Notes under the pieces: generated by a model
What the model saw: only the letters and a program-made list of their open reading frames with translations
What the model was told of the DNA's origin: nothing
Databases searched by the model: none
Program-made: the position numbers and the translations under genes
Shown: positions 1 through 64,000 of the stretch, piece after piece
Numbering within the stretch: the stretch's first letter is position 1
Layout: every line of letters starts with the position of its first letter
Origin: Actinomycetota bacterium
GTDB lineage: Bacteria; Actinomycetota; Thermoleophilia; Gaiellales; F1-60-MAGs149
Assembly (NCBI GenBank): GCA_009885805.1
Contig: VFJZ01000003.1
Coordinates: forward strand, 62,001 to 126,000
DNA length: 64,000 nucleotides
Direction of reading: 5' to 3'

Positions 1-1927
1 GGAGGCGGTCATGGCCGGCGTGGCGGCGGCCGGCGTCGACCTGCGCGACGTGGCCCTCTTCTCGCACGGCACCACCGTCGCGACGAACGCGCTGATCACG
101 CGTCGCTTCCCTCCCGTCGCGATGGTCACGACGCGGGGGTTCCGCGACGTGATCGAGATCCGGCGCGGCACGAAGCAGGACCTGTGGGATGCCTACAAGG
201 ACGTCGCGCCTCCCTACGTGCAGCGGCGCCACCGGCTCGAGGTCGACGAGCGCGTCGACTACGCCGGCCGCATCGTCACCGCGCTCGACGAGGATGGCGC
301 TCGGGCGACGGCGCGTACGCTGCGCCGGCGCGGCATCGAGACGGTCGCGGTCTGTTTCGTCAATGCCTACGCGAACGACGCCAACGAGCGGCGGATGCGC
401 GAGATCCTGGTCGAGGAGATCCCCGGCGTGACGGTCTCGACGTCCAGCGAGACGCTGCCGGAGATCTTCGAGCACGAGCGGTTCTCGACGACCGTCGCCA
501 ACGCCGTGCTCGCACCGCTCGTCGGCGGCTACGTGCGACGGCTGTCGGACCGCCTGCGCCAGGGCGGCTACGGCGGCGACCTCTTGCTCCTCCACTCCGG
601 CGGCGGCGTGATGACGCCACGCCTCGTCGATCGCTATGCCGTTCGGCTCGCCGCCTCGGGTATCGCGGCGGGGGCGATCGCGGCCCGCCACATCGCCCTG
701 CTGGCCGGTCACCAGCACGCGATCGGTCTCGACATGGGTGGCACCTCCACCGACATCTCCCTCGTCTACGACGGCGAGCTGCGCGTGACCAGGGAGTGGT
801 TCGTCGAGTACGGCTATCCGATCTGCTTCCCGTCGATCGAGGTGCTGACGATCGGCGCCGGCGGCGGCTCGCTGGCCTGGATCGACGAGGCCGGCTCGCT
901 CCGCAACGGGCCGCAGTCGGCCGGTGCCGATCCCGGTCCCGCCTGCTACGGCCGCGGTGGGACGGCCGCGACGAACACCGACGCCAACGTCGTCCTCGGT
1001 CGCCTCTCAGCCCGCCTCGTCGACGGAGCCGTGCCGCTCGACGCCGAGGCCGCCGCAGCGGCGGTCCGGCGCTCGGTCGCGGCGCCGCTGGGGCTCGACG
1101 AAAGCGCGGCCGCCCGCGCGGCACTGCAGGTCGCGAACGCCAACATGGCGGATGCCGTCCGGCTGATCTCGATCCGTCGCGGCTACGACCCGCGCGAGTT
1201 CGCACTCGTCGTCTTCGGCGGTGCCGGGCCGCTCCACGGGGCCGCCCTCGCCCGCGACCTGGCGATCCCCACCGTGATCGTGCCGCCGAACCCGGGGATC
1301 ACGTCGGCCCTCGGCTGCCTCCTCGTCGATATCCGCCACGACCTCGCGGCGATGTTCCTGCGGCCAGCGGACGACGTCGATCCGGCCGAGGTCGAGACCG
1401 AGTTCGCGAAGCTCGAGGCCGAGGCCCGCGAGCGCCTGGCGGTCGAGGGCGTCGCCGTCGGCGACATCAGCCTGCAGCGCTCGCTGTCGATGCGCTACCT
1501 CGGGCAGTGGCGCTCTTTGGACGTGCCCTGCGGCGTGGGCGCCGGCGCGGTCGAGGCAGCGGTGGCGCGGTTTCACGACGAGCATGCCCGCGAGTTCTCC
1601 TACCGCCGCGACGGTGCGGCCGTCGAGCTGTACCAGCTCGGGCTGCGCGCGATCGGCGTGACACCGAAGCCGACACTGCGGCCGCGGCCAACCGCGGCCC
1701 GGGCCGTCGCGAGCGAGGCGTCACGCCGTCCGGTGTACTTCGACGAGCATCCCGCCGCAATCGAGACTCCGGTCTACCGGCGGTCTGACCTGCCCGTCGG
1801 CGTCGTCCTCCACGGCCCGGCGGTGATCGAGCAACTCGACTCGACGACCCTCGTCCCACCCGACGTCACGGCCGTCGTCGACGAGTGGCTCAACATCCGC
1901 ATGACATTCGACGGGGAGGCACAGTGA
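1..1927 (+). CDS. hyuA: Hydantoinase/oxoprolinase family protein, HyuA-type subunit (5' end truncated by window edge)
   Basis: ORF 11..1927 contains HGTTVATNALITRR, IGLDMGGTSTDISLV, GGAGPLHG motifs typical of HyuA/oxoprolinase; the N-terminal ATPase motif appears to lie upstream of the window; stop overlaps the next start (GTGA). Confidence 0.88.
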   Translation, partial: EAVMAGVAAAGVDLRDVALFSHGTTVATNALITRRFPPVAMVTTRGFRDVIEIRRGTKQDLWDAYKDVAPPYVQRRHRLEVDERVDYAGRIVTALDEDGARATARTLRRRGIETVAVCFVNAYANDANERRMREILVEEIPGVTVSTSSETLPEIFEHERFSTTVANAVLAPLVGGYVRRLSDRLRQGGYGGDLLLLHSGGGVMTPRLVDRYAVRLAASGIAAGAIAARHIALLAGHQHAIGLDMGGTSTDISLVYDGELRVTREWFVEYGYPICFPSIEVLTIGAGGGSLAWIDEAGSLRNGPQSAGADPGPACYGRGGTAATNTDANVVLGRLSARLVDGAVPLDAEAAAAAVRRSVAAPLGLDESAAARAALQVANANMADAVRLISIRRGYDPREFALVVFGGAGPLHGAALARDLAIPTVIVPPNPGITSALGCLLVDIRHDLAAMFLRPADDVDPAEVETEFAKLEAEARERLAVEGVAVGDISLQRSLSMRYLGQWRSLDVPCGVGAGAVEAAVARFHDEHAREFSYRRDGAAVELYQLGLRAIGVTPKPTLRPRPTAARAVASEASRRPVYFDEHPAAIETPVYRRSDLPVGVVLHGPAVIEQLDSTTLVPPDVTAVVDEWLNIRMTFDGEAQ

Positions 1928-3897
1928 GCGAACTGCCGGCGAACCGCGTCTCCACCCTCGACCCGGTCACGTTCGAGGTGTTGAAGAACGCCTTCTCCAC
2001 CGCCGTCGACCTGATGAGCGAGCAGATCCTCCGCACCTGTCACTCGTTCGTGATCTTCGCGCGCGACTTCTCCTGCGCGCTCTGCGACGCCCGCGGCGAC
2101 ACGATCATGCAGGGGTCGCAGGACATCGCCGTCCACGTCGGCACGCTGCACTACACCTGCAAGGCCGTGATCGAGGCGTTCCCCGAAGACATCCATCCGG
2201 GGGACGTGTTCGCCGTCAACGACCCGTATCTCGGCGGCACCCACTTCAACGACGTCCGCATCATCCGGCCGATCTTCCACGAGGGCCGGATCATCGCCTA
2301 CGCGCAGGCGAACGGGCACTGGGCGGACGTTGGCGGTTCGGTCCCGGGCTCGTTCGACGTCAACGCGCGCGAGCACTTCGGCGAGGGTCTGCGGATCCCG
2401 CCGGTCCGCCTCTGGGATCGTGGCGTCTACCGCTCCGACGTCGCGCGGCTGATCTTCTCGAACACGCGCGTTCCCTCCGACAACGAGGGCGACATGCACG
2501 CGCAGGCGGAGGCGACGAGGATCTGTCAGCGCGAGGTGCTCCGGCTCGCCGCGAAGTACGGCGTCGACACCGTCGTCACGGCGATGAGCGAGGTGCAGGA
2601 CTACGTCGAGCGCATTACGCGGGGACGCGTGGCGGCGCTGCCGGATGGCGAGTGGGAGACGGTCGACTACATCGACTCCGACCCAGCGGCCGGCGAGGGG
2701 CTGATCGCCGTCCGCGTGCGGATGACGATCAGCGGCGATCAGCTCCACTACGACCTGAGCGGATCCGACCCGGCGGTCGGATCGTTCCTCAACTCGGCGT
2801 ACGGCGCCTCCGTCTCCGGTGTCATGGCCGGCACGAAGACCTTCTTCCCCGACGTCCCCCTCAACGCCGGCTTCTACCGCGCCGTCACCGTCGAGCTCGG
2901 GCCCGAGGGCTCCGTCGTGAACGCACCGTGGCCGATCGCGGTCACCGGCTTCTGCTCGGGGCCGTACGAGAAGATCATGAACGCCATCTTCGAGCTGTGG
3001 TCGCAGGTCATGCCCGAGCGGGCGATCGCCTGCTCGTTCAACCTCGAGTACCTGCTCGTCGGCGGCCGTGATGCACGCCGGCCAGACCGGCCGGTCTTCA
3101 TGTGGTACGACTGGATGGTCGGCGGCTGGGGTGGTCGGAACGGCCGCGACGGCAGCACCGCGACGGCGCCGATCTTCGGCGTCGGCCTCGCCGTTCAGCC
3201 CGTCGAGGGGCAGGAGCGACTGTCGCCGGTCATGACGACGCGGCATCAGATCCTGACCGACTCGGGTGGGCCCGGCGAGTTTCGCGGTGGCTGCGGCGTC
3301 GAGAAGGGCGCGACGCTCACGGCCGCCGAGCGCACGGTGATGTCGTACTGCTGTGACAGGGCGCGCTCGATCGCGTGGGGTATCGACGGCGGGCTGCCGT
3401 CGCTGCCGCACGGCGTCTGGCTCGACCCGGCCGCCGGTGACGAGCGGTTCCTCGGTGCGGTCTTCTCCAACGTCGCCGTGAGCGCAGGCGACTCGTTCCA
3501 GCGGCCGTCGGCCGGCGGCGGCGGCTACGGCGATCCGCTCGATCGCGACCCGGCGGCGGTGCTGGAAGACGTGATCGACGGCTACGTCTCGATCGGACGC
3601 GCGCGCCTCGACTATGGCGTCGTCATCGAGGCGGTCGACCCCGAGATCTGCTCGTATCGGATCGACGCCAACGCGACCGCGCAGGCGCGCGCGGAGATCG
3701 CCGTCCACCGGCGCGGCTGGCAGCTGGAGGACGCCGAGGCGATCGCCGTGCGGTATCGGAGCGGTGAACTCGGCGCGATGGATCTCGTGCGCCGCTACGG
3801 CGTCATCGTCGACTGGGGGACCGGCGAGCTGCTCCCCGAGACGACGAGCCAGTTCCGGGAGATGGTTGCGCGCCGGTCGGTGGCGCACTGGCCGTGA
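1924..3897 (+). CDS. hyuB: Hydantoinase B/oxoprolinase family protein, HyuB-type subunit
   Basis: GTG start overlapping hyuA stop; DPVTFEVLKNAF, DPYLGGTHFNDV, SGGPGEFRGGCG, GGGGYGDPLDRDP motifs typical of HyuB. Confidence 0.9.
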   Translation: MSELPANRVSTLDPVTFEVLKNAFSTAVDLMSEQILRTCHSFVIFARDFSCALCDARGDTIMQGSQDIAVHVGTLHYTCKAVIEAFPEDIHPGDVFAVNDPYLGGTHFNDVRIIRPIFHEGRIIAYAQANGHWADVGGSVPGSFDVNAREHFGEGLRIPPVRLWDRGVYRSDVARLIFSNTRVPSDNEGDMHAQAEATRICQREVLRLAAKYGVDTVVTAMSEVQDYVERITRGRVAALPDGEWETVDYIDSDPAAGEGLIAVRVRMTISGDQLHYDLSGSDPAVGSFLNSAYGASVSGVMAGTKTFFPDVPLNAGFYRAVTVELGPEGSVVNAPWPIAVTGFCSGPYEKIMNAIFELWSQVMPERAIACSFNLEYLLVGGRDARRPDRPVFMWYDWMVGGWGGRNGRDGSTATAPIFGVGLAVQPVEGQERLSPVMTTRHQILTDSGGPGEFRGGCGVEKGATLTAAERTVMSYCCDRARSIAWGIDGGLPSLPHGVWLDPAAGDERFLGAVFSNVAVSAGDSFQRPSAGGGGYGDPLDRDPAAVLEDVIDGYVSIGRARLDYGVVIEAVDPEICSYRIDANATAQARAEIAVHRRGWQLEDAEAIAVRYRSGELGAMDLVRRYGVIVDWGTGELLPETTSQFREMVARRSVAHWP

Positions 3898-3918
3898 TCT
3901 CCCGAGCGGCCCGGGGCC

Positions 3919-4832
3919 TCACCGGACGAGGTCTGGTGTCGTCGTCCGCCAGGCGCCGCCCTCGAGGACCTGCTCACGGACGACACCCGCCACGTAGCGG
4001 CCGTCGCCGGGCCGGCCGCCGAGGCGGATCGCGCGCCAGGTCGTCGGCGTCGACTCGACGACGTAGAGCGGCGTCTTTAGCAGGAGCCCGCCGGTTGCCG
4101 GCGACGGGTCCCCGGGCTCGCCGTCTCCCGCGAGGAGCAGGAAGAACGCCGTCATGCCGGTGTACGTCGGTCGCTGCGCGTACGAGTCCTGGAGACAGTC
4201 GCACGGGTTGAGCCGTAGCCTGCCGCCGCCGATGTAGTCGCGCTCGAGGTGGATCTGGGCGCGAGCCGCGCGCATCGGATCGCCGGCGCGCCGGAACAGG
4301 TAGACCTGGGCGGCAAGCGTGCACGACTGCAGGTACGAGCGACCGGACCAGGCGACATCGCCGTTGGGGGCCTGCAGCGCGGCGAGTGCGCGTTCGGCAC
4401 ACTCGATCGGACGGCCGGCAAGGCGCATCGAGACCGTCGTCAGGACGTGGTACGCGAGTGGGTACGCCGGCGGGTCGCCGATCAGGCAGACGCCGCCCGG
4501 ACCGTCGAGGCGCGGCATGCCGTCGAGGATTCGCTCCGCCACGCTCGCGAACCGCTCTGGAACGGGCGCATGGGCGTCGGGTGGCGGCAGGATGCGACGA
4601 GTGAACGAATGCCCCGTCGGGCCAGACCGGGTCGGCCGCTCATGATCTGGGAGGCGCCGATCATCGCGGCCGCGTACCGGTCGTTGTCGGGGTTCACCGC
4701 GTACGTGCCGTTGGCCTTGGGTTTCCAGCCCGCGACCAGGTCGCTGCCGATCGCCGCGGGGGTCGCGGCGAACGTCGCCGGTGCCAGCGCCAGGACACCC
4801 GCCAGGACGGCAGCGGCGCTACTCGTCTTCAG
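3919..4832 (-). pseudogene. Putative secreted protein, apparently frameshifted near ~4620-4650
   Basis: 3' part is ORF 3919..4542 (-). An upstream frame reads LKTSSAAAVLAGVLALAPATFAATPAAIGSDLVAGWKPKANGTYAVNPDNDRY (signal-peptide-like) but switches frame around position 4640 into SGPTGHSFTRRILPPPDAHAPVPERFASVAERILDGMPRLDG. Could be pseudogene or sequencing error. Confidence 0.4.
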
Positions 4833-5394
4833 GACCGAGATAGCGAACCTCGGAGAAGACCCGCCGGATGATCGGCTCGAACGCGCTGATCGGCAGCGTG
4901 TCGTACGCCGGGTCGAAGCAGTTCTGGTCGTACTCGGCGCAGAACTCGACGCAGGCGTCGTACCACGGATGATCGCGGTACCGATCCCGCGCGTTCGGAT
5001 CCTGCCCGTAGTGATGCGCGTAGTAGAAGCGCTGGAAGAGGCCGTGGTACTTGACGATCCAGCAGACCTCCTCCCGGACGTACGGCTTCATGATCGCCGC
5101 CACCATCTCGCCGTGCGTGTGCGGTGCGAGGGCGTCGCCGATGTCGTGCAGCAGCGTGGCGGCGACGTACTCGTCGTCACGGCCGTCGCGCAGCGCGCGC
5201 GTCGCCGACTGCAGCGAGTGGTCGTAGCGCGTGACCTTGTAGCCGGGCAGCGAGAGTCGCAGTTCCTCGACGGCGGAGAGAAGGCGGTCGGGGAGCGTGT
5301 GGCAGTACTCCTCCTCGACCCGGGCCAGCAGCGCGTAATCGTCGGCGGTGCCGTCCGCCATGTGGACGAACGAGACGGTTTCCATCGGGTCCAA
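4819..5394 (-). CDS. HD-domain phosphohydrolase-like protein
   Basis: 191 aa; YDHSLQSATRA ... ATLLHDIGD ... WIVKYHG pattern of HD domains. Confidence 0.75.
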   Translation of the reverse strand: MDPMETVSFVHMADGTADDYALLARVEEEYCHTLPDRLLSAVEELRLSLPGYKVTRYDHSLQSATRALRDGRDDEYVAATLLHDIGDALAPHTHGEMVAAIMKPYVREEVCWIVKYHGLFQRFYYAHHYGQDPNARDRYRDHPWYDACVEFCAEYDQNCFDPAYDTLPISAFEPIIRRVFSEVRYLGPEDE

Positions 5395-5399
5395 GTATG

Positions 5400-6953
5400 T
5401 CAGGTCGCCAGCTCGCGCTCGCGCAGGACGCGGCGCAGGATCTTGCCCGAGGGCGACTTCGGGATCGCCTCGATCAGCTCGCAGTCACGGATGCGCTTGT
5501 GCGGCGCGACGTGTCCCGCGACGAAGCCCATGATCTCCGCCGGCGTCAAGATCGCATCGGCCTTGAGCACGACGAACGCCTTCGGGATCTCGCCCGCGTC
5601 CTCGTCCGGTACCCCGATCACGGCAGCGTCTGCGATCGCCGGGTGCGTCAGCAGCAGGCCTTCCAGCTCGGCCGGCGGCACCTGATAGCCCTTGTACTTG
5701 ATCAGCTCCTTCAGCCGGTCGACGATCGTGAACCACCCCTCGCCGTCCACGGTCGCGATGTCGCCCGTCCGCAGCCAGCCGTCCGCGTCGATCGTGGCCG
5801 CGGTCGCCTCCGCGTTCCCGAGGTAGCCGGTCATGACCTGCGGCCCGCGCAGCCACAGTTCGCCGACGGTCCCGTCAGCGCCGGTGGACGGATCGACCAG
5901 ACGCGCCTCCGTGTTCGGGACGAGGCGGCCGGCCGATCCGTACACGGTCGGCAGTCCCTGCGGGCTCGCGTGGGTGACGGGGCTGGTCTCCGTCAGGCCG
6001 TAGCCCTGTCCGACCTCGCAGCCCAGCCGCTCGGCGACGCTGCGCTGCAGATCGGCGTCGAGCGGCGCCGCGCCGGAGATGATGAAGCGGATGCTCGACA
6101 GGTCGTAGCGGTCGACCAGCGGGCTCTTGCCGAGCGCGACCACGACCGGCGGCGCGACGTAGAGCGCGGTCACGCGGTGTTCCTGGATCAGGCTGAGGAA
6201 CTGCTCGAGGTCGAACCGTGGCATCGTCACGACCGTCGCTCCGTGCCGCAGGGCGCCGTTCAGCACCACGGTCTGTCCGTAGATGTGGAAGAACGGCAGG
6301 ATCGCGAGCGTGACGTCGGTCTCGTCGATGTGTCGGATCGCCGAGAACTGCGCGATGTTCGCGACCAGGTTGCGGTGCGTCAGCATCACGCCCTTCGCCA
6401 GCCCGGTCGTGCCGCTCGAGTACGGCAGCGTCACCAGGTCAGACGGCGGGTCGATGGCCGGCTCGGGGACGTCTGCCCCCGTCGCCACCAGGTCGGCGAA
6501 GGACGACGCCCCGTCTGCCTCGCCGAAGACGATCACGTCGTCGATGCCGACGGCCCGCGCGGCGGGCAGGGCCCGGTCGAGGAACGGTGGGACCGTGATC
6601 AGCCGGCGGGCCCCGGCGTCGCGCAGCTGGAAGGCGACCTCGTCCGGCGTGTAGAGGGAGTTGATGGTGGTCGCGATGGCGCCCGCCCGAGCGACGCCGT
6701 GGAACGCGACGGCGTACTCCGGGACGTTCGGCGCGAAGATGCCGACGACATCGCCCTTCGCGACACCTCGCTCCGCGAGCCCGGCCGCGCAGCGCCCGAC
6801 CAGGTGATCGAGCATCGCGTAGGAGTACGACCGACCGGTCGTCCCATCGACGAGCGCCACTCGGTCGCCGCGCGCCGGCGCATCGCGCAGGACGTACTCG
6901 GCGAGCGCGACGTCGGGGATGTCGACGTCCGGGTAGCGGCTGCGGATGACCAT
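5400..6953 (-). CDS. AMP-dependent acyl-CoA synthetase (4-coumarate-CoA ligase/FadD-like)
   Basis: YSSGTTGLAKGVMLTHRN, GYGLTETSPVT, GWLRTGDIATVD, PKSPSGKILRRVLRE motifs; ATG at 6953 in the long minus-strand ORF. Confidence 0.92.
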   Translation of the reverse strand: MVIRSRYPDVDIPDVALAEYVLRDAPARGDRVALVDGTTGRSYSYAMLDHLVGRCAAGLAERGVAKGDVVGIFAPNVPEYAVAFHGVARAGAIATTINSLYTPDEVAFQLRDAGARRLITVPPFLDRALPAARAVGIDDVIVFGEADGASSFADLVATGADVPEPAIDPPSDLVTLPYSSGTTGLAKGVMLTHRNLVANIAQFSAIRHIDETDVTLAILPFFHIYGQTVVLNGALRHGATVVTMPRFDLEQFLSLIQEHRVTALYVAPPVVVALGKSPLVDRYDLSSIRFIISGAAPLDADLQRSVAERLGCEVGQGYGLTETSPVTHASPQGLPTVYGSAGRLVPNTEARLVDPSTGADGTVGELWLRGPQVMTGYLGNAEATAATIDADGWLRTGDIATVDGEGWFTIVDRLKELIKYKGYQVPPAELEGLLLTHPAIADAAVIGVPDEDAGEIPKAFVVLKADAILTPAEIMGFVAGHVAPHKRIRDCELIEAIPKSPSGKILRRVLRERELAT

Positions 6954-6989
6954 GCCGGCGATCCTAGCGGAGCCAGGTAGCCTGTCGCC

Positions 6990-8198
6990 ATGCGCAGACG
7001 GGTCGTCGTCACCGGCGCAGGTGTCGTTACGTCGATCGGCGCCGGCCGCGAGGCATTCTGGGACGCCCTCGCCGCGATGCGGTCCGGGGCGGAGCGGATC
7101 GTCGTCGAGGGGATCGGCGACCTGGTCGCCTTCCCCGCGCCGGCTGACGACGCCGAGGAGCGTTTCGGCCGCAAGGAGGCGCGCCGCATGGATCGCGCTG
7201 GCCGGCTCGCCGCGACCGCGGCGGCGCTCGCGCTCGAGGACGCCGGCGATCTGGCGCTGCCCGGGACGCGCGTCGGATCGGCGACCGGCAGCGCGCACGG
7301 TGGCGCGGAGACGATCCACGAGGCGTACCGCGCCTTCTTCGAGCGCGGCCCGGATCGCATCTCCCCGTTCTCGATTCCGCTCGGTCTGCCGAACAGCGCG
7401 GCCGGCGCCGTTGCCCGTGCGCATAGGCTCTACGGCCCATCGACCTCGATCGGCACCGCCTGCGCGGCCGGCTCCGACGCGATCGGCACGGCGCTGCGCG
7501 TCATCCGCGACGGCTCGGCCGACGCCATGGTTGCCGGCGGCGCCGACGCCGCGCTGACGCCGTTCGTCGTCGCCGGCTACCGGAAGCTCGGGGCGTTGTC
7601 GCCGGGGCGGGGAGCGCCGGAGGCGGTCTGCCGGCCGTTCGACCGCGCCCGGGACGGCTTCGTGATCGGCGAGGGCGCCGGCTTCCTGGTCCTCGAGGAG
7701 CGCGAGCACGCGCTCGCGAGGGGCGCCCGCGTGCTGGCGGAGCTGGCCGGCTACGGACAGTCCTGCGACGCCGGCCACCTGACGGATCCCGACGACACGG
7801 GAGCTGGCCCGGCGCGGGCGATCCGCGCGGCGCTGGCCGACGCAGGGGTCAGACCGGAGCAGATCGCCTACGTCAACGCCCACGCCACCTCGACTCCGGC
7901 GGGTGACGTGGCGGAACTCCGTGCGCTCGCCGCTGCCGGACTCGCCTCGGCGCCGGTCTCGTCGACGAAGGCACTGCACGGGCACTGCCTCGGCGCGGCC
8001 GGCGGGGTCGAGGCCGTCGCGGCGCTGATGGCCCTCGTCCGCGGCGTGCTGCCGGCGGGCGCGAACCTGGACGATCCGGAGGTCGACGCGACCGTCGATC
8101 TCGTCGTCTCGCCGCGGGCGGCGGACGCCGAGGCCGTCCTGTCGAACAGCTTCGGTTTCGGCGGCCACAACGCCGCCCTCATCTTCCGCCGCGGCTGA
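6990..8198 (+). CDS. Beta-ketoacyl-ACP synthase family protein (FabF/KAS-like)
   Basis: RRVVVTGAGVVTSIG, STSIGTACAAGSDAIG (catalytic Cys), VNAHATSTPAGD, KALHGHCLGAAG, NSFGFGGHNAALIF motifs. Confidence 0.92.
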   Translation: MRRRVVVTGAGVVTSIGAGREAFWDALAAMRSGAERIVVEGIGDLVAFPAPADDAEERFGRKEARRMDRAGRLAATAAALALEDAGDLALPGTRVGSATGSAHGGAETIHEAYRAFFERGPDRISPFSIPLGLPNSAAGAVARAHRLYGPSTSIGTACAAGSDAIGTALRVIRDGSADAMVAGGADAALTPFVVAGYRKLGALSPGRGAPEAVCRPFDRARDGFVIGEGAGFLVLEEREHALARGARVLAELAGYGQSCDAGHLTDPDDTGAGPARAIRAALADAGVRPEQIAYVNAHATSTPAGDVAELRALAAAGLASAPVSSTKALHGHCLGAAGGVEAVAALMALVRGVLPAGANLDDPEVDATVDLVVSPRAADAEAVLSNSFGFGGHNAALIFRRG

Positions 8199-8201
8199 CG
8201 A

Positions 8202-8645
8202 TCAGGCCATCGGCCCGAGAGGCTCGCCGAGTTGCTCGAGCCACGTCGTGCCCTCGCGCACCGCGACCTCGTCGGGCACGGCGACGGAGAAGTGCGCGTG
8301 CATCGCGCGCCAGGCCCCGTCGTCGACGCGCAACACCGCCGTCAGCCGCGTCGGCAGGCGCATCCCACCTGGCAGGATGAACGCGGGCCGGTCGAACGCG
8401 AAGGCGACGTCCCCGCTCGCCCAGGCGCTGACGCCATCCTCGGCGAGCCGGACGTCGGCGCCCGCGCTGACCAGCTCGCGGAAGTTCGCGAGCCACTCCC
8501 CGCGGTCGGCACTCGCGCGCTGCGTGCCGACGACGAACGCCTCTGCGTCCGCTGCGATGCATCGCTCGAAGGCGTCCGGGTCCTTCGCGTTGAACGCCGC
8601 GTACAGATCGCGCAGACCCGTGGCGGCGTCACCGGATCGTTCCAT
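8202..8645 (-). CDS. SnoaL/NTF2-like (DUF4440-type) protein
   Basis: 147 aa; GLRDLYAAFNAKDPDAFERCIAADAEAFVVGT pattern, small alpha+beta domain. Confidence 0.6.
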   Translation of the reverse strand: MERSGDAATGLRDLYAAFNAKDPDAFERCIAADAEAFVVGTQRASADRGEWLANFRELVSAGADVRLAEDGVSAWASGDVAFAFDRPAFILPGGMRLPTRLTAVLRVDDGAWRAMHAHFSVAVPDEVAVREGTTWLEQLGEPLGPMA

Positions 8646-8717
8646 GGCCCCTCCCGTACGAAGGCGCCGAGCCTACCACGCCGGTTGGCAGTCCGGTCGG
8701 CGCCGCCTGGAGTCGGT

Positions 8718-10127
8718 TCAGATCGGCGGGCGCGCACGGGCCCACGGCCGCACCCGCTCGAGCGCAGCGCCGATGCGCAGCGCCTCGTCGTCGCGTCCCC
8801 GGCGGGCGACGATCTGCAACCCGACCGGGAGGCCCGCGTCCGTGAAGCCGGCGGGCACGGACAGCGCCGGGCACTGGCTCGTGTAGTTGAACACCGCCGT
8901 CATGTCGAGTCCGTACAGCCGACCGTCGGCGCGCTGCGTGTACCACTGGTCGTCGTCCTCGCCCACCGGGCGTGCGGCCTGGCTCATCGTCGGACAGAGC
9001 AGCGCGTCGTAGCGCTCGAGGATCGCTGCGAGGCGCCTCCAGGCGTCGGTGCGGACGAACTCGAGTCGCTTGAAGTCGACCGCCGACATCGCGCGTCCAG
9101 CGTCCATGATCTTGAGGAGCTTCGGATCCATCTTCGGCCGGTACTCGCCGACGACGTGCCCGAAGATCGCCTCGAGGTAGACGCCCCAGTGCTCCGACCA
9201 GGCGTCGTTGAGCGCCCGCGTCCAGCCGAGGTCGACCTCCTCGACGATCGCACCGGCGTCGGCGAGCGCCGCGGCGGCGGCCCGCACCTCACGTTCCGTC
9301 TCGCGCTCGACCGCCCAGCAGCCGAGGTCGACGTCGAGCGCGAGGCGCATCCCCTCGACCGTGGTCGGCGTTGCACCGGACAGGTCGAGCGCGGGCAGGC
9401 TCATGATGTCGCGCTCGCTCGGGCCGCCGGCGACGTGGACGAACAGGCGCGCATCGTCGATCGTGCGGGCCAGCGGGCCGAAGTGGTGGATCGTGTCGAA
9501 CTGCGTCGGCAGGAAGTCGAGGGGGATGCGCCCGAAGCTCGGCTTCAGCCCGACCGTCCCTGACCACGACGCCGGGATGCGGACGGAGCCGCCCATGTCG
9601 GTCCCCTCCGCCAGCGGCACGCAGCCAGCGGCGACGGCGGCCCCTGACCCGCCGGACGAGCCGCCGGGAGACCGGCCCAGATCCCAGGGGTTGCGCGTGA
9701 TGCCCCAGAGCGGCGACTCCGTGAACGACGAGTAGGCGAACTCCGGCGTCGCCGTCTTGCCGACCATGATCGCGCCGGCGCCGAGGAGGCGCTCGACGAG
9801 CAGCGCCGACCGCTCGGGGACGTGATCCTCGAACGCGAAGGACCCCATCGTCGTGCGCTTACCGGCGGTCGGGGTGAGGTCCTTGATCGCGATCGGCACG
9901 CCGTGCAGCGGGCCGATCGTCTCGCCGCGAGCGACCGCCGCGTCGGCGGCCCGCGCGGCGGCGAGGGCCTCGTCGGGATAGGTGAAGACGAAGCAGTTGA
10001 GCTCGCCGTTGACCTCGTCGATTCGGGTCAGCGCGTTGCCGACGACCTCCTCGGCCGTGATCTGCCGGTCGCGGATGCGGGCCGCCGTGACGGTGGCCGG
10101 GGTGTACGCCAGTTCAAGGTCGCTCAT
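8718..10127 (-). CDS. Amidase (amidase signature family)
   Basis: GPLHGVPIAIKDL, GRSPGGSSGGSGAAVAAGCVPLAEGTDMGGSVRIPAS signature. Confidence 0.95.
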   Translation of the reverse strand: MSDLELAYTPATVTAARIRDRQITAEEVVGNALTRIDEVNGELNCFVFTYPDEALAAARAADAAVARGETIGPLHGVPIAIKDLTPTAGKRTTMGSFAFEDHVPERSALLVERLLGAGAIMVGKTATPEFAYSSFTESPLWGITRNPWDLGRSPGGSSGGSGAAVAAGCVPLAEGTDMGGSVRIPASWSGTVGLKPSFGRIPLDFLPTQFDTIHHFGPLARTIDDARLFVHVAGGPSERDIMSLPALDLSGATPTTVEGMRLALDVDLGCWAVERETEREVRAAAAALADAGAIVEEVDLGWTRALNDAWSEHWGVYLEAIFGHVVGEYRPKMDPKLLKIMDAGRAMSAVDFKRLEFVRTDAWRRLAAILERYDALLCPTMSQAARPVGEDDDQWYTQRADGRLYGLDMTAVFNYTSQCPALSVPAGFTDAGLPVGLQIVARRGRDDEALRIGAALERVRPWARARPPI

Positions 10128-10136
10128 CGCTGCATC

Positions 10137-10943
10137 CTACGTCCAGCCAGCGGCCCCGACCAGGTCGTCGAGGATCGCGTCGCGGAACCGGTACGGCAGC
10201 GACAGGTGCCCCTCGCCGGTCGCGCGATGCAGGATCGCGCCCGGGATCTGCTGTGCCAGCCACGCGCCGTGCGCCTCCGGCACCATCAGGTCAAGGTTCC
10301 CCTGCCAGATCCGGACCGGGACGCCGATCGCGGCGAGCGCGAATCCCCACGGCCGCGTGAACGCCAGGTCGTCGTCGATCCAGCCGTCGAGCCCCGGCGC
10401 GAGGCCGCGGTGCAGGCTGGCGGCCCAGTCGGAGGCGTAACGTGGGTCGCGATCGACCTCGGGGAGGAGGCCGCCGACTGCCGCCGAGATCTCCGGTCCG
10501 GTGATCGTCCGCATCGGCTCGCCGACCTCGGCCATGAAGGCGCGGAGCGACTCCTCGCCCGCGACGGCCGCGCCGAACTCGTCGACGTTCTCCGGGCCCA
10601 TGCCGGCGAGGAAATCGAGGTCCGGCTCGCCGTACGGTGCGACGCCGCCGAGCGTCGCGCAGCCGCAGCAGCCGTCCAGCAGCGCCGCGCAGGCGAGGGC
10701 GTGGGGCCCGCCGCCCGACAGGCCGACGGTGACGAACTCGTCGCAGCCGGCCGTCACGAGGGCGTCCCGGACCTGATCGGCGGCGTCCGCGACGGCCCGC
10801 CCCGGCCGGCGCGGCGACCGTCCGTAGCCGGACCGGTCGAGCGCGATGCCGACCAGCCCGCGCGCCTGGACGGTCGGCAACCAGTCGTCCCAGGAGCCGC
10901 CGTCGGACGGGGTCCCGTGGTGAAAGACGATCGCCCGTGGCAT
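10137..10943 (-). CDS. Alpha/beta hydrolase
   Basis: HHGTPSDGGSW, LDRSGYGRS, VGLSGGGPHALACA nucleophile elbow, GEGHLSL. Confidence 0.85.
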   Translation of the reverse strand: MPRAIVFHHGTPSDGGSWDDWLPTVQARGLVGIALDRSGYGRSPRRPGRAVADAADQVRDALVTAGCDEFVTVGLSGGGPHALACAALLDGCCGCATLGGVAPYGEPDLDFLAGMGPENVDEFGAAVAGEESLRAFMAEVGEPMRTITGPEISAAVGGLLPEVDRDPRYASDWAASLHRGLAPGLDGWIDDDLAFTRPWGFALAAIGVPVRIWQGNLDLMVPEAHGAWLAQQIPGAILHRATGEGHLSLPYRFRDAILDDLVGAAGWT

Positions 10944-10982
10944 GCGCGGCTGACTGTAGCGACTCGTCCTATGCTGCCGCGG

Positions 10983-11696
10983 ATGTCTGGCCGGCCCCCG
11001 ATGATCGGTGTCACCGCGATCCCGCGTCCGGTCCACGCTGGCTTCGGGACGTACCAGGGCCAGACGCTCGGGGACGCCTTCATCCGGGCGATCGAGGCTG
11101 CCGGCGGCGTGCCGCTGATCCTGCCGTCGACCGAGCCCGACCACGCGGCGCGGCAGGTGGCGCTGATCGACGCCCTCGTCCTCAGTGGCGGCGCCGACGT
11201 CCACCCGTCGCTCTACGACGACGAGGTGCGGCCCGAGATGGCGTGGCTCGACCAGCATCGGGATGCCTGGGAGCTCGCGGTGCTCGACGCCGCCCGCGAC
11301 CGCGGGCTTGCGATCCTCGGCATCTGCCGGGGCTCCCAACTCCTCAACGTCTGGCGTGGCGGCACGCTCGTGACCCACCTCGCGACCGAGGTCGAGCACG
11401 ACGCGATGGCGCCGGACCGGCACGGCCTGGCGATCACGGGCGGGTCGTTGCTCGCCGACGTCCTCGGTACGACGGAGACGGCGGTCACGACGCTGCACCA
11501 CCAGGGACTCGATCGCATCGGCGCCGGGCTGGCAGCGGTGGGACGCGCTCCCGACGGCCTCGTCGAGGCGGTCGAGGATCGTTCGTCCCGCATCATCGGC
11601 GTCGCCTGGCACCCGGAGCTTCAGCTCGGCGAGGATCCCGGCCAGGCACTGTTCGACTGGATCGTGCGCGAGGCGCACGCCGATACGGAGGTCTAG
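10983..11696 (+). CDS. Class I glutamine amidotransferase-like, PuuD-type gamma-glutamyl-amine hydrolase
   Basis: ALVLSGGADVHPSLY, ILGICRGSQLLNVWRGGTL, VTTLHHQGLD, GVAWHPELQ; typical PuuD (peptidase C26) motifs; directly precedes a GS-like gene. Confidence 0.87.
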   Translation: MSGRPPMIGVTAIPRPVHAGFGTYQGQTLGDAFIRAIEAAGGVPLILPSTEPDHAARQVALIDALVLSGGADVHPSLYDDEVRPEMAWLDQHRDAWELAVLDAARDRGLAILGICRGSQLLNVWRGGTLVTHLATEVEHDAMAPDRHGLAITGGSLLADVLGTTETAVTTLHHQGLDRIGAGLAAVGRAPDGLVEAVEDRSSRIIGVAWHPELQLGEDPGQALFDWIVREAHADTEV

Positions 11697-11698
11697 CG

Positions 11699-13066
11699 GT
11701 GGCAGATCTGGAGCAGGCGATCCGGGCGTCGGGCGCCGCCTACGTGACGACGGTCGGCGTCGACTTCCTCGGCATCTGGCGGGGGAAGCGGCTGCCGGCC
11801 GCGCACGTCGTCGCGGCCGAGCAGGGGCACGGCGTCCCGTTCTCGGACGTGTTCTGGGCGAATACCGTCGCCGAGGACCTGATCGAACCGCCCGCCGGCC
11901 ACGTCGGGACGTTCCCGATCAAGACAACCGGCTTCCCCGACCATCACCTGCGCCTGGACGCCGCGACCTACCGCGCGGTGCCGTGGCTCGACGGCGAAGG
12001 GGTCGTGTTCGGCGACTGGCACGCCCCGGACGGCACGCCGTGGCGCCTCTGCCCACGGACCTGCCTCAAATCTGTGCTGAAGCAGGCGGCGGATCGCGGC
12101 CTGCTCGTGAAGATCGGCTTCGAGTGGGAGTTCTACCTGATCGATCAGCCGCTCGCCGAGATCGCGCAGTCCGGGTTCGGCCTCGATATGCGGCTCGGCC
12201 ACACCAGGCCGTACACGTATCACGGGCTCCGCGTCGCCCAGGACCGCGCCCTGCTGCAGAGCTACGTCGAGCCGCTGGAGGCCTCCGGGCTCGTCCTCGA
12301 GTCGCTCAACTGCGAGACCGGCGCCGGGCAGTACGAGCTGAACCTGCAGTACGACGAGGCGCTGCGGACGGCCGACAACGCCTTCCTGATGAAGCAGGCG
12401 GTGAAGACGATCGCCGCCGGGCAGGGTCGGACGGCGACGTTCATGGCGAAGCCGCACGAGACGTGGTCGGGCAACTCCGGGCATCTCCACCTGTCCCTCT
12501 GGAGTGCCGACGGCGCCGACAACCTGTTCGCCGCCGGTCCGGCGAACTCGCTCAATCCGCTGGCGTCCCAGGCCGTCGCCGGCCTGCTTGCGACGATGCC
12601 AGGTGCGATGCCGTTCTGCTGCCCGAACCCGAACTCCTACAAGCGCCTCGTCCCGTACATGTGGGGCTCGACGACGCTCACCTGGGGCCTCGAGAACCGG
12701 ACGGTCGGCCTGCGCGCGATCGAGTCCGGGGCCGGCGTCAATCGCATCGAGCACCGGCTGCCGGGCGGCGACTGCAACCCGTATCTGGCGATCACCGCTG
12801 CGGTCGCGGGGATGCTGCATGGCATCGACAACGGTCTCGAGGCACCGGCCCGCTACGACGGCGACGCCTACGCCGACGACTCGCTGATGCGTCTGCCGCG
12901 CGATCTTGATCGTGCGTTGGATGCCCTCGCCGACGACCGCGTGTTGCGGGAGTACATGGGCGCCGACCTCGTCGACCACTACCTGGTCTGCGCCCGCGCC
13001 GAGCTCGAGCATCACCGGCTGGCGGTGACCGAGTGGGAGCGGCGGCGGTACCTCGAGCTGACCTGA
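11699..13066 (+). CDS. Glutamine synthetase-like protein (probable gamma-glutamyl-amide ligase)
   Basis: GFEWEFYLID, NCETGAGQYELNLQY, KPHETWSGNSGHLHLSLW, NRTVGLRAIES, ANRIEHRLPGGDCNPYLA-like segment; GTG start overlapping puuD-like gene region. Confidence 0.9.
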   Translation: MADLEQAIRASGAAYVTTVGVDFLGIWRGKRLPAAHVVAAEQGHGVPFSDVFWANTVAEDLIEPPAGHVGTFPIKTTGFPDHHLRLDAATYRAVPWLDGEGVVFGDWHAPDGTPWRLCPRTCLKSVLKQAADRGLLVKIGFEWEFYLIDQPLAEIAQSGFGLDMRLGHTRPYTYHGLRVAQDRALLQSYVEPLEASGLVLESLNCETGAGQYELNLQYDEALRTADNAFLMKQAVKTIAAGQGRTATFMAKPHETWSGNSGHLHLSLWSADGADNLFAAGPANSLNPLASQAVAGLLATMPGAMPFCCPNPNSYKRLVPYMWGSTTLTWGLENRTVGLRAIESGAGVNRIEHRLPGGDCNPYLAITAAVAGMLHGIDNGLEAPARYDGDAYADDSLMRLPRDLDRALDALADDRVLREYMGADLVDHYLVCARAELEHHRLAVTEWERRRYLELT

Positions 13067-13079
13067 CCGCCTGGCCGGC

Positions 13080-14810
13080 TCACCAGCCGCCGTGAAAGCC
13101 GGTCGCCAGGCCGTAGGGCAGGTGCCCGGCCGCGTCGGGCTGGCCGACGAGGAAGTCGAGGTCGCAGCCCTCGTCGGCCTGCAGGACGTGCTCGGCGTGC
13201 AGCCGGCCATAGCCGCGCTCGTAACGGGCCGCCGGCGCTGGAGCCACCGCGAGCCGGCGCCCGATCACGTCGGCGGGGACATCGAGGTCGAGTCGCCGCC
13301 CGGGAACGTCGAGCACGATGATGTCGCCGTCGCGGACGGCGGCGAGCGGGCCGCCGGCGTGAGCCTCGGGCGCGACGTGCAGGATGCAGGTACCGAAGGC
13401 GGTGCCGCTCATCCTGGCGTCGGAGATCCGCACCATGTCGCGGACGCCGGCCGCCAGCAGCCGCGCGGGGATCGGCACCATGCCCCACTCCGGCATGCCG
13501 GGCCCGCCGATCGGGCCGACGTTCCGCAGCACGAGGACGGAGTCGGGCGTGATCGCGAGCGCCGGGTCGTCGATCCGCGCCGCGACGTCCTCGACCGACT
13601 CGAACACGACGGCCGGCCCACGGTGGGAGAGCAGCGCCGGGTCGGCTGCCGCCACCTTCAGGACGGCGCCGCGCGGTGCGAGCGATCCCGAGAGGACCGC
13701 GAGGCCGCCGGTGCCGGCCACCGGCTCGGCGAGGGAGCGGATCGCCGGGCCGGTGACCGGGCGGGCGCCGGCCGCGAGCGTCGCCCCCCCGACCGTGAGG
13801 CTGTCGCCGGCGAGGAGGGGCGCGAGGGCGTGGAGCAGCGCCGGGACGCCACCGGCGACGTGCAGCGCGCTGACCAGTTCGGCGCCGGACGGCCGGACGT
13901 CGGCGATCAGCGGCGTCCGCCGCGAGATCTCGTCGAAGCGGGCCAGCGGCAGCGCGTAGCCGGTGCGCCGCGCGAGCGCCAGGAGGTGGATGACGGCGTT
14001 CGTCGAGCCGCCGATCGCACACAGCATGGTGATCGCGTTGTCGAATGCGGCCGGCGTGAGGATGTCGCTCGGCCGGAGCCCGGCGAGGGCGATCTCGACC
14101 GCGCGTCGACCGGTCGCCTCGGCCGCCGCGGCCCGGTCGGGATGCAGCGCCGGGATCGTCGCCGTCCCCGGGAGCGTCATGCCGAGCGCCTCGGTCAGGC
14201 ACGCCATCGTCGAAGCCGTGCCCATCTCGTTGCAGTGCCCGGGTCCGGGGATCCACGCCGCCTCGAGTTCGGCGTACTCCTCGAGATCGATGCGCCCGGC
14301 GCGGAGGTCGTCGGTGTAGCGCCAGAGGTCGGTACCGACGGACAACTCGCGCCCCCGGTGCACTGCCGCGGCGACGGCGCCGCCGGTGATCGTGATCGCC
14401 GGGACGTTCGCGCTGGCGGCGCCCATCAGCTGCGCCGGCTGGGTCTTGTCGCAGCCGCCGATCAGGACGACGGCGTCGAACGGGTAGCTGCGGATCGCCT
14501 CCTCGACGTCCATCGCCATCAGGTTCCTGAACAGCATCGTCGTCGGCTTCTGGAGGTTCTCGCCGAGCGACGAGACCGGGAACTCGAGCGGGAGCCCACC
14601 GGCCGCAACGACGCCACGCTTGACGGCGGTGGCGAGGCCGCGGAAGTGCACGTTGCAGTTGACGACCTCGCTCCACGGATTGCAGATGCCGACGACCGGC
14701 CGGCCGTCGAGCGCGTCGGGCGCCACCCCGACGGCCCGTACGGACGCGCGGTGCAGGAACCCGGCGAGATCGCGCTCGGCGAACCAACTGGCGCTGCGAA
14801 GCCGCGTCAT
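13080..14810 (-). CDS. IlvD/Edd family dehydratase (dihydroxy-acid/sugar-acid dehydratase)
   Basis: GICNPWSEVVNCNVHF, VVLIGGCDKTQPAQLM, GPGHCNEMGTASTM, IGGSTNAVIHLLA, DARMSGTAFGTCILHVAPEA. Confidence 0.93.
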   Translation of the reverse strand: MTRLRSASWFAERDLAGFLHRASVRAVGVAPDALDGRPVVGICNPWSEVVNCNVHFRGLATAVKRGVVAAGGLPLEFPVSSLGENLQKPTTMLFRNLMAMDVEEAIRSYPFDAVVLIGGCDKTQPAQLMGAASANVPAITITGGAVAAAVHRGRELSVGTDLWRYTDDLRAGRIDLEEYAELEAAWIPGPGHCNEMGTASTMACLTEALGMTLPGTATIPALHPDRAAAAEATGRRAVEIALAGLRPSDILTPAAFDNAITMLCAIGGSTNAVIHLLALARRTGYALPLARFDEISRRTPLIADVRPSGAELVSALHVAGGVPALLHALAPLLAGDSLTVGGATLAAGARPVTGPAIRSLAEPVAGTGGLAVLSGSLAPRGAVLKVAAADPALLSHRGPAVVFESVEDVAARIDDPALAITPDSVLVLRNVGPIGGPGMPEWGMVPIPARLLAAGVRDMVRISDARMSGTAFGTCILHVAPEAHAGGPLAAVRDGDIIVLDVPGRRLDLDVPADVIGRRLAVAPAPAARYERGYGRLHAEHVLQADEGCDLDFLVGQPDAAGHLPYGLATGFHGGW

Positions 14811-15802
14811 CGCTCCGTCATCCGCTCGAGCAGGCCGTGCCCGACGAGGTACGTGTCTTCGACCTTGCCGCCGCCGGCGACGCTCGGGTTCCAGGCGACG
14901 GCGTGCCCCGGCCGCAGCGCCTCGCGATGCCAGCGTGTCTCGGGCGGTGCCGGCGCGATCTCGAACTCGCGCTGCCGGTAGCCGATCGGGCCTCCCTGCC
15001 AGTGATCGCGCCAGCGATCGTCGCCGTACGCGACTGCCAGGGCTGCCAGCACGCCGCCGTACGTCTGCCCGGGCGCGGCGGTCGCTGCCAGGACTGCAGA
15101 CTCGATCCGCTTCGCCTCGGCGACGCCGGCGGGCAGTTCGCCAGCCGGCGCGTAGCGCGTGAGGGCGACGTGCAGCCCGTTGCGCATGGCGACGAGGACG
15201 GCCATCGCACTGCGCCGCATCGGCAGCCCGATCGCAAGCGGGTGGCGATAGCGCTGGAGGCGGTCGTCGCCGCCGACGATCAGGCAGATCGGCTGGATCC
15301 CGCGGGTCTCGCAGCCGGCCGCGATCCCTGCCTGGAGCGCGCGGTCGATCCCGCCCGGCCGCCACGCGTCGAGCGCGTCCTCGACGATCGCGGTCGCCTC
15401 GCGCCCGAGTGCCCGGAGCCGGGCCTGCTCGCCGGGGAGCAGCGCGAGGCGAAGCGCCACGAGGTCGTCGTCGTGCGCGGCGCCGGCCACGAGTGGTCCG
15501 ACTGCGTCCTCGGCGACGGTTGCGACACCGTCCGGGACGTGCCACGGCGCGGCGATGATCTCGAACGGCAGTGGGTGCTCCGAGCGGAGGCGATCGGCCT
15601 CGACGTTCGTCGTGACGCCGACGATGGCGGTCGCCGTCACCGCGATCGCCAGCGGATCGTCGGGCGCCGACCGGTCGATGACGCCGGTGGTGGTGTCCGC
15701 CAGCCACGCCACCGACGCCGGGTCCGTCAGCAGGATGCCGACGATCCCCGCCGACTCCAGGTGGGCGCGGAGGCGCGCGAGCTTGAGCGGGTGCTCCGTC
15801 AT
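14807..15802 (-). CDS. Metallopeptidase M24-like / creatinase-fold protein
   Basis: N-terminal LARLRAHLESAGIVGILLTDPASVAWLAD and pita-bread-like C-terminus; ATG overlaps neighbouring stop. Confidence 0.65.
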   Translation of the reverse strand: MTEHPLKLARLRAHLESAGIVGILLTDPASVAWLADTTTGVIDRSAPDDPLAIAVTATAIVGVTTNVEADRLRSEHPLPFEIIAAPWHVPDGVATVAEDAVGPLVAGAAHDDDLVALRLALLPGEQARLRALGREATAIVEDALDAWRPGGIDRALQAGIAAGCETRGIQPICLIVGGDDRLQRYRHPLAIGLPMRRSAMAVLVAMRNGLHVALTRYAPAGELPAGVAEAKRIESAVLAATAAPGQTYGGVLAALAVAYGDDRWRDHWQGGPIGYRQREFEIAPAPPETRWHREALRPGHAVAWNPSVAGGGKVEDTYLVGHGLLERMTER

Positions 15803-16557
15803 GCGAGGACCAGGCGGCGTCCTCGGGACGGCAGCAGGATCGCCGGATCGCCGCCGGCTTCGTCCACCATCGCCGCGAGGCGGGCCGGGTCGCCCGGGTT
15901 CGCCGCGAACATGTCCCAGTGGGTCGGGACGAGCACGCGGGCGCGGGCGTGGCGGGCGAGCGCGAGTGCGCCGGCTTCGTCGGTGTTGCCGGCGATGTCG
16001 AGCGCCTCCCGGTCGGCGCTACGGCCGTTGATCGGCACCATCGCGACGTCGAAGCCGGCGCCGCCGATGGCGTCGCGCAGCGCCGGGAAGTCGAGCGTGT
16101 CGCCGGCGTGCCACGCGCTCGCCGGGCCGGACAGGCGGTAGCCGCAGAAGATCGGGGCCGCCGGATCCGACGCCGTGTACGGCCCGTGGCCGTGGACGGC
16201 GTGCATCGCCGGGACGGCCTCGATCGTCCACGGGCCGTGGGTCGCCGACGCACCGATCGCGAGGCCGGTGACGGTCGCTGCGGTGACCGAGCGGGCACGG
16301 TCGACGATGCCGCCCGGGACGACGAGTGGCGTGCCTGCCCTCAGCGCTCCGAGGGCGTCGGGATCGAGATGGTCGATGTGGTCGTGGGTGACCAGCACGC
16401 AGAGCCCCGGCAGGGCTGCGATGACCGCCGCGGCGAGCGGGGACGGGAAGCGGCGGCCGGGGTGGTCAGCGGTGAACGGATCGATCGCGAGCGTCGCGCC
16501 TGCGTCGTCATCGAGGATGAACGAGTGCTGGCCGAGCCAGGTCAGGCCGAGTGCCAT
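15799..16557 (-). CDS. MBL-fold metallo-hydrolase (UlaG-like)
   Basis: LTWLGQHSFILDD, VLVTHDHIDHLD, AWHAGDTLDF, LVPTHWDMFA. Confidence 0.87.
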   Translation of the reverse strand: MALGLTWLGQHSFILDDDAGATLAIDPFTADHPGRRFPSPLAAAVIAALPGLCVLVTHDHIDHLDPDALGALRAGTPLVVPGGIVDRARSVTAATVTGLAIGASATHGPWTIEAVPAMHAVHGHGPYTASDPAAPIFCGYRLSGPASAWHAGDTLDFPALRDAIGGAGFDVAMVPINGRSADREALDIAGNTDEAGALALARHARARVLVPTHWDMFAANPGDPARLAAMVDEAGGDPAILLPSRGRRLVLA

Positions 16558-16576
16558 GGCGCGTATCATCGGGGCG

Positions 16577-17596
16577 ATGACGGCCTCGCGTCGAGCCCTG
16601 GTGATCGCCGAGCCGGGCGAGATTGCGGTCGTCGAGCGCCGCGGGCTCCAGCCCGGGCCCGGTGAGGTCGTGGCCCGGCCGGTGCACGTCGGCGTCTGCG
16701 GCACCGATCTCGAGTTGCTCCGCGGCGAGGTCGATCCGGCGTTCGTCCGCTACCCGCTGACGATCGGGCACGAGTGGTCCGGCGTCGTCGAGTCGGTCGG
16801 GCCGGGCGTGACGGGTCTCGCGCCGGGTGACCGGGTGGTTGCGGAGGGCATCGTCCCGTGCGGTATCTGTGCGGCCTGCCGCCGCGGTGCGACCAACGTC
16901 TGCGAGATCTACGAAGAGGTCGGCTTCACGCGTGAGGGGGCGGCGTCCGATCAGATCGCGCTGCCGGCGCGGCTCATCCACCGACTCGCCGCCGACGTGC
17001 CGCTGCTCGACGCGGCGCTGGTCGAGCCGGCGGCCGTCGTCTACCAGGGTCTGTCGAAGGTCGCCCTGCGACGGGGCGACGAGGTGCTGATCATCGGCGA
17101 CGGCACGATTGCACTCCTCGCCGCGCAGTTGGCGCTCCTCCAGGCGCCGGCGCGCGTCGTCGTCCGCGGCCTGAGGCCCGAGCAGGCGCCGCTCGTCGCC
17201 GCCTACGGCACGGAGTTCTCGACCGTCGAACCGACCGATCGGTTCGACGTCGTGATCGAGGCGGCCGGTTCGATCGACGCTGTGCTCGAGGGTCTGCGGT
17301 GCGTCAGGCGCGGTGGTCGGATGCTCCTCCTCGGCTATGCCGGGGCGCAGGCACGGGTGCCGCTGCCGCTCGACGACATCGTCAACGCCGACCTCGTGAT
17401 CGCGTCGAGCTTCGGCTACACGGTCGCGGCGTGGGCAGGCGTCGTCGCACTGCTGAACGGCGGGCGGTTCCGGCCCGGCGGCATCGTCACCCACCGCCTC
17501 GGGCTCGCCGGGTATCGCGACGCCTTCGAGGCGCTCGCCCGGCCGGAGGGCATCCGCGGGAAGATCGTGCTCGACATCGAACCCGCCCGGCAGTGA
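16577..17596 (+). CDS. Zinc-dependent alcohol/polyol dehydrogenase (MDR family)
   Basis: GVCGTDLELLRG, IGHEWSGVVESVGPGV, CGICAACRRGATNVC zinc motif, Rossmann VLIIGDGTIALLAAQ. Confidence 0.92.
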   Translation: MTASRRALVIAEPGEIAVVERRGLQPGPGEVVARPVHVGVCGTDLELLRGEVDPAFVRYPLTIGHEWSGVVESVGPGVTGLAPGDRVVAEGIVPCGICAACRRGATNVCEIYEEVGFTREGAASDQIALPARLIHRLAADVPLLDAALVEPAAVVYQGLSKVALRRGDEVLIIGDGTIALLAAQLALLQAPARVVVRGLRPEQAPLVAAYGTEFSTVEPTDRFDVVIEAAGSIDAVLEGLRCVRRGGRMLLLGYAGAQARVPLPLDDIVNADLVIASSFGYTVAAWAGVVALLNGGRFRPGGIVTHRLGLAGYRDAFEALARPEGIRGKIVLDIEPARQ

Positions 17597-17613
17597 CGGA
17601 GTATCATCGCGCC

Positions 17614-17895
17614 ATGGCCGTCAAACTGCACCGCTGCCCCCTGATGTGGGTGAAGATGGGCGCTCATCCGTGCCACAACGTCCAGAAGGCTCTCGACGCC
17701 GCCGGGATCGAGTACGAGGTCGTCAAGCACCCGTTCCTGCCGCGCTCGAAGCGGACCGATCTGATCGCCCGCACCGGGCAGAACATGCTCCCGGCGATCG
17801 AGCTCGAGGACGGCACGCTCGTCCGTCGCGAGTCGAAGGAACTGGTCGCGATGATCCGGGCCGGCGAGATCAGGAATCAGACGGCAGCCACGTAG
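17614..17895 (+). CDS. Thioredoxin-fold glutaredoxin/GST N-terminal domain protein
   Basis: 93 aa; KLHRCPLMWVKMGAHPCHNVQKALDAAGIEYEVVKHPF...LPAIELEDGTLVRRES. Confidence 0.7.
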   Translation: MAVKLHRCPLMWVKMGAHPCHNVQKALDAAGIEYEVVKHPFLPRSKRTDLIARTGQNMLPAIELEDGTLVRRESKELVAMIRAGEIRNQTAAT

Positions 17896-18449
17896 GCCGG
17901 TCGCGCTCGCGCGGCGTCGAGCCGCGCGATCAGGTGCGGATACGCATCCCGATCGATCGGCAGTCGGTCGAGGTGCTGCAGCCGGCCGGCGATGGCGCAG
18001 TCAGCGATCGAGAACGCGGTCGCGCGTCCGGCCCTGCCGACCAGACAGTCGTACGCCGAGAGCGCGGTGTGAAGCGCTGGGTGCCATTCGGCGTCGCCGC
18101 CGGTGCCGTAGACGAGGACCTCCTCGGCCGCCCACAGTGCGGGTCTGACCTGGAGCGAGAGCGTGTCGAGGAGCCCGTCGACGTGGGCGCGCGCGGCCGC
18201 GGCCCGGGGATACAGGTCGTCGCGCCCCTCGCGATCGGCAAGGTAGCGAAGTGCCGTGTTCGACTCCGTGACGACCACGTCGTCGTCGACGAGGGCGGGG
18301 ACGAGCCCGAACGGGTGGATGTCGAGATACCAGGCCGGCTTCGCGTCGAGCGGAATCGTGATGCGCTCGTACGCGAGTCCGAGCTCGGCGAGGAGGAAGC
18401 GAACCTTGAGCGCGTTGGTGGAGTCGGCGTTGTCGTAGAGCCGGAGCAT
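17877..18449 (-). CDS. Glutathione S-transferase family protein
   Basis: LRLYDNADSTNALKVRFLLAELGLAYERI...GLVPALVDDDVVVTESNTALRYLAD. Confidence 0.88.
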   Translation of the reverse strand: MLRLYDNADSTNALKVRFLLAELGLAYERITIPLDAKPAWYLDIHPFGLVPALVDDDVVVTESNTALRYLADREGRDDLYPRAAAARAHVDGLLDTLSLQVRPALWAAEEVLVYGTGGDAEWHPALHTALSAYDCLVGRAGRATAFSIADCAIAGRLQHLDRLPIDRDAYPHLIARLDAARARPAYVAAV

Positions 18450-18465
18450 CGCCGCAGTCTGACCG

Positions 18466-19086
18466 CTACCACTGATCGCGGTGCAGCACCTCGTCGAGTG
18501 GGCGTCGCCGCGCCGGGCGCAGCGGGCGATCGCCGAGGACGTGCGCGACCGGCACCAACCCGACCTGGGTGACGCGCTCGTACGGAATGCCGACGAGGTC
18601 GGCGACCTCGCGTTCGCGGTCGAGGTGGTATGTCGTCCAGACGGTCCCGAGACCACGCGCCCGGGCGGCGATCTGGAAGCTCCAGCCGGCCTGGATGATC
18701 GAGCCGTACAGTGCGGCGAGATCGCCGACGCCGGCACCCTCCGGCCGGCCCTCGACGCAGAACAGCACGTGGACCGGGGCGCGGCCGATCACCGTCGCCA
18801 GGTACCGGGATGATCGCTCGCGCGGCGCCTCGCCGGGACGATCGTCCTCCGGCGCGACGCCCGTGTAGGACATCCAGATGTCACGGTAGATGCGGCCGAT
18901 CTCGGTGCGGGTCGCCGCGTCCTCGACGACGACGAAGTGCCACGTCTCGTTGCCCTCGGACGTCGGCGCCTGGACCGCGAGCCGCAGGCAGTCGTCGACC
19001 AGTCCGCGCGCGACCGGCCGGTCGAGGTCGAGTCGCCGCCGCACGGCCCGGGTCGTTGCGAGAGCTTCGTCGGCGGAGAGCGTCAT
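18466..19086 (-). CDS. Nitroreductase family protein
   Basis: TTRAVRRRLDLDRPV, QAPTSEGNETWHFVVV, GSIIQAGWSFQIAARARGLGTVWTT. Confidence 0.88.
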   Translation of the reverse strand: MTLSADEALATTRAVRRRLDLDRPVARGLVDDCLRLAVQAPTSEGNETWHFVVVEDAATRTEIGRIYRDIWMSYTGVAPEDDRPGEAPRERSSRYLATVIGRAPVHVLFCVEGRPEGAGVGDLAALYGSIIQAGWSFQIAARARGLGTVWTTYHLDREREVADLVGIPYERVTQVGLVPVAHVLGDRPLRPARRRPLDEVLHRDQW

Positions 19087-19113
19087 ACCGGAACGATAGG
19101 CCGTCGCGGCGAC

Positions 19114-20373
19114 TCAGGTCCAGAGATCGGCGATCGGCAGTCCGACGAGCCGGTCACCGAGCCCGACACGGCGATCGCCTGTGTGGAGGACGACCCCGGC
19201 GACGAAGTCGTCGCCGACGGCGTCGAGACGATCACGGAGTCGTGCCATGGCAGCCGCGTCGTGGGCGCGCGCCAGCGTGGCGGCCTTCACCTCGACGGTG
19301 ACCACCCGACCGTCGGCAGCTTCGATGACGGCGTCGATCTCGTTGCCGTCGCGATCGCGCAGGTGGTGGAGCCGGGCCGAGATCGCCGACCAGGTCAGCT
19401 GCTTCGCGATCTCGGCAATCGCGAATGACTCGACGAGGGGGCCGACGGACGGGTCGTTGAGGCGTGCGAGGGCTGCCGGGTCTTTGCCGAGCACTGCTGC
19501 GGCCAGGCCGGTATCGGTGGCGTGCAGCTTCGGGCGCTGCACCGTTCGCGCCGTGACGTTGCGGCTCCACGCCGGCAGGCGATGGACGAGGAACGTCGTC
19601 TCGATCCAGGGTTCATAGGACTCCGCCGTGGCGCGGTCGATGCCGAGGTCTGCCGCCAGCCGTGAGACGACGAGTTCGGATCCGGTCGTGCCGATGAGGA
19701 GGCGCGCCATCGCCCGGAGCGCGTCGAAACGGCGGATGTCCGCCGCCGTTTCCACCTCGCGACGCAGCACGGTCACGAGGTACTGCTCGAACCATCGCCG
19801 TCGGGTGCGATCGCTGAATGTCCGTGGCTCGGGATACCCGCCCTCGCACACCAGTTCCAGGTACGCAGCACGCGTCGGGGTCGCTCCCCGATGTCCGCGG
19901 AGCGCCGGGGCGCCGGCGAATGCTCGATCGACGAAGGCATCGGCGCCGCCGGATCGCTCACCGACCGAGAGCGGCCAGAGCGAGATCAGGTCGATCCGTC
20001 CGGCCAGGCTCTCGGAGATTTTCGGAGTCGTGAGGAAGTTCGTCGATCCGGTGAGGACGTACTGCCCGGGCGCCCGCGACGCGTCCAGTCGTTGTTTCAG
20101 CGCGAGGACGAGCGGGTCGCCCGCGCGTTGGACCTCGTCGATGACGGCTGGCTGGCCGAGCGTCTCGAGGAAGAGCGCCGGATCGTCCCGGGCCGCCGCG
20201 AGATCCTCGGCCCGGTCGAGGCTGACCAGTGGCGCGTCGAGCCGCTCGGCGAGCAGGCCGGCGAGCGTCGACTTACCGACCTGGCGGGCGCCCTGCAGGA
20301 CGACTGCGCGGAAGCCGGTGAGCGACTCGATCACGCCGTCGAGCGCCCGGCGCTCGATCAGATCCGACGCCAT
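19114..20373 (-). CDS. AAA+ ATPase with DUF4143-type C-terminal domain
   Basis: VVLQGARQVGKSTLAGLLAE (Walker A), AVIDEVQRA, YVLTGSTNFL, LLIGTTGSELVVSRLAADLGI, KLHATDTGLAAAVLG, EIDAVIEAADGRVVTVEVKAA. Confidence 0.9.
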   Translation of the reverse strand: MASDLIERRALDGVIESLTGFRAVVLQGARQVGKSTLAGLLAERLDAPLVSLDRAEDLAAARDDPALFLETLGQPAVIDEVQRAGDPLVLALKQRLDASRAPGQYVLTGSTNFLTTPKISESLAGRIDLISLWPLSVGERSGGADAFVDRAFAGAPALRGHRGATPTRAAYLELVCEGGYPEPRTFSDRTRRRWFEQYLVTVLRREVETAADIRRFDALRAMARLLIGTTGSELVVSRLAADLGIDRATAESYEPWIETTFLVHRLPAWSRNVTARTVQRPKLHATDTGLAAAVLGKDPAALARLNDPSVGPLVESFAIAEIAKQLTWSAISARLHHLRDRDGNEIDAVIEAADGRVVTVEVKAATLARAHDAAAMARLRDRLDAVGDDFVAGVVLHTGDRRVGLGDRLVGLPIADLWT

Positions 20374-20395
20374 GATCGGACGATATCACGTCATC

Positions 20396-20487
20396 AGCAG
20401 TTTGCCGCTCTGCTAGTCAGCAGTTTTCCGTGCCTCTAGCAAGCAGTTTGCCGGCGTCCTCATCGGCACTCTGCCGGTGCTACGCCT
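20396..20487. repeat. Array of four 23-bp-period repeats upstream of the DUF4143 ATPase gene
   Basis: AGCAGTTTGCCG at 20396, AGCAGTTTTCCG at 20419, AGCAGTTTGCCG at 20442, GGCACTCTGCCG (9/12 match) at 20465; exact 23-bp spacing. Confidence 0.75.
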
Positions 20488-21625
20488 CGACCGCGACGCG
20501 TCGTCCGGCGTCGCCACCGGCAGCCGCGAGCCCGGGCCGATCGAGGCGAAACCGCGCCCAGTCGCCCGCCGGCCGCGCGCCCTCGGCGAGGTTCGCCAGC
20601 TGCTCGCCGATCGCGGGGGCGAACTTGAAGGCGTGGCCCATGCAGCCGGCGCCGATCACGATGTCCCCCGCGCGATCGATGATGAAGTGGTCGTCGGGCG
20701 TCGTCGTGATCACGCCGCACTCGGTCTGGATCGGGCCCGTCCGGAAGCCGGGGAAGTCACGGCGCACGCGGCGGACGAGTTCGAGCTCGAGCGCCATGTC
20801 GAGCGGGCGCGCGCGCAGGTCGCCGAAGTAGCGGGCGCGATCGATCGTCGCGAAGCCGAGCTTGTAGCCGACGCCGGGCGTGATCAGCCCGTACATCGCC
20901 TCCTCGGCCGACCGCGTCCGCTCCATCAGGCTCGGCCGGTCGGTGTCGTCGCCGAACGCACCCCGGAAGTACGACACCTGGGCGAGTCCGGGTTCGAGTG
21001 GTAGCTCCAGGCCGATCGGCGCGAGCAACTCGTTCGTCCACGGCCCGGCCGCCACCACGACGACGTCGGCGTCGATGCGCCGGCGCTGCGTGAAGACGCG
21101 CACGCCGCCGCCAGCCAGTCGCGTCAGCGCCGTCGCGCGCTCCTTGCCGCAGATCTCGGCCCCGCGCCGGGCGGCGAGGTCGCAGCAGGCGAGCAGGAGG
21201 TCGACGCAGTGGTTGACGCCGCCGTCGGGCTGGAACATCGCCGGCTGGTCGTAGCGCGCCCTGATCTCCGGGAAGATCGTCGCGATCCGGTCCGGCGTGA
21301 CGTCGACGTGCGGGACGTTCTCCGCGGCGAACGCGCGGGACATCGGCTCGACGACCGAGCCGAGATGGAGGATGCCGCGGCGCGTGTACAGCGTCCTGCC
21401 GCTGCGGGTCTGCAGGTCGAGATACAGCTCGAGCGCGCGCAGCGCGAGCCTCACGTCCTCGGGCGCGTTGTGTGAGAGGCGGAACGAGCGCAGGCCGAAC
21501 CCCGATCCACCCTGAACGTTCGGGATGCCGTAGCGGTCGAGCAGCACGACGGCATGACCGCGCTCGGCGAGCACCTGGGCAGCCGGCGCTCCCATCGCTC
21601 CAGAACCGATCACAACGACCTTCAT
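20480..21625 (-). CDS. FAD-dependent oxidoreductase, monomeric sarcosine oxidase (MSOX)/DAO-like; candidate N-substituted-glutamate oxidase
   Basis: VVVIGSGAMGAPAAQVLAERG dinucleotide fold; GGSGFGLRSFRLSHNAPEDVRLALRALELY; TECGVITTTPDDHFIID (Cys in the position of the covalent-FAD Cys of MSOX); GAGCMGHAFKFAPAIGEQLANL. Confidence 0.85.
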   Translation of the reverse strand: MKVVVIGSGAMGAPAAQVLAERGHAVVLLDRYGIPNVQGGSGFGLRSFRLSHNAPEDVRLALRALELYLDLQTRSGRTLYTRRGILHLGSVVEPMSRAFAAENVPHVDVTPDRIATIFPEIRARYDQPAMFQPDGGVNHCVDLLLACCDLAARRGAEICGKERATALTRLAGGGVRVFTQRRRIDADVVVVAAGPWTNELLAPIGLELPLEPGLAQVSYFRGAFGDDTDRPSLMERTRSAEEAMYGLITPGVGYKLGFATIDRARYFGDLRARPLDMALELELVRRVRRDFPGFRTGPIQTECGVITTTPDDHFIIDRAGDIVIGAGCMGHAFKFAPAIGEQLANLAEGARPAGDWARFRLDRPGLAAAGGDAGRRVAVEA

Positions 21626-21632
21626 CGTGGGC

Positions 21633-21666
21633 GATATTGACAGATCGTGGCCTGTAGTTCAATATC
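21633..21666. promoter_or_regulatory. Overlapping divergent sigma70-like promoters / inverted repeat operator
   Basis: GATATTGA-N18-TCAATATC inverted repeat. + strand: TTGACA-N17-CAATAT; - strand: TTGAAC-N17-CAATAT; both start codons lie close downstream. Confidence 0.65.
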
Positions 21667-21680
21667 TACGACGATTCTCT

Positions 21681-22355
21681 GTGACCGCGCACGAACAGGA
21701 GCTGACGGCGACGATTCACCACGCGCTTCGCGACGCGATCGTCGATGGCCGCCTGGCCCCGGACGAGCGCGTCAACCAGGACCGGGTCGCCCGCGAGCTC
21801 GGCGTTTCGAAGACGCCGGTGCGCGAGGCCCTGCGCTGGCTCGAGCGCGACGGCCTGGTGCGTCTGGAGCCGAACCGGGGCGCCTTCGTGACCGCGTTCA
21901 CCGATCACGACCTGTTCGAGATCTACGAGCTGCGCGAGCTGCTCGAACCCCATGCCGCGGCCATCGCCTGCGCTGTCGCGACGCGGGCTGACATCGCCGC
22001 GATCCGTGATCTGCGCGACCGCATCGCCGCCACCTGGACGGCCGATCCGATGGCCGCGTTCGAGCTCAACAAGCAGTTCCACGAGCGGCTCTGCGCGCCC
22101 TGTCGCAACGGCCTGCTGATGGATGTCCTCGGCGTCGTCTGGTCACAGCAGGCAGCGCTGCGGATCTTCACGCACTACGCGCGCGCCGGCGAGGCCTTTG
22201 CCGACCGCACCCACGCCGAGCACGGCACGATCATCGAGGCGTACGCGGCGCGCGACTCCGACGGTGTCCGCGAGCTCGTGCGAAACCACATCTCCGAGGC
22301 CCACGAGGCCACCGTTCGACTGCTGGCCGCCGAGCGGCCGGAGGAGGTTGCCTGA
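21681..22355 (+). CDS. GntR family transcriptional regulator (FadR/FCD type)
   Basis: LRDAIVDGRLAPDERVNQDRVARELGVSKTPVREALRWLERDGLVRLEPNRGAFV wHTH; FCD-like C-terminus; GTG start. Confidence 0.92.
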   Translation: MTAHEQELTATIHHALRDAIVDGRLAPDERVNQDRVARELGVSKTPVREALRWLERDGLVRLEPNRGAFVTAFTDHDLFEIYELRELLEPHAAAIACAVATRADIAAIRDLRDRIAATWTADPMAAFELNKQFHERLCAPCRNGLLMDVLGVVWSQQAALRIFTHYARAGEAFADRTHAEHGTIIEAYAARDSDGVRELVRNHISEAHEATVRLLAAERPEEVA

Positions 22356-23308
22356 TGTGCGGGATCGCGGGAATCCTGCTGCGCGAGACGGGCCCCGTGG
22401 GCGACTCGCTGGTGAAGATGTGCCAGGCGATGCGTCACCGCGGCGCCGACTCGACCGGCTTCGCCCTCTACGGCGAGCACGACGCGACGCGGCTGATCGT
22501 GCGGGCGCGACACCCCGACGCGACGCGCGCGTTCGCCGATACGGAGGCGATCCTCGCGGCGGTGCGCGAGCTGGGCGGCGACCAGCACGCCGAGGCGTCG
22601 TTCGACACGGCGGCCGGCGCGGCCGATCGCTTCATCCGCCTCGAGATCCGCTACGACGGCGACATCCGCCGGCTGGCGATCGCGATCGAGACGGCGGCGC
22701 AGGGGATCGAGATCCAGTCGATCGGCCACTCGCTCGAGATCGTCAAGGATGCCGGCGACGCGGCTTCGGTCGACGCCAGACACGGCATCTCCGCCTTCCG
22801 CGGCTCCCACGGTCTCGGTCACGTGCGGCTCGCGACCGAGTCGATCACGGCGGTGTCGTACGGGCACCCGTTCTGGGCCGAGCCGTTCCCCGACGTCTCG
22901 ATCGTCCACAACGGCCAGCTGACGAACTACTACACCCTCCGGCGCCTGCTCGAACAGGACGGCTTCCGCTTCCAGACCGGCAACGACTCGGAGCTGATCG
23001 CCGTCTACCTCGCCGACAAGATGTCTCGCGGCCAGACGTTCTACGAGGCCCTCAAGGACTCCGTCTACGAGCTCGACGGGTGCTTCGCCTACCTGCTCTC
23101 GATGCCCGAGGTGATCGGCTCGGCGAAGGACATGTTCGCGATCAAGTCGATCGTCGTCGCCACGGTCGGCAGCACCGTGGCGATGGCGACCGAGGAGCAG
23201 GCGATCCGCGCCGTCTACCCCGACGAGCTCGACGACACCCAGCATCCAGATCCGCGCAGCGTGTTCGTCTGGGAGCGCTCCGGCCGTGTCCTGCAGGAGA
23301 TCGTGTGA
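22355..23308 (+). CDS. Class II (Ntn) glutamine amidotransferase domain protein, GlxB/MgsA-like subunit
   Basis: Begins MCGIAGILL with catalytic Cys2; MRHRGADSTGFALYG; LGHVRLATES; SIVHNGQLTNYYTLRRLL; TGNDSELIAVYLAD. Confidence 0.9.
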   Translation: MCGIAGILLRETGPVGDSLVKMCQAMRHRGADSTGFALYGEHDATRLIVRARHPDATRAFADTEAILAAVRELGGDQHAEASFDTAAGAADRFIRLEIRYDGDIRRLAIAIETAAQGIEIQSIGHSLEIVKDAGDAASVDARHGISAFRGSHGLGHVRLATESITAVSYGHPFWAEPFPDVSIVHNGQLTNYYTLRRLLEQDGFRFQTGNDSELIAVYLADKMSRGQTFYEALKDSVYELDGCFAYLLSMPEVIGSAKDMFAIKSIVVATVGSTVAMATEEQAIRAVYPDELDDTQHPDPRSVFVWERSGRVLQEIV

Positions 23309-24006
23309 GCGAGGTCATCACTGCACCGGTCCTGCTCGACGCCGACGACGGACATCGTCTCAACCGCCGGATGCGCGACCTCGTCGATGCGGGCACCCGG
23401 GCGATCACCGTCACCAACCCGCGCAGCCGGCACAACCTCGGGGTCGGCCAGCACGGGCCCGTCACGATCACGTTCGCCGGATCGGTCGGCTACTACTCTG
23501 GCGGCCTCAATAACGGCGCCGAGATCATCATCGAGCGCTCCGCCGGCTGGGGCACCGGCGAGGCGATGAGCGCGGGCCGGATCGAGGTTCGTGGCACGTG
23601 TGCGCTCGGCACCGGCGCCTCGATGCGCGGCGGCACGATCGTCGTCCGCGGCAACTGCGGGCCGCGCACCGCGGCGAACATGAAAGGTGGCGCCCTGATC
23701 GTCGAGGGGAACGTCGGCTACCTGGCTGGCTTCATGACGCACGCGGGCGATCTGATCGTCTGCGGCGACTCGGGCGAAGCGCTCGGCGACTCGCTGTGGG
23801 CGGGGAACATCTGGGTGGCCGGCACGATCGCCGGTCTCGGCGCCGATGCGAAGGTGGTCGAGACGACCGACGAGGAGTCCGCGCGGATCCACGGCCTGCT
23901 GCGGGCCGAGGGCATCGACGGCACGTTCGACTTCAAGCATGTCGTCGCCGAGCAGAAGCTCTGGTACTTCGACGCGCGCGACCCGGAGGCCTGGCTGAGG
24001 ATATGA
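23305..24006 (+). CDS. GXGXG-domain protein, GlxC/MgsB-like subunit (glutamate synthase alpha C-terminal domain)
   Basis: GSVGYYSGGLNNGAEIIIERSAGWGTGEAMSAGRIEVRGTCALGTGASMRGGTIVVRGNCGPRTAANMKGGALIVEGNVG repeat pattern; GTG start overlapping preceding stop. Confidence 0.88.
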   Translation: MSEVITAPVLLDADDGHRLNRRMRDLVDAGTRAITVTNPRSRHNLGVGQHGPVTITFAGSVGYYSGGLNNGAEIIIERSAGWGTGEAMSAGRIEVRGTCALGTGASMRGGTIVVRGNCGPRTAANMKGGALIVEGNVGYLAGFMTHAGDLIVCGDSGEALGDSLWAGNIWVAGTIAGLGADAKVVETTDEESARIHGLLRAEGIDGTFDFKHVVAEQKLWYFDARDPEAWLRI

Positions 24007-25346
24007 GCGACCACGGCTACACGCAGGGGCGGTCCCACATCTGGACCTCCGAGACGATCCGCGACATCCACGCGAAGGCCGAACTCGGTCGGTACCAGAT
24101 CCGCGGCTTCTCGACCTTCCGCAAGTTCCCGAGCTGGGACGACCTGGTGTTCCTCCCGGCGGTGATGACGCGGCTGCCGCTCGAGGGGTACCGGGAGCAC
24201 TGCGAGACGAAGACGGTGATCGGCGGCGGCAAGCCCGACCTCGTCGCCCGGCCGCTCGAGCTCGACATCCCCGTCTACCTCACCTCGATGAGCTTCGGCG
24301 CGCTGGGCGCGAACGCGAAGATGGCGCTTGGCAAGGGGTTCACCGCCGCCGGCTCGGCCTCCTCGACCGGCGAAGGCGGCATGCTCGACGAGGAGCGCGC
24401 GGCCGCCTCCAAGCTGATCTACCAGATGACGCCGTCGCGCTACGGCCTCGATCTGGAGCATCTGCGGAAGGCCGACGCGATCGAGGTCGCGCTCGGACAG
24501 GGCGCGAAGCCGGGCACCGGCGGGCTCTTGCTCGGCATGAAGATCTCCGAGAAGGTCGCGAAGATGCGGTCGCTGCCGCCTGGCGTCGACCAGCGCTCCT
24601 GCGTCCGCCACCCCGACTTCCTCGGTGCGGACGACCTGCAGGTCAAGCTGGAGGAGTTGCGCGAGGCGACCGACTACCAGGTGCCGATCTTCCTCAAGCT
24701 GGCTGCCTGCCGGGTCGAGTTCGACATCAAGATCGCCGTCAAGACGGGCTGCGATGCGATCCTCCTCGACGGCGCCGAGGGCGCGACCGCGGCCGCGCCG
24801 GAGTACCAGCTCGACAACTGCGGCATCCCGCTGATCGCGTCGATCCGGACGGCGCGACGCGCGATCGAGGATCTCGGCATGAGCGGCAAGGTGCAGCTGG
24901 TCGTGTCCGGTGGCATTCGCAACGGCGTCGACGTGGCGAAGTGCCTCGCGCTCGGCGCAGACGCGGTCGCGATCGGCACGTCGGCGCTGATGGCACTCGG
25001 CTGCAACTCGATCCAGTACGAGGACGACTACGCGGCGCTCGGCACCGCGCCCGGCGCGTGCCACCACTGCCACACCGGCCGTTGTCCGGTCGGTATCACG
25101 ACTCAGGACCCGGTGCTCGAGGCGCGTCTCGACCCCGAGGAGGGCGGCCGCCGAGTCGCCAACTTCCTGCGTGCAACGATGATGGAGCTGACCGGCGTCG
25201 CCAAGTCGGTCGGCAAGAAGAACGTGCACAACCTCGAGCCGGAGGATCTCAGGGCGACATCGCTCGAGGCCTCGGCCTTCGCGGGCGTCCCGCTCGCCGG
25301 CGTCGAGTGGACCGTTGGACCCGAGCTGTTCGGAGGTGGCAGATGA
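24003..25346 (+). CDS. FMN-binding glutamate synthase domain protein, GlxD/MgsC-like subunit
   Basis: TSMSFGALGANAKMALGKG, GEGGML, GQGAKPGTGGLLLGMKI, GAEGATAAAPEY, VVSGGIRNGVDVAKCLALGADAVAIGTSALMALGC, CHHCHTGRCPVGITTQDP (Fe-S cysteines). Confidence 0.92.
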   Translation: MSDHGYTQGRSHIWTSETIRDIHAKAELGRYQIRGFSTFRKFPSWDDLVFLPAVMTRLPLEGYREHCETKTVIGGGKPDLVARPLELDIPVYLTSMSFGALGANAKMALGKGFTAAGSASSTGEGGMLDEERAAASKLIYQMTPSRYGLDLEHLRKADAIEVALGQGAKPGTGGLLLGMKISEKVAKMRSLPPGVDQRSCVRHPDFLGADDLQVKLEELREATDYQVPIFLKLAACRVEFDIKIAVKTGCDAILLDGAEGATAAAPEYQLDNCGIPLIASIRTARRAIEDLGMSGKVQLVVSGGIRNGVDVAKCLALGADAVAIGTSALMALGCNSIQYEDDYAALGTAPGACHHCHTGRCPVGITTQDPVLEARLDPEEGGRRVANFLRATMMELTGVAKSVGKKNVHNLEPEDLRATSLEASAFAGVPLAGVEWTVGPELFGGGR

Positions 25347-26683
25347 AGTACGACGACGCCGCGGCGGTGCGGGCCGCGGAGCTCGTGAGCGAGCATGACG
25401 TCCACACGGTCGAGTGCGCGTTTCCCGACTCGTGGGGAGCGCTGCGCGGCAAGCGCGTGCCGTCCAGTCAGTTCGCGAACGTCGCGCGTGGCGGCTTCTC
25501 GCTCGCCAACGCCGCTTTCAGCTGGGATCCGCTGTGCGGCATCTTCGAGCTCGACTTCGCGAACGCCGAGACCGGCTTCCCCGACATGATCTGCCGGCCC
25601 GATCCGTCGACGTTCCGGATGCTGACGTGGCGTGACGGCACGGGCCTCGTGATGTGCGACGCGACCGACGTGCATGACGCCACGCCGGTGCCGCTCGACC
25701 CGCGTCACATCCTGCGGACGGCGGAGCGGATGCTCGCCGAACGTGGCTACACGGTCCGGGTCGCGACCGAGCTCGAGTTCTATCTGTGCGACGAGAGTTG
25801 GACGCCGCTCTACCCCGACATCCAGTGCTACTCGATCACGAAGGGCGCCGAACTGGAGCACGTCATGGTCGACGTCCGCCGCAAGCTGGAGGCGTTCGGC
25901 ATCGTCGTCGAGGCGTCGAACACGGAGTACGGCCCGGCGCAGGTCGAGATCAACGTCAAGTACGGCTCGCCGCTCGAGGTCGCCGACAACACGTCGCTGC
26001 TGAAGTACGCCGTCAAGGAGATCGCCCGCCAGCACGGGACGCGGGCGACGTTCATGTCGAAGCCGTTCAAGGGCTTCTCGGGCAACGGCACGCACCTGCA
26101 CGTGTCGCTGTGGGACTCGTCCGGAGCGAACGTCTTCGCGACCAACGACCTCGACTCGGGCTTCGCGCGCAACTCACTGATGCGTCGCTGCGTCGCCGGG
26201 CTGCTCGTCCACCAGCCCGAGCTGTCAGCGGTCGCATCGCCGACCATCAACGCCTACAAGCGCTTCGAGGACCACTCGTTCGCGCCGACCCACGTCAACT
26301 GGGGCGGGGACAACCGCGGCGTCGCGATCCGCTGCGTCACCGACCACGGCACGGCGACGCGCATCGAGGTCCGCACCGGGTCGGCCGACGCGAATCCGCA
26401 CCTGCTGATCGCCGGTCAGCTGGCGGCGATCTGCGACGGGCTCGACACGGCTCATGAGCTGCCGCCGATGTGTGAGGGCAACGCCTACGCGCCCCAGGAC
26501 CGGCCGAAGATGCCACGGACGCTGCAGGACGCGATCGGCTGTTTCCAGGCCGGCGGGCTGATGCGCCGGGCCTTCGGCGACGTGTACGCGAACAACGTCG
26601 TCTCGCTCCTCCAGAACGAGGTGGACGAGTTCGGCCAGCAGGTTACCGAGTGGGAGAAGACCCGCTACATGGAGGTGTCGTAA
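25343..26683 (+). CDS. Glutamine synthetase-like protein, probable gamma-glutamyl-(alkyl)amide synthetase (GmaS/GlnA-like)
   Basis: ELEFYLCDE, NTEYGPAQVEINVKYG, MSKPFKGFSGNGTHLHVSLW, NWGGDNRGVAIRC, TRIEVRTGSADANPHLLIA; immediately follows the three GOGAT-type subunits. Confidence 0.9.
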   Translation: MKYDDAAAVRAAELVSEHDVHTVECAFPDSWGALRGKRVPSSQFANVARGGFSLANAAFSWDPLCGIFELDFANAETGFPDMICRPDPSTFRMLTWRDGTGLVMCDATDVHDATPVPLDPRHILRTAERMLAERGYTVRVATELEFYLCDESWTPLYPDIQCYSITKGAELEHVMVDVRRKLEAFGIVVEASNTEYGPAQVEINVKYGSPLEVADNTSLLKYAVKEIARQHGTRATFMSKPFKGFSGNGTHLHVSLWDSSGANVFATNDLDSGFARNSLMRRCVAGLLVHQPELSAVASPTINAYKRFEDHSFAPTHVNWGGDNRGVAIRCVTDHGTATRIEVRTGSADANPHLLIAGQLAAICDGLDTAHELPPMCEGNAYAPQDRPKMPRTLQDAIGCFQAGGLMRRAFGDVYANNVVSLLQNEVDEFGQQVTEWEKTRYMEVS

Positions 26684-26973
26684 TGGAGCTTGCCCGCGTC
26701 GTGGGGCAGGCGATGGCGACCGTCAAGGACGACGGTCTCCGCGCCGCGAAGCTCCTGATCCTGGTGCCGTGCGGTGCGGACGGCCTCGGTGAGGGGGACC
26801 GCTACGTCGCCGTCGACACGGTCGGCGCCGGCGAGCACGAGATCGTCCTCGTCGCGCGTGGCTCGGCCGCGCGGGCGACGGACCGCACGAAGGATGCCCC
26901 GACGGACGCCGCCATCATCGGGATTCTCGATTCGGTCGCCATCGGCGGCGAGACAACGTACCGCAAGGACTGA
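26683..26973 (+). CDS. BMC-P shell vertex protein (EutN/CcmL family)
   Basis: 96 aa; MELARVVGQAMATVKDDGLRAAKLLILVP...GDRYVAVDTVGAGEHEIVLVARGSAAR...DAAIIGILDSV, the canonical EutN/CcmL pattern. Confidence 0.92.
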   Translation: MELARVVGQAMATVKDDGLRAAKLLILVPCGADGLGEGDRYVAVDTVGAGEHEIVLVARGSAARATDRTKDAPTDAAIIGILDSVAIGGETTYRKD

Positions 26974-26982
26974 GGAGGAAGC

Positions 26983-27306
26983 ATGGCCAGAAGCACCCGC
27001 TTCGCAGCGGACAGCCTGCAGGCGCTCGGCATGGTCGAGACGCGCGGCCTCGTCGGCGCCATCGAGGCGGCCGACGCGATGCTGAAGGCGGCGAACGTCC
27101 GCCTGATCTCGAAGGAGCACGTCGGTGGCGGTCTCGTCACCGTCATCGTCCGTGGTGACGTCGGCGCCGTCCGCGCCGCCACCGACGCGGGCGCCGAGGC
27201 TGCCGCGAAGGTCGGCGAGTTGGTCTCCGCGCACGTCATCCCGCGCCCGCACGAGGACGTCGAAGCGATCCTGCCGCCCTCGGTGGAACCCGCCGCGATC
27301 GGTTGA
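26983..27306 (+). CDS. BMC-H shell hexamer protein
   Basis: [77 protein letters not shown], canonical BMC domain. Confidence 0.95.
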
Positions 27307-27314
27307 TCTGACGG

Positions 27315-28577
27315 GTGTCCGATCTCGCCGCAGCCATCGCCGCCGAAGTCGGCGGCGCAGCGGTCGCCCCTCCGCCCACCGGCAGGGGGAGCGATCCGCT
27401 GGCGGCTGCGATCGAACGGGAGATCGGTGGAGCGTTGGGGCCAGGCCCCAACGCTCCACGCCCAGGCGCCGGCCGCGTCCGTGTCGCCGTCATCGGTGAC
27501 GAGGGCGTTGCCGCCGCCAGTGCCGGCCACCTGGCGCTGCTCGGCTTCGACGTCGCCTGGACGTCGCCCCGCTCGGCCGCGCTGGCGCCCTTCGCGAACG
27601 GCGTCGAACTGGTCGGACTCGGGACGGGCCGGCCGCAGATCGTGCAGAGCCTCGACGCGGCCATTCGGGGCCGTGATCTGATCCTGCTCTGCTGCCACGC
27701 GACGGAGCACGCGGCCTACGCCGCGCTGCTCGCCGCCGTTCTCGCCGACGGCCAGGTGGTCGTCCTGTCGCCCGGACGCACCGGCGGTGCCCTCGAGTTC
27801 GCCGCGGTCCTCCGCTCGCACTGCTGCTCGGCCCGAGTCGTCGTCGGCGAGACCGAGACCGCCGTCTACACGCCCGCCGGCCGCGGACCCGGGCGCATCG
27901 AGATCCTGGTCGAGAAGGACCAGATCCGCGCTGCCGCCTTCCCCGCAACCGACAACGGCGCGCTGCTCCAGGTCCTGCGGCAGCTCTACCCGCAGGTGGC
28001 GGAGGCCGAGAACGTCCTCGACACCTCGATCAACAACGTCGGCGGCGTCGTGCATCCGGCGGCGATGCTCCTCAACTCGTACGCGACGGAGCTGGCTGCG
28101 GCTGGCCAGCCGCTCGTCTACTACCGCGACCAGGTCAACCCCACGCTCGCGAACCTCGTGATGGAGCCGCTCGACGCGGAACGCGTCGCCGTCGGCAAGG
28201 CGTTCGGGCTGCGTACCGTGCTGTCGTTCAGGGAGTGGTCGCTGGCCTGTTTCGGCCAGGCATCGGCCTCGATCCGCGACACCGTGGCGTCGAATCCATC
28301 GTACGCCGGTTTCGGAGCGCCGCAGACGCTGCTCGCGCTCGGGTTCGTCAACGATGAGGTGCCGAACTCGCTGGTGCCACTCGCCGAACTGGGCCGGCTC
28401 GCCGGCGTGCGGACGCCGATGACCGACGCGATCATCGACCTCGCCGCGGCGATGCTGCAGGTCGACTTCCGACGCCACGGCCGCACCCTGGCCCGGCTCG
28501 GGCTGGCTGGCCGCGATCTCGCCGCCTGTCTCGAACACGTCAACACCGCACGAACGCCCGTGCCGATCGGAGTCTGA
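27315..28577 (+). CDS. NAD(P)-dependent opine/octopine dehydrogenase-family enzyme with tandem N-terminal encapsulation-peptide-like helices
   Basis: Rossmann VRVAVIGDEGVAAASAGHLALLGFDVAW; opine-DH-type NVGGVVHPAAMLLNSY (conserved HP); N-terminus MSDLAAAIAAEVGGA...SDPLAAAIEREIGGAL then Pro/Gly linker. Confidence 0.82.
   Translation: MSDLAAAIAAEVGGAAVAPPPTGRGSDPLAAAIEREIGGALGPGPNAPRPGAGRVRVAVIGDEGVAAASAGHLALLGFDVAWTSPRSAALAPFANGVELVGLGTGRPQIVQSLDAAIRGRDLILLCCHATEHAAYAALLAAVLADGQVVVLSPGRTGGALEFAAVLRSHCCSARVVVGETETAVYTPAGRGPGRIEILVEKDQIRAAAFPATDNGALLQVLRQLYPQVAEAENVLDTSINNVGGVVHPAAMLLNSYATELAAAGQPLVYYRDQVNPTLANLVMEPLDAERVAVGKAFGLRTVLSFREWSLACFGQASASIRDTVASNPSYAGFGAPQTLLALGFVNDEVPNSLVPLAELGRLAGVRTPMTDAIIDLAAAMLQVDFRRHGRTLARLGLAGRDLAACLEHVNTARTPVPIGV
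27427..27459. repeat. Perfect 33-bp palindrome (16-bp arms, 1-nt centre) inside the opine-dehydrogenase-like CDS
   Basis: GTGGAGCGTTGGGGCC-A-GGCCCCAACGCTCCAC. Confidence 0.9.
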
Positions 28578-28580
28578 GCA

Positions 28581-30230
28581 ATGGCCGACGTCCAGCGATC
28601 GATCGCCGAGGCCGGCGAGCTCGCGATCCAGGCGCACTCCGCCGCGCTGGCGTGGGCCGAGGCGACCCAGGCCGACGTCGACCGCGTCACCCAGGCGATG
28701 GCCGACGCCGGGCACAACGCAGCCCGCGAACTCGCCGAACTGGCGCACCGCGAGACGGGCTACGGGCGCGCCGACCACAAGACGTTCAAGAACATCTTCT
28801 GCACCCGTCGCTACCTCGACGGCATCCGCCACATCCCGACGGTCGGGGTCATCGCCAGCGACCCCGCCCGCGGCGTGACTGAGATCGCGGAGCCGGTCGG
28901 CGTCGTCGCCGGGCTCGTGCCGGTCACGAACCCGACGGCGACCACACTGTTCTACGGGATCGCGTGCGTCCGCGCCCGCAACGCCGTGGTCAACGCGCCG
29001 CATCCCCGCGCCGTCGAGACGATCGTGACGACTGCGCGGCTGCTCGACGAGGCTGCGACGCGCGCCGGCGCGCCGCCGAACCTGATCACGGCGATGACGG
29101 AGGTCTCGCTCGAGGGGACGCAGGCCTTGATGGGGCACTACCGCACCGATCTGATCCTGGCGACGGGGTCGCGGCCGATGGTCCTCGCCGCCTACTCGTC
29201 GGGCAAGCCGACGTACGCCGTCGGCCCGGGCAACTCGCCGTCGTGGGTGCACCGCTCCTGCGCCGACCTCGGCGAGGCGGCCGCGGGGATCCTCGCCTCG
29301 AAGACGTTCGACAACGGGACGGCCTGCGCGTCCGAGCAGGCCGTGATCTGCTGTTCGCCGATCTCGTCGCAGCTCGAGACCGAGTTCGCAGCTCGTGGCG
29401 CGTACTTCTGCACTGAATCAGAACAGGAGCAGTTGTCACGTCTGCTCTTCCCTGGCGGGCCCGGCACGGCGTTCAACGTCGAGACCGTCGGGCAGTACGC
29501 GACGCGCATCGCCGAGCTGGCAGGGCTGAGCGTTCCGCCGGGAACGCGGGCGCTCGTCGTGCGGCCGGCCGGCGTCGGCCGGGAGCATGCGCTCTCGCAC
29601 GAGCTGCTCTGTCCGGTGCTGAAGTGGTATCCGGTGGCGACGGCCGAGGACGGCCTCGCGACCGCGACGGCGTTGCTCCGCTACGGCGGCGACGGCCACA
29701 CGGCCGCGATCTGGGCCGAGGATCAGGCGATGATCGCGCGGTACACCCGCGTCCCGGCCTACCGGATCTGCGTCAACAGCCCGACGCTGTTCGGCGCGAT
29801 GGGCTTCACCACGGGCTTCGTCCCGTCGTTCACGCTCGGTACCGGCACGATCGGCGGCGCCATCTCGTCCGACAACATCGGGCCGCAGCACCTGATCAAC
29901 CGCAAGCGCGTCGGGGTCGTGCAGCGCAACTGGCGGGAGTCGGGGGTGGCCGATGTGGTGCCTGGCTCCGGAGCGACACCGCAGGTGTCCGTGGAGGTGC
30001 CTGGCACCAGATCGGCCTCACCGCAGGTGTCCGTGGAGGTGCCTGGCACCAGTCCGGCCACCGCGAGCGCGACCGCCCATCTCGCTCTCCCACCGCTCCC
30101 CGTCGCGCAGGCCGCCCTGATGGCGACCGCCGGCCAGTCCGTCTCTCCGCAACCCGCCTTCCGCCCCGGTACGACACCCGACATCGAGACGATCGTGCGT
30201 GAGGCGATCGAGGAGGTCATCGCCCGATGA
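28581..30230 (+). CDS. CoA-acylating aldehyde dehydrogenase (EutE/PduP/SauS-like) with C-terminal linker and encapsulation-peptide-like helix
   Basis: PTATTLFYGIACVRARNAVVNAPHPRA, FDNGTACASEQAVI (catalytic Cys), TLGTGTIGGAISSDNIGPQHLINRKRV; low-complexity linker then terminal PDIETIVREAIEEVIAR. Confidence 0.92.
   Translation: MADVQRSIAEAGELAIQAHSAALAWAEATQADVDRVTQAMADAGHNAARELAELAHRETGYGRADHKTFKNIFCTRRYLDGIRHIPTVGVIASDPARGVTEIAEPVGVVAGLVPVTNPTATTLFYGIACVRARNAVVNAPHPRAVETIVTTARLLDEAATRAGAPPNLITAMTEVSLEGTQALMGHYRTDLILATGSRPMVLAAYSSGKPTYAVGPGNSPSWVHRSCADLGEAAAGILASKTFDNGTACASEQAVICCSPISSQLETEFAARGAYFCTESEQEQLSRLLFPGGPGTAFNVETVGQYATRIAELAGLSVPPGTRALVVRPAGVGREHALSHELLCPVLKWYPVATAEDGLATATALLRYGGDGHTAAIWAEDQAMIARYTRVPAYRICVNSPTLFGAMGFTTGFVPSFTLGTGTIGGAISSDNIGPQHLINRKRVGVVQRNWRESGVADVVPGSGATPQVSVEVPGTRSASPQVSVEVPGTSPATASATAHLALPPLPVAQAALMATAGQSVSPQPAFRPGTTPDIETIVREAIEEVIAR
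29977..30052 (+). repeat. Tandem repeat, 42-bp period (34-bp identical core x2) within the aldehyde dehydrogenase linker
   Basis: CACCGCAGGTGTCCGTGGAGGTGCCTGGCACCAG at 29977-30010 and 30019-30052; contains palindromes GACACC-GCA-GGTGTC and GGTGCC-T-GGCACC. Confidence 0.9.
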
Positions 30231-30853
30231 GCAGCACAACCCCGTTCTCGATGCGCGCCTACGCCTACATCGATTCGATGCAGCCGGAGTTCGCCGCCTA
30301 CGTCGGCGCGACGGTGCAGGGGTCGCCGCCCGTGGCGGGCATGGCAGAGCTGTGGATCGAGGTCGCCCCGGCCAACGAGGCCTTCCGGCTGATGGACGTC
30401 GCCCTGAAGGCGGCCGATGTCCAGCCGGCGACGCAGTACATCGAGCGGGAGTTCGGCCTGCTCGAACTGCACTCGTGGAGCCAGTCCGAGGTGAAGGCGG
30501 CCGCCGACGCGATCTTCGCCGTCACCGGGCTGTCCGAGAACGACCGCGTCCGCCCGACGATCGCCTCGCAGCAGGTGATCACCAACGTCGACCCGTTTCA
30601 GGCGCAGCTGATCAACAAGATGCGCCGCGGCTCCCTGCTCGTCCCCGGGCAGACGCTGCTGATCATGGAGGTCGAGCCGGCCGCCTACATCACCCTGGCG
30701 GCGAACGAGGCTGAGAAGGCGGCACCGATCTCGCAGGTCTACGTCTCGAACGTCGGCCGTTTCGGGCGCTACTTCGCGGCGGGGAACGACTCCGAGATCG
30801 AGGCCGCGCGCCTGTCCGCCGTGGCGGCGATCGAGGCCGCCGGCCGCTCCTGA
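30227..30853 (+). CDS. BMC-T shell protein (tandem BMC domain)
   Basis: 208 aa; two BMC-like halves: ...AELWIEVAPANEAFRLMDVALKAADVQPATQYIEREFGLLELHSWSQSEVKAAADAI... and ...GQTLLIMEVEPAAYITLAANEAEKAAPISQVYVSNVGRFGRYFAAGNDSEIEAARLSAVAAI. Confidence 0.88.
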   Translation: MSSTTPFSMRAYAYIDSMQPEFAAYVGATVQGSPPVAGMAELWIEVAPANEAFRLMDVALKAADVQPATQYIEREFGLLELHSWSQSEVKAAADAIFAVTGLSENDRVRPTIASQQVITNVDPFQAQLINKMRRGSLLVPGQTLLIMEVEPAAYITLAANEAEKAAPISQVYVSNVGRFGRYFAAGNDSEIEAARLSAVAAIEAAGRS

Positions 30854-31038
30854 TGGCGAACTCGCTCCTCGACCCGGCTCGTTCGGCCCGGCTCGCGGAG
30901 CAGTCTCGTGTGCGCGGAATCGTCCGTCGGATGCTGTGGGAGCGTTATCCGGCGCACGCCTCGCCGCGGATCGTGGAGCGCGTCTGCCGGCTCGTGTTCC
31001 TGCGGCTCGGCATCGACGGCGAGGGCCGCAGCCGGTGA
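30853..31038 (+). CDS. Small hypothetical protein (61 aa) in BMC operon
   Basis: ATG overlaps BMC-T stop; stop overlaps next GTG; basic amphipathic sequence MANSLLDPARSARLAEQSRVRGIVRRMLWERYPAHASPRIVERVCRLVFLRLGIDGEGRSR. Confidence 0.6.
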   Translation: MANSLLDPARSARLAEQSRVRGIVRRMLWERYPAHASPRIVERVCRLVFLRLGIDGEGRSR

Positions 31039-32144
31039 CGGTCGTCGGCGTGATCGGTGCCGGCATGGTCGGCTCCTCGACGGCGATGCGGATCGGCGAG
31101 GCGCACCTCGCCTCGCGTATCGGCATCGTCGACGTGCGCGAGGGTGTCGCCCGGGCGATGGCGCTCGACATCGGGCAGGCGCTCCCCTCGCTCGGCTCGG
31201 ATGCCCGCGTGGTGGCCGGCTGGGAGGGGATCGAGGGAGCCGCCGTCGTCGTCATGACCGCCGGTCTGCCTCGCGGTCCCGGCCAGAGCCGGGCCGATCT
31301 CCTCGCCGACAACGGCCGCATCGTCGTCGACTGCTGCCGGCAGATCCGTGACCGGGCGCCCGACAGCGTCGTGATCGTCGTCACGAACCCACTCGACGAG
31401 ATGACGTCCCTCGCTCAGCGGGTGCTCGGCTTCCCTGCGACGCGGGTGATCGGGATGGCCGGCACGCTCGACTCGGCGCGGTTTCGCGCGTTCATCGCGG
31501 AACGCCTCGGCGTTGCGCCGACCAGCGTGGTGGCGCTCACCCTTGGCTCGCACGGCGAGACGATGGTGCCGGTCCCGCGCCTCTGCACGGTCGACGGCAA
31601 GCCACTGCCCGAGTTGCTGCCCGCGGCCGAGATCGAGGCGCTCGTGCAGCGCACGCGCGACGGCGGCGCCGAGATCGTCCGGCTCCTCGAGCGCGGCTCG
31701 GCCTGGTGGGCGCCGAGTGCCGCGATCCTCGACCTCGTGCGGGCGATCGTGTGTGACGAGCGCTCGGTGCATCCGGTCTGCGCGATGTGCCGCGGCCAGT
31801 TCGGCATCAGGAACACGTATGTCGGCGTGCCGGCCCGGCTCGGCCGCGCCGGCGTCGTCGAGATCGTCGATCCCGGTCTCAAGCCGGACGAGGTCGCCGC
31901 GCTGCGCCTCGCCGCCGAGCAGGTGGCCGCGCGCGTCGCGGACCTCGGCGGCGTCCTCGGTGACGATGCTGACGAGCGCACCTCGGCGCCCGAGGCTGCC
32001 GAGGCGCAGCTGCGGGTCGGCGTACGCGACCTCGCCTACGCATCGCGCGTGCGTGCCGCGGCCCGGCGGGAGCTCGCGCGGCGCGGTCAGCTGCACCGTC
32101 TCGAGGAGGTCGTGCAGGCGGCGCTGCGGCGCACGGGCGCGTAG
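31035..32144 (+). CDS. Malate/lactate dehydrogenase family protein with C-terminal extension
   Basis: VVGVIGAGMVGSSTAMRIGE, MTAGLPRGPGQSRADLLADNG, VTNPLDEMTSLAQRVLGFP, RVIGMAGTLDSARFR, GSHGETMVPVP; ~54-aa tail ends LHRLEEVVQAALRRTGA. Confidence 0.9.
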   Translation: MTVVGVIGAGMVGSSTAMRIGEAHLASRIGIVDVREGVARAMALDIGQALPSLGSDARVVAGWEGIEGAAVVVMTAGLPRGPGQSRADLLADNGRIVVDCCRQIRDRAPDSVVIVVTNPLDEMTSLAQRVLGFPATRVIGMAGTLDSARFRAFIAERLGVAPTSVVALTLGSHGETMVPVPRLCTVDGKPLPELLPAAEIEALVQRTRDGGAEIVRLLERGSAWWAPSAAILDLVRAIVCDERSVHPVCAMCRGQFGIRNTYVGVPARLGRAGVVEIVDPGLKPDEVAALRLAAEQVAARVADLGGVLGDDADERTSAPEAAEAQLRVGVRDLAYASRVRAAARRELARRGQLHRLEEVVQAALRRTGA

Positions 32145-32156
32145 CGACGAGCGGAC

Positions 32157-32189
32157 GCGGCGCCCCGGCTCCCCCAGCCGGAACGCCGC
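32157..32189 (+). terminator. Probable hairpin terminator downstream of the BMC operon
   Basis: GCGGCG-cc-CCGGCT-ccccc-AGCCGG-aa-CGCCGC stem-loop 13 nt after the MDH-like stop codon; no U-tract. Confidence 0.5.
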
Positions 32190-32453
32190 GCCTTCCCCCC
32201 TCGCAGGTCAGGTGCCCGCGATCACGCGTGTCGCCGCCGACTCCATCGTGACGAGGAGGGTGTCGCTGGCGAGCGCGCGTCGGATGTGCCCCGTTTGCGT
32301 CATCCACGGTGACCGTAGCCCGCCGGTGTCACGACTCGATCCGCGGTAGATCACGGATTCGTTGCGACGCGGTAAGGACTCGGGTCGAACCCGGTAGCCG
32401 GCGGGTAGGCTTAGGAAGCCTTCCGTAGGAAGCGTCGAAACAGGAGGAACGAC

Positions 32454-33029
32454 GTGCTCACAAGGATGAGGAAACGCCTGAGCTACGCCAACGTCATGGC
32501 GAGCGCCGCGGTGTTCATCGCGCTCGGCGGCGTGGGGTACGCCGCGGCGGCGAAGAACTCGGTCATCTCGACCTCGATCAAGAACGGCCAGGTCAAGAAC
32601 CTCGACCTGGCGAACAACGCGGTCACGGCCGCGAAGATCCGCGACGGGAACGTCGGGTCGGCGGATATCGCTGACGCGTCGGTCGCACGCTCGGACCTGG
32701 CTGCCGGCGTTGCCGGCCTGCGGGCGTACGGCCTGATCAGCGGCGCCGATGGGTCGGCTTCGCTCGCGAAGGGGATCGTCAGCGTCAACAAGCCGGCGGC
32801 GAACGTGTTCTGCGTTGCCTTCGATCCATCGCTCGGGATCGGGGAAACGTCGCTGATCGTCCCGATCCAGAACACGCTCAACACGCCGGGCGGTGAACTC
32901 GGAACGACGCGTTTCGAGGTCCGCTTCGACAGTCCGCCGACGTTCTGCGCGGCGGGTGCCGCGACGGTCATCGTCTATGACTCGGCGTTCGGGCCCCGCA
33001 CGAACTCGTTCTTCCTGCTCGTCCCGTAG
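32454..33029 (+). CDS. Putative secreted/surface protein with N-terminal signal/anchor and short xxVTxxKIxxGxV-type repeats
   Basis: RKRLSYANVMASAAVFIALGGVGYAAAAKNSVISTSIKNGQVKNLDLANNAVTAAKIRDGNVGSADIADASV. Confidence 0.7.
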   Translation: MLTRMRKRLSYANVMASAAVFIALGGVGYAAAAKNSVISTSIKNGQVKNLDLANNAVTAAKIRDGNVGSADIADASVARSDLAAGVAGLRAYGLISGADGSASLAKGIVSVNKPAANVFCVAFDPSLGIGETSLIVPIQNTLNTPGGELGTTRFEVRFDSPPTFCAAGAATVIVYDSAFGPRTNSFFLLVP

Positions 33030-33136
33030 GCATCGCCGATCTTCGCGACGGGGCCGTAAGGACTCCTCCGCGTCCGGGTTGTTCCTCCAGAAGGCCACCG
33101 AGTAGCCTTCCCAGGAACCCCGGATCGGAGGATGTC

Positions 33137-33910
33137 ATGTCGAAGAGCATCAGGAAGCGCCTGAGCTACGCAAACCTCGTTGCGAGCCTCGCGCTGTTCG
33201 TCGCGCTTGGCGGCGTCTCGTACGCCGCGGTCGCGGCGAAGAACTCGGTGCGCTCGAGTTCGATCAGGAACGGCGAGGTCAAGGCCGCCGACATCAAGAA
33301 CGCCGCCGTTACGTCGGCGAAGATCCGCGACGGCCACGTCGCCGCCGCTGACGTCAATGCGACGTTCCGGGCGGATCTCGATGATGCGTCGACGCTCGGC
33401 GGCCTGTCGGCGGCGCAGCTGATCGCCGCCGCCGGCGGCAAGTATCTCGAGGCGGGTCAGGCGGCGGGTGACGTCAGCATCGAGACGCTGACCGAGCAGA
33501 CGCTCGTCACGCTGAATCTTCCCGAGGCCGGGAAGTACCTGATCCAGGCCCGGATGCCCGTCACGTGCACGTACGACGGGAGTGATCCGACCAATGCCAC
33601 CATCGATCCAGCGATCGCCCTGCAGCCGTGGATCGTCGCCGAGGCCCACCTGTACGTCGGTGCGACCCTGGCGGAGTCGATCACCCAGACGTGCGAGGCC
33701 GAGGCCGGCCAGTTGATCTTCATCGTCCCGATCACGTTCGGCAAGCGGGTCGTCGAGATCAGCCGGATGGTCGAGGTGAACGCCCCGACGGTGATCCAGT
33801 TGCGTGGGCTGGCCGATGCCAGCTTCTTCTTCTCCGAGTTCCCCGCCGCCGGTCGCATCAACGCGACGGCGCAGAACTCGAAGCTCCAGGCGGTGACGGT
33901 TCGCACCTGA
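33137..33910 (+). CDS. Putative secreted/surface protein, paralogue of the preceding gene
   Basis: RKRLSYANLVASLALFVALGGVSYAAVAAKNSVRSSSIRNGEVKAADIKNAAVTSAKIRDGHV; same N-terminal architecture, different C-terminal domain. Confidence 0.7.
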   Translation: MSKSIRKRLSYANLVASLALFVALGGVSYAAVAAKNSVRSSSIRNGEVKAADIKNAAVTSAKIRDGHVAAADVNATFRADLDDASTLGGLSAAQLIAAAGGKYLEAGQAAGDVSIETLTEQTLVTLNLPEAGKYLIQARMPVTCTYDGSDPTNATIDPAIALQPWIVAEAHLYVGATLAESITQTCEAEAGQLIFIVPITFGKRVVEISRMVEVNAPTVIQLRGLADASFFFSEFPAAGRINATAQNSKLQAVTVRT

Positions 33911-33930
33911 TCGACGGGGTGGCGGCGCGG

Positions 33931-34809
33931 CTACGGCCGCGCCGCCACCCGCTCGCTCAGCAGCACGGCGACGAGGATCAGCGCGCCGCCGACGACGTGG
34001 CGCGCGTAGGGCGCGTCGCCGAGCACGATCCACGCGGTCGCGACGCCGACCACCGGCAGCAGGTACATCGAGACGGCGAGACGGCTGGCGGGCGCCCTTG
34101 CGAGGACGCTGGACATCAGCCAGTAGCCGATCGCCGAGCCGGCTCCGATCACGATCGCCCCGGTCACCGCGCCAGCGGTGACCTCGCCGCGGAGTATGCC
34201 GCGGTCGGCGACATCCAGGACCATCGCCGGCACAGCGATGGCGGCAGCGCCGATCTGGACGACCGCGGCGACGGCCAGGCTGTCCGCGCCGGGCGCGATC
34301 TGGCGGATCCGGGCGGCGTACACCGAGAAGACGGCGACGCCGGCGACCATGGCCGTGACGGCCAGGATCGGCACGGACGCCAGCGGCTCGGTCAGCGCGC
34401 CCGAGGCGACGGCGCTGCCTCCGAAACCGATCGCGAGCGCCGCCAGCGCCGCCCTGCCCGGACGTTCGCGGGCGACGAACGCCGCGGCGGCGGCGATCCC
34501 CGGCCCCTCCAGCGCGAACACCAGCACGGTCAGGGTGGGCGAGGAGCGGTCGACGCCGTACGCCATCAGCAGCGCCATCAGGCCGACGCCGTACGCGCCG
34601 GCAAACAGCAACGGTCCCCGATTGGCGCGGACGCTCGCCAGGCGGCCACGGGCGATGACGATCAGCAGCGCGGCGGCGAGCGTGAACCGGATCGCGTTGG
34701 TGGTGGCGATGCCGAACGAGCCGACGGCAGCCTCGTAGGCCGTGAAGCTGGTGCCGAAGTAGAGGACGATCAGCGCCAGCGCGCCGCGGATCTTCCACTC
34801 CTGCGTCAG
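33931..34809 (-). CDS. EamA/DMT-family transporter
   Basis: Ten-TM-like hydrophobic pattern: IRGALALIVLYFGTSFTAYEAAVGSFG...VVGVATAWIVLGDAPYARHVVGGALILVAVLLSERV. Start codon uncertain. Confidence 0.8.
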   Translation of the reverse strand: MTQEWKIRGALALIVLYFGTSFTAYEAAVGSFGIATTNAIRFTLAAALLIVIARGRLASVRANRGPLLFAGAYGVGLMALLMAYGVDRSSPTLTVLVFALEGPGIAAAAAFVARERPGRAALAALAIGFGGSAVASGALTEPLASVPILAVTAMVAGVAVFSVYAARIRQIAPGADSLAVAAVVQIGAAAIAVPAMVLDVADRGILRGEVTAGAVTGAIVIGAGSAIGYWLMSSVLARAPASRLAVSMYLLPVVGVATAWIVLGDAPYARHVVGGALILVAVLLSERVAARP

Positions 34810-35648
34810 ATCGGCAGCCCCAACAGCTCGGCGCAGATCGCGGCCCCGGTCGCCGCGACCGCGAGGTTGCCCTCGTTGTCGATCGTCTCCGCCAGGTCGG
34901 CGCCCTCGTTCGTGTACACCGAGACGCAGACCGTGCCGTGGCCACGGCGGCGGACGATCGCCGCGTCGTTGCGAATGCCGTCCAGTTCGCCGGTCTTGTT
35001 GCCGACGACCAGCTCGGGATCGCGGCCCGGATGCCACTGGTCGTAGGGGTTGTCACCGAGGCCGCGCGCGATCTGGTCGCGGTAGTGCTGGCGGCGGAGC
35101 ATCCCCTCCAGTTCGGCCGCGAGCGGGAGGTCGCCGCGGACGATCCGGCGCAGGAGATCGGTCGTCTCGCGCGGGGTCGAGACGCCGATTGCGCCGTCGA
35201 CATCGTTCGTGATGCGGGCGAAGTCGACCGGGCCGGGCAGGCGCGTCTCCGGGTAGCCGAGCGCGTCGATCCACGCGTTCAGCGGCTCGGCGCCGCCACA
35301 GCGCTCGAGCACGGCGTTCGTCGCCGCGTTGTCGGAGACGACGATCGTCAGCTCGCAGAGGTCGCGGAGCGTGAAGCGGTCGGCGTCGAGGTGCTTCAGG
35401 ATGCCGCCGCCGGTGACGCGCTCGCCACGCGTCGGGATGCCGATCTCCTCGTCGAGCGACGCATCGCCGTGTGCGACCAGGTGGAGCGCGTACGCGACCA
35501 GCGCGACCTTGATCACGCTCGCGGTGCCGAATCGCTCGTCCGCCCGGTTCGAGATCGTGCGTCCGTCCTCGACGTGGACGGCGTGCCAGCCGATGCGGCC
35601 GGAGAAGCCGCGCTCGATCGCGGCGAGGCGTTCGGACGCGATCGTCAC
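34806..35648 (-). CDS. Serine hydrolase, class A beta-lactamase-like
   Basis: FGTASVIKVALVAYALHL (SxxK), VSDNAATNAVLERCGG (SDN), VGNKTGELDGIRNDAAIV (KTG). Confidence 0.88.
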   Translation of the reverse strand: MTIASERLAAIERGFSGRIGWHAVHVEDGRTISNRADERFGTASVIKVALVAYALHLVAHGDASLDEEIGIPTRGERVTGGGILKHLDADRFTLRDLCELTIVVSDNAATNAVLERCGGAEPLNAWIDALGYPETRLPGPVDFARITNDVDGAIGVSTPRETTDLLRRIVRGDLPLAAELEGMLRRQHYRDQIARGLGDNPYDQWHPGRDPELVVGNKTGELDGIRNDAAIVRRRGHGTVCVSVYTNEGADLAETIDNEGNLAVAATGAAICAELLGLPI

Positions 35649-36421
35649 CGGGCGGTGAAGCCGCCGTCGACGGGAAGTGCGATGCCCGTCACCCAGGCGG
35701 CGTCGTCGGACGCGAGGAAGGCAGCTGCGCCGGCCACGTCCGATGGCTCGCCGAGGCGCGGCAACGCGCCGAGCCCGGTCAGGTGGGCGACGCGCTCGGG
35801 GTCCTCCAGCGACTCGCGGTTCATGACGGTGCGGATGTAGCCGGGGTTGATCGCGTTGACGGTGATCGAGTGCGGGCCGACCTGCCGCGCGAGTACCCGC
35901 ACCAGCCCCATCACGGCGTGCTTCGCCATCACGTAGTCCGGCGCGGCCTCGATGCCGGCGAGCCCCGCAATCGAGCTGAGGACGATGATCCGCCCGCCCT
36001 CGCCCTGCTCGATCAGCTGCCGTGCCGCCGCCCGGCAGGTGCGCCAGACGCCGTGCTGGTTGACCTCGACGACCCGCGCGTAGCTGTCGAACGGCTCGTC
36101 GACGAGGTCGTGCCGGAGCGGCGCGATGCCGGCGTTGGCGACGGCGATGTCGAGCCGGCCGAACTCCCTTACGGCTGCGGCGACTGCCGCGGTGATCTGC
36201 TCGTCGCTGCTGACGTCGCAGTGCACGTAGGCGGCGCGGCCGCCGGAGGCGACGATCCGCTCGTGCGTCGGCACGGCGTCGTCGAAGCCGCGCGGGTCGG
36301 GATCTGGCCTCACGTCGGAGCAGAGCACCGCCGCGCCCTCGGCGGCGAATCGCAGCGCCATCGCACGACCGTTGCCGGAGGAGGAGCCCGTGATCCAGGC
36401 GACGCGTCCGTCGAGTCTCAT
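35645..36421 (-). CDS. Short-chain dehydrogenase/reductase (SDR)
   Basis: VAWITGSSSGNGRAMALRF, VANAGIAPL, YVMAKHAVMGL, GIALPVDGGFTAR. Confidence 0.92.
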   Translation of the reverse strand: MRLDGRVAWITGSSSGNGRAMALRFAAEGAAVLCSDVRPDPDPRGFDDAVPTHERIVASGGRAAYVHCDVSSDEQITAAVAAAVREFGRLDIAVANAGIAPLRHDLVDEPFDSYARVVEVNQHGVWRTCRAAARQLIEQGEGGRIIVLSSIAGLAGIEAAPDYVMAKHAVMGLVRVLARQVGPHSITVNAINPGYIRTVMNRESLEDPERVAHLTGLGALPRLGEPSDVAGAAAFLASDDAAWVTGIALPVDGGFTAR

Positions 36422-36485
36422 CGGCGCGAGATCATCGCACACGGCTTTGCCGCACCGTCGCGCGTTCGCTGGGAGAATCCACTCG

Positions 36486-37754
36486 ATGAGCGCTGACCTC
36501 GCCCTCACGGACGCCGAGCAATCGATGCTGTCCGGCGACGACGGGCCGGCGATCGCCCTCGCCATGCGCATGGTTACGGGCGTCGCGCGCGCGACGCGCG
36601 CGCCCCGGCTGCTCGAGATCACGGGCGCCCACATCGATAGCGTCGTCTACTACGGCCAGGCCGGCCTCGACTTCGGCGAGCGGATGGTCGAGTTGGGCGG
36701 CCGGGTGCGCGTGCCGACGACGCTCAACATCGGCCTGATCGATCTCCTTCACCCCGAGCTCTCGCAGTTCGACGCGGCGACGACCGACGCCGCTCGCCGC
36801 CAGATGCAGGCGTACGTGACCCTCGGCGGCCGGCCGACGTTCACCTGCGCGCCGTACCAGCTCGCGTTCCAGCGCCCCGGGCTCGGCGAACAGGTGGCGT
36901 GGGCGGAGTCGAACGCGATCGTCTTCTGCAACTCGGTTCTCGGCGCACGCACCAATCGCTACGGCGACTTCATCGACATCTCCGCCGCCATCACCGGGCG
37001 TGTGCCGGACGCCGGGCTGCACCGGACGGAGAACCGCCGCGCGCGCGTGGTCTTCGACGTTTCCGCGCTCTCCGCGGCGCTGCTCGCGAGCGACGTCCTC
37101 TACCCGGTGCTCGGGCTGATCGTCGGCTCGGAGACCGGCGAGGACATCCCCGTCATCGTCGGCCTGTCGCCCCGGACGCACGAGGACCGTCTGAAGGCGA
37201 TCGGCGCCGCCGCGGCCTCGAGCGGCGCGGTCGCGCTGTTCCACGCCGTCGGCTCGACCCCCGAGGCACCGACGCTGGAGGCGGCGCTCCAGGGTGGCGC
37301 GCCCGATCGCACCGTCGTCGTCAGCGCGGATCGGCTGCGCTCCGCGCGCGACAGCCTCGGCACCGCCGGCGCCGGAGCGGCGCTGCAGGCCGTCTGCGTC
37401 GGCACCCCGCACGCCTCACGGGACGAGCTGCGCCGCATTCTCGCGGCCCTCGACGGCGCTCGCGTCCGCACCCCGCTCTACGTCAACACCGCCCGCGACA
37501 TCCTCAGCGAGCTCGACCCGACCGGAGAGGCCGCCGCGCTGCGCGCTGCGGGCGTCGTGATCGTCACCGACACCTGTACGTACGTGACGCCGCTGATCCG
37601 CGAGATCCGCGGGCTCGTGATGACGTCGAGCGCGAAGTGGGCGTACTACGGGCCGGGCAACGTCGGTGTCGATGTCGCCTTCGGCGGTCTCGAGGAGTGC
37701 GTCGCCAGTGCGATCGCGGGAGAGGTGGTGCGCGATGACGGCATCTGGCGCTGA
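36486..37754 (+). CDS. Aconitase X catalytic (large) subunit (DUF521 family)
   Basis: ALTDAEQSMLSGDDGPAIALAMRMVTGVARATRAPRLLEITGAHIDSVVYYGQAGLDFGERM; VIVTDTCTYVTPLI; SSAKWAYYGPGNVG. Confidence 0.88.
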   Translation: MSADLALTDAEQSMLSGDDGPAIALAMRMVTGVARATRAPRLLEITGAHIDSVVYYGQAGLDFGERMVELGGRVRVPTTLNIGLIDLLHPELSQFDAATTDAARRQMQAYVTLGGRPTFTCAPYQLAFQRPGLGEQVAWAESNAIVFCNSVLGARTNRYGDFIDISAAITGRVPDAGLHRTENRRARVVFDVSALSAALLASDVLYPVLGLIVGSETGEDIPVIVGLSPRTHEDRLKAIGAAAASSGAVALFHAVGSTPEAPTLEAALQGGAPDRTVVVSADRLRSARDSLGTAGAGAALQAVCVGTPHASRDELRRILAALDGARVRTPLYVNTARDILSELDPTGEAAALRAAGVVIVTDTCTYVTPLIREIRGLVMTSSAKWAYYGPGNVGVDVAFGGLEECVASAIAGEVVRDDGIWR

Positions 37755-38208
37755 GGCGATCGCCACCGGCCGCGCGCTCCACCCGGGGCGCGGCGCGGGT
37801 GTCGCCCTGCCGATCGGCCCGCTCTCCTTCTGGGGCGGCGTCGACTGGAAGGACGGCCGCATCATCGACGGCCACCACGAACGGCACGGCACCACGGTCG
37901 CCGGCCGCGTGCTCGTCATGCCGCACGGGCGCGGGTCGTCGTCGGCCGCCGTCGTCCTCGCCGAGACGGTGCGAAACGGCGCCGGCCCCGTCGCCGTCGT
38001 CACGCGCTCGACCGACCTGATCCTCCTCGTCGGCGCGATGGCCGCGGTCGAGCTGTACGGCATCTCCTGTCCGATCCTCGAGCTCGAGCATGACGCCTTC
38101 GAGCGGCTGGCCGCGCTCGGGGAGATACCGCTGGTCGTCGAGTGCGAGGGTGAGGTCGGCTACGTACACTCGCCGGCGTCGACCGCGATCGTCGCGCCGG
38201 AGATGTAG
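37735..38208 (+). CDS. Aconitase X swivel (small) subunit (DUF126 family)
   Basis: LSFWGGVDWKDGRIIDGHHERHGTTVAGRVLVMPHGRGSSSAAVVLAETVRNGAGPVAVVT; overlaps large-subunit stop. Confidence 0.88.
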   Translation: MTASGAEAIATGRALHPGRGAGVALPIGPLSFWGGVDWKDGRIIDGHHERHGTTVAGRVLVMPHGRGSSSAAVVLAETVRNGAGPVAVVTRSTDLILLVGAMAAVELYGISCPILELEHDAFERLAALGEIPLVVECEGEVGYVHSPASTAIVAPEM

Positions 38209-38882
38209 CTCGCCAGGTCCGAGGCGAGGAAGGCGAACACGCGGGCGACCTCGTCCGGTGTCGCCGCCACGCCCGTCGGCACCGTCCGCATGATGCCGTC
38301 GCGCACCCGCTCGCGTGTCGTGCCGCGCTCCAGCGCGTAGCCCTCCTGCAGGGCGTCCTGCATCTGCGTGTCGACGATCGCTGGCGCGACGCAGGCGACA
38401 CGGATGCGGCGCGGCGCGAGTTCCTTCGCGAGCGTCTCCACCAGCCCGACGACGGCGAACTTCGACGCGCAGTAGGCGCCGAGCTCCGCAAAGCCGTGGC
38501 GCCCGGCCTGCGAGGCCGTCGCGAGGATCACACCGCCCTGCTCCAGGCGCCGCGCCGCCTCCCGCATCGTCAGGAAGACGCCGACGAGGTTGACGTCGAG
38601 GACGCGGCGGAAGTCGGCCAGCGTTTCGTCGGCCAGCGCCCGCGTGCGGACGATGCCGGCGTTCGCGACGACCGTGTCGAGGCCGCCCAGGCGGGCGGCC
38701 GCCGCCTCGAAGACGGCAGTGACGGCCGCCTCGTCCGTCACGTCGCAGTGCAGCTCGGCGCCGTCGAGGTCGCAGCCGATCGCCGTCGCGCCCTCGGCGC
38801 GGAAGCGCTCGACCGTCGCCAGGCCGATGCCTCGCCCCGCGCCGGTGACGAGCGCGCGGCGCCCGGCGAGCAGGGCCGCCAT
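38160..38882 (-). CDS. SDR family oxidoreductase
   Basis: RRALVTGAGRGIGLATVERF, VANAGIVRTR, YCASKFAVVGL, SGATIAVDAGECT. Confidence 0.9.
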   Translation of the reverse strand: MAALLAGRRALVTGAGRGIGLATVERFRAEGATAIGCDLDGAELHCDVTDEAAVTAVFEAAAARLGGLDTVVANAGIVRTRALADETLADFRRVLDVNLVGVFLTMREAARRLEQGGVILATASQAGRHGFAELGAYCASKFAVVGLVETLAKELAPRRIRVACVAPAIVDTQMQDALQEGYALERGTTRERVRDGIMRTVPTGVAATPDEVARVFAFLASDLASYISGATIAVDAGECT

Positions 38883-39604
38883 CAGCTGGCTGGCGGCAGG
38901 ATCATCGCGGCGCCGTTCGCACCGTCGATCCGGATCGTCGCGCCCGAGACGTGCCGTGCCTCGTCGCTGCACAGCCAGGCGACGGCGTTGGCGATGTCGG
39001 CGCCGCTCGGGAACGTGCCGCTGCGGGTCGGCTTCCACGTGGCTGGGTCGTCGCCGGCCATGCCGGGCAGGGTGTTCGTCGGGCAGAGCGCGTTGGCGCG
39101 GATGCCGTCGCGAGCGAGCTCGGCCCCGAACAGCTCGGCCAGCATCGCGGAGCCGGCCTTCGCCACGGAGTAGGCGGGCAGGCGGTGCGAGCCACGAATC
39201 GCGCACTCGCTGGAGATGACGACGATCGAGCCTCCGCCTGCGGCTCGCAGCGCCGCGATCGCCGCGCGGCCGGTGCGGAACGGGTTCGTCAGGTGCACCT
39301 CGAACAGGTTGCGGAGGACCTCCTCCGATGCCTCGGCGATCGGCCCGTGAACCAGATGCCCGGCATTCACGACGACGGCATCGAGGCGTCCGAGGATCGC
39401 CACGGCGCGCTCGACGGCCGCGTCGCTCGCCGCGCGATCGCGGGCGTCGGCCGCGATGAAGGTCGCACCGGTCGCCGCTGCAACGGCGGCACCGCGGTCG
39501 GCGTCGCGCCCGGTGAAGCAGACGCCGTAGCCGTCTGCGGCGAGGCGCTCCACGCACGCTCTGCCGATGCCGGCGGTGCCGCCGGTGACGAAGGCCCCCT
39601 TCAT
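38882..39604 (-). CDS. SDR family oxidoreductase
   Basis: GAFVTGGTAGIGRACVERL, VVNAGHLVHG, YSVAKAGSAML, SGATIRIDGANGA. Confidence 0.9.
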   Translation of the reverse strand: MKGAFVTGGTAGIGRACVERLAADGYGVCFTGRDADRGAAVAAATGATFIAADARDRAASDAAVERAVAILGRLDAVVVNAGHLVHGPIAEASEEVLRNLFEVHLTNPFRTGRAAIAALRAAGGGSIVVISSECAIRGSHRLPAYSVAKAGSAMLAELFGAELARDGIRANALCPTNTLPGMAGDDPATWKPTRSGTFPSGADIANAVAWLCSDEARHVSGATIRIDGANGAAMILPPAS

Positions 39605-40371
39605 CGCGACGCCTCCGCCCAGACCGTGTTCGCGCGCAGCGCCGCCTTCATGCCGCCGTCGATCAGCAGCTCCGTACCGTTCGTGGAGCGCGCGTCGTCC
39701 GAGACGAGGAAGGCGATCGCGGCCGCGATCTCGTCGGCGTGGACGGTGATGCCGGTCGGCGGTTTCGTCCAGGTCGAGACGTCCGGCAAGGCGGCGCGGT
39801 CACCGACGCCGGTGACCATGCCGGGGGCGGTATCGCCGGGGCAGACGGCGTTGACGCGGATGCCGCGCGGCCCGAGTTCGACCGCGAGCATTCTCGTGAG
39901 CATGTGGACGGCGCGTTTCGTGACGCAGTAGGCGGCGATCTCGATTTCCCCCCAGACGGAGCCGTCGGAGCCGATCAGCACCACTGACGAACCGGCGCCG
40001 AGGTGCGGGAGGGCTGCCTGCACGTAGAGGATCGGTGCCAGCAGGTTCGTCTCGAGGAGGGCGTCCCACGCCGCGTCGGTCGTCTCGCCGAGCGGCCCGT
40101 GGTGCAGGACGCCGGCGTTCGGCACGAGGATGTCGAGGCCGCCGAGCGCGTCGACGGCAGCGGCCACCGAGCGGCGGATCGCGGCCGGGTCGCGGACGTC
40201 GGCGGTGATGAACGTCGCGCCCGTCTCCTCGGCGATGCCGCCGGCGCGCTGCGGGTCGCGCCCCGTGAACGCGACCCGGGCGCCCTCCGCGACGAGTCGT
40301 CGGACCGCCGCGGCGCCGATCCCGGAGGTGCCGCCCGTCACGAGCGCACGGCGATGTTCCAGCCTGTTCAT
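39601..40371 (-). CDS. SDR family oxidoreductase
   Basis: RRALVTGGTSGIGAAAVRRL, VPNAGVLHHG, YCVTKRAVHML, GTELLIDGGMKA. Confidence 0.9.
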   Translation of the reverse strand: MNRLEHRRALVTGGTSGIGAAAVRRLVAEGARVAFTGRDPQRAGGIAEETGATFITADVRDPAAIRRSVAAAVDALGGLDILVPNAGVLHHGPLGETTDAAWDALLETNLLAPILYVQAALPHLGAGSSVVLIGSDGSVWGEIEIAAYCVTKRAVHMLTRMLAVELGPRGIRVNAVCPGDTAPGMVTGVGDRAALPDVSTWTKPPTGITVHADEIAAAIAFLVSDDARSTNGTELLIDGGMKAALRANTVWAEASR

Positions 40372-40387
40372 GGCGCGAGAACGTACC

Positions 40388-40942
40388 ATGGCGCGTATGG
40401 CCGCCGCCGGCGCAGCGCGCACACCGGGTCCCGTCGGAGCGGCGCTGACGGCGGCGGCGCCGATCGCCGTCGCGGCGCTGGCGCTGGCGCGGGTGTTCGG
40501 CGCGGACGATCCCCTCCTCCAGCGGGCTGGCGCGGCGGTCCTGATCGGCGCGGTCGCCGCGCTGCTGGTGCCGACCTGGACCGGTGCGCCGCGACGCCGG
40601 ACGCTCGTCCTCGGCGTGCTGCTGGCCGCCGTCGGTGTGCTCGCGCCGACGTCGCTCGCGGCGTTGCTCGTGATCGCAGCTGCGCTCCGGATCGGCCGTG
40701 ACGTCGCCGGCTGGGGCGGGCTGATCGCGGTCGGCTGTCTCGCCGGCGCTCACGCCGCCGGGCTACTCGTCCACGGTGTCGACGCCGTCGCCCCGGCCGC
40801 AGTCGCGGGCCTCCTGGGCATCTTCGCCTTCGGACTGGCCGAGCCGGAGCAGGGCGCGTGGTGTGCGTGCGAGTGGTCGAAGAAGTCGGTGGTCGCCGGG
40901 CTCGACACGTGGTTCCTGGCACGCGATGCGCGTCGTCGCTGA
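40388..40942 (+). CDS. Hypothetical membrane protein
   Basis: Multiple hydrophobic helices (ALTAAAPIAVAALALARVF, TLVLGVLLAAVGVLAPTSLAALLVIAAAL). Confidence 0.55.
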   Translation: MARMAAAGAARTPGPVGAALTAAAPIAVAALALARVFGADDPLLQRAGAAVLIGAVAALLVPTWTGAPRRRTLVLGVLLAAVGVLAPTSLAALLVIAAALRIGRDVAGWGGLIAVGCLAGAHAAGLLVHGVDAVAPAAVAGLLGIFAFGLAEPEQGAWCACEWSKKSVVAGLDTWFLARDARRR

Positions 40943-41618
40943 CGTTCCGCCCGGGCACGTCGGGCGCGGTATCGCGCCGCCGCTCGAGGCGCGCGGATTC
41001 CGGCTGCACGTCGATGTCGCGGAGCCGTGGGGCGGCGGGTCGGTCGCGGGTCACGTCGAGCGGAGCGGCCCGCCCGACGACCGGCCAGTGCTCGTGCGGG
41101 TCGCCTGCGCAGCCGTCTGGATCGACGTGGCGCCGCAGATCGTGGGGCAGGCCGGAATCTCGGTGGCCATGGCCTACGACCTGCGCGCCCGCGGCCGGGC
41201 GATCTGGCTCGACGAGATCGTCACCGTCGGCGAGATCGAGGTGGGTGCGCTGGCCGCTGCGAACTGGCGCCGGTTCGAGATCTCGATCCCCGACGACGCG
41301 CCGCGCGCGTTCGAGGGGACGCTGTGCGCAGTCCGCTACAGCGTCGAGGCCTTGCGCTCGCGACGCATCGGCCGGAGCGTCGCGGCGGTACCGCTGCTCG
41401 TGGTCGAGCGCCGGACGGAGCCCGTCGTCCGCATCGAGCGGACGCCGATCGGCACGTGGCGCCTGCTGGAGTGGCGCGCGCCGGACGAGCCGGGGTTCGC
41501 GTTCGGCCCGATCGAGGTCAGCTTCGAACGGCGCGCGGCCGGCGACGAGCCCCTGCCCGGGGAGGATCGCGATGCCGAGATTCTGCGCCGGACCGGCCGG
41601 GTGTCAAGCGCCGCCTGA
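40926..41618 (+). CDS. Hypothetical protein, all-beta, arrestin-like character
   Basis: 230 aa, overlaps preceding ORF; beta-rich pattern, no diagnostic motif. Confidence 0.45.
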   Translation: MRVVADVPPGHVGRGIAPPLEARGFRLHVDVAEPWGGGSVAGHVERSGPPDDRPVLVRVACAAVWIDVAPQIVGQAGISVAMAYDLRARGRAIWLDEIVTVGEIEVGALAAANWRRFEISIPDDAPRAFEGTLCAVRYSVEALRSRRIGRSVAAVPLLVVERRTEPVVRIERTPIGTWRLLEWRAPDEPGFAFGPIEVSFERRAAGDEPLPGEDRDAEILRRTGRVSSAA

Positions 41619-42317
41619 CGCGACGACATCGGCGAACCCCTCGATCAGGCGCACGGCGAACAGTGCCGGGTCCGTCTCGCGCCGCATCGCCTCGGCGCGC
41701 ATCTCGTCGGCGTCGAGGCCGACCGAGGCACAGCCGTCCGGGAAGTTGGCGTGCCAGTCGTCGAAGACCGCGAGGTCGACCTCGGGGTGGAACTGGACGC
41801 CCCAGGCCCTCCGGTAGCGGAAGGCCTGAACCGGCGCGGCCTCGGTCGTCGCGAGGCGGATGGCGCCGTCGGGCAGATCGAAGATGTCGGTGTGCCACTG
41901 GTACACGCTCTCGGAGGGCCCCGCCCGCGACCACAGCGGGTCGCCGGCCGCGGCGCCGGTCGGGTGGACGAGCGGCCAGCCGAACTCGCCCGCCGGCGCC
42001 GTCCAGACCGAGGCGCCGAGCGCGCGCGCCAGCACCTGGCCGCCGAGGCAGCAGCCGAGGACCGGGACGTCTTGCTCGACGCACGCCACCATCGCCTCGC
42101 GCTCGTGGCGCAGCTCCGGGTTGCTCTCCTCCTGCCAGGCACTCTGCCGCCCGCCGAGGACGACGAGCCCGCCGAGAGCGGTCGCGTCGAGCGTCGTGGC
42201 CTCGTCGGCGAAGGCGCGAATGACCCGCCACGGCAGACCGCGGCGGGTCAACACCCGGCCGATCCAGCCGGTGCCGGTCAGCATCGGATCGTTCTCGACG
42301 ATCGCAATCGGCTTCAC
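41604..42317 (-). CDS. Class I glutamine amidotransferase-like protein
   Basis: VPVLGCCLGGQVLARALG (nucleophile Cys), YQWHTDIFDLPDGA, WGVQFHPEVD. Confidence 0.87.
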   Translation of the reverse strand: MKPIAIVENDPMLTGTGWIGRVLTRRGLPWRVIRAFADEATTLDATALGGLVVLGGRQSAWQEESNPELRHEREAMVACVEQDVPVLGCCLGGQVLARALGASVWTAPAGEFGWPLVHPTGAAAGDPLWSRAGPSESVYQWHTDIFDLPDGAIRLATTEAAPVQAFRYRRAWGVQFHPEVDLAVFDDWHANFPDGCASVGLDADEMRAEAMRRETDPALFAVRLIEGFADVVASGGA

Positions 42318-43885
42318 GGGCGAAGGGTACCGGCGAAGGTCAGGACCAGGCCGACCGCGACTGCGCCGCGCGGCCCGTGCTCGCCGAGCACGTCGCCGCG
42401 GGCGACCGCGATATCGAGATCGGCGAGTCCGGCCGAGATCTCGGCGACGACCTCCGTGTCCTCCGCGCAGCCGCCGACGAGCAGCACCAACTCGCCTCGC
42501 GGGACGCCACCGGCCCGTTCGATCGCACGGAGCGTGTTCGCCACGACGACGTCTCGCTTCGCGCGGCGCCGCAACTCGCCCCAGATCTCCGGCGCAAGCG
42601 TCGCGTCGAGCGGCACCGGCCCCACCGTCTCGTCGATGCAGAGCCGCCCGACCGTTCCGCGCGGCGCCGGCGTCGAGCGGAAGGTCCGCGAGCCGTCCTC
42701 GTGGTGGACGACGAACGGCGTCTCCAGACGGATCGAACGTCCCCGCTTGGCTCGCTCCGCGAGCGACTGCGGGCAGTCGAGCACGCCGGCGCAGAGCCAC
42801 GTAACGAGGTCGCCGGCACCGGCCAGCGTGACGAAGCCGCCGGCGCGGTGCAGGTCGATCGTGCCGCCGCCGATGTCGAGGACGAACGGCGCCGCTCCGG
42901 CGCCCGGTGTCGTGGCCGCGCCGGCCAGGGCCGCGGTCGGCTCATCGCAGACGACGAGCGCTCCGAGCGCACCGGCGAGGTCCTCGTCAGCCCCGGCCGT
43001 GAGGGTTGCCACGCCCTCCTGCCGCCGTTCGACGAGCCGGGCGCGCAGGGCGCCGTCGTCGCGGGGGAGGGGGAGGGGGACGGCGAAGCGGTCGAGGACC
43101 GCGATGGGCGCTACCGGGTGCGCAAGGACGGCGGGCGCCGCGGGGGCCGATGGCTGTCTGACGACGATCGCGCAGCGGCCGCCGGATACCGCTCGCGCCG
43201 CGTTGCGGGCGGCCCGGCCGCCATCCGCATCGAGTTCGAGCAGGACTGCGAGTCGCAGCGGATCGGCGAGGTGCGTCACGCGGTGACCGGCTGGTGCAAC
43301 CTCGATCGCTGCGCGCGCGTCGACCGGCAACAGAGCGGCCCCGGCGACCTCGTCGACGATCGGCAGCGCGCGGTCGATACGGTTCGCGATCAGCACGGCG
43401 TCATCGCCGCGGGCGATCACGCCCACCAGCGGCCAGCCACGTGCGATGGCGTCACGCAGGCCGGCGGCGGCGAGCTCGAAGTCCTCGTCGACGACGACAA
43501 CGATGGTGTCGTCGTCGGGTGGCCCGGTCAGCGCCTCCAGCCGCCGCAGCCGGCCGGCACCGACGCCGACGCCGGCCGGCGTCGCGCTCCCCGGAACGGC
43601 CACGGCGACCGGTCCCAGGTCGACCTCGACCTCGCGGCCGACGCGCACGAGCCCCGTCCGTACCGGCCGCAGGTCAGCGAGGAGGATGCGGGTCGCCGGC
43701 TCGCCGAGGCGCCCGGCACCCCGGCCGAGCAGGTCGCGAACGCCCGCTGCCGCTGCGAGCGATCCCTTGGCACCGGTCGTCGCGGTGCGCAGGAGCAGGA
43801 GGAACGCCGGCGCCGACCCCTCGCTCAGGCGGGCGAAGGCGATCTCGGTCGTCGAGTTGCCGACGTCGACGCCGGCGACGATCAC
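42314..43885 (-). CDS. Diol/glycerol dehydratase reactivase ATPase-like (DdrA-type) large subunit
   Basis: IVAGVDVGNSTTEIAFARL, DEDFELAAAGLRDAIARGWPLVGVIARGDDAVLIANRI, FVLDIGGGTIDLH; upstream genes are the dehydratase subunits. Confidence 0.87.
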   Translation of the reverse strand: MIVAGVDVGNSTTEIAFARLSEGSAPAFLLLLRTATTGAKGSLAAAAGVRDLLGRGAGRLGEPATRILLADLRPVRTGLVRVGREVEVDLGPVAVAVPGSATPAGVGVGAGRLRRLEALTGPPDDDTIVVVVDEDFELAAAGLRDAIARGWPLVGVIARGDDAVLIANRIDRALPIVDEVAGAALLPVDARAAIEVAPAGHRVTHLADPLRLAVLLELDADGGRAARNAARAVSGGRCAIVVRQPSAPAAPAVLAHPVAPIAVLDRFAVPLPLPRDDGALRARLVERRQEGVATLTAGADEDLAGALGALVVCDEPTAALAGAATTPGAGAAPFVLDIGGGTIDLHRAGGFVTLAGAGDLVTWLCAGVLDCPQSLAERAKRGRSIRLETPFVVHHEDGSRTFRSTPAPRGTVGRLCIDETVGPVPLDATLAPEIWGELRRRAKRDVVVANTLRAIERAGGVPRGELVLLVGGCAEDTEVVAEISAGLADLDIAVARGDVLGEHGPRGAVAVGLVLTFAGTLRP

Positions 43886-44178
43886 GAGATCAGGCCGCGC
43901 CGGACGTACGCGCCGCCCGCCTCGCGAACGAGGGCGGCGCAGCGTGGCGCGCCGCGCGCGTCGAGGTCCGCGGCGAGTTGATCGAGTTCGGCGGCCGACG
44001 ATCGACCGGGGCGGAGGTTGTCGTAGAACCGCAGCAGCTCGTCGTCCGCGAACGCCGTCAGCTCCGCGCCGCGTCGCAGGTTCTCGGCGAGCTGCGGGTT
44101 CCCGGCGCCCTCGGCGAGGTCCGCCTGGCGGCGCAGCGTTTCGGCCGTGATCCGCAGGTCAGCGGCGGGATCGGTCAC
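43882..44178 (-). CDS. Diol/glycerol dehydratase small subunit (PduE/DhaB3-like)
   Basis: VTDPAADLRITAETLRRQADLAEGAGNPQLAENLRRGAELTAFADDELLRFYDNLRPGRSS; GTG start overlaps the large-subunit stop. Confidence 0.85.
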   Translation of the reverse strand: MTDPAADLRITAETLRRQADLAEGAGNPQLAENLRRGAELTAFADDELLRFYDNLRPGRSSAAELDQLAADLDARGAPRCAALVREAGGAYVRRGLIS

Positions 44179-46409
44179 GGCCACGTCAGCTCCACCTCGA
44201 TCGGATCGAGGGGCTCGACCGCCCGGCGCTCCTCGGCCACCAGCGCGACGACGCGGGCGTGGTAGCGGGGCCCGAACGGCTCCGCGGACTCGGGCAGGAG
44301 CACCGGCTCTGGCGTCGCTCCGCGGGCATGGCGGGCGGCGTTGCGACCGAGCGCGCGGTACAGCGGCGGCCCGACGAGGGCTGCGTTCGAGTACAGCTCC
44401 AGGTTCGCCAGCACCGGCAGGTCGGCACGGTGGATGAGGGCCGTCCCCTTGCCCTGCAGGCCGATGCCGACGCCGGAGCCCGACAGGCGCGCCGCCGTCC
44501 AGCCGATGTTGCCAACGTCGATCGACCGCCGCACCCGTACGACGCGGCTGGCCACGCCCTCCTCCTCGAGACCGGCCAGCACCTGCCGCAGCGCCTCCGC
44601 GACGGTGCAGCCGCCGAGGGTCTGCCAGACGGTCACGGCGAACGCCGGTGACAGGCCGACGACGACCTCGTCCGGGCGCGGACGCTCGCGCGCCGGGCGG
44701 CCATTCGCCACGCGCAGACAGCCGGCCGCCGGCCCCTGCTCCGCGACGAGGTCGGCGTGCGTCCGCTCCTGTCGCACACGGCCGATCTGATCGCGACGGT
44801 CGGCCGAGATCCGGTAGCCGCTGCCCGGGCCGCTGTAGTCGTTCGGGTCGGTCAGGTTCGAGAGCACGCGCATCTCGGTGTCGTAGATCGCGGCCGTCTG
44901 CAGGTGGTCGCCGTCGAGCCGCGCCCGCAGCATGGCCAGCACCCGCTCGGACTCGATCGTGAAGCCGCGCTGCGCGAGCGCATCGACCACGTGCAGCCCG
45001 GTGATGCCTCGCGCCATGATCGCGTCGCCCGCGGCCGGCACGAGCCCGGGGTCGAGGGGCGGCAGGTCGAGGCTGCCGTGGGCGACGACGACGGCCTCGA
45101 CGTCCTCGTCGCTGAACGCGGCCAGTCCGAGCTCGTCGTAGACGGCGCGGCACGCCTCGGCGGCGCGACGCCGGAGCGGCAGCAGGTCCTCGTCCGAGCG
45201 TGATCGCAGACCGCCCTCGAAGCCCCAGTCGCGCTGGAGCACGAGGTAGTCGTCGAGGTCCTCGGCGTTGAAGTTCGACGGCCCGAACGCGTTGTCGTAG
45301 GCGGGGATCGAACCGAAGCCCGAGAAGAGGAAATCGGCGCCGGCGAGCAGGAGCGGCAGCGTGTGCGACGTCCGCCGGATGTCGGAGAAGCTCATCAGCG
45401 TGTCGTTGCCGGCGCACGATTCGAGGTCGCGCAGCATCACGCAGAGGTTCTCGGCGAGGACCTCGCGCATGCCGTCCTGGACCGAGGCTGTCACCGACAC
45501 GCCGTCGATGCCGCCGTTCTGCACGCCCTGCGCGCCCGCTGCTCGCGACAGCGCGACGCAGCGCGATTCCAGGTACAGCATCGACCGTCCCTCGGCGGCG
45601 CCCATCAGGCACTCCGCGCCCGACCCGGAGGTGAAGCGCATCTTCAGGCCGCGCGAGGCGTAGCAGGCGGCGAGGAACGCCTTCGACCAGGGCGTGTCGT
45701 CGCCGTCGACGAAGACCTGCTCGGTGCCGTAGACCGAGACCGTCTCGGCGTACGTGGTGAGGCCGCGGAGACCCAGTTCGAGTTCCGTGCGCTCCTCGAC
45801 CGAGCATTGCGTCAGCGCCCCGGCCCCGGCGACCTGCGATCCGACGAGCAACGCCAGCGCGTTCGACGGCGCGTCGCGCAGGACCGGCACCGTCGTCTCC
45901 AGCTCGCGAAAGCCGAGCGCGACCGCCGAGGCCGCGTCCGCCGCGATCAGGAGCGGGTGATCGACCCGGTTCGTGACGTGCGCCTGGATCGACGGTGTCC
46001 GGCGCACCCGCATCTTCGTCATCGCGCTCATCAGCTCGACCGGCGTCATCAGGGCGAGGACATGGGCGAGCTTCGCAGGCGACATCCCGCCGGCGAGACG
46101 CACGCAGTCGCGACGGGGGACGCCCGGGTCGACGAGCATCAGCGCGTAGTCGAGGTCGGCCGTTGCCATCGCCTCGTCGGCGACGTCGAGGTCGAGGCCG
46201 CGCCGCGCGATGAACTCGTCGATCAGGTCGAAGTTCGCCTCCGCGACGCCGTCCAGCTCCACGATCCGGCCCTGCGCGATCCGGATCGAAGGCGCTGGAT
46301 CGTTCGGCCCGGACATCGCAATCAGCCCGAGTGCAGGGTCATCGGGGACGAGCGTGTCGGATGATATCGGGCGGGTATCGAAGAACACCGCTCGTCGAGA
46401 CCGGGTCAC
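44175..46409 (-). CDS. B12-dependent diol/glycerol dehydratase, fused large + medium subunits
   Basis: 744 aa; DLIDEFIARRGLDLDVADEAMA, MTKMRVRRTPSIQAHVTN, TSGSGAECLMGAAEGRSMLYLESRC, GVQNGGIDGVSV, FSGFGSIPAYDNAFGPSNFNAEDLDDYLVLQRDW; C-terminal medium-subunit-like VVVGLSPAF...IGLQGKGTALIHRADLPVLANLELY. Confidence 0.92.
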   Translation of the reverse strand: MTRSRRAVFFDTRPISSDTLVPDDPALGLIAMSGPNDPAPSIRIAQGRIVELDGVAEANFDLIDEFIARRGLDLDVADEAMATADLDYALMLVDPGVPRRDCVRLAGGMSPAKLAHVLALMTPVELMSAMTKMRVRRTPSIQAHVTNRVDHPLLIAADAASAVALGFRELETTVPVLRDAPSNALALLVGSQVAGAGALTQCSVEERTELELGLRGLTTYAETVSVYGTEQVFVDGDDTPWSKAFLAACYASRGLKMRFTSGSGAECLMGAAEGRSMLYLESRCVALSRAAGAQGVQNGGIDGVSVTASVQDGMREVLAENLCVMLRDLESCAGNDTLMSFSDIRRTSHTLPLLLAGADFLFSGFGSIPAYDNAFGPSNFNAEDLDDYLVLQRDWGFEGGLRSRSDEDLLPLRRRAAEACRAVYDELGLAAFSDEDVEAVVVAHGSLDLPPLDPGLVPAAGDAIMARGITGLHVVDALAQRGFTIESERVLAMLRARLDGDHLQTAAIYDTEMRVLSNLTDPNDYSGPGSGYRISADRRDQIGRVRQERTHADLVAEQGPAAGCLRVANGRPARERPRPDEVVVGLSPAFAVTVWQTLGGCTVAEALRQVLAGLEEEGVASRVVRVRRSIDVGNIGWTAARLSGSGVGIGLQGKGTALIHRADLPVLANLELYSNAALVGPPLYRALGRNAARHARGATPEPVLLPESAEPFGPRYHARVVALVAEERRAVEPLDPIEVELTWP

Positions 46410-46416
46410 AGGCTCG

Positions 46417-46433
46417 ATCGTAGCGCCTACGAT
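46417..46433. promoter_or_regulatory. Perfect inverted repeat in the 30-bp divergent spacer between diol dehydratase and acyl-CoA dehydrogenase genes
   Basis: ATCGTAG-CGC-CTACGAT. Confidence 0.5.
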
Positions 46434-46439
46434 ACGACC

Positions 46440-47675
46440 ATGATGGGCACTCCAGCCGACCTGCACGAAGCGGCCCGCCGCCACGCCGCCGACGTCGTCC
46501 GACCGGGCGTCGCCGGCTGGGACGCTGCGGCGACCTTCCCTCGCGACGCGAGCTCGCAGGCTGCGGCCGCCGGACTCCTCGGCCTGTTCGCGCCGGCCTC
46601 GATCGGCGGTCAGGCGCTGAGCTACGCCGACGGCATGCGCGTCTTCGAAGAACTCGGTCGCGGCGACGCCGCCTACGCCTTCACGCTCTCCATGCACAAC
46701 GCCGTCACGGCGGCGATCGGCGCGTTCGCGGCGCCGGGCGTGCGGCGGCGATGGGGTCGCGCCCTCACCTCGGGTGAGGCGCTGGGAGGGTTCTCGTTGA
46801 CGGAGCCGCACGCCGGCTCGGATGCCGCAGCCATCACGACCCGCCTGACGCCGGACTTCAGCGGCTTCCGCCTCAACGGCACCAAGGCGTGGGTGACGCT
46901 CTGCGGCGAGGCCGACGTGTTCCTCGTGGCGTGTCGCACCGGGACGGAGCGCGGCACCAGCGACGTGGCGATGGTCGTACTCGACGCGGCGCGCGAAGGC
47001 GTCGAGACGGTGCGGCTGTACGACACCATGACCTCGGCGTTCCTGCCGATCGGCGAGATGCGACTGCACGACGTCCGGATCGAGCCGGACGAGGTCCTGG
47101 CGCCGGCCGGTAGCGGTTTCCAGGCGGCGCTCGGCGCGATCGACGTCGCACGAACCGACATTGCCGCGATCGCCGTCGGCCTGGCGGTCGAGGCGCTCGA
47201 GGCCGCGCTCGCCTACACGCGCGACCGTGCGCTCTTCGGCGGCAGCGTCCTCGACCAGCAGGCCGTCCAGTTCGCGCTCGCCGATATCGAGACCGACATC
47301 GTCGCCGGCCGGCTTCTCTACCAGCACGCCGCGGCGCTGCTCGGGACCCGTGAGGGCTCGGTTGCAGCCGCCCATGCGAAGCGTTTCTGCCCGGACATGG
47401 CGCTGAAGGCGGCAGTGGAGTGCGCCGAGCTGTTCGGCTCCTACGGCTGGCTGAAGGATGTCTCCGTGCTGCCGCGGCTCGTCGGCCTCGCGCGGATGCT
47501 GCAGACCGTCGACGGGACGCGCGAGGTGCAGCGCGTCGTGATCGCCCGCGATCTCGTCCGTCGGGCGAAAGCCCTCGGCGCGCCGAGGGCGACGAACGGC
47601 AGCGGGCGCTACGTCGCGGCCGACGTCGTTCCGGCCGACCGCGAGCGGATCGCGGCGCCGAGCACCGCTAGCTGA
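46440..47675 (+). CDS. Acyl-CoA dehydrogenase family protein
   Basis: GGFSLTEPHAGSDAAAITTRL, LNGTKAWVTLCGEADVFLV, LFGGSVLDQQAVQFALAD, LFGSYGWLKDVSVLPRLVGL, DGTREVQRVVIARDL. Confidence 0.93.
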   Translation: MMGTPADLHEAARRHAADVVRPGVAGWDAAATFPRDASSQAAAAGLLGLFAPASIGGQALSYADGMRVFEELGRGDAAYAFTLSMHNAVTAAIGAFAAPGVRRRWGRALTSGEALGGFSLTEPHAGSDAAAITTRLTPDFSGFRLNGTKAWVTLCGEADVFLVACRTGTERGTSDVAMVVLDAAREGVETVRLYDTMTSAFLPIGEMRLHDVRIEPDEVLAPAGSGFQAALGAIDVARTDIAAIAVGLAVEALEAALAYTRDRALFGGSVLDQQAVQFALADIETDIVAGRLLYQHAAALLGTREGSVAAAHAKRFCPDMALKAAVECAELFGSYGWLKDVSVLPRLVGLARMLQTVDGTREVQRVVIARDLVRRAKALGAPRATNGSGRYVAADVVPADRERIAAPSTAS

Positions 47676-47944
47676 CCGAGCGCCGCGACGATCCCGGCCG
47701 CGACGGCGACGACCGTCGGCGGACGGACGACCAGCAGCGGACCCGCGACGGTGCAGGCGAGTGAGCTCGCGAACGCGCCGCGTCGGCAGGGGATCGCGTC
47801 GGAGACGGTCAGCCCGGAGCCGCAGACGAACAGCACCAGCCCGCAGCTCCCGAACATCGCGAACACGCCCGGGCGTTCGAGCACGGCGCCGGCCGTCGCG
47901 GCGGTTGCCGCCGCGACGAGGCAGACGGTCCGCAGCGCGATCAC
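47609..47944 (-). CDS. Hypothetical small membrane protein
   Basis: 111 aa, hydrophobic; overlaps end of acyl-CoA dehydrogenase gene. Confidence 0.45.
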   Translation of the reverse strand: MIALRTVCLVAAATAATAGAVLERPGVFAMFGSCGLVLFVCGSGLTVSDAIPCRRGAFASSLACTVAGPLLVVRPPTVVAVAAGIVAALGQLAVLGAAIRSRSAGTTSAAT

Positions 47945-49005
47945 GGCACCGCCAGCCGGTCGAGGACGCGGCCCCGCTCGTCGATGAACGTGTACGTCGT
48001 CCCGTCGGCTCGCAGATCGATTCGCAGGAGGCCGTAGTCGAGCAGGGAGACGGCGGCGCCGGCCGTCCGCTGGGTGAAATCGAGATCGCCGGGTCCCATG
48101 CCGCTCGTTCCCACCGTGAAGGTCAGCATGCCGTCCACGACCCGGCGCTCGTAGCGGTGGAGGTGACCCGAGAGCACGGCGTCGACCCGGCCGCGCAACA
48201 CGTCGAGCAGGGGATCGCCGGGCTGGAGTGGGCGGTGCACGACGGCGAGACGCCGGGTGAAGCCAGGCTCGGCGAGCGCCTTGGCTGCGAACTCGGCGAC
48301 GCCGGTCGCGTCGCCGTCGACGCCCAGGACGATGATCTGGAGCGGGCCGTAGGCGGCGACGTGCCGTTCGGCCTGCAGGTCGAAGGCGTCCAGCAGGGCT
48401 TTCGGCCCGGGCGGGAACGTGTCGTGATCACCGAGCCCGACCACGAGCGGCGCCCGCTGGAGCAGGGGTGCAAGCGGCCGGAAGATGTTGCGGTCGAGCA
48501 GCGGCCCGGCGGCGTTCAGGTAGGAGTTGTCGCCGGTGGTGACGGTCAGCGACGGGTCCTGGGCGGCAGCGACGCGCGCTACCGCCCACTCGTGATCGTC
48601 GCCTGAACCGTAGTCGCCGATCGCGACCAGGGTGATCGGCTCGGCGAGCGTCGCCGGAGCGGTGCGGAACGATCCCGCAGCGCGCGCCACGCCGTCGATG
48701 CTCGCCGTCCACGAGTAGCGCGTGCCCGGCCGCAGCGCCGTGAACCGTCCGTCGACGGCCATCGACGGTCCGGCGCCCGGTGCCCAGGCGATCAGCTCCA
48801 CTGGCGCCGAGCTGTCCTGGCGCCAGTGGAGCTCGGCCGAGCTGTCGCCGACGCGCACGAGATACGGCCCGCGCGTGAAGGCCTCATCGGACGGCCCGAG
48901 CAGGTAGGCCTGCCAGTAGAAGACGATCGCCACCATCGCGACGACAAGCACCGCGGCGAACATCGTGACGGCCACGAGGGCGCGGCGCAGTCGCCGCTCC
49001 GTCAC
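47941..49005 (-). CDS. Metallophosphoesterase with purple-acid-phosphatase-like N-terminal domain and N-terminal membrane anchor
   Basis: PYLVRVGDSSAELHWRQD...GTRYSWTASIDG (PAP-N like), AIGDYGSGDDHEWAVA, TGDNSYLNAAGP, VGLGDHDTFPPG, VLSGHLHRYER. Confidence 0.87.
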   Translation of the reverse strand: MTERRLRRALVAVTMFAAVLVVAMVAIVFYWQAYLLGPSDEAFTRGPYLVRVGDSSAELHWRQDSSAPVELIAWAPGAGPSMAVDGRFTALRPGTRYSWTASIDGVARAAGSFRTAPATLAEPITLVAIGDYGSGDDHEWAVARVAAAQDPSLTVTTGDNSYLNAAGPLLDRNIFRPLAPLLQRAPLVVGLGDHDTFPPGPKALLDAFDLQAERHVAAYGPLQIIVLGVDGDATGVAEFAAKALAEPGFTRRLAVVHRPLQPGDPLLDVLRGRVDAVLSGHLHRYERRVVDGMLTFTVGTSGMGPGDLDFTQRTAGAAVSLLDYGLLRIDLRADGTTYTFIDERGRVLDRLAVP

Positions 49006-49448
49006 GTGGCCGGCGACAGCAGGCGAGCGACGGCCCTCGGGTCATCGATCCGTTCGCCGAACTCGGCGCGGATCACCGCCTCGTAGACCGGCCAGATGCG
49101 ACGCAGCATCGCGCGACCGGGCTCGGTGATCGCCACGAAGTTGCCGCGGCGGTCGGACGGGCAGTTGCGACGCTCGGTGAGTCCCGCCTCCTCGAGGCGG
49201 TCGATCAGCCGGGTCAGGCCCGAGCGGCTCATCACGATCGCATCGGCGACCTCGTACATCCGCAGCGCGCCGGCCTCTGCCTCCGAGAGAGTCAGCAGCA
49301 CGTCGTACCAGGCGAGCGGCGGCAGTTCGGCCGCGACCAGAGCCTCCTCGGCACGGGCGATGACGCGTGCCTGGACGCGCAGCACCGTGCGCCAGGCGGC
49401 AAGCGTCTCGACGTCGAGGATCACGGACACGTAAGAAGTTTCGCACAC
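49002..49448 (-). CDS. MarR family transcriptional regulator
   Basis: LPPLAWYDVLLTLSEAEAGALRMYEVADAIVMSRSGLTRLIDRLEEAGLTERRNCPSDRRGNFVAITEPGRAM. Confidence 0.92.
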   Translation of the reverse strand: MCETSYVSVILDVETLAAWRTVLRVQARVIARAEEALVAAELPPLAWYDVLLTLSEAEAGALRMYEVADAIVMSRSGLTRLIDRLEEAGLTERRNCPSDRRGNFVAITEPGRAMLRRIWPVYEAVIRAEFGERIDDPRAVARLLSPAT

Positions 49449-49451
49449 GAT

Positions 49452-49515
49452 GGTTGCGGTGGCAACCAGTAGCTGCTATACATACTATTGCATCGACAAT
49501 CACTGTCAGTGCAAT
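49452..49515. promoter_or_regulatory. Two palindromes in MarR/YceI divergent intergenic region
   Basis: GGTTGC-GGTG-GCAACC (49452-49467) and ATTGCAtcGACAatcacTGTCagTGCAAT (49487-49515). Confidence 0.6.
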
Positions 49516-49533
49516 CCTTGTTAGGGGAAGCAC

Positions 49534-50082
49534 ATGTCCGTCATCGAGACCGCCATCGCCAGCGCCACCTGGGCGATCGACGCCACGCACTCGTCCGTCG
49601 GCTTCGAGGTCAAGCACCTCGGCGTCGCCACGTTCCGGGGTAGCCTCGGCGAGGTCGCGGGCGCCGTCGTCACGTCCGACGGCTCGGTCGCCGCGGTCGA
49701 GGGTACCGCGGCGATCAGCAGCCTGCGCACCGTCGACCAGGCGCTGTCCGGGCATCTGATGTCGGCCGACTTCTTCGACGCCGACGCACACCCGGAGGCG
49801 CGCTTCCAGTCGACCTCGGTCACCCCGGTCGGCGACGACCTGATTGTCCGCGGCGACCTCGAACTGCGCGGCGTCTCGCAGCCGGTCGAGTTGCGCGGAC
49901 GGATCGAGGGCACGGTCACCGATCCCTACGGCAACGAGCGCATCGCGATCAGTGCGTCCGGCGTGATCGACCGGACGGCGTTCGGCATCTCCTGGAACGC
50001 CCCGCTCGCGAACGGCGTTCTGGCAGTGGCCGAGAAGGTGCGGCTGGTGCTCGACATCGAGGCGGTCAGGAACGAGGCATGA
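49534..50082 (+). CDS. YceI family protein
   Basis: TWAIDATHSSVGFEVKHLGVATFRGSLGEVAG, DADAHPEARFQSTSV, GDLELRGVSQPVEL, RTAFGISWNAPLANGVLAVAEKVRLVLDIEA. Confidence 0.94.
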   Translation: MSVIETAIASATWAIDATHSSVGFEVKHLGVATFRGSLGEVAGAVVTSDGSVAAVEGTAAISSLRTVDQALSGHLMSADFFDADAHPEARFQSTSVTPVGDDLIVRGDLELRGVSQPVELRGRIEGTVTDPYGNERIAISASGVIDRTAFGISWNAPLANGVLAVAEKVRLVLDIEAVRNEA

Positions 50083-50609
50083 AGACCGTTCTCGCCCTCT
50101 CCGGCTCCCTCCGCCGCGACTCCGTCAACACTCTGCTCCTGCGCATCGCGCAGGAGCAGGCACCGGACGGCGTCGATGTCGTGCTGTACAGCGGCCTCGC
50201 CGACGTACCTGCATTCAACGAGGATGACGAGGCCGCGCCGGGCCCCGCCGTCATCGCCCTGCGCGAGGCGATCTCCTCGGCCGACGGTCTCTTGCTCTCG
50301 ACGCCGGAGTACAACTTCGGCGTCCCCGGCGCCCTCAAGAACGCGCTCGACTGGGCCTCGCGCCCGTACGGCGACTCGGTGCTGACCGGGCGCAGGGCGG
50401 CCGTGATGGGCGTCTCGCCATCGCCGTTCGCCGCTCGCCAGGCGCGGACCGACCTGCGGCGGTCGCTGGCCCTGGCCGGAGCTGTCGTCGACGACGAGAC
50501 GACTGGCTTCGTCGCCGGACGTCTGGACACGGATCGCCTCGGTGTCGAGCGCGACGTCCGCGACGCGCTCGCGCAGCTGCTCTCGCTACAGCTCGCCGCG
50601 ATCGAGTAG
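50079..50609 (+). CDS. NADPH-dependent FMN reductase
   Basis: VLALSGSLRRDSVNTLLLR, STPEYNFGVPGALKNALDWASRP. Confidence 0.93.
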   Translation: MKTVLALSGSLRRDSVNTLLLRIAQEQAPDGVDVVLYSGLADVPAFNEDDEAAPGPAVIALREAISSADGLLLSTPEYNFGVPGALKNALDWASRPYGDSVLTGRRAAVMGVSPSPFAARQARTDLRRSLALAGAVVDDETTGFVAGRLDTDRLGVERDVRDALAQLLSLQLAAIE

Positions 50610-51251
50610 GTCGAGCAGGTAGGTCGCCGCCTCCTCGACGTGGCGGCGCGCGGCCTCACCGGCCGCCTGAGCGTCGCCGGTCGTCAGCGCGGCGACGAGC
50701 ACGCGGTGATCGCGGATGGTCATCAGCGGATCCGCGTGCTCGTACATCCGCTGCAGGAAGCGGCGGGTCGTCATCTGTTCGAGCCCTTCGACGAGGCGCG
50801 CCAGCAGCGGATTTCCGCTCGCCGCGTAGAGGGCGAGGTGGAAGGTGTGGTTGAGGGCCTGCTGGCGGGCGGCGTCGCCGCCCGCTGCGATCTCCTCCTC
50901 GAGGGCGACTTCGGCGGCGGTGATCGCGGCCAGTGCGGCCGGGTCGCGGTGCGCGACGGTTGCTCGAGCCGCCAGTTCCTCGAGCGCGGCGCGGATCTCG
51001 AAGAAGGCGACGATCTCGCTGCGGTCAGCGGCGCGGACGCGGACCTGGCCCGGCCCGGCATCGACGGCCAGGCCTTCCTGGATCAGCCGCATGATCGCCT
51101 CTCGAACCGGAGTTCGGGAGACACCGAGTCGCGTCGCGAGGTCGGTCGAGACGAGCGGCGTCCCGGCCGGCAAGGAGCCGTCGTTGATCGCGTCGCGCAG
51201 GCGACCGTGCACCTCGTCCCGAACCGTCGTCCCGCGCGCGATGCGCTCCAC
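50586..51251 (-). CDS. GntR family transcriptional regulator (FCD type)
   Basis: LRDAINDGSLPAGTPLVSTDLATRLGVSRTPVREAIMRLIQEGLAVDAGPGQVRVR. Confidence 0.92.
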   Translation of the reverse strand: MERIARGTTVRDEVHGRLRDAINDGSLPAGTPLVSTDLATRLGVSRTPVREAIMRLIQEGLAVDAGPGQVRVRAADRSEIVAFFEIRAALEELAARATVAHRDPAALAAITAAEVALEEEIAAGGDAARQQALNHTFHLALYAASGNPLLARLVEGLEQMTTRRFLQRMYEHADPLMTIRDHRVLVAALTTGDAQAAGEAARRHVEEAATYLLDLLDRGEL

Positions 51252-51283
51252 GGGCACGATTGTCGCACGGGCTCGGCGGTTCG

Positions 51284-52360
51284 TCAGCCGTGAACCGCGG
51301 CCCTCCAGCCGAATCGCGGTGCGACCTCGGTCGCGAAGCGCTCCGCCCACCGGCGCTGCGCCTCGCGTGGGGCGCCGGGCGTGACGGTGTGCAGGATGAT
51401 GTGGTTGAACCCGGCGGTCGCGAAGTCCGTGACGCGACGGGCGCAGGTTTCGGGCGAGCCGATGATCTGCGCCTCCGTCCAGGCCGGGATGTTCGCCGGG
51501 TCGCAGAGCCGCTTCCAGCCCTCGAACGTCGCCGTCCAGGCCTCGTAGCCGCGGATGCCGGCGATGTCGACGGTCCGCGCGCCGTAGTGGCTCACCTGCG
51601 CCTCCATGAAGCGCGGCATGTATTCCTGGGCCTCGGCGATGGCGCTCTCGTCGGTGTCGGCGACGATCACGTTCACGAGCAGTGGCCGCAGCTTCGAGAC
51701 GACCTCGCTCGTCCCGACCTCGCGCGCACGCCGCTCGAACGCCGGGAGTAGCTCCGGCGTCAGCGCGCCGAAGCTGGTGCACATCGGCGCCAGACCGAGG
51801 TCGGCCATCACGGTCGTGGACGCGGCCGAGCCGATCGCGCCGAAGAAGTCGATCCGCTCCCGGACCGGCGTCGGCCGGATCCGCACCGGCGTGTCGACCT
51901 TGACGTAGGTGCCTTCGAAGGTGAACGGTTCGCCGGACATCGCGCGGTCGAGCACGTGCCAGACCTCCGCGAATCGCTCGCGGGCCTCCTGCATGTCGAT
52001 GTCGAAGGCGTCGTACTCGTACTTGCCGGTTCCGCGCCCGAGCCCGACGTACAGCTTCTGGTCGGTCATGTTGGTCAGCATCGCCAGCTCGCCGGCCAGC
52101 CGCAGCGGCTCGTACCATGGCGTCACGAGTACGCAGGTGCCAAGGGCCAGGCCGGGGAAGCGGGCGGCGATATGGCCCATCAGGACGGTCGGTGCCGGAC
52201 ACGGGTAGTAGTCGGAGAAGTGGTGCTCGATCAGCCAGGCAGTGCCGTAGCCGAGCTCCTGGTGGAAGGCGCAGGAGTCGAGCAGGCCCGCGTAGAGCTC
52301 GGCGTCTGAGACGCCAGGCGCATCGGCCGGAACGGCGAGGAATCCGAAGTCCATCGTCAT
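51284..52360 (-). CDS. LLM-class (luciferase-like) flavin-dependent oxidoreductase
   Basis: ELGYGTAWLIEHHFSDYYPCPAPTVLMGHIAARFPGLALGTCVLVTPWYEPLRLAGELAMLTNMTDQKLYVGLGRG. Confidence 0.92.
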   Translation of the reverse strand: MTMDFGFLAVPADAPGVSDAELYAGLLDSCAFHQELGYGTAWLIEHHFSDYYPCPAPTVLMGHIAARFPGLALGTCVLVTPWYEPLRLAGELAMLTNMTDQKLYVGLGRGTGKYEYDAFDIDMQEARERFAEVWHVLDRAMSGEPFTFEGTYVKVDTPVRIRPTPVRERIDFFGAIGSAASTTVMADLGLAPMCTSFGALTPELLPAFERRAREVGTSEVVSKLRPLLVNVIVADTDESAIAEAQEYMPRFMEAQVSHYGARTVDIAGIRGYEAWTATFEGWKRLCDPANIPAWTEAQIIGSPETCARRVTDFATAGFNHIILHTVTPGAPREAQRRWAERFATEVAPRFGWRAAVHG

Positions 52361-52404
52361 GGGTTACAGATTAGACCTTTGGTCGTCCGGAGCGCAAGCA
52401 GGGT

Positions 52405-53115
52405 ATGCTCGGCCACATGCCGCCGCTCGGTCCGGTCGCCTCCGTTCCAGCCCACGAGCTCGTGCTCGACCAGTTGCGCCGCTCCATCCACCTCGGCCAT
52501 TTCGGGGCCGGCGCCAAGCTGCCACCGGAGCGGGAGCTCGCGAGCCAACTGAACGTGTCGCGGACGACCGTGCGCGAGGCTGTCCGGCTGCTGGAGACCG
52601 AGGGCCTGGTCGAGATCCGACGCGGGTCGGCCGGCGGCATCACCGTCCTGCAGCAGCGGCATCGACCAGCCGATCTGCGCCGGCGATTGAGCGAGTTCGA
52701 GGAGATCATCGACTTCCGGCTGGCGGTCGAGCCGATGGCGGCACGCCTTGCCGCGGAGCGACGGGCGCAGGCCGACGCGGTCGCCCTCACCCGGGCGCTG
52801 CGCCGACTGACAGAACTGGCCGCGACCGGCGCCGAGGGCGCCGTCTCGGACTGGGTCAGCGCCGATCGCGAGTTCCACCTGCTGATCGCGCAGTTCGCGG
52901 AGAACGAGTGGCTCGCGCGAGCCGTCGAGGATGCCCGCGCCGCGATGTTCCTGCCGATCGGGGCCGTGTGGGGTCGGCTCGAGCGACGGGCGCACGACAT
53001 GCACACGGAGATCCACGACGCGATCGTCGACCGCGACGGCCCGCGTGCCGCCGAGGCGATGACGGCGCACGTCGAGGCGACGAGGGCCGACATCCATGCG
53101 GTGCTCGCCCGCTGA
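52405..53115 (+). CDS. GntR family transcriptional regulator (FadR/FCD type)
   Basis: VLDQLRRSIHLGHFGAGAKLPPERELASQLNVSRTTVREAVRLLETEGLVEIRRGSAGG; FCD-like C-terminus. Confidence 0.93.
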   Translation: MLGHMPPLGPVASVPAHELVLDQLRRSIHLGHFGAGAKLPPERELASQLNVSRTTVREAVRLLETEGLVEIRRGSAGGITVLQQRHRPADLRRRLSEFEEIIDFRLAVEPMAARLAAERRAQADAVALTRALRRLTELAATGAEGAVSDWVSADREFHLLIAQFAENEWLARAVEDARAAMFLPIGAVWGRLERRAHDMHTEIHDAIVDRDGPRAAEAMTAHVEATRADIHAVLAR

Positions 53116-53121
53116 CGCCGG

Positions 53122-53550
53122 TTACACCAGCGGGTGCGACCAGCGCAGGTCGGAAAAGCGGGCGAAGCCGCGGTCGGCCGTGTACCACGTCGCGCCATGC
53201 TCGATCGCGAGTGCTGCCAGGTACGCGTCCGGCACGACGTTGCCCCGAGCGTCAACGTCACGGCAGAGGCGCGTGAAGATCGGCCAGTGCCGCTCGCCCG
53301 GTTCGACGGGCACGGCAGCCGGCGACGAGCGCAGGGCGTCTGCGAACGCGAGCGCCGCCGCGAGTGGCGTCGGTTCCCTGAACACGCGTGGATGGGTTAC
53401 CACGCGCAGGAATCCGCTCAGGACGGCCCCACTCAGCCCGAGCGGCTCGTCGTCGGTGCGGGAGGCATCGAGCCAGGCGCGGTAGGCCGCGTGGCGATCG
53501 GTCTCCGGCCGGTGTGCGTGGACGAGCACGTTGACGTCAACGCAACGCAT
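53122..53550 (-). CDS. PIN-domain toxin (VapC-like)
   Basis: MRCVDVNVLVHAHRPETDRHAAYRAWLDA; PDAYLAALAIEHGATWYTADRGFARF. Confidence 0.88.
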   Translation of the reverse strand: MRCVDVNVLVHAHRPETDRHAAYRAWLDASRTDDEPLGLSGAVLSGFLRVVTHPRVFREPTPLAAALAFADALRSSPAAVPVEPGERHWPIFTRLCRDVDARGNVVPDAYLAALAIEHGATWYTADRGFARFSDLRWSHPLV

Positions 53551-53791
53551 CGAGCCCGCCGCAGTCCCCCATCAGGTCGCGGAGCGCCGCGGTGTCGTCG
53601 AGGTCGACGCCCGGGAGCAGTCCGCTGCCACCGAACGTCGGTAGCGGCGCGGCCTCGGCGCGCGATCGACGACGGGCAAGCGATTGCCGCAGGGCGTCCT
53701 CTACCACCTCGCCGATCGTGCGACCGGTACCGGCGGCGTGGAGCTTGACGGCCCGGAAGAGTTCATCGTCGATCCTGATCGTCGTCCGCAT
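53537..53791 (-). CDS. Ribbon-helix-helix antitoxin (VapB-like)
   Basis: MRTTIRIDDELFRAVKLHAAGTGRTIGEVVEDALRQSLARR; overlaps PIN toxin start. Confidence 0.87.
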   Translation of the reverse strand: MRTTIRIDDELFRAVKLHAAGTGRTIGEVVEDALRQSLARRRSRAEAAPLPTFGGSGLLPGVDLDDTAALRDLMGDCGGLDALR

Positions 53792-53847
53792 CTGCGCATC
53801 TTAGCATCACAACGACGCATCTTGGTGCGTGCGTCCGCGGTCTCAGG

Positions 53848-55089
53848 TCACGGGTCGACCTGGGCGCCGAGCGCGGCCGCCGCCGCGCTGAAGCACTCGA
53901 TCGGCGCACGGATGAAGCCGGCGCCGATCTGGCCGCCGTCCCGACCGGGGATGCCGACGTCCATCGCCGGCAGCACGCCCGTCGCGACGACCCGCTCGAC
54001 ATCGATGCCGGTGGGTGTGCCGCGGTAGTCGAAGAGCGGGATCAGGTACTCCGTGTGCTCCCCGACGCAGATGTCGTACAGCTCGAGGTTGCGGTCGATC
54101 ATCCCCTGCGCGGTGCCGCCCTGGTAGCGCTGCAGCGGCAGGGCCGCCGCCTGCGCGAAGCCGCCGAGGCCGGCCGTCTCGGTGATGATCGACTCGCCGC
54201 CCATCCAGGTGATCTCGTCCTCGCTGTGGCCCTCGAACAGCTTCGCGGTGGCGGCCGCGTGCGGGCCACGGAACCAGGTGTCGCCCAGGCCGGAGACGCG
54301 GATCGCGAACCCCTGGCAGGAGAACGTCATCGCCGTCACGACGCTCGATCCGGCGATCCCGTGGGCGGCGTCGCAGGCGGCCTTGCACGCCGCCATCGAG
54401 AGGCGGAGGAAGTGGTAGTCGTTGCCCTGGAACGCCTCGTAGAGCGCGCGCACTCCGGCCGGGTTCGTCTCCGCGATGTCGAGCAGCGGCACCGCGAGCG
54501 CCTCGGTGAAGATCATCGTCGCCGCCGCCGAGCGCGAGTGGAGCTCGTCGCCCATCTGCACCGCGCGCCGGATGATCGGCTGCAGCTCGATGCCGCCGGC
54601 CTTCCGCACGGCTTCGGCGAGGACCGGGCCGAGGACGTCGTTGACGTGCTGCAGGCGGGCGTGGACGCCCTCGTCGTAGCAGCCGTAGTTGAGCCGCCGC
54701 CGCTCCTTGCCCTCGTAGAAGTTGCAGAAAGCCGTGTTCCCGAACGGCGGGTTCTCGACCACGAACACGGGCATCGACGCGGTGTAGACACCGGCGAGCG
54801 AGCCGACGCAGCCGTACCCGTGCGCGCCGTCGACGCGGATCGTGCCGGCCTCGAGGCTGGCGATCGCGTCCTCCCGGGAGGAGGCGAGGCCCTCGAACTG
54901 GGCGGCGCCGATGATCGCGTCACGCTGGCCGCCGGTGTACTCGGCGAACGGCAGGGGCGCCCCGGACGTCAGGATCAGGTCCGGCGTGAAGCCGGGGACG
55001 ACCTCGCCGGCCGGACGCACGTCGACGAGCACGGGCGCGGAGGCGCAGAGCCGGCGGTGGGCCTCGGCGTTGGCGTCGGCGCGCGTCAC
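53848..55089 (-). CDS. DUF1116-like protein (YlbE-related)
   Basis: EVVPGFTPDLILTSGAPLPFAEYTGGQRDAIIGAAQFEGLA; GDELHSRSAAATMIF; IAGSSVVTAMTFSCQGFAIRVSGLGDTWFRGP. Family assignment from memory of the DUF1116 pattern. Confidence 0.65.
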   Translation of the reverse strand: MTRADANAEAHRRLCASAPVLVDVRPAGEVVPGFTPDLILTSGAPLPFAEYTGGQRDAIIGAAQFEGLASSREDAIASLEAGTIRVDGAHGYGCVGSLAGVYTASMPVFVVENPPFGNTAFCNFYEGKERRRLNYGCYDEGVHARLQHVNDVLGPVLAEAVRKAGGIELQPIIRRAVQMGDELHSRSAAATMIFTEALAVPLLDIAETNPAGVRALYEAFQGNDYHFLRLSMAACKAACDAAHGIAGSSVVTAMTFSCQGFAIRVSGLGDTWFRGPHAAATAKLFEGHSEDEITWMGGESIITETAGLGGFAQAAALPLQRYQGGTAQGMIDRNLELYDICVGEHTEYLIPLFDYRGTPTGIDVERVVATGVLPAMDVGIPGRDGGQIGAGFIRAPIECFSAAAAALGAQVDP

Positions 55090-55802
55090 AGCGCCGTCAC
55101 GCCGCCGTCGGCCACCAGCGTCGTGCCGGTGATGTAGGCGGCGCGATCCGAGAGGAGGAACTCGACGCTGTCGGCCATCTCGTCCACCGTGCCGAGCCGG
55201 CGCAGCGGGACGGTCGGGATCAGTGCCTCCTCGCCGCCCGAGACGGCGCGCATCGAGGCGCTCATCGGCACCGCGATGTAGCCGGGCGCGAGGCAGTTCA
55301 CGCGCACGGCCGGCGCCAACTCGCAGGCGAGGTAGCGCGTGTAGGCCATCACGCCGGCCTTCGATGCGCCGTACATCGAGGCACCGGTCAGGCGTCCGAT
55401 CAGGCCCGTCAGGCTCGCGATGTTGACGATGGCGGCGCTCTCGCCGAGATGCTCCGCGCAGGCCTTGTTGACGCGCGCCATGCCGGCGACGTTGACGCGC
55501 CAGAGGATGTCCATCTCGTCCTCGCCGGCCTCGCGCACCGGGGTGAAGCGGACGAGGCCAGCGCAGTTGACGACACCGCGCAGCGTCCCCAGCGAGACCG
55601 CCCGCGCCACCGCGGCGTCGACCGAAGGCTGGTCGCGCACGTCCATCTCGACCGCGTGGATGCCGGTCGCCGTCGGGTCGTCCTGCGCGATCGCGGCGGC
55701 GAGGTCGCCGGCGACGACGGTGTAGCCCTCGGCGACGAGTCGCCGGTTGATCGCCTGCCCGATGCCGCCGGCGCCGCCGGTGACGATCGCTACCTTCGTC
55801 AT
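55086..55802 (-). CDS. SDR family oxidoreductase
   Basis: VAIVTGGAGGIGQAINRRL, VNCAGLVRFTP, YGASKAGVMAYTRYLACEL, GTTLVADGGVTAL. Confidence 0.92.
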   Translation of the reverse strand: MTKVAIVTGGAGGIGQAINRRLVAEGYTVVAGDLAAAIAQDDPTATGIHAVEMDVRDQPSVDAAVARAVSLGTLRGVVNCAGLVRFTPVREAGEDEMDILWRVNVAGMARVNKACAEHLGESAAIVNIASLTGLIGRLTGASMYGASKAGVMAYTRYLACELAPAVRVNCLAPGYIAVPMSASMRAVSGGEEALIPTVPLRRLGTVDEMADSVEFLLSDRAAYITGTTLVADGGVTAL

Positions 55803-55815
55803 CTCACTCCCATCG

Positions 55816-56739
55816 TCAGTCGAGTGCCCGCCGCAGCGCATCGCCGGCGTCGCGCATCGCGTCAGCGGCGAGGTCGAACACCGATTCGAGGCCGAAGTAC
55901 CCGTGGATCATGCCCGCGTACGACCGATAGTCGACCGCGACGCCGGCGGCTGCCAGGTGGTCGCGGTACGCCTCCGCCTGGAGGTGCAGCGGGTCGCACT
56001 CCGCGCTCTGGATCTGGGCCGGCGGCAGGTTGCCCGCGTCGCCGAGAAGCGGCGAGACGCGCGGGTCGCGCCCGTTGTCGGGCGCCGCGAAGTAGAGGTC
56101 CTGATGCCACTGCATCTCGTCGCGGTAGAGGAAGTAGCCCTCGTACGCCATGTCGAAGCCGGTCGCCAGATCGGCCGAGGTGACCGGGTAGACGAGGAGC
56201 TGGAACCGCAGCGCCGGACCGCCGGCGTCGCGCGCGATCTGCGCGCAGATCGCGGCGAGGTTACCGCCGGCGGAGTCACCCGCGACGGCGAGCCGATTCG
56301 CGTCGGCGCCGAGCGTCGCGGCGTTCGCGTGCGCCCACCCAAGCGCCGCCCAGGCGTCGTCGACCGCCGTCGGGAACTTCGCCTCCGGCGCGCAGCGATA
56401 GCCGACGTTGAGGACGACGGCGCCCGACGCGTTGGCCAGCGAGCGGCAGATCGTGTCGTGCGACTCGACCGAGCCGAGCACCCAGCCGCCGCCGTGGAAG
56501 TAGACGACGAGCCCGAGGCCGACGTCGCGGCTCGGCCGGTAGCTGCGAGCCGGGATCGTGCCGCCTGCGACGGGGACCGCGTGATCGGTGACGGCGGCGA
56601 CGGACTCGCCGGGCCGCAGCCCCGCGAACAGGGCCTCGAAGTTCGCCCGCGCCTGCTCCACGGGCAGCAGGTGGGCGTTCGGTCGTCCCGATGTCAGGAA
56701 GTCGTCGAGCAGCTTGCGCGCTACGGGATCGAGGGGCAC
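55816..56739 (-). CDS. Alpha/beta hydrolase (hormone-sensitive-lipase/carboxylesterase type)
   Basis: VVYFHGGGWVLGS, VAGDSAGGNLAAICAQ, AECDPLHLQAEAYRDHLAAAG, GMIHGYFGL. Confidence 0.93.
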   Translation of the reverse strand: MPLDPVARKLLDDFLTSGRPNAHLLPVEQARANFEALFAGLRPGESVAAVTDHAVPVAGGTIPARSYRPSRDVGLGLVVYFHGGGWVLGSVESHDTICRSLANASGAVVLNVGYRCAPEAKFPTAVDDAWAALGWAHANAATLGADANRLAVAGDSAGGNLAAICAQIARDAGGPALRFQLLVYPVTSADLATGFDMAYEGYFLYRDEMQWHQDLYFAAPDNGRDPRVSPLLGDAGNLPPAQIQSAECDPLHLQAEAYRDHLAAAGVAVDYRSYAGMIHGYFGLESVFDLAADAMRDAGDALRRALD

Positions 56740-56789
56740 GTTGCCTCCAACGCCGATTGGTCCAATCGCAATGCCATTATCATACCGAC

Positions 56790-58127
56790 GTGCTGACCAC
56801 CGACGCCCTCCGCGCAGCCGTTGCCGACGGATCGATCGACACCGTTGCGATCGTCACCCCTGACCTGCAGGGCAAGCTGATGGGGAAGCGCGTGCCCGCG
56901 GCTGCATTCCTCGCCGGGCTGCCGGCCGGTATCGAGATCTCGTGTTCGATCTTCGTTTACGACGACGAGCAGAACGTCAACGAGGGCTTCCCCGAGATCG
57001 GCGTCCAGAACGGCTGGGCCGACACCGCCTGCATCCCCGACCTCGACTCCCTGCGCCAGGCGACCCATCTCGACCGGGTTGCGTTCGTGGTGGGCGATCT
57101 CTGGTGGTCGCCCGAGCGGCCAGTTGAGATCTCGCCGCGCACGATCCTCCGGACACAGTGCGACCGGGCGGCGGCGCGAGGTCTGATCCCCTGGGCCGCT
57201 GTCGAGTACGAGTTCTACCTCTACGCCGACTCGTTCGCCGAGGCGCGCGCGAAGGGGTACCGCGGCCTGCGGCCGCTCCACGATACGCACGCCGACTACA
57301 TCATCTACGGCGTCGATCGGGACGACGATCTGCTCGGGTCGATGTGGCGCTCGCTCGCCGCGAGCGGGATCCCGGTCGAGTCCGTCAAGTCGGAGATGGG
57401 CGAGGGCCAGTACGAGATCACGTTCGAGCCGTGCGACGCCCTCACCGCTGCCGACCGTGCATCGCTCGGGAAACTGTTCACCCGCGAGATCGCCGTGCAG
57501 CGCGGTCTGTCGGCGACCTTCATGTCGCGACTCGACCACACCCGCATGGGCTCGTCCGGTCACGTCCATATCTCGCTCGCCTCGCCGGAGGGAACGAATC
57601 TGTTCGACCCCGACGGGCACGCGCTGTCCGAGGCCGGCCGGCACTTCGCCGGCGGCGTCATGCGCCGGGCGCCGGAGATGATGCTGCTCGCCTGTCCGTA
57701 CGTGAACTCCTACAAGCGTCTCGACCCCGACAACTTCGTCACCGCCGCGCTCGACTTCGGCGCCGAGGGCCGCACCCTGCCGTTCCGCGTCTGCGGCCAC
57801 GGCCGCAGCCGCAACCTCGAGTACCGCATCCCCGGCGCCGACGGCAACCCGTACCTCGTGCTCGCGGCGATGGTCGCCGCTGGCCTCGAGGGGCTGGAGA
57901 ACCGATCGGAGCCGTTCGCCGCCGGCTCCGCGGACGCCGCAGCAGTCGGCGATCTCCCGGCCAATCTGCGGGATGCGGCGACGCGGTGGGAATCCTCCAC
58001 CTGGGCGCGGGAGACGTTCGGCGATCTGGTGGTCGACACCATCGCCGTCGCCGGCCGGCACGAGCTGGCCGTGTTCGACCGCGAGATCTCCGACATCGAG
58101 CTGCGGCGGGGGTTCGAATGGGCGTAG
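56790..58127 (+). CDS. Glutamine synthetase-like protein
   Basis: AVEYEFYLYADS, KSEMGEGQYEITFEPCDALTAADR, MSRLDHTRMGSSGHVHISLA, SRNLEYRIPGADGNPYLVLAAMVAAGL. Confidence 0.9.
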   Translation: MLTTDALRAAVADGSIDTVAIVTPDLQGKLMGKRVPAAAFLAGLPAGIEISCSIFVYDDEQNVNEGFPEIGVQNGWADTACIPDLDSLRQATHLDRVAFVVGDLWWSPERPVEISPRTILRTQCDRAAARGLIPWAAVEYEFYLYADSFAEARAKGYRGLRPLHDTHADYIIYGVDRDDDLLGSMWRSLAASGIPVESVKSEMGEGQYEITFEPCDALTAADRASLGKLFTREIAVQRGLSATFMSRLDHTRMGSSGHVHISLASPEGTNLFDPDGHALSEAGRHFAGGVMRRAPEMMLLACPYVNSYKRLDPDNFVTAALDFGAEGRTLPFRVCGHGRSRNLEYRIPGADGNPYLVLAAMVAAGLEGLENRSEPFAAGSADAAAVGDLPANLRDAATRWESSTWARETFGDLVVDTIAVAGRHELAVFDREISDIELRRGFEWA

Positions 58128-58840
58128 CGACGCTGATCACCGGTGGTGCCGGCGGCATCGGCCTGGCGACGGCGCGGCGCCTGCTCGCTGCCGGGCGCGA
58201 GGTCGTCGTCGCCGACGTCCTCGACCCGCCTGCCGACCTCGCCGCGCGGCATGTCCGCTGCGACCTGTCGGATCTCGATGCGTCGCTGCCGGCACTCCGC
58301 GATGCCCTCGCCGGTGGCGTCGGCGGCATCGTCAACGCCGCCGGTATCGTCGAGCGGACGCGCTTCGGCGACCATACCCCCGCCGAATGGGAGCGCATCT
58401 ACGCCGTCAACGCCCGTGCGCCGCTGTTTCTCATCCAGGGTCTCGCCGACCTGCTCTCACCCGGCGCGGCGATCGTCAACGTCGCCTCGATGGAGGCGAC
58501 CGACGTCGTCGCCTCCGACGGCCGGACGACAACGATCTACGCCTCGACGAAGGCGGCGCTGAAGAACATGACCGAGACCCTCGCGGCCGAGCTCGGGCCG
58601 CGCGGCGTCCGCGTGAACGGCGTCGCGCCTGGGCTCATCCTCACGCGCCTGATGGATCCGATTGCGCCGGAGACCCGCGAGTGGTTCCGGCTGCTGACGC
58701 CACTCGATCGCTTCGGCGAACCGGAGGACGTCGCCGACGTCATCTGCTTTCTCCTCTCCGATGCCGCGCGGTTCGTCACCGGCGTGACCGTCGCCGTGGA
58801 TGGTGGAATGAGCCTCGGGCTGGTGCGGCGGACGTCGTGA
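58118..58840 (+). CDS. SDR family oxidoreductase
   Basis: ATLITGGAGGIGLATARRLL, VNAAGIVERTRF, YASTKAALKNMTETLAAELGPRGVRVNGVAPG, GVTVAVDGGMS. Confidence 0.92.
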   Translation: MGVATLITGGAGGIGLATARRLLAAGREVVVADVLDPPADLAARHVRCDLSDLDASLPALRDALAGGVGGIVNAAGIVERTRFGDHTPAEWERIYAVNARAPLFLIQGLADLLSPGAAIVNVASMEATDVVASDGRTTTIYASTKAALKNMTETLAAELGPRGVRVNGVAPGLILTRLMDPIAPETREWFRLLTPLDRFGEPEDVADVICFLLSDAARFVTGVTVAVDGGMSLGLVRRTS

Positions 58841-59664
58841 GCTGGGCAGAGCTCGCGATCCCGACGACGAACCGGATCGAGCGCGCGCTCGAAGACGGCC
58901 GGATGGATGACGCACGCGCGTTTGCGCGGATCATGGTCACAGACGCGCAGGAGATCCACGATCTCTACACGGAGTGGAGCCTGCGGATCCCGGAACTGAT
59001 CGGCGAGGCGCCAGCAGCGGACGACTTCGGCGCCGAGTGGGACGCCTTCGTCGCGGCCGCGCACGACTTCTACGGCGACCTCGCTGCGCTGATCGACCGC
59101 TGGCGCCGCGCCCACGATCGGCACCTCGCGCACGTCGCCGCTCTCGTCGACCGCGCCGTCGAGGCCTGGGGCGAGGAGCGCCTCGGTGAGCTGTGGCAGG
59201 AGCTGCAGCGCGACGGTATCGAGTTCTACCGGGCGACGTACGGGCCGGACCAGCCCTGGGCGGCGTCCGCCGAACGGCTCCTGCGCGTCGCGATTGAGGG
59301 GATGCACGGCCATCTCGGCGGACCCGCCGGGCGCGGCGAGATCACCGTCGGCGAGCACGACGACCGCGTCTCGCTGAGCTTCCACCCGTGCGGCTCGGGC
59401 GGGCGCGTCCTCGAGGCCGGCAGGAACGGCGTCGTCGCGGGGCGCCACGACTTCGCGTGGAACGAGCCGGGCGTCTGCCGGTACTGCGTCCACTGCTGCG
59501 TGCTTCAGCAGCTCGGGCCGATCGACGACTTCGGGTATCCGGCGCGGGTCGTCGACCCGCCGCTCCGTCCCGGTGAAGACTGCACGTGGACCGTCTACCG
59601 CGATCCCTCCCTCGTGCCGTCTGCGGCGTACGAGCGGGTGGGCAGGAGGAAGCCCGATGCCTGA
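58837..59664 (+). CDS. Hypothetical protein with CRYCVHCCVLQQ cysteine cluster
   Basis: 275 aa; conserved-looking helical N-terminus and C-terminal NEPGVCRYCVHCCVLQQLGPIDDFGYPARVVDPPLRPGEDCTWTVYRDPS; embedded between an SDR and a GS-like gene with overlapping stops/starts. Confidence 0.65.
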   Translation: MSWAELAIPTTNRIERALEDGRMDDARAFARIMVTDAQEIHDLYTEWSLRIPELIGEAPAADDFGAEWDAFVAAAHDFYGDLAALIDRWRRAHDRHLAHVAALVDRAVEAWGEERLGELWQELQRDGIEFYRATYGPDQPWAASAERLLRVAIEGMHGHLGGPAGRGEITVGEHDDRVSLSFHPCGSGGRVLEAGRNGVVAGRHDFAWNEPGVCRYCVHCCVLQQLGPIDDFGYPARVVDPPLRPGEDCTWTVYRDPSLVPSAAYERVGRRKPDA

Positions 59665-60997
59665 AACACCAGCGATCCCGACCGGCCGCGTGCGGGTCGA
59701 GATCCCCGACACCGACGGCAATCTGCGCGGCAAGTACGTCGCCGCGTCGAAGCTCGCGAAGGGCAAGGGCGCCACCGTCTCCGACGTGTTCTACGTGCTG
59801 ACGGTGCGCGACGACGTCTTCGAGGCTCCTCTCACGGGCGTCGCGACGGGCTTCCCCGACGTGATCGGGATGCCCGACTTCTCGACGCTTGTACCGGTGC
59901 CGTGGGAGCACGACCTGTCCGCGGTGATCGTCGACATGCAGACGAAGCAGCGGACGCCGCTCGAGGTCGACCCGCGCCTGCAGCTGCGGAAGGCCGAGGC
60001 CCGCTGCGCGGAGATGGGCTTCGAGGCGCGAGTGGGCGTCGAGTACGAGCTGTACCTGTTCCACGACGACGAGGCGGGCGACGCCTCGCTCCGTGCGAGC
60101 CGGCTTCGCGAGTTGCGCTCCGTCGGTCGCGAGTGGCAGGCCTACTCCCTCGTCCGCTTCGCGGACATGCACGACTTCATCGCGGACTGTGACGAGAAGC
60201 TCCGCGGCTACGGTGTCGATCTCGAAGTGTGGTCGACGGAGCTCGGCTTCGGGATGATCGAGACGGCCACCACGCCGCTGCCGCCGTTGCAGGCGGCTGA
60301 CGCCGCGGCCCGGCTGAAGCTCGGGCTCAAGGAGATCGCAAGGCGGCACGGTCTCGTCGCGACGTTCATGGCGAAGTGGGATATGACGTCGTCGGGCTCC
60401 TCCGGGCACGTGCACCAGTCGCTGCTGCGGGACGGTAGGAACGCGTTCTGGGGCGGCGAGATGGACACGCTGTCGGAGACCGGCCGGCACTACCTCGGCG
60501 GCCTGATCGCCGGTGCGCGGGAGCTGTCGGCGTTCGCCTCGCCGAACGTCAACTCGTACCGTCGGCCGTCACCGGAGCTGTGGGCGCCGACGAACGCCTC
60601 CTGGGGGTGGGACAACCGGCAGGCGTCGATCCGCGCGATCACACTCGACGAGGGCTCGGCGCGCCTCGAGTACCGCCGCCCCGGCGCCGACCTCAATCCC
60701 TACCTCGCCATCGGCGCCTGTCTCGACTCCGGGCTGCACGGCATCCGCAACCGCATCGAGCCGCCGGCCGCCTCGGTCGGGCCGGCGTTCGACGACACCT
60801 CGCTGCCCGACTTCCCGAAGACGCTGCACGAGGCCGCGGACGCCCTCGACGGCTCCGTGCTCGCGCGCGAATGGTATGGCGACGCGTACGTCGACCACTA
60901 CGTCATCTCGCGCCGGGCCGAGGCGGACGTCGTCCACAAGATCGCGAACGCGCAGGTGCCGGACTACGAGATCGCGCGTTACTTCGAGATGTCGTGA
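59657..60997 (+). CDS. Glutamine synthetase-like protein
   Basis: [84 protein letters not shown]. Confidence 0.9.
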
Positions 60998-61713
60998 TCG
61001 ATCTGACGGGCAAGGCGGTGCTGATCACCGGCGCCGCGAGCGGCATCGGCGCCGAGGCGGTGCGGCTGATGCACGGCGCCGGCGCCCGGGTCGCCGGCTT
61101 CGACCTCGCGCGGTCCGCGGCGGAGCTGTCGCTGACCGGTGACGTCACGGTTTCGGACGATCTCGCGGCGGCGGTCGCCGCAACCGAGGAGGCGTTCGGT
61201 GGCCTCGACGCGCTCGTCTCGAACGCCGGGCTGTTCCTGGCCGGGAAGGGCGACGGCCCGTCGCCGCTGCTCACCGAGGACGCCTGGCAGCGGACGATCG
61301 ACGTCAACCTGAAGTCGGTCTACCTCGGCGCGAAGCACGCGATCCCGGCGCTGCGGCGGCGCGGCGGCGGCGTGATCGTCAACGTCGCCTCGGTCGCGGC
61401 GCTGCGCGTCGGCTCCGGAGCCTCCGACGCGTACACGGCGGCGAAGGGTGGCGTCCTCGCGATCACGAAGACGCTCGCCGTGGAGCATGCGCCGCAGATC
61501 CGCGTCAACTGCGTCGTGCCGGGCCCGATCGCAACGCCGATGACGGCCGCGTCGCCACACGAGAACGTCGGTGCGCTGATCGACCTCGTCCCGATGGGGC
61601 GTTGGGGCCGTCCGGAGGAGGTCGCCGCGATGATGTGCTTCCTCGTCTCGGACCTGGCGTCGTTCTGCACGGGCCAGGCGTACGTGGTGGACGGGGGCTA
61701 TACGGCGCGATGA
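60994..61713 (+). CDS. SDR family oxidoreductase
   Basis: [61 protein letters not shown]. Confidence 0.92.
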
Positions 61714-61746
61714 AAGAACGGGATCTGATCCCTTTCTTTCATCGCG
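61706..61746. terminator. 41-nt near-perfect palindrome shared by two convergent genes (bidirectional terminator or REP-like element)
   Basis: CGCGATGAAAGAACGGGATC-T-GATCCCTTTCTTTCATCGCG, one mismatch; contains both stop codons. Confidence 0.6.
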
Positions 61747-63352
61747 GGTCGGTGGCCGCGGGGTCGGTCACCACCTCGATCAGCGAGGGGCCGTCGGCCG
61801 CGAGCGCGCGCTCGAACGCGGCCGCGAAATCGGCCGTCCGCTCCACCTGCTCGCCGTACGCGCCGTGGGCACGGGCGAGCGCCGCGAAGTCGGGCGCGCC
61901 GAGTGTCGTACCAGCGACGCGCCCCGGGAAGCGTCGCTCCTGGTGGACGCGGATCGTGCCGAGCATCCCGTTCGTGACGACGATGATCCGCACCGGCAGA
62001 CCCTCCTGCACGCAGGTCGCCAACTCGTGGGCCTGCATCTGGAAGCAGCCGTCGCCGGCGTAACAGACGACCGGGCGCGACGGATCGACGAGCGCTGCCG
62101 CCATCGCCGCCGGGAGGCCGTAGCCCATCGCGCCCGAGGTCGGCCCGAGCAGCGTGCCGCGCTGGCGCCAGCGGTGGTAGCGGTGGACGTGGAACGTGTA
62201 GTTGCCGGCGCCGACCGTGACGACGGCCTCGTCGCCGAGGCGCTCGTTGACGTGGCGCACGACCGCGCCGAGGTCGACTCCATCACCCGACGGAGCGGGC
62301 GGCTCCCGGTCGGCGACGTAGTCGGCGCGCGCCGATACGAGCCAGTCCGCCCACTCGGCGCCGTCGACCGGGACGAGGCCGGCGGCGAGCTCGGGCATCC
62401 CGGTCGTGATCGCGAGCGCCGACCGGTAGACCCGCCCGAGCTCGGTCGCGTCGGGATGGGCGTGGATCAGCGCCTGCCTCGGGTCGGGCGGCTCGAGCAG
62501 GGTGTAGCCACGCGTCGTCGCGGCACCGAGCCGCGGTCCGAGGGCGAGGATCAGGTCGGCGTCGCGCACCCGCTCGGCGAGGCGCGGGTCGATGTTGACC
62601 CCCACGTGGCCGCAGTAGACCGGGCTGTCGTTGTCGATCAGATCCATCGCGCGGAACGAGACGGCGGTCGGCAGCCCGCTCGCCTCGGCGAAGGACTGCA
62701 GCGCCCGCGCGCCCTCGGCCGTCCAGTCGCCGCCACCCGCGATGAGGAGAGGACGTCGGGCATCCGTCAGGCGCGCGCGGAGCGCGTCGATCTGTGCGGA
62801 GGAGGGGGACGCCTGCACGCGGCGGGCCGGGGCGGCGTCGGTCGCGTCCGTCTGCTCGGCGAGGACGTCCTCGGGCAGCGAGAGGACGACCGGCCCGGGT
62901 CGCCCCGACACGGCGAGGTGGTACGCGCGTTGCACGAGCTCCGGGATGCGCGCGGCATCCGGAACCTCCGCGGCCCACTTGGCGATCGGGCCGAAGAACG
63001 AGGGGTAGTCGATCTCCTGGAACCCCTCTCGCCCGCGGTGCGACCGCGGGACCTGGCCGATCAGCAGGAGCATCGGCGTCGAGTCCTGAAAGGCGGTGTG
63101 CACGCCGGTGGCGGCGTGCGTGGCGCCCGGACCGCGCGTGACCATGCAGACCCCCGGCCGGCCGGTCAGCTTGCCGTACGCCTCCGCCGCGTTCGCCGCC
63201 GCCGCCTCGTGGCGGCAGGTGACGACACGGACCGGCAGGTCGAGGAGGGCGTCGAGCAGGTCGAGGTAGCTCTCGCCCGGCACGCAGAAGGCGAGGTCGG
63301 CCCCGTTCAGGACGAGCTGGTCGGCGAGGATCTGTCCGCCCGAGCGGGTCAC
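61739..63352 (-). CDS. Thiamine-pyrophosphate-dependent enzyme (acetolactate-synthase-like)
   Basis: GGQILADQLVLNGADLAFCVPGESYLDLLDAL, RHEAAAANAAEAYGKLTG, TRGPGATHAATGVHTA, VCYAGDGCFQMQAHELATCVQEGLPVRIIVVTNG (TPP motif). Confidence 0.93.
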   Translation of the reverse strand: MTRSGGQILADQLVLNGADLAFCVPGESYLDLLDALLDLPVRVVTCRHEAAAANAAEAYGKLTGRPGVCMVTRGPGATHAATGVHTAFQDSTPMLLLIGQVPRSHRGREGFQEIDYPSFFGPIAKWAAEVPDAARIPELVQRAYHLAVSGRPGPVVLSLPEDVLAEQTDATDAAPARRVQASPSSAQIDALRARLTDARRPLLIAGGGDWTAEGARALQSFAEASGLPTAVSFRAMDLIDNDSPVYCGHVGVNIDPRLAERVRDADLILALGPRLGAATTRGYTLLEPPDPRQALIHAHPDATELGRVYRSALAITTGMPELAAGLVPVDGAEWADWLVSARADYVADREPPAPSGDGVDLGAVVRHVNERLGDEAVVTVGAGNYTFHVHRYHRWRQRGTLLGPTSGAMGYGLPAAMAAALVDPSRPVVCYAGDGCFQMQAHELATCVQEGLPVRIIVVTNGMLGTIRVHQERRFPGRVAGTTLGAPDFAALARAHGAYGEQVERTADFAAAFERALAADGPSLIEVVTDPAATDPR

Positions 63353-64000
63353 CTGCCGCCGCTCCACAGCATCGACACGGGGCAGGCGACGAGCGACGGT
63401 CCGAAGCTGCGTGGGCGTGTTCCGCAGTGGAGCAGGACGCCGGCGGAGAATTGCGGGCCGAGCCGGTCGCGGAGCCGTCGGAGTCCCGCGAAGTCCCGCT
63501 CGTGGACGTCCACCGCCGCCTTCACCTCGATGCCGACGACGCGGCCGTCGGCCGACTCCAACACCAGGTCGACCTCCGCGCCGTCGCGATCGCGCCAATG
63601 GTGGAGGGCCGCGGCGGTGTTCGACCACGTCAGCTGCCTCGAGATCTCGCCGGCTACGAAGGTCTCGAGCAGTTGTCCGGCGACCGTTGCGGTTGGCCTG
63701 GCGAGTGCCGCGGCATCGACACCGAGCAGCGCCGCGGCGAGCCCGCTGTCGATCAGGTGGAGTTTCGGCCGGCGGACCGCCTTGGCCGTCAGGTTCCGCG
63801 ACCAGGCGGGTACGAGGTGGTGCGCGTAGATCGTCTCGAACAGCGGGAGGTACCGTCGGAGGGTCGGTGCCGGGATTGCGACGTCTCGCGCGAGATCGGC
63901 CAGATTCAGTTCGGTGGCAGTTCGCGCTGCGAGCAGCCTGAGCATGTCGCGCAGGCGGGCTGCATGTTCGAGATCGGCGAGTTCGGTGACGTCGCGTTGG
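63349..64000 (-). CDS. DUF4143-type ATPase, C-terminal part (truncated by window edge)
   Basis: LNLADLARDVAIPAPTLRRYLPLFETIYAHHLVPAWSRNLTAKAVRRPKLHLIDSGLAAALLG...AEVDLVLESADGRVVGIEVKAA; resembles the 3' half of the 19114-20373 gene. Confidence 0.85.
   Translation of the reverse strand, partial: QRDVTELADLEHAARLRDMLRLLAARTATELNLADLARDVAIPAPTLRRYLPLFETIYAHHLVPAWSRNLTAKAVRRPKLHLIDSGLAAALLGVDAAALARPTATVAGQLLETFVAGEISRQLTWSNTAAALHHWRDRDGAEVDLVLESADGRVVGIEVKAAVDVHERDFAGLRRLRDRLGPQFSAGVLLHCGTRPRSFGPSLVACPVSMLWSGGR

Follow-up and report, generated by a model that had tools for sequence, protein, structure and literature searches.

Positions 21681-32144 of the window (the whole stretch of 64,000 nucleotides analysed here) hold a + strand operon of 12 genes, in which neighbours share 1-4 bases or are separated by 3-9 (Table 1). 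The first of these is a GntR/FCD transcriptional regulator, a correction to the preliminary description of this DNA; it is the probable regulator of the operon, and orthologues stand at the equivalent position in two other genomes, G015 (71%) and G168 (52%). Every gene named in that description was recovered in frame and in place, and its account of the operon's content holds except for one overlooked gene, encoding a 61-aa protein. The start of the malate/lactate-dehydrogenase-family gene (MDH), previously set at 30936, is most likely the GTG at 31035. The operon supplies genes typical of a BMC metabolosome: BMC-H, BMC-P and BMC-T shell proteins, a CoA-acylating aldehyde dehydrogenase (AldDH), and encapsulation-peptide motifs on cargo.

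Table 1. Features of the operon and its divergent neighbour, in window coordinates.
Feature	Position	Strand	Evidence
DAO/MSOX-like flavoenzyme	20480..21625	-	Pfam DAO; divergent, accessory, outside core
GntR/FCD transcriptional regulator	21681..22355	+	Pfam GntR + FCD
MgsA-like class-II glutamine amidotransferase	22355..23308	+	Pfam GATase_6; MCG.. Cys nucleophile
MgsB-like GXGXG subunit	23305..24006	+	MgsB/GlxC similarity; FwdC-type GXGXG match
MgsC-like FMN glutamate-synthase-domain subunit	24003..25346	+	Pfam Glu_synthase
GS-like ligase	25343..26683	+	Pfam Gln-synt_C
BMC-P shell vertex protein	26683..26973	+	Pfam EutN_CcmL (PF03319) 2.6e-27, over cut-off
BMC-H shell hexamer	26983..27306	+	Pfam BMC (PF00936) 3.3e-30, over cut-off
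Opine-dehydrogenase-family enzyme (OpDH)	27315..28577	+	Pfam Octopine_DH (PF02317) 2e-30
OpDH N-terminal encapsulation-peptide-like helices, coding region	27318..27425	+	AF2: residues 2-13, 28-37
CoA-acylating aldehyde dehydrogenase (AldDH)	28581..30230	+	TIGR02518 438 bits (cut-off 620); CASEQ Cys
CcmP-like BMC-T shell trimer with two BMC domains	30227..30853	+	NCBIfam CcmP 235 bits (cut-off 340)
61-aa protein	30853..31038	+	Homologues at equivalent position in G015, G168
Malate/lactate-dehydrogenase-family enzyme (MDH), C-terminal helix tail	31035..32144	+	Closest solved structures are malate dehydrogenases

Upstream of the shell genes, the three subunits MgsABC occur in order, as in the N-methylglutamate pathway, followed by a GS-like ligase. 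MgsC-type proteins from Paracoccus and Aquabacterium show 54-56% identity to the MgsC-like subunit (54% for the Paracoccus N-methylglutamate operon), and we propose from this similarity that this subunit forms the core of an N-alkylglutamate synthase; the MgsA-like subunit matches its MgsA-type counterpart in the N-methylglutamate operon of Paracoccus alcaliphilus at 33%, and the MgsB-like subunit matches MgsB/GlxC proteins at 35-39% (35% for the Paracoccus operon). The ligase keeps the metal/catalytic Glu residues and lacks a D50/S53/E327-type ammonium pocket, as does GmaS. Its earlier designation as gamma-glutamylamide-synthetase-like fits the loss of the pocket, but orthology to GmaS is ruled out by 27% identity and placement in a separate clade. 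The ligase scores under every NCBIfam cut-off (237 of 469.6 bits for TIGR03105), and PDB matches of the ligase and MgsC point to no substrate; we propose it as a putative gamma-glutamylamide synthetase. In two related loci (L039 and L040) the same role is filled by a GS from another clade.

The closest solved structure to OpDH, both by sequence (2e-84) and by fold (TMt 0.89), is 1bg6, N-(1-D-carboxylethyl)-L-norvaline dehydrogenase (CENDH). The two share full-length homology, the CENDH fold of a Rossmann domain plus an Octopine_DH helical domain, and the conserved catalytic His region, with the invariant H247 of OpDH aligning to the His of 1bg6. Unlike CENDH, OpDH bears N-terminal encapsulation-type helices and is linked to GS, Mgs and shell genes. 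In the AF2 model these helices are separate and sit on flexible, low-confidence linkers, and the catalytic domain begins at about residue 56. An N-terminal encapsulation-peptide-like helix is present in 9/9 BMC-linked OpDH copies and in 0/72 unlinked homologues, and OpDH is on this evidence very probably a shell cargo and the signature enzyme of the locus. Encapsulation peptides were judged as motifs only, by sequence and model. The mean hydrophobic moment of the OpDH tag exceeds that of shuffled sequences (p = 0.01, pooled test), but tests of single tags were mostly non-significant, with only the pooled OpDH, MDH and 61-aa tests reaching significance, so the weight of the tag argument lies on the comparison of 9/9 with 0/72.

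We found the combination of OpDH, GS, MgsABC, shell proteins and an acylating AldDH in nine loci including the window, the other eight genomes being Actinomycetota, Bacillota, and Desulfovibrio- and Deltaproteobacteria-labelled MAGs; the nine loci represent three NCBI-labelled groups, with nearly all hosts being MAGs. The operon is kept whole in G015 (OpDH 72% identical) and G168 (45-49%), and six further MAGs carry the same gene set in shuffled order, a recurrence that argues against a chance assembly. The gene-neighbourhood survey suggested in the preliminary description bears out a linkage of the GOGAT/GS block to shell genes across phyla. Among 397 genomes, no BMC-linked OpDH was found in the phylum beyond those already known; in the loci examined, a frequent OpDH relative in one small-genome family (f16) is unaccompanied by genes for Mgs, GS or shell proteins. 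PduL and PduS are also encoded in two loci (L037 and L038), which thereby have a full classical metabolosome core. PTAC is absent from the window locus and was recognised in L037 by Pfam and in L038 by sequence. A version outside any shell also exists: in G102/L026 an OpDH relative lacking both tag and shell occurs alongside GS, MgsAB and aldehyde:ferredoxin oxidoreductases.

The window AldDH has a Pro/Ala-rich linker and a C-terminal encapsulation-peptide-like helix. Such a tag was recognised by sequence in 6 loci and not seen in L036 or L039, and its helix moment was not above shuffles (p = 0.19, pooled test). The closest solved structure is 5j78, an acetylating acetaldehyde dehydrogenase; since the enzyme scores under the TIGR02518 cut-off, its aldehyde may not be acetaldehyde, and the L037/L038 orthologues lie above this acetaldehyde dehydrogenase cut-off. 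L040 instead has an unrelated N-tagged AldDH of the EutE type, suggesting that the acylating step was retained while the enzyme was swapped. This presence of two acylating-AldDH types among the BMC copies, together with the aldehyde:ferredoxin oxidoreductases accompanying the non-BMC relative, points to OpDH as the enzyme that releases the aldehyde. The MSOX-like flavoenzyme, offered earlier as an alternative source, is ruled out as the aldehyde-forming core, being present in only 2/9 loci (window and G015). Downstream, MDH is the proposed NAD+ recycling enzyme. Its tail is conserved in G168 and L035 and shares an amphipathic-helix domain with the 61-aa protein, whose helix moment exceeds shuffles (p = 0.003), whose homologues are 68% (G015) and 48% (G168) identical, and which may be an adaptor or cargo peptide. 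The window genome also has a second BMC locus with its own MDH, from which the tail is absent.

We consider it fairly likely that the locus encodes a primary-amine metabolosome with an opine-type dehydrogenase as its signature enzyme, working as follows. In the cytosol, the GS-like ligase would use ATP to join R-CH2-NH2 to the glutamate gamma-carboxylate, giving a gamma-glutamylamide, and MgsABC would move the amine onto 2-oxoglutarate to form N-(R-CH2)-glutamate. This secondary amine would pass into the BMC-H/P/T shell, where encapsulated OpDH, held by its N-terminal helix tags, would oxidize it with NAD+, imine hydrolysis yielding glutamate and R-CHO; AldDH, encapsulated through its C-terminal helix tag, would then convert R-CHO, CoA and NAD+ to acyl-CoA. 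NADH would be recycled by MDH in Actinomycetota or by PduS in the anaerobic lineages, and PduL, where present, would yield acyl-phosphate. We infer each of these reactions, as well as the direction of OpDH and the encapsulation; our best guess for the amine is a C2 amine, for example ethylamine. The same route from amine through gamma-glutamylamide and N-alkyl-Glu to aldehyde and acyl-CoA, with its aldehyde steps in the shell, had been suggested before, and this inferred chemistry gains support from the cross-phylum linkage, the shell-only OpDH helix, the loss of the GS ammonium pocket and the identity of MgsC to known MgsC-type proteins, as well as from the non-BMC version and the two loci with PduL and PduS. 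Several points weigh against the model: the opine dehydrogenases characterised so far take N-(carboxyalkyl)amino acids rather than N-alkylglutamates as substrates, PTAC is missing from the window locus, some loci show no C-terminal AldDH tag, the window AldDH falls under the TIGR02518 cut-off, and the gene set is known from nine loci only.

OpDH could instead run in the reductive direction inside the shell, where joining a 2-oxo acid to an amino acid would regenerate NAD+ for AldDH; the opine dehydrogenases of marine invertebrates work in this direction. OpDH would then play the part that alcohol dehydrogenase has in other metabolosomes, the usual kinds of alcohol dehydrogenase not having been seen in the window locus, and its cargo tag would suit that part. 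We judge this improbable: MDH or PduS is already available for NADH recycling, no alternative aldehyde-forming enzyme is conserved (the aldehyde would have to come from an unrecognised one), the ferredoxin-linked aldehyde oxidoreductases that accompany the shell-free OpDH produce no NADH, and the obligatory linkage to GS and MgsABC would be left without explanation. That linkage might reflect ordinary ammonia assimilation, with the GS/GOGAT-like block capturing ammonia from an amine-degrading BMC, given that EUT-type metabolosomes give off ammonia and that split glutamate synthases resemble GOGAT. Yet the ligase has no ammonium pocket, the genome separately encodes a canonical GlnA (L113), and the conserved set of the nine loci includes no ammonia-lyase, aminotransferase or amine oxidase, and we give this explanation little credence.

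A methylamine pathway, in which N-methylglutamate would release formaldehyde inside the shell, is similarly doubtful. It draws on the resemblance of the block to MgsABC and on an untagged OpDH relative (L041) that adjoins the pyrrolysine-synthesis genes PylC/PylD, genes that accompany methylamine methyltransferases; on the other side, every AldDH falls in C2-and-larger acylating families, and the Sox-like heterotetrameric N-methylglutamate dehydrogenase is missing from the locus, the only gene nearby being the monomeric DAO/MSOX-like one. It is possible, if unlikely, that the 2021 BMC catalogue already covers the locus under one of its unnamed types (MIC, MUF or BUF) and that only the function is new, although most of the host MAG accession prefixes presumably postdate that catalogue's March 2020 data. 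The catalogue comprises 68 types, several functionally unassigned (PMC8217296), and its locus diagrams are in the supplement, outside our main-text comparison; the main texts of the catalogue and of the 2014 taxonomy (PMC4207490) mention no glutamine synthetase, glutamate synthase or opine dehydrogenase.

Among known systems, the N-methylglutamate pathway of methylotrophs (GmaS, MgsABC and the Sox-like dehydrogenase) likewise sets split MgsA/B/C beside a GS-like ligase with no ammonium pocket; here, however, the ligase is of another clade, an NAD-type opine dehydrogenase replaces the flavin heterotetramer, and a shell and an acylating AldDH are added. EUT/PDU metabolosomes share the BMC-H/P/T shell genes, the CoA-acylating AldDH, predicted tagged cargo and, in L037/L038, PduL and PduS, whereas our locus lacks a B12 enzyme or ammonia-lyase and is proposed to draw its aldehyde from an N-substituted glutamate via opine dehydrogenase. 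The RMM1/RMM2 loci of Mycobacterium and Rhodococcus, for which amino-alcohol degradation has been proposed, are likewise amine-related and actinomycetotal, with a GntR regulator and, as in the window form, an AldDH without PTAC (PMC4207490). Their aminotransferase, phosphotransferase, short-chain dehydrogenase and permease have no counterpart among the twelve operon genes, and GS, Mgs and OpDH have not been described for RMM. A malate/lactate-dehydrogenase-family protein is also the proposed NADH-recycling core enzyme of PVM, the fucose/rhamnose type (PMC4207490), but the window locus has no class II aldolase and its substrate logic differs. Literature searches on BMCs with N-methylglutamate, opine/octopine dehydrogenase, glutamylmethylamide or ethylamine returned nothing relevant; the earlier claim of an undescribed BMC thus holds for the literature searched, a set that excludes the locus catalogue in the supplement of Sutter 2021 (PMC8217296). 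On balance we lean slightly towards an undescribed BMC class in which encapsulated OpDH would free an aldehyde from the N-substituted glutamate of a cytosolic glutamyl-amide/N-alkylglutamate pathway, with GS clades and AldDHs swapped between lineages and a second, OpDH-free BMC type with MgsABC and GS in the same genome.

If this model is correct, an NAD-linked opine dehydrogenase would be a new kind of metabolosome signature enzyme. Known metabolosomes obtain their aldehydes from B12 enzymes, glycyl-radical enzymes, aldolases and, as proposed, aminotransferases. The N-terminal cargo tag of OpDH may be usable in engineering. More broadly, the model would connect shells with the pathway in which methylotrophs tether amines to glutamate, and loci whose function is unknown would gain a proposed substrate class: primary amines, kept tethered to glutamate until inside the shell.

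The source genome (3.56 Mb, 101 contigs, 95% complete; window spanning bases 62001-126000 of its contig, with 72% GC), whose close relatives bearing bacterial microcompartments (BMCs) are MAGs labelled Actinomycetes and Thermoleophilia, carries a plus-strand operon of 12 genes in which neighbors overlap by 1-4 bases or are separated by 3-9. In order, these encode a GntR-FCD regulator, MgsA-, MgsB- and MgsC-like subunits resembling those of N-methylglutamate synthase, a glutamine-synthetase (GS)-like ligase, BMC-P and BMC-H shell proteins, an opine-dehydrogenase-family enzyme (OpDH), a CoA-acylating aldehyde dehydrogenase (AldDH), BMC-T, a 61-aa protein and a malate/lactate-dehydrogenase-family enzyme (MDH). 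The preliminary description called these genes correctly overall, apart from a wrong MDH start, an unmentioned regulator and a missed 61-aa gene. The operon probably encodes a metabolosome of an apparently undescribed type: GS, glutamate synthase and opine dehydrogenase go unmentioned in the main texts of the 2014 and 2021 BMC surveys (PMC4207490, PMC8217296), and full-text microcompartment literature searched with pathway terms yielded nothing relevant; the 2021 supplementary locus catalogue lay outside this scope, so novelty is probable rather than proven.

Coordinates of features (window or locus as named)
Feature	Location	Position	Strand
BMC operon	window	21681-32144	+
61-aa protein	window	30853-31038	+
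MDH	window	31035-32144	+
Hydantoinase A/B pair	window	11-3897	+
Amidase	window	8718-10127	-
GS-like gene	window	12047-13051	
GS-like gene	window	57129-58109	
GS-like gene	window	59966-60973	
MgsC-like with ferredoxin-like extension	L037	16816-18231	
MgsC-like with ferredoxin-like extension	L038	11786-13201	
MgsC-like with ferredoxin-like extension	L039	7599-9023	
PylD- and PylC-like genes	L041	2100-4138	-
OpDH-free BMC locus	L028 (G000, contig C77)	about 90.6-104.6 kb	

The linkage between the glutamate synthase/GS block and shell genes is conserved across several phyla. Searching an OpDH alignment against 84,980 species genomes returned 80 loci, and 8 of the 11 best matches (L033-L040) combined OpDH, GS, MgsABC, shell and acylating AldDH, in hosts spanning Thermoleophilia, Acidimicrobiia and Thermincola, Firmicutes, Desulfovibrio and Deltaproteobacteria MAGs. 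Full operons in unchanged order occur in G015 (L033; same family, other genus; OpDH 72%, MgsC 91%, BMC-T 88% identical), where no adjoining MDH was found, and in G168 (L034; same order, other family; OpDH 45-49%, MgsC 78%), which has a second BMC-H. Gene order varies among lineages, so the genes stay together despite rearrangement. The other three of the best 11 (L041-L043) lack shell genes, and no locus ranked below them (≤41% identity) showed a shell gene or MgsC. These three OpDHs branch beside L037/L038 within one fully supported clade containing all nine BMC-linked copies. Across the class, 28 of 399 genomes had a BMC-domain match (25 over cut-off); the other BMC loci there mostly belong to different types that have no Mgs genes, so the linkage is specific.

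All nine BMC-linked OpDHs begin with a short encapsulation-peptide-type helix and a Pro/Ala/Ser/Gly-rich linker (e.g. MNNTEIASIVGSVINELQ in L037, EKIDSIVKAVVEELGRRG in L040, DFNALVDRIVEELEAR in L036), a tag seen in 0 of 72 unlinked homologues (scored by eye; a few start codons uncertain). The window OpDH has two such helices (residues 2-13 and 28-37), which in an AF2 model stand apart from each other, on low-confidence linkers, before a well-modelled catalytic domain (mean pLDDT 86). Pooled hydrophobic moments lay above shuffles for OpDH tags (p = 0.01), for the 61-aa protein (0.003) and for the tail of MDH (0.02); the AldDH tail did not exceed them (p = 0.19), and individual tags were mostly non-significant. 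In the window, G015, G168, L035, L037 and L038, AldDH has a C-terminal helix preceded by a Pro-rich linker; none was seen in L036 and L039, and the EutE-type AldDH of L040 has an N-terminal helix. GS and MgsABC show no tag and start where their families do, and are therefore probably cytosolic. A short two-helix domain exists free-standing, as the 61-aa protein, and fused to the C-terminus of MDH; in L039/L040, longer versions gain a segment bearing a TPLARERA-type motif, a motif seen again close to the PduL N-terminus of L037/L038. OpDHs of L024, L035, L036, L039 and L040 end in a Cys-containing tail (e.g. GGKCAESGVCRMFGFYR), absent from shell-free OpDHs and the window copy.

By homology with the N-methylglutamate pathway, GS would convert an amine to a gamma-glutamylamide and MgsABC would convert this to an N-alkylglutamate; in the lumen, OpDH would release aldehyde and glutamate (from context, tag and fold) and AldDH would form acyl-CoA (from family membership). 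The MgsC-like subunit shares 54-56% identity with MgsC-type proteins, the Paracoccus one among them. The operon's GS retains metal-binding and catalytic Glu residues. Missing from it are the FDGSS (D50/S53) and YEAP (E327) features, which belong to the ammonium pocket of GS and are present in the genome's own canonical GlnA; the N-methylglutamate operon of Paracoccus alcaliphilus encodes a GmaS (gamma-glutamylmethylamide synthetase)-type ligase that likewise has neither. Among solved structures, OpDH is nearest, by sequence and fold, to CENDH (1bg6), with its catalytic His region conserved. AldDH is of the acylating type, L037 and L038 passing the TIGR02518 acetaldehyde dehydrogenase cut-off and the window copy not; this family favors a C2 amine. 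As an independent check, a shell-free relative of the locus in G102 (L026/L042) has GS and an untagged OpDH ahead of a gene for an aldehyde:ferredoxin oxidoreductase; two further genes of this kind lie nearby, and MgsA/MgsB are divergent. The GS-Mgs-OpDH unit is therefore tied to three unrelated kinds of aldehyde-consuming enzyme (type I acylating AldDH, EutE-type AldDH and ferredoxin-linked oxidoreductases), which is the strongest argument for aldehyde release by OpDH. PylD- and PylC-like pyrrolysine-synthesis genes adjoin the shell-free OpDH of L041, hinting at a connection with methylamine metabolism.

Accessory genes vary. PduL and PduS-like proteins are added in L037/L038 and PduS-like proteins (by sequence) in L039/L040; among Actinomycetota loci MDH was observed, among anaerobe loci PduS, which suggests alternative routes of NADH recycling. 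Permeases for amino acids or amines occur in L035, L036 and L039, and a gamma-glutamyl-GABA-hydrolase-like protein in L040. Anaerobe loci also encode MgsC-like proteins with N-terminal extensions resembling ferredoxin domains in sequence, in L037/L038 as second copies beside normal MgsC. The window amidase, which shares 74% identity with an amidase close to the G015 operon, and the hydantoinase pair further upstream are possible amine or amide suppliers.

A second, OpDH-free BMC type (L028; L025 in G168; L157 in G213; L159 in G215) combines MgsABC and/or GS with a shell and three further proteins: one that is DUF3830/cyclophilin-like, one that is conserved but lacks annotation (its N-terminus in L028 is tag-like) and an AldDH (EutE-type in G000, classical non-acylating in L025, L157 and L159), and may be another undescribed glutamyl-amine metabolosome. 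The operon's GS forms a clade distinct from GmaS, with L039/L040 in a third, so the amines used may differ by lineage. GS-like genes number 16 in the source genome, and four of these, the BMC copy among them, fall within the window; canonical residues of the ammonium pocket are missing from most, which suggests that this organism uses amine glutamylation widely.
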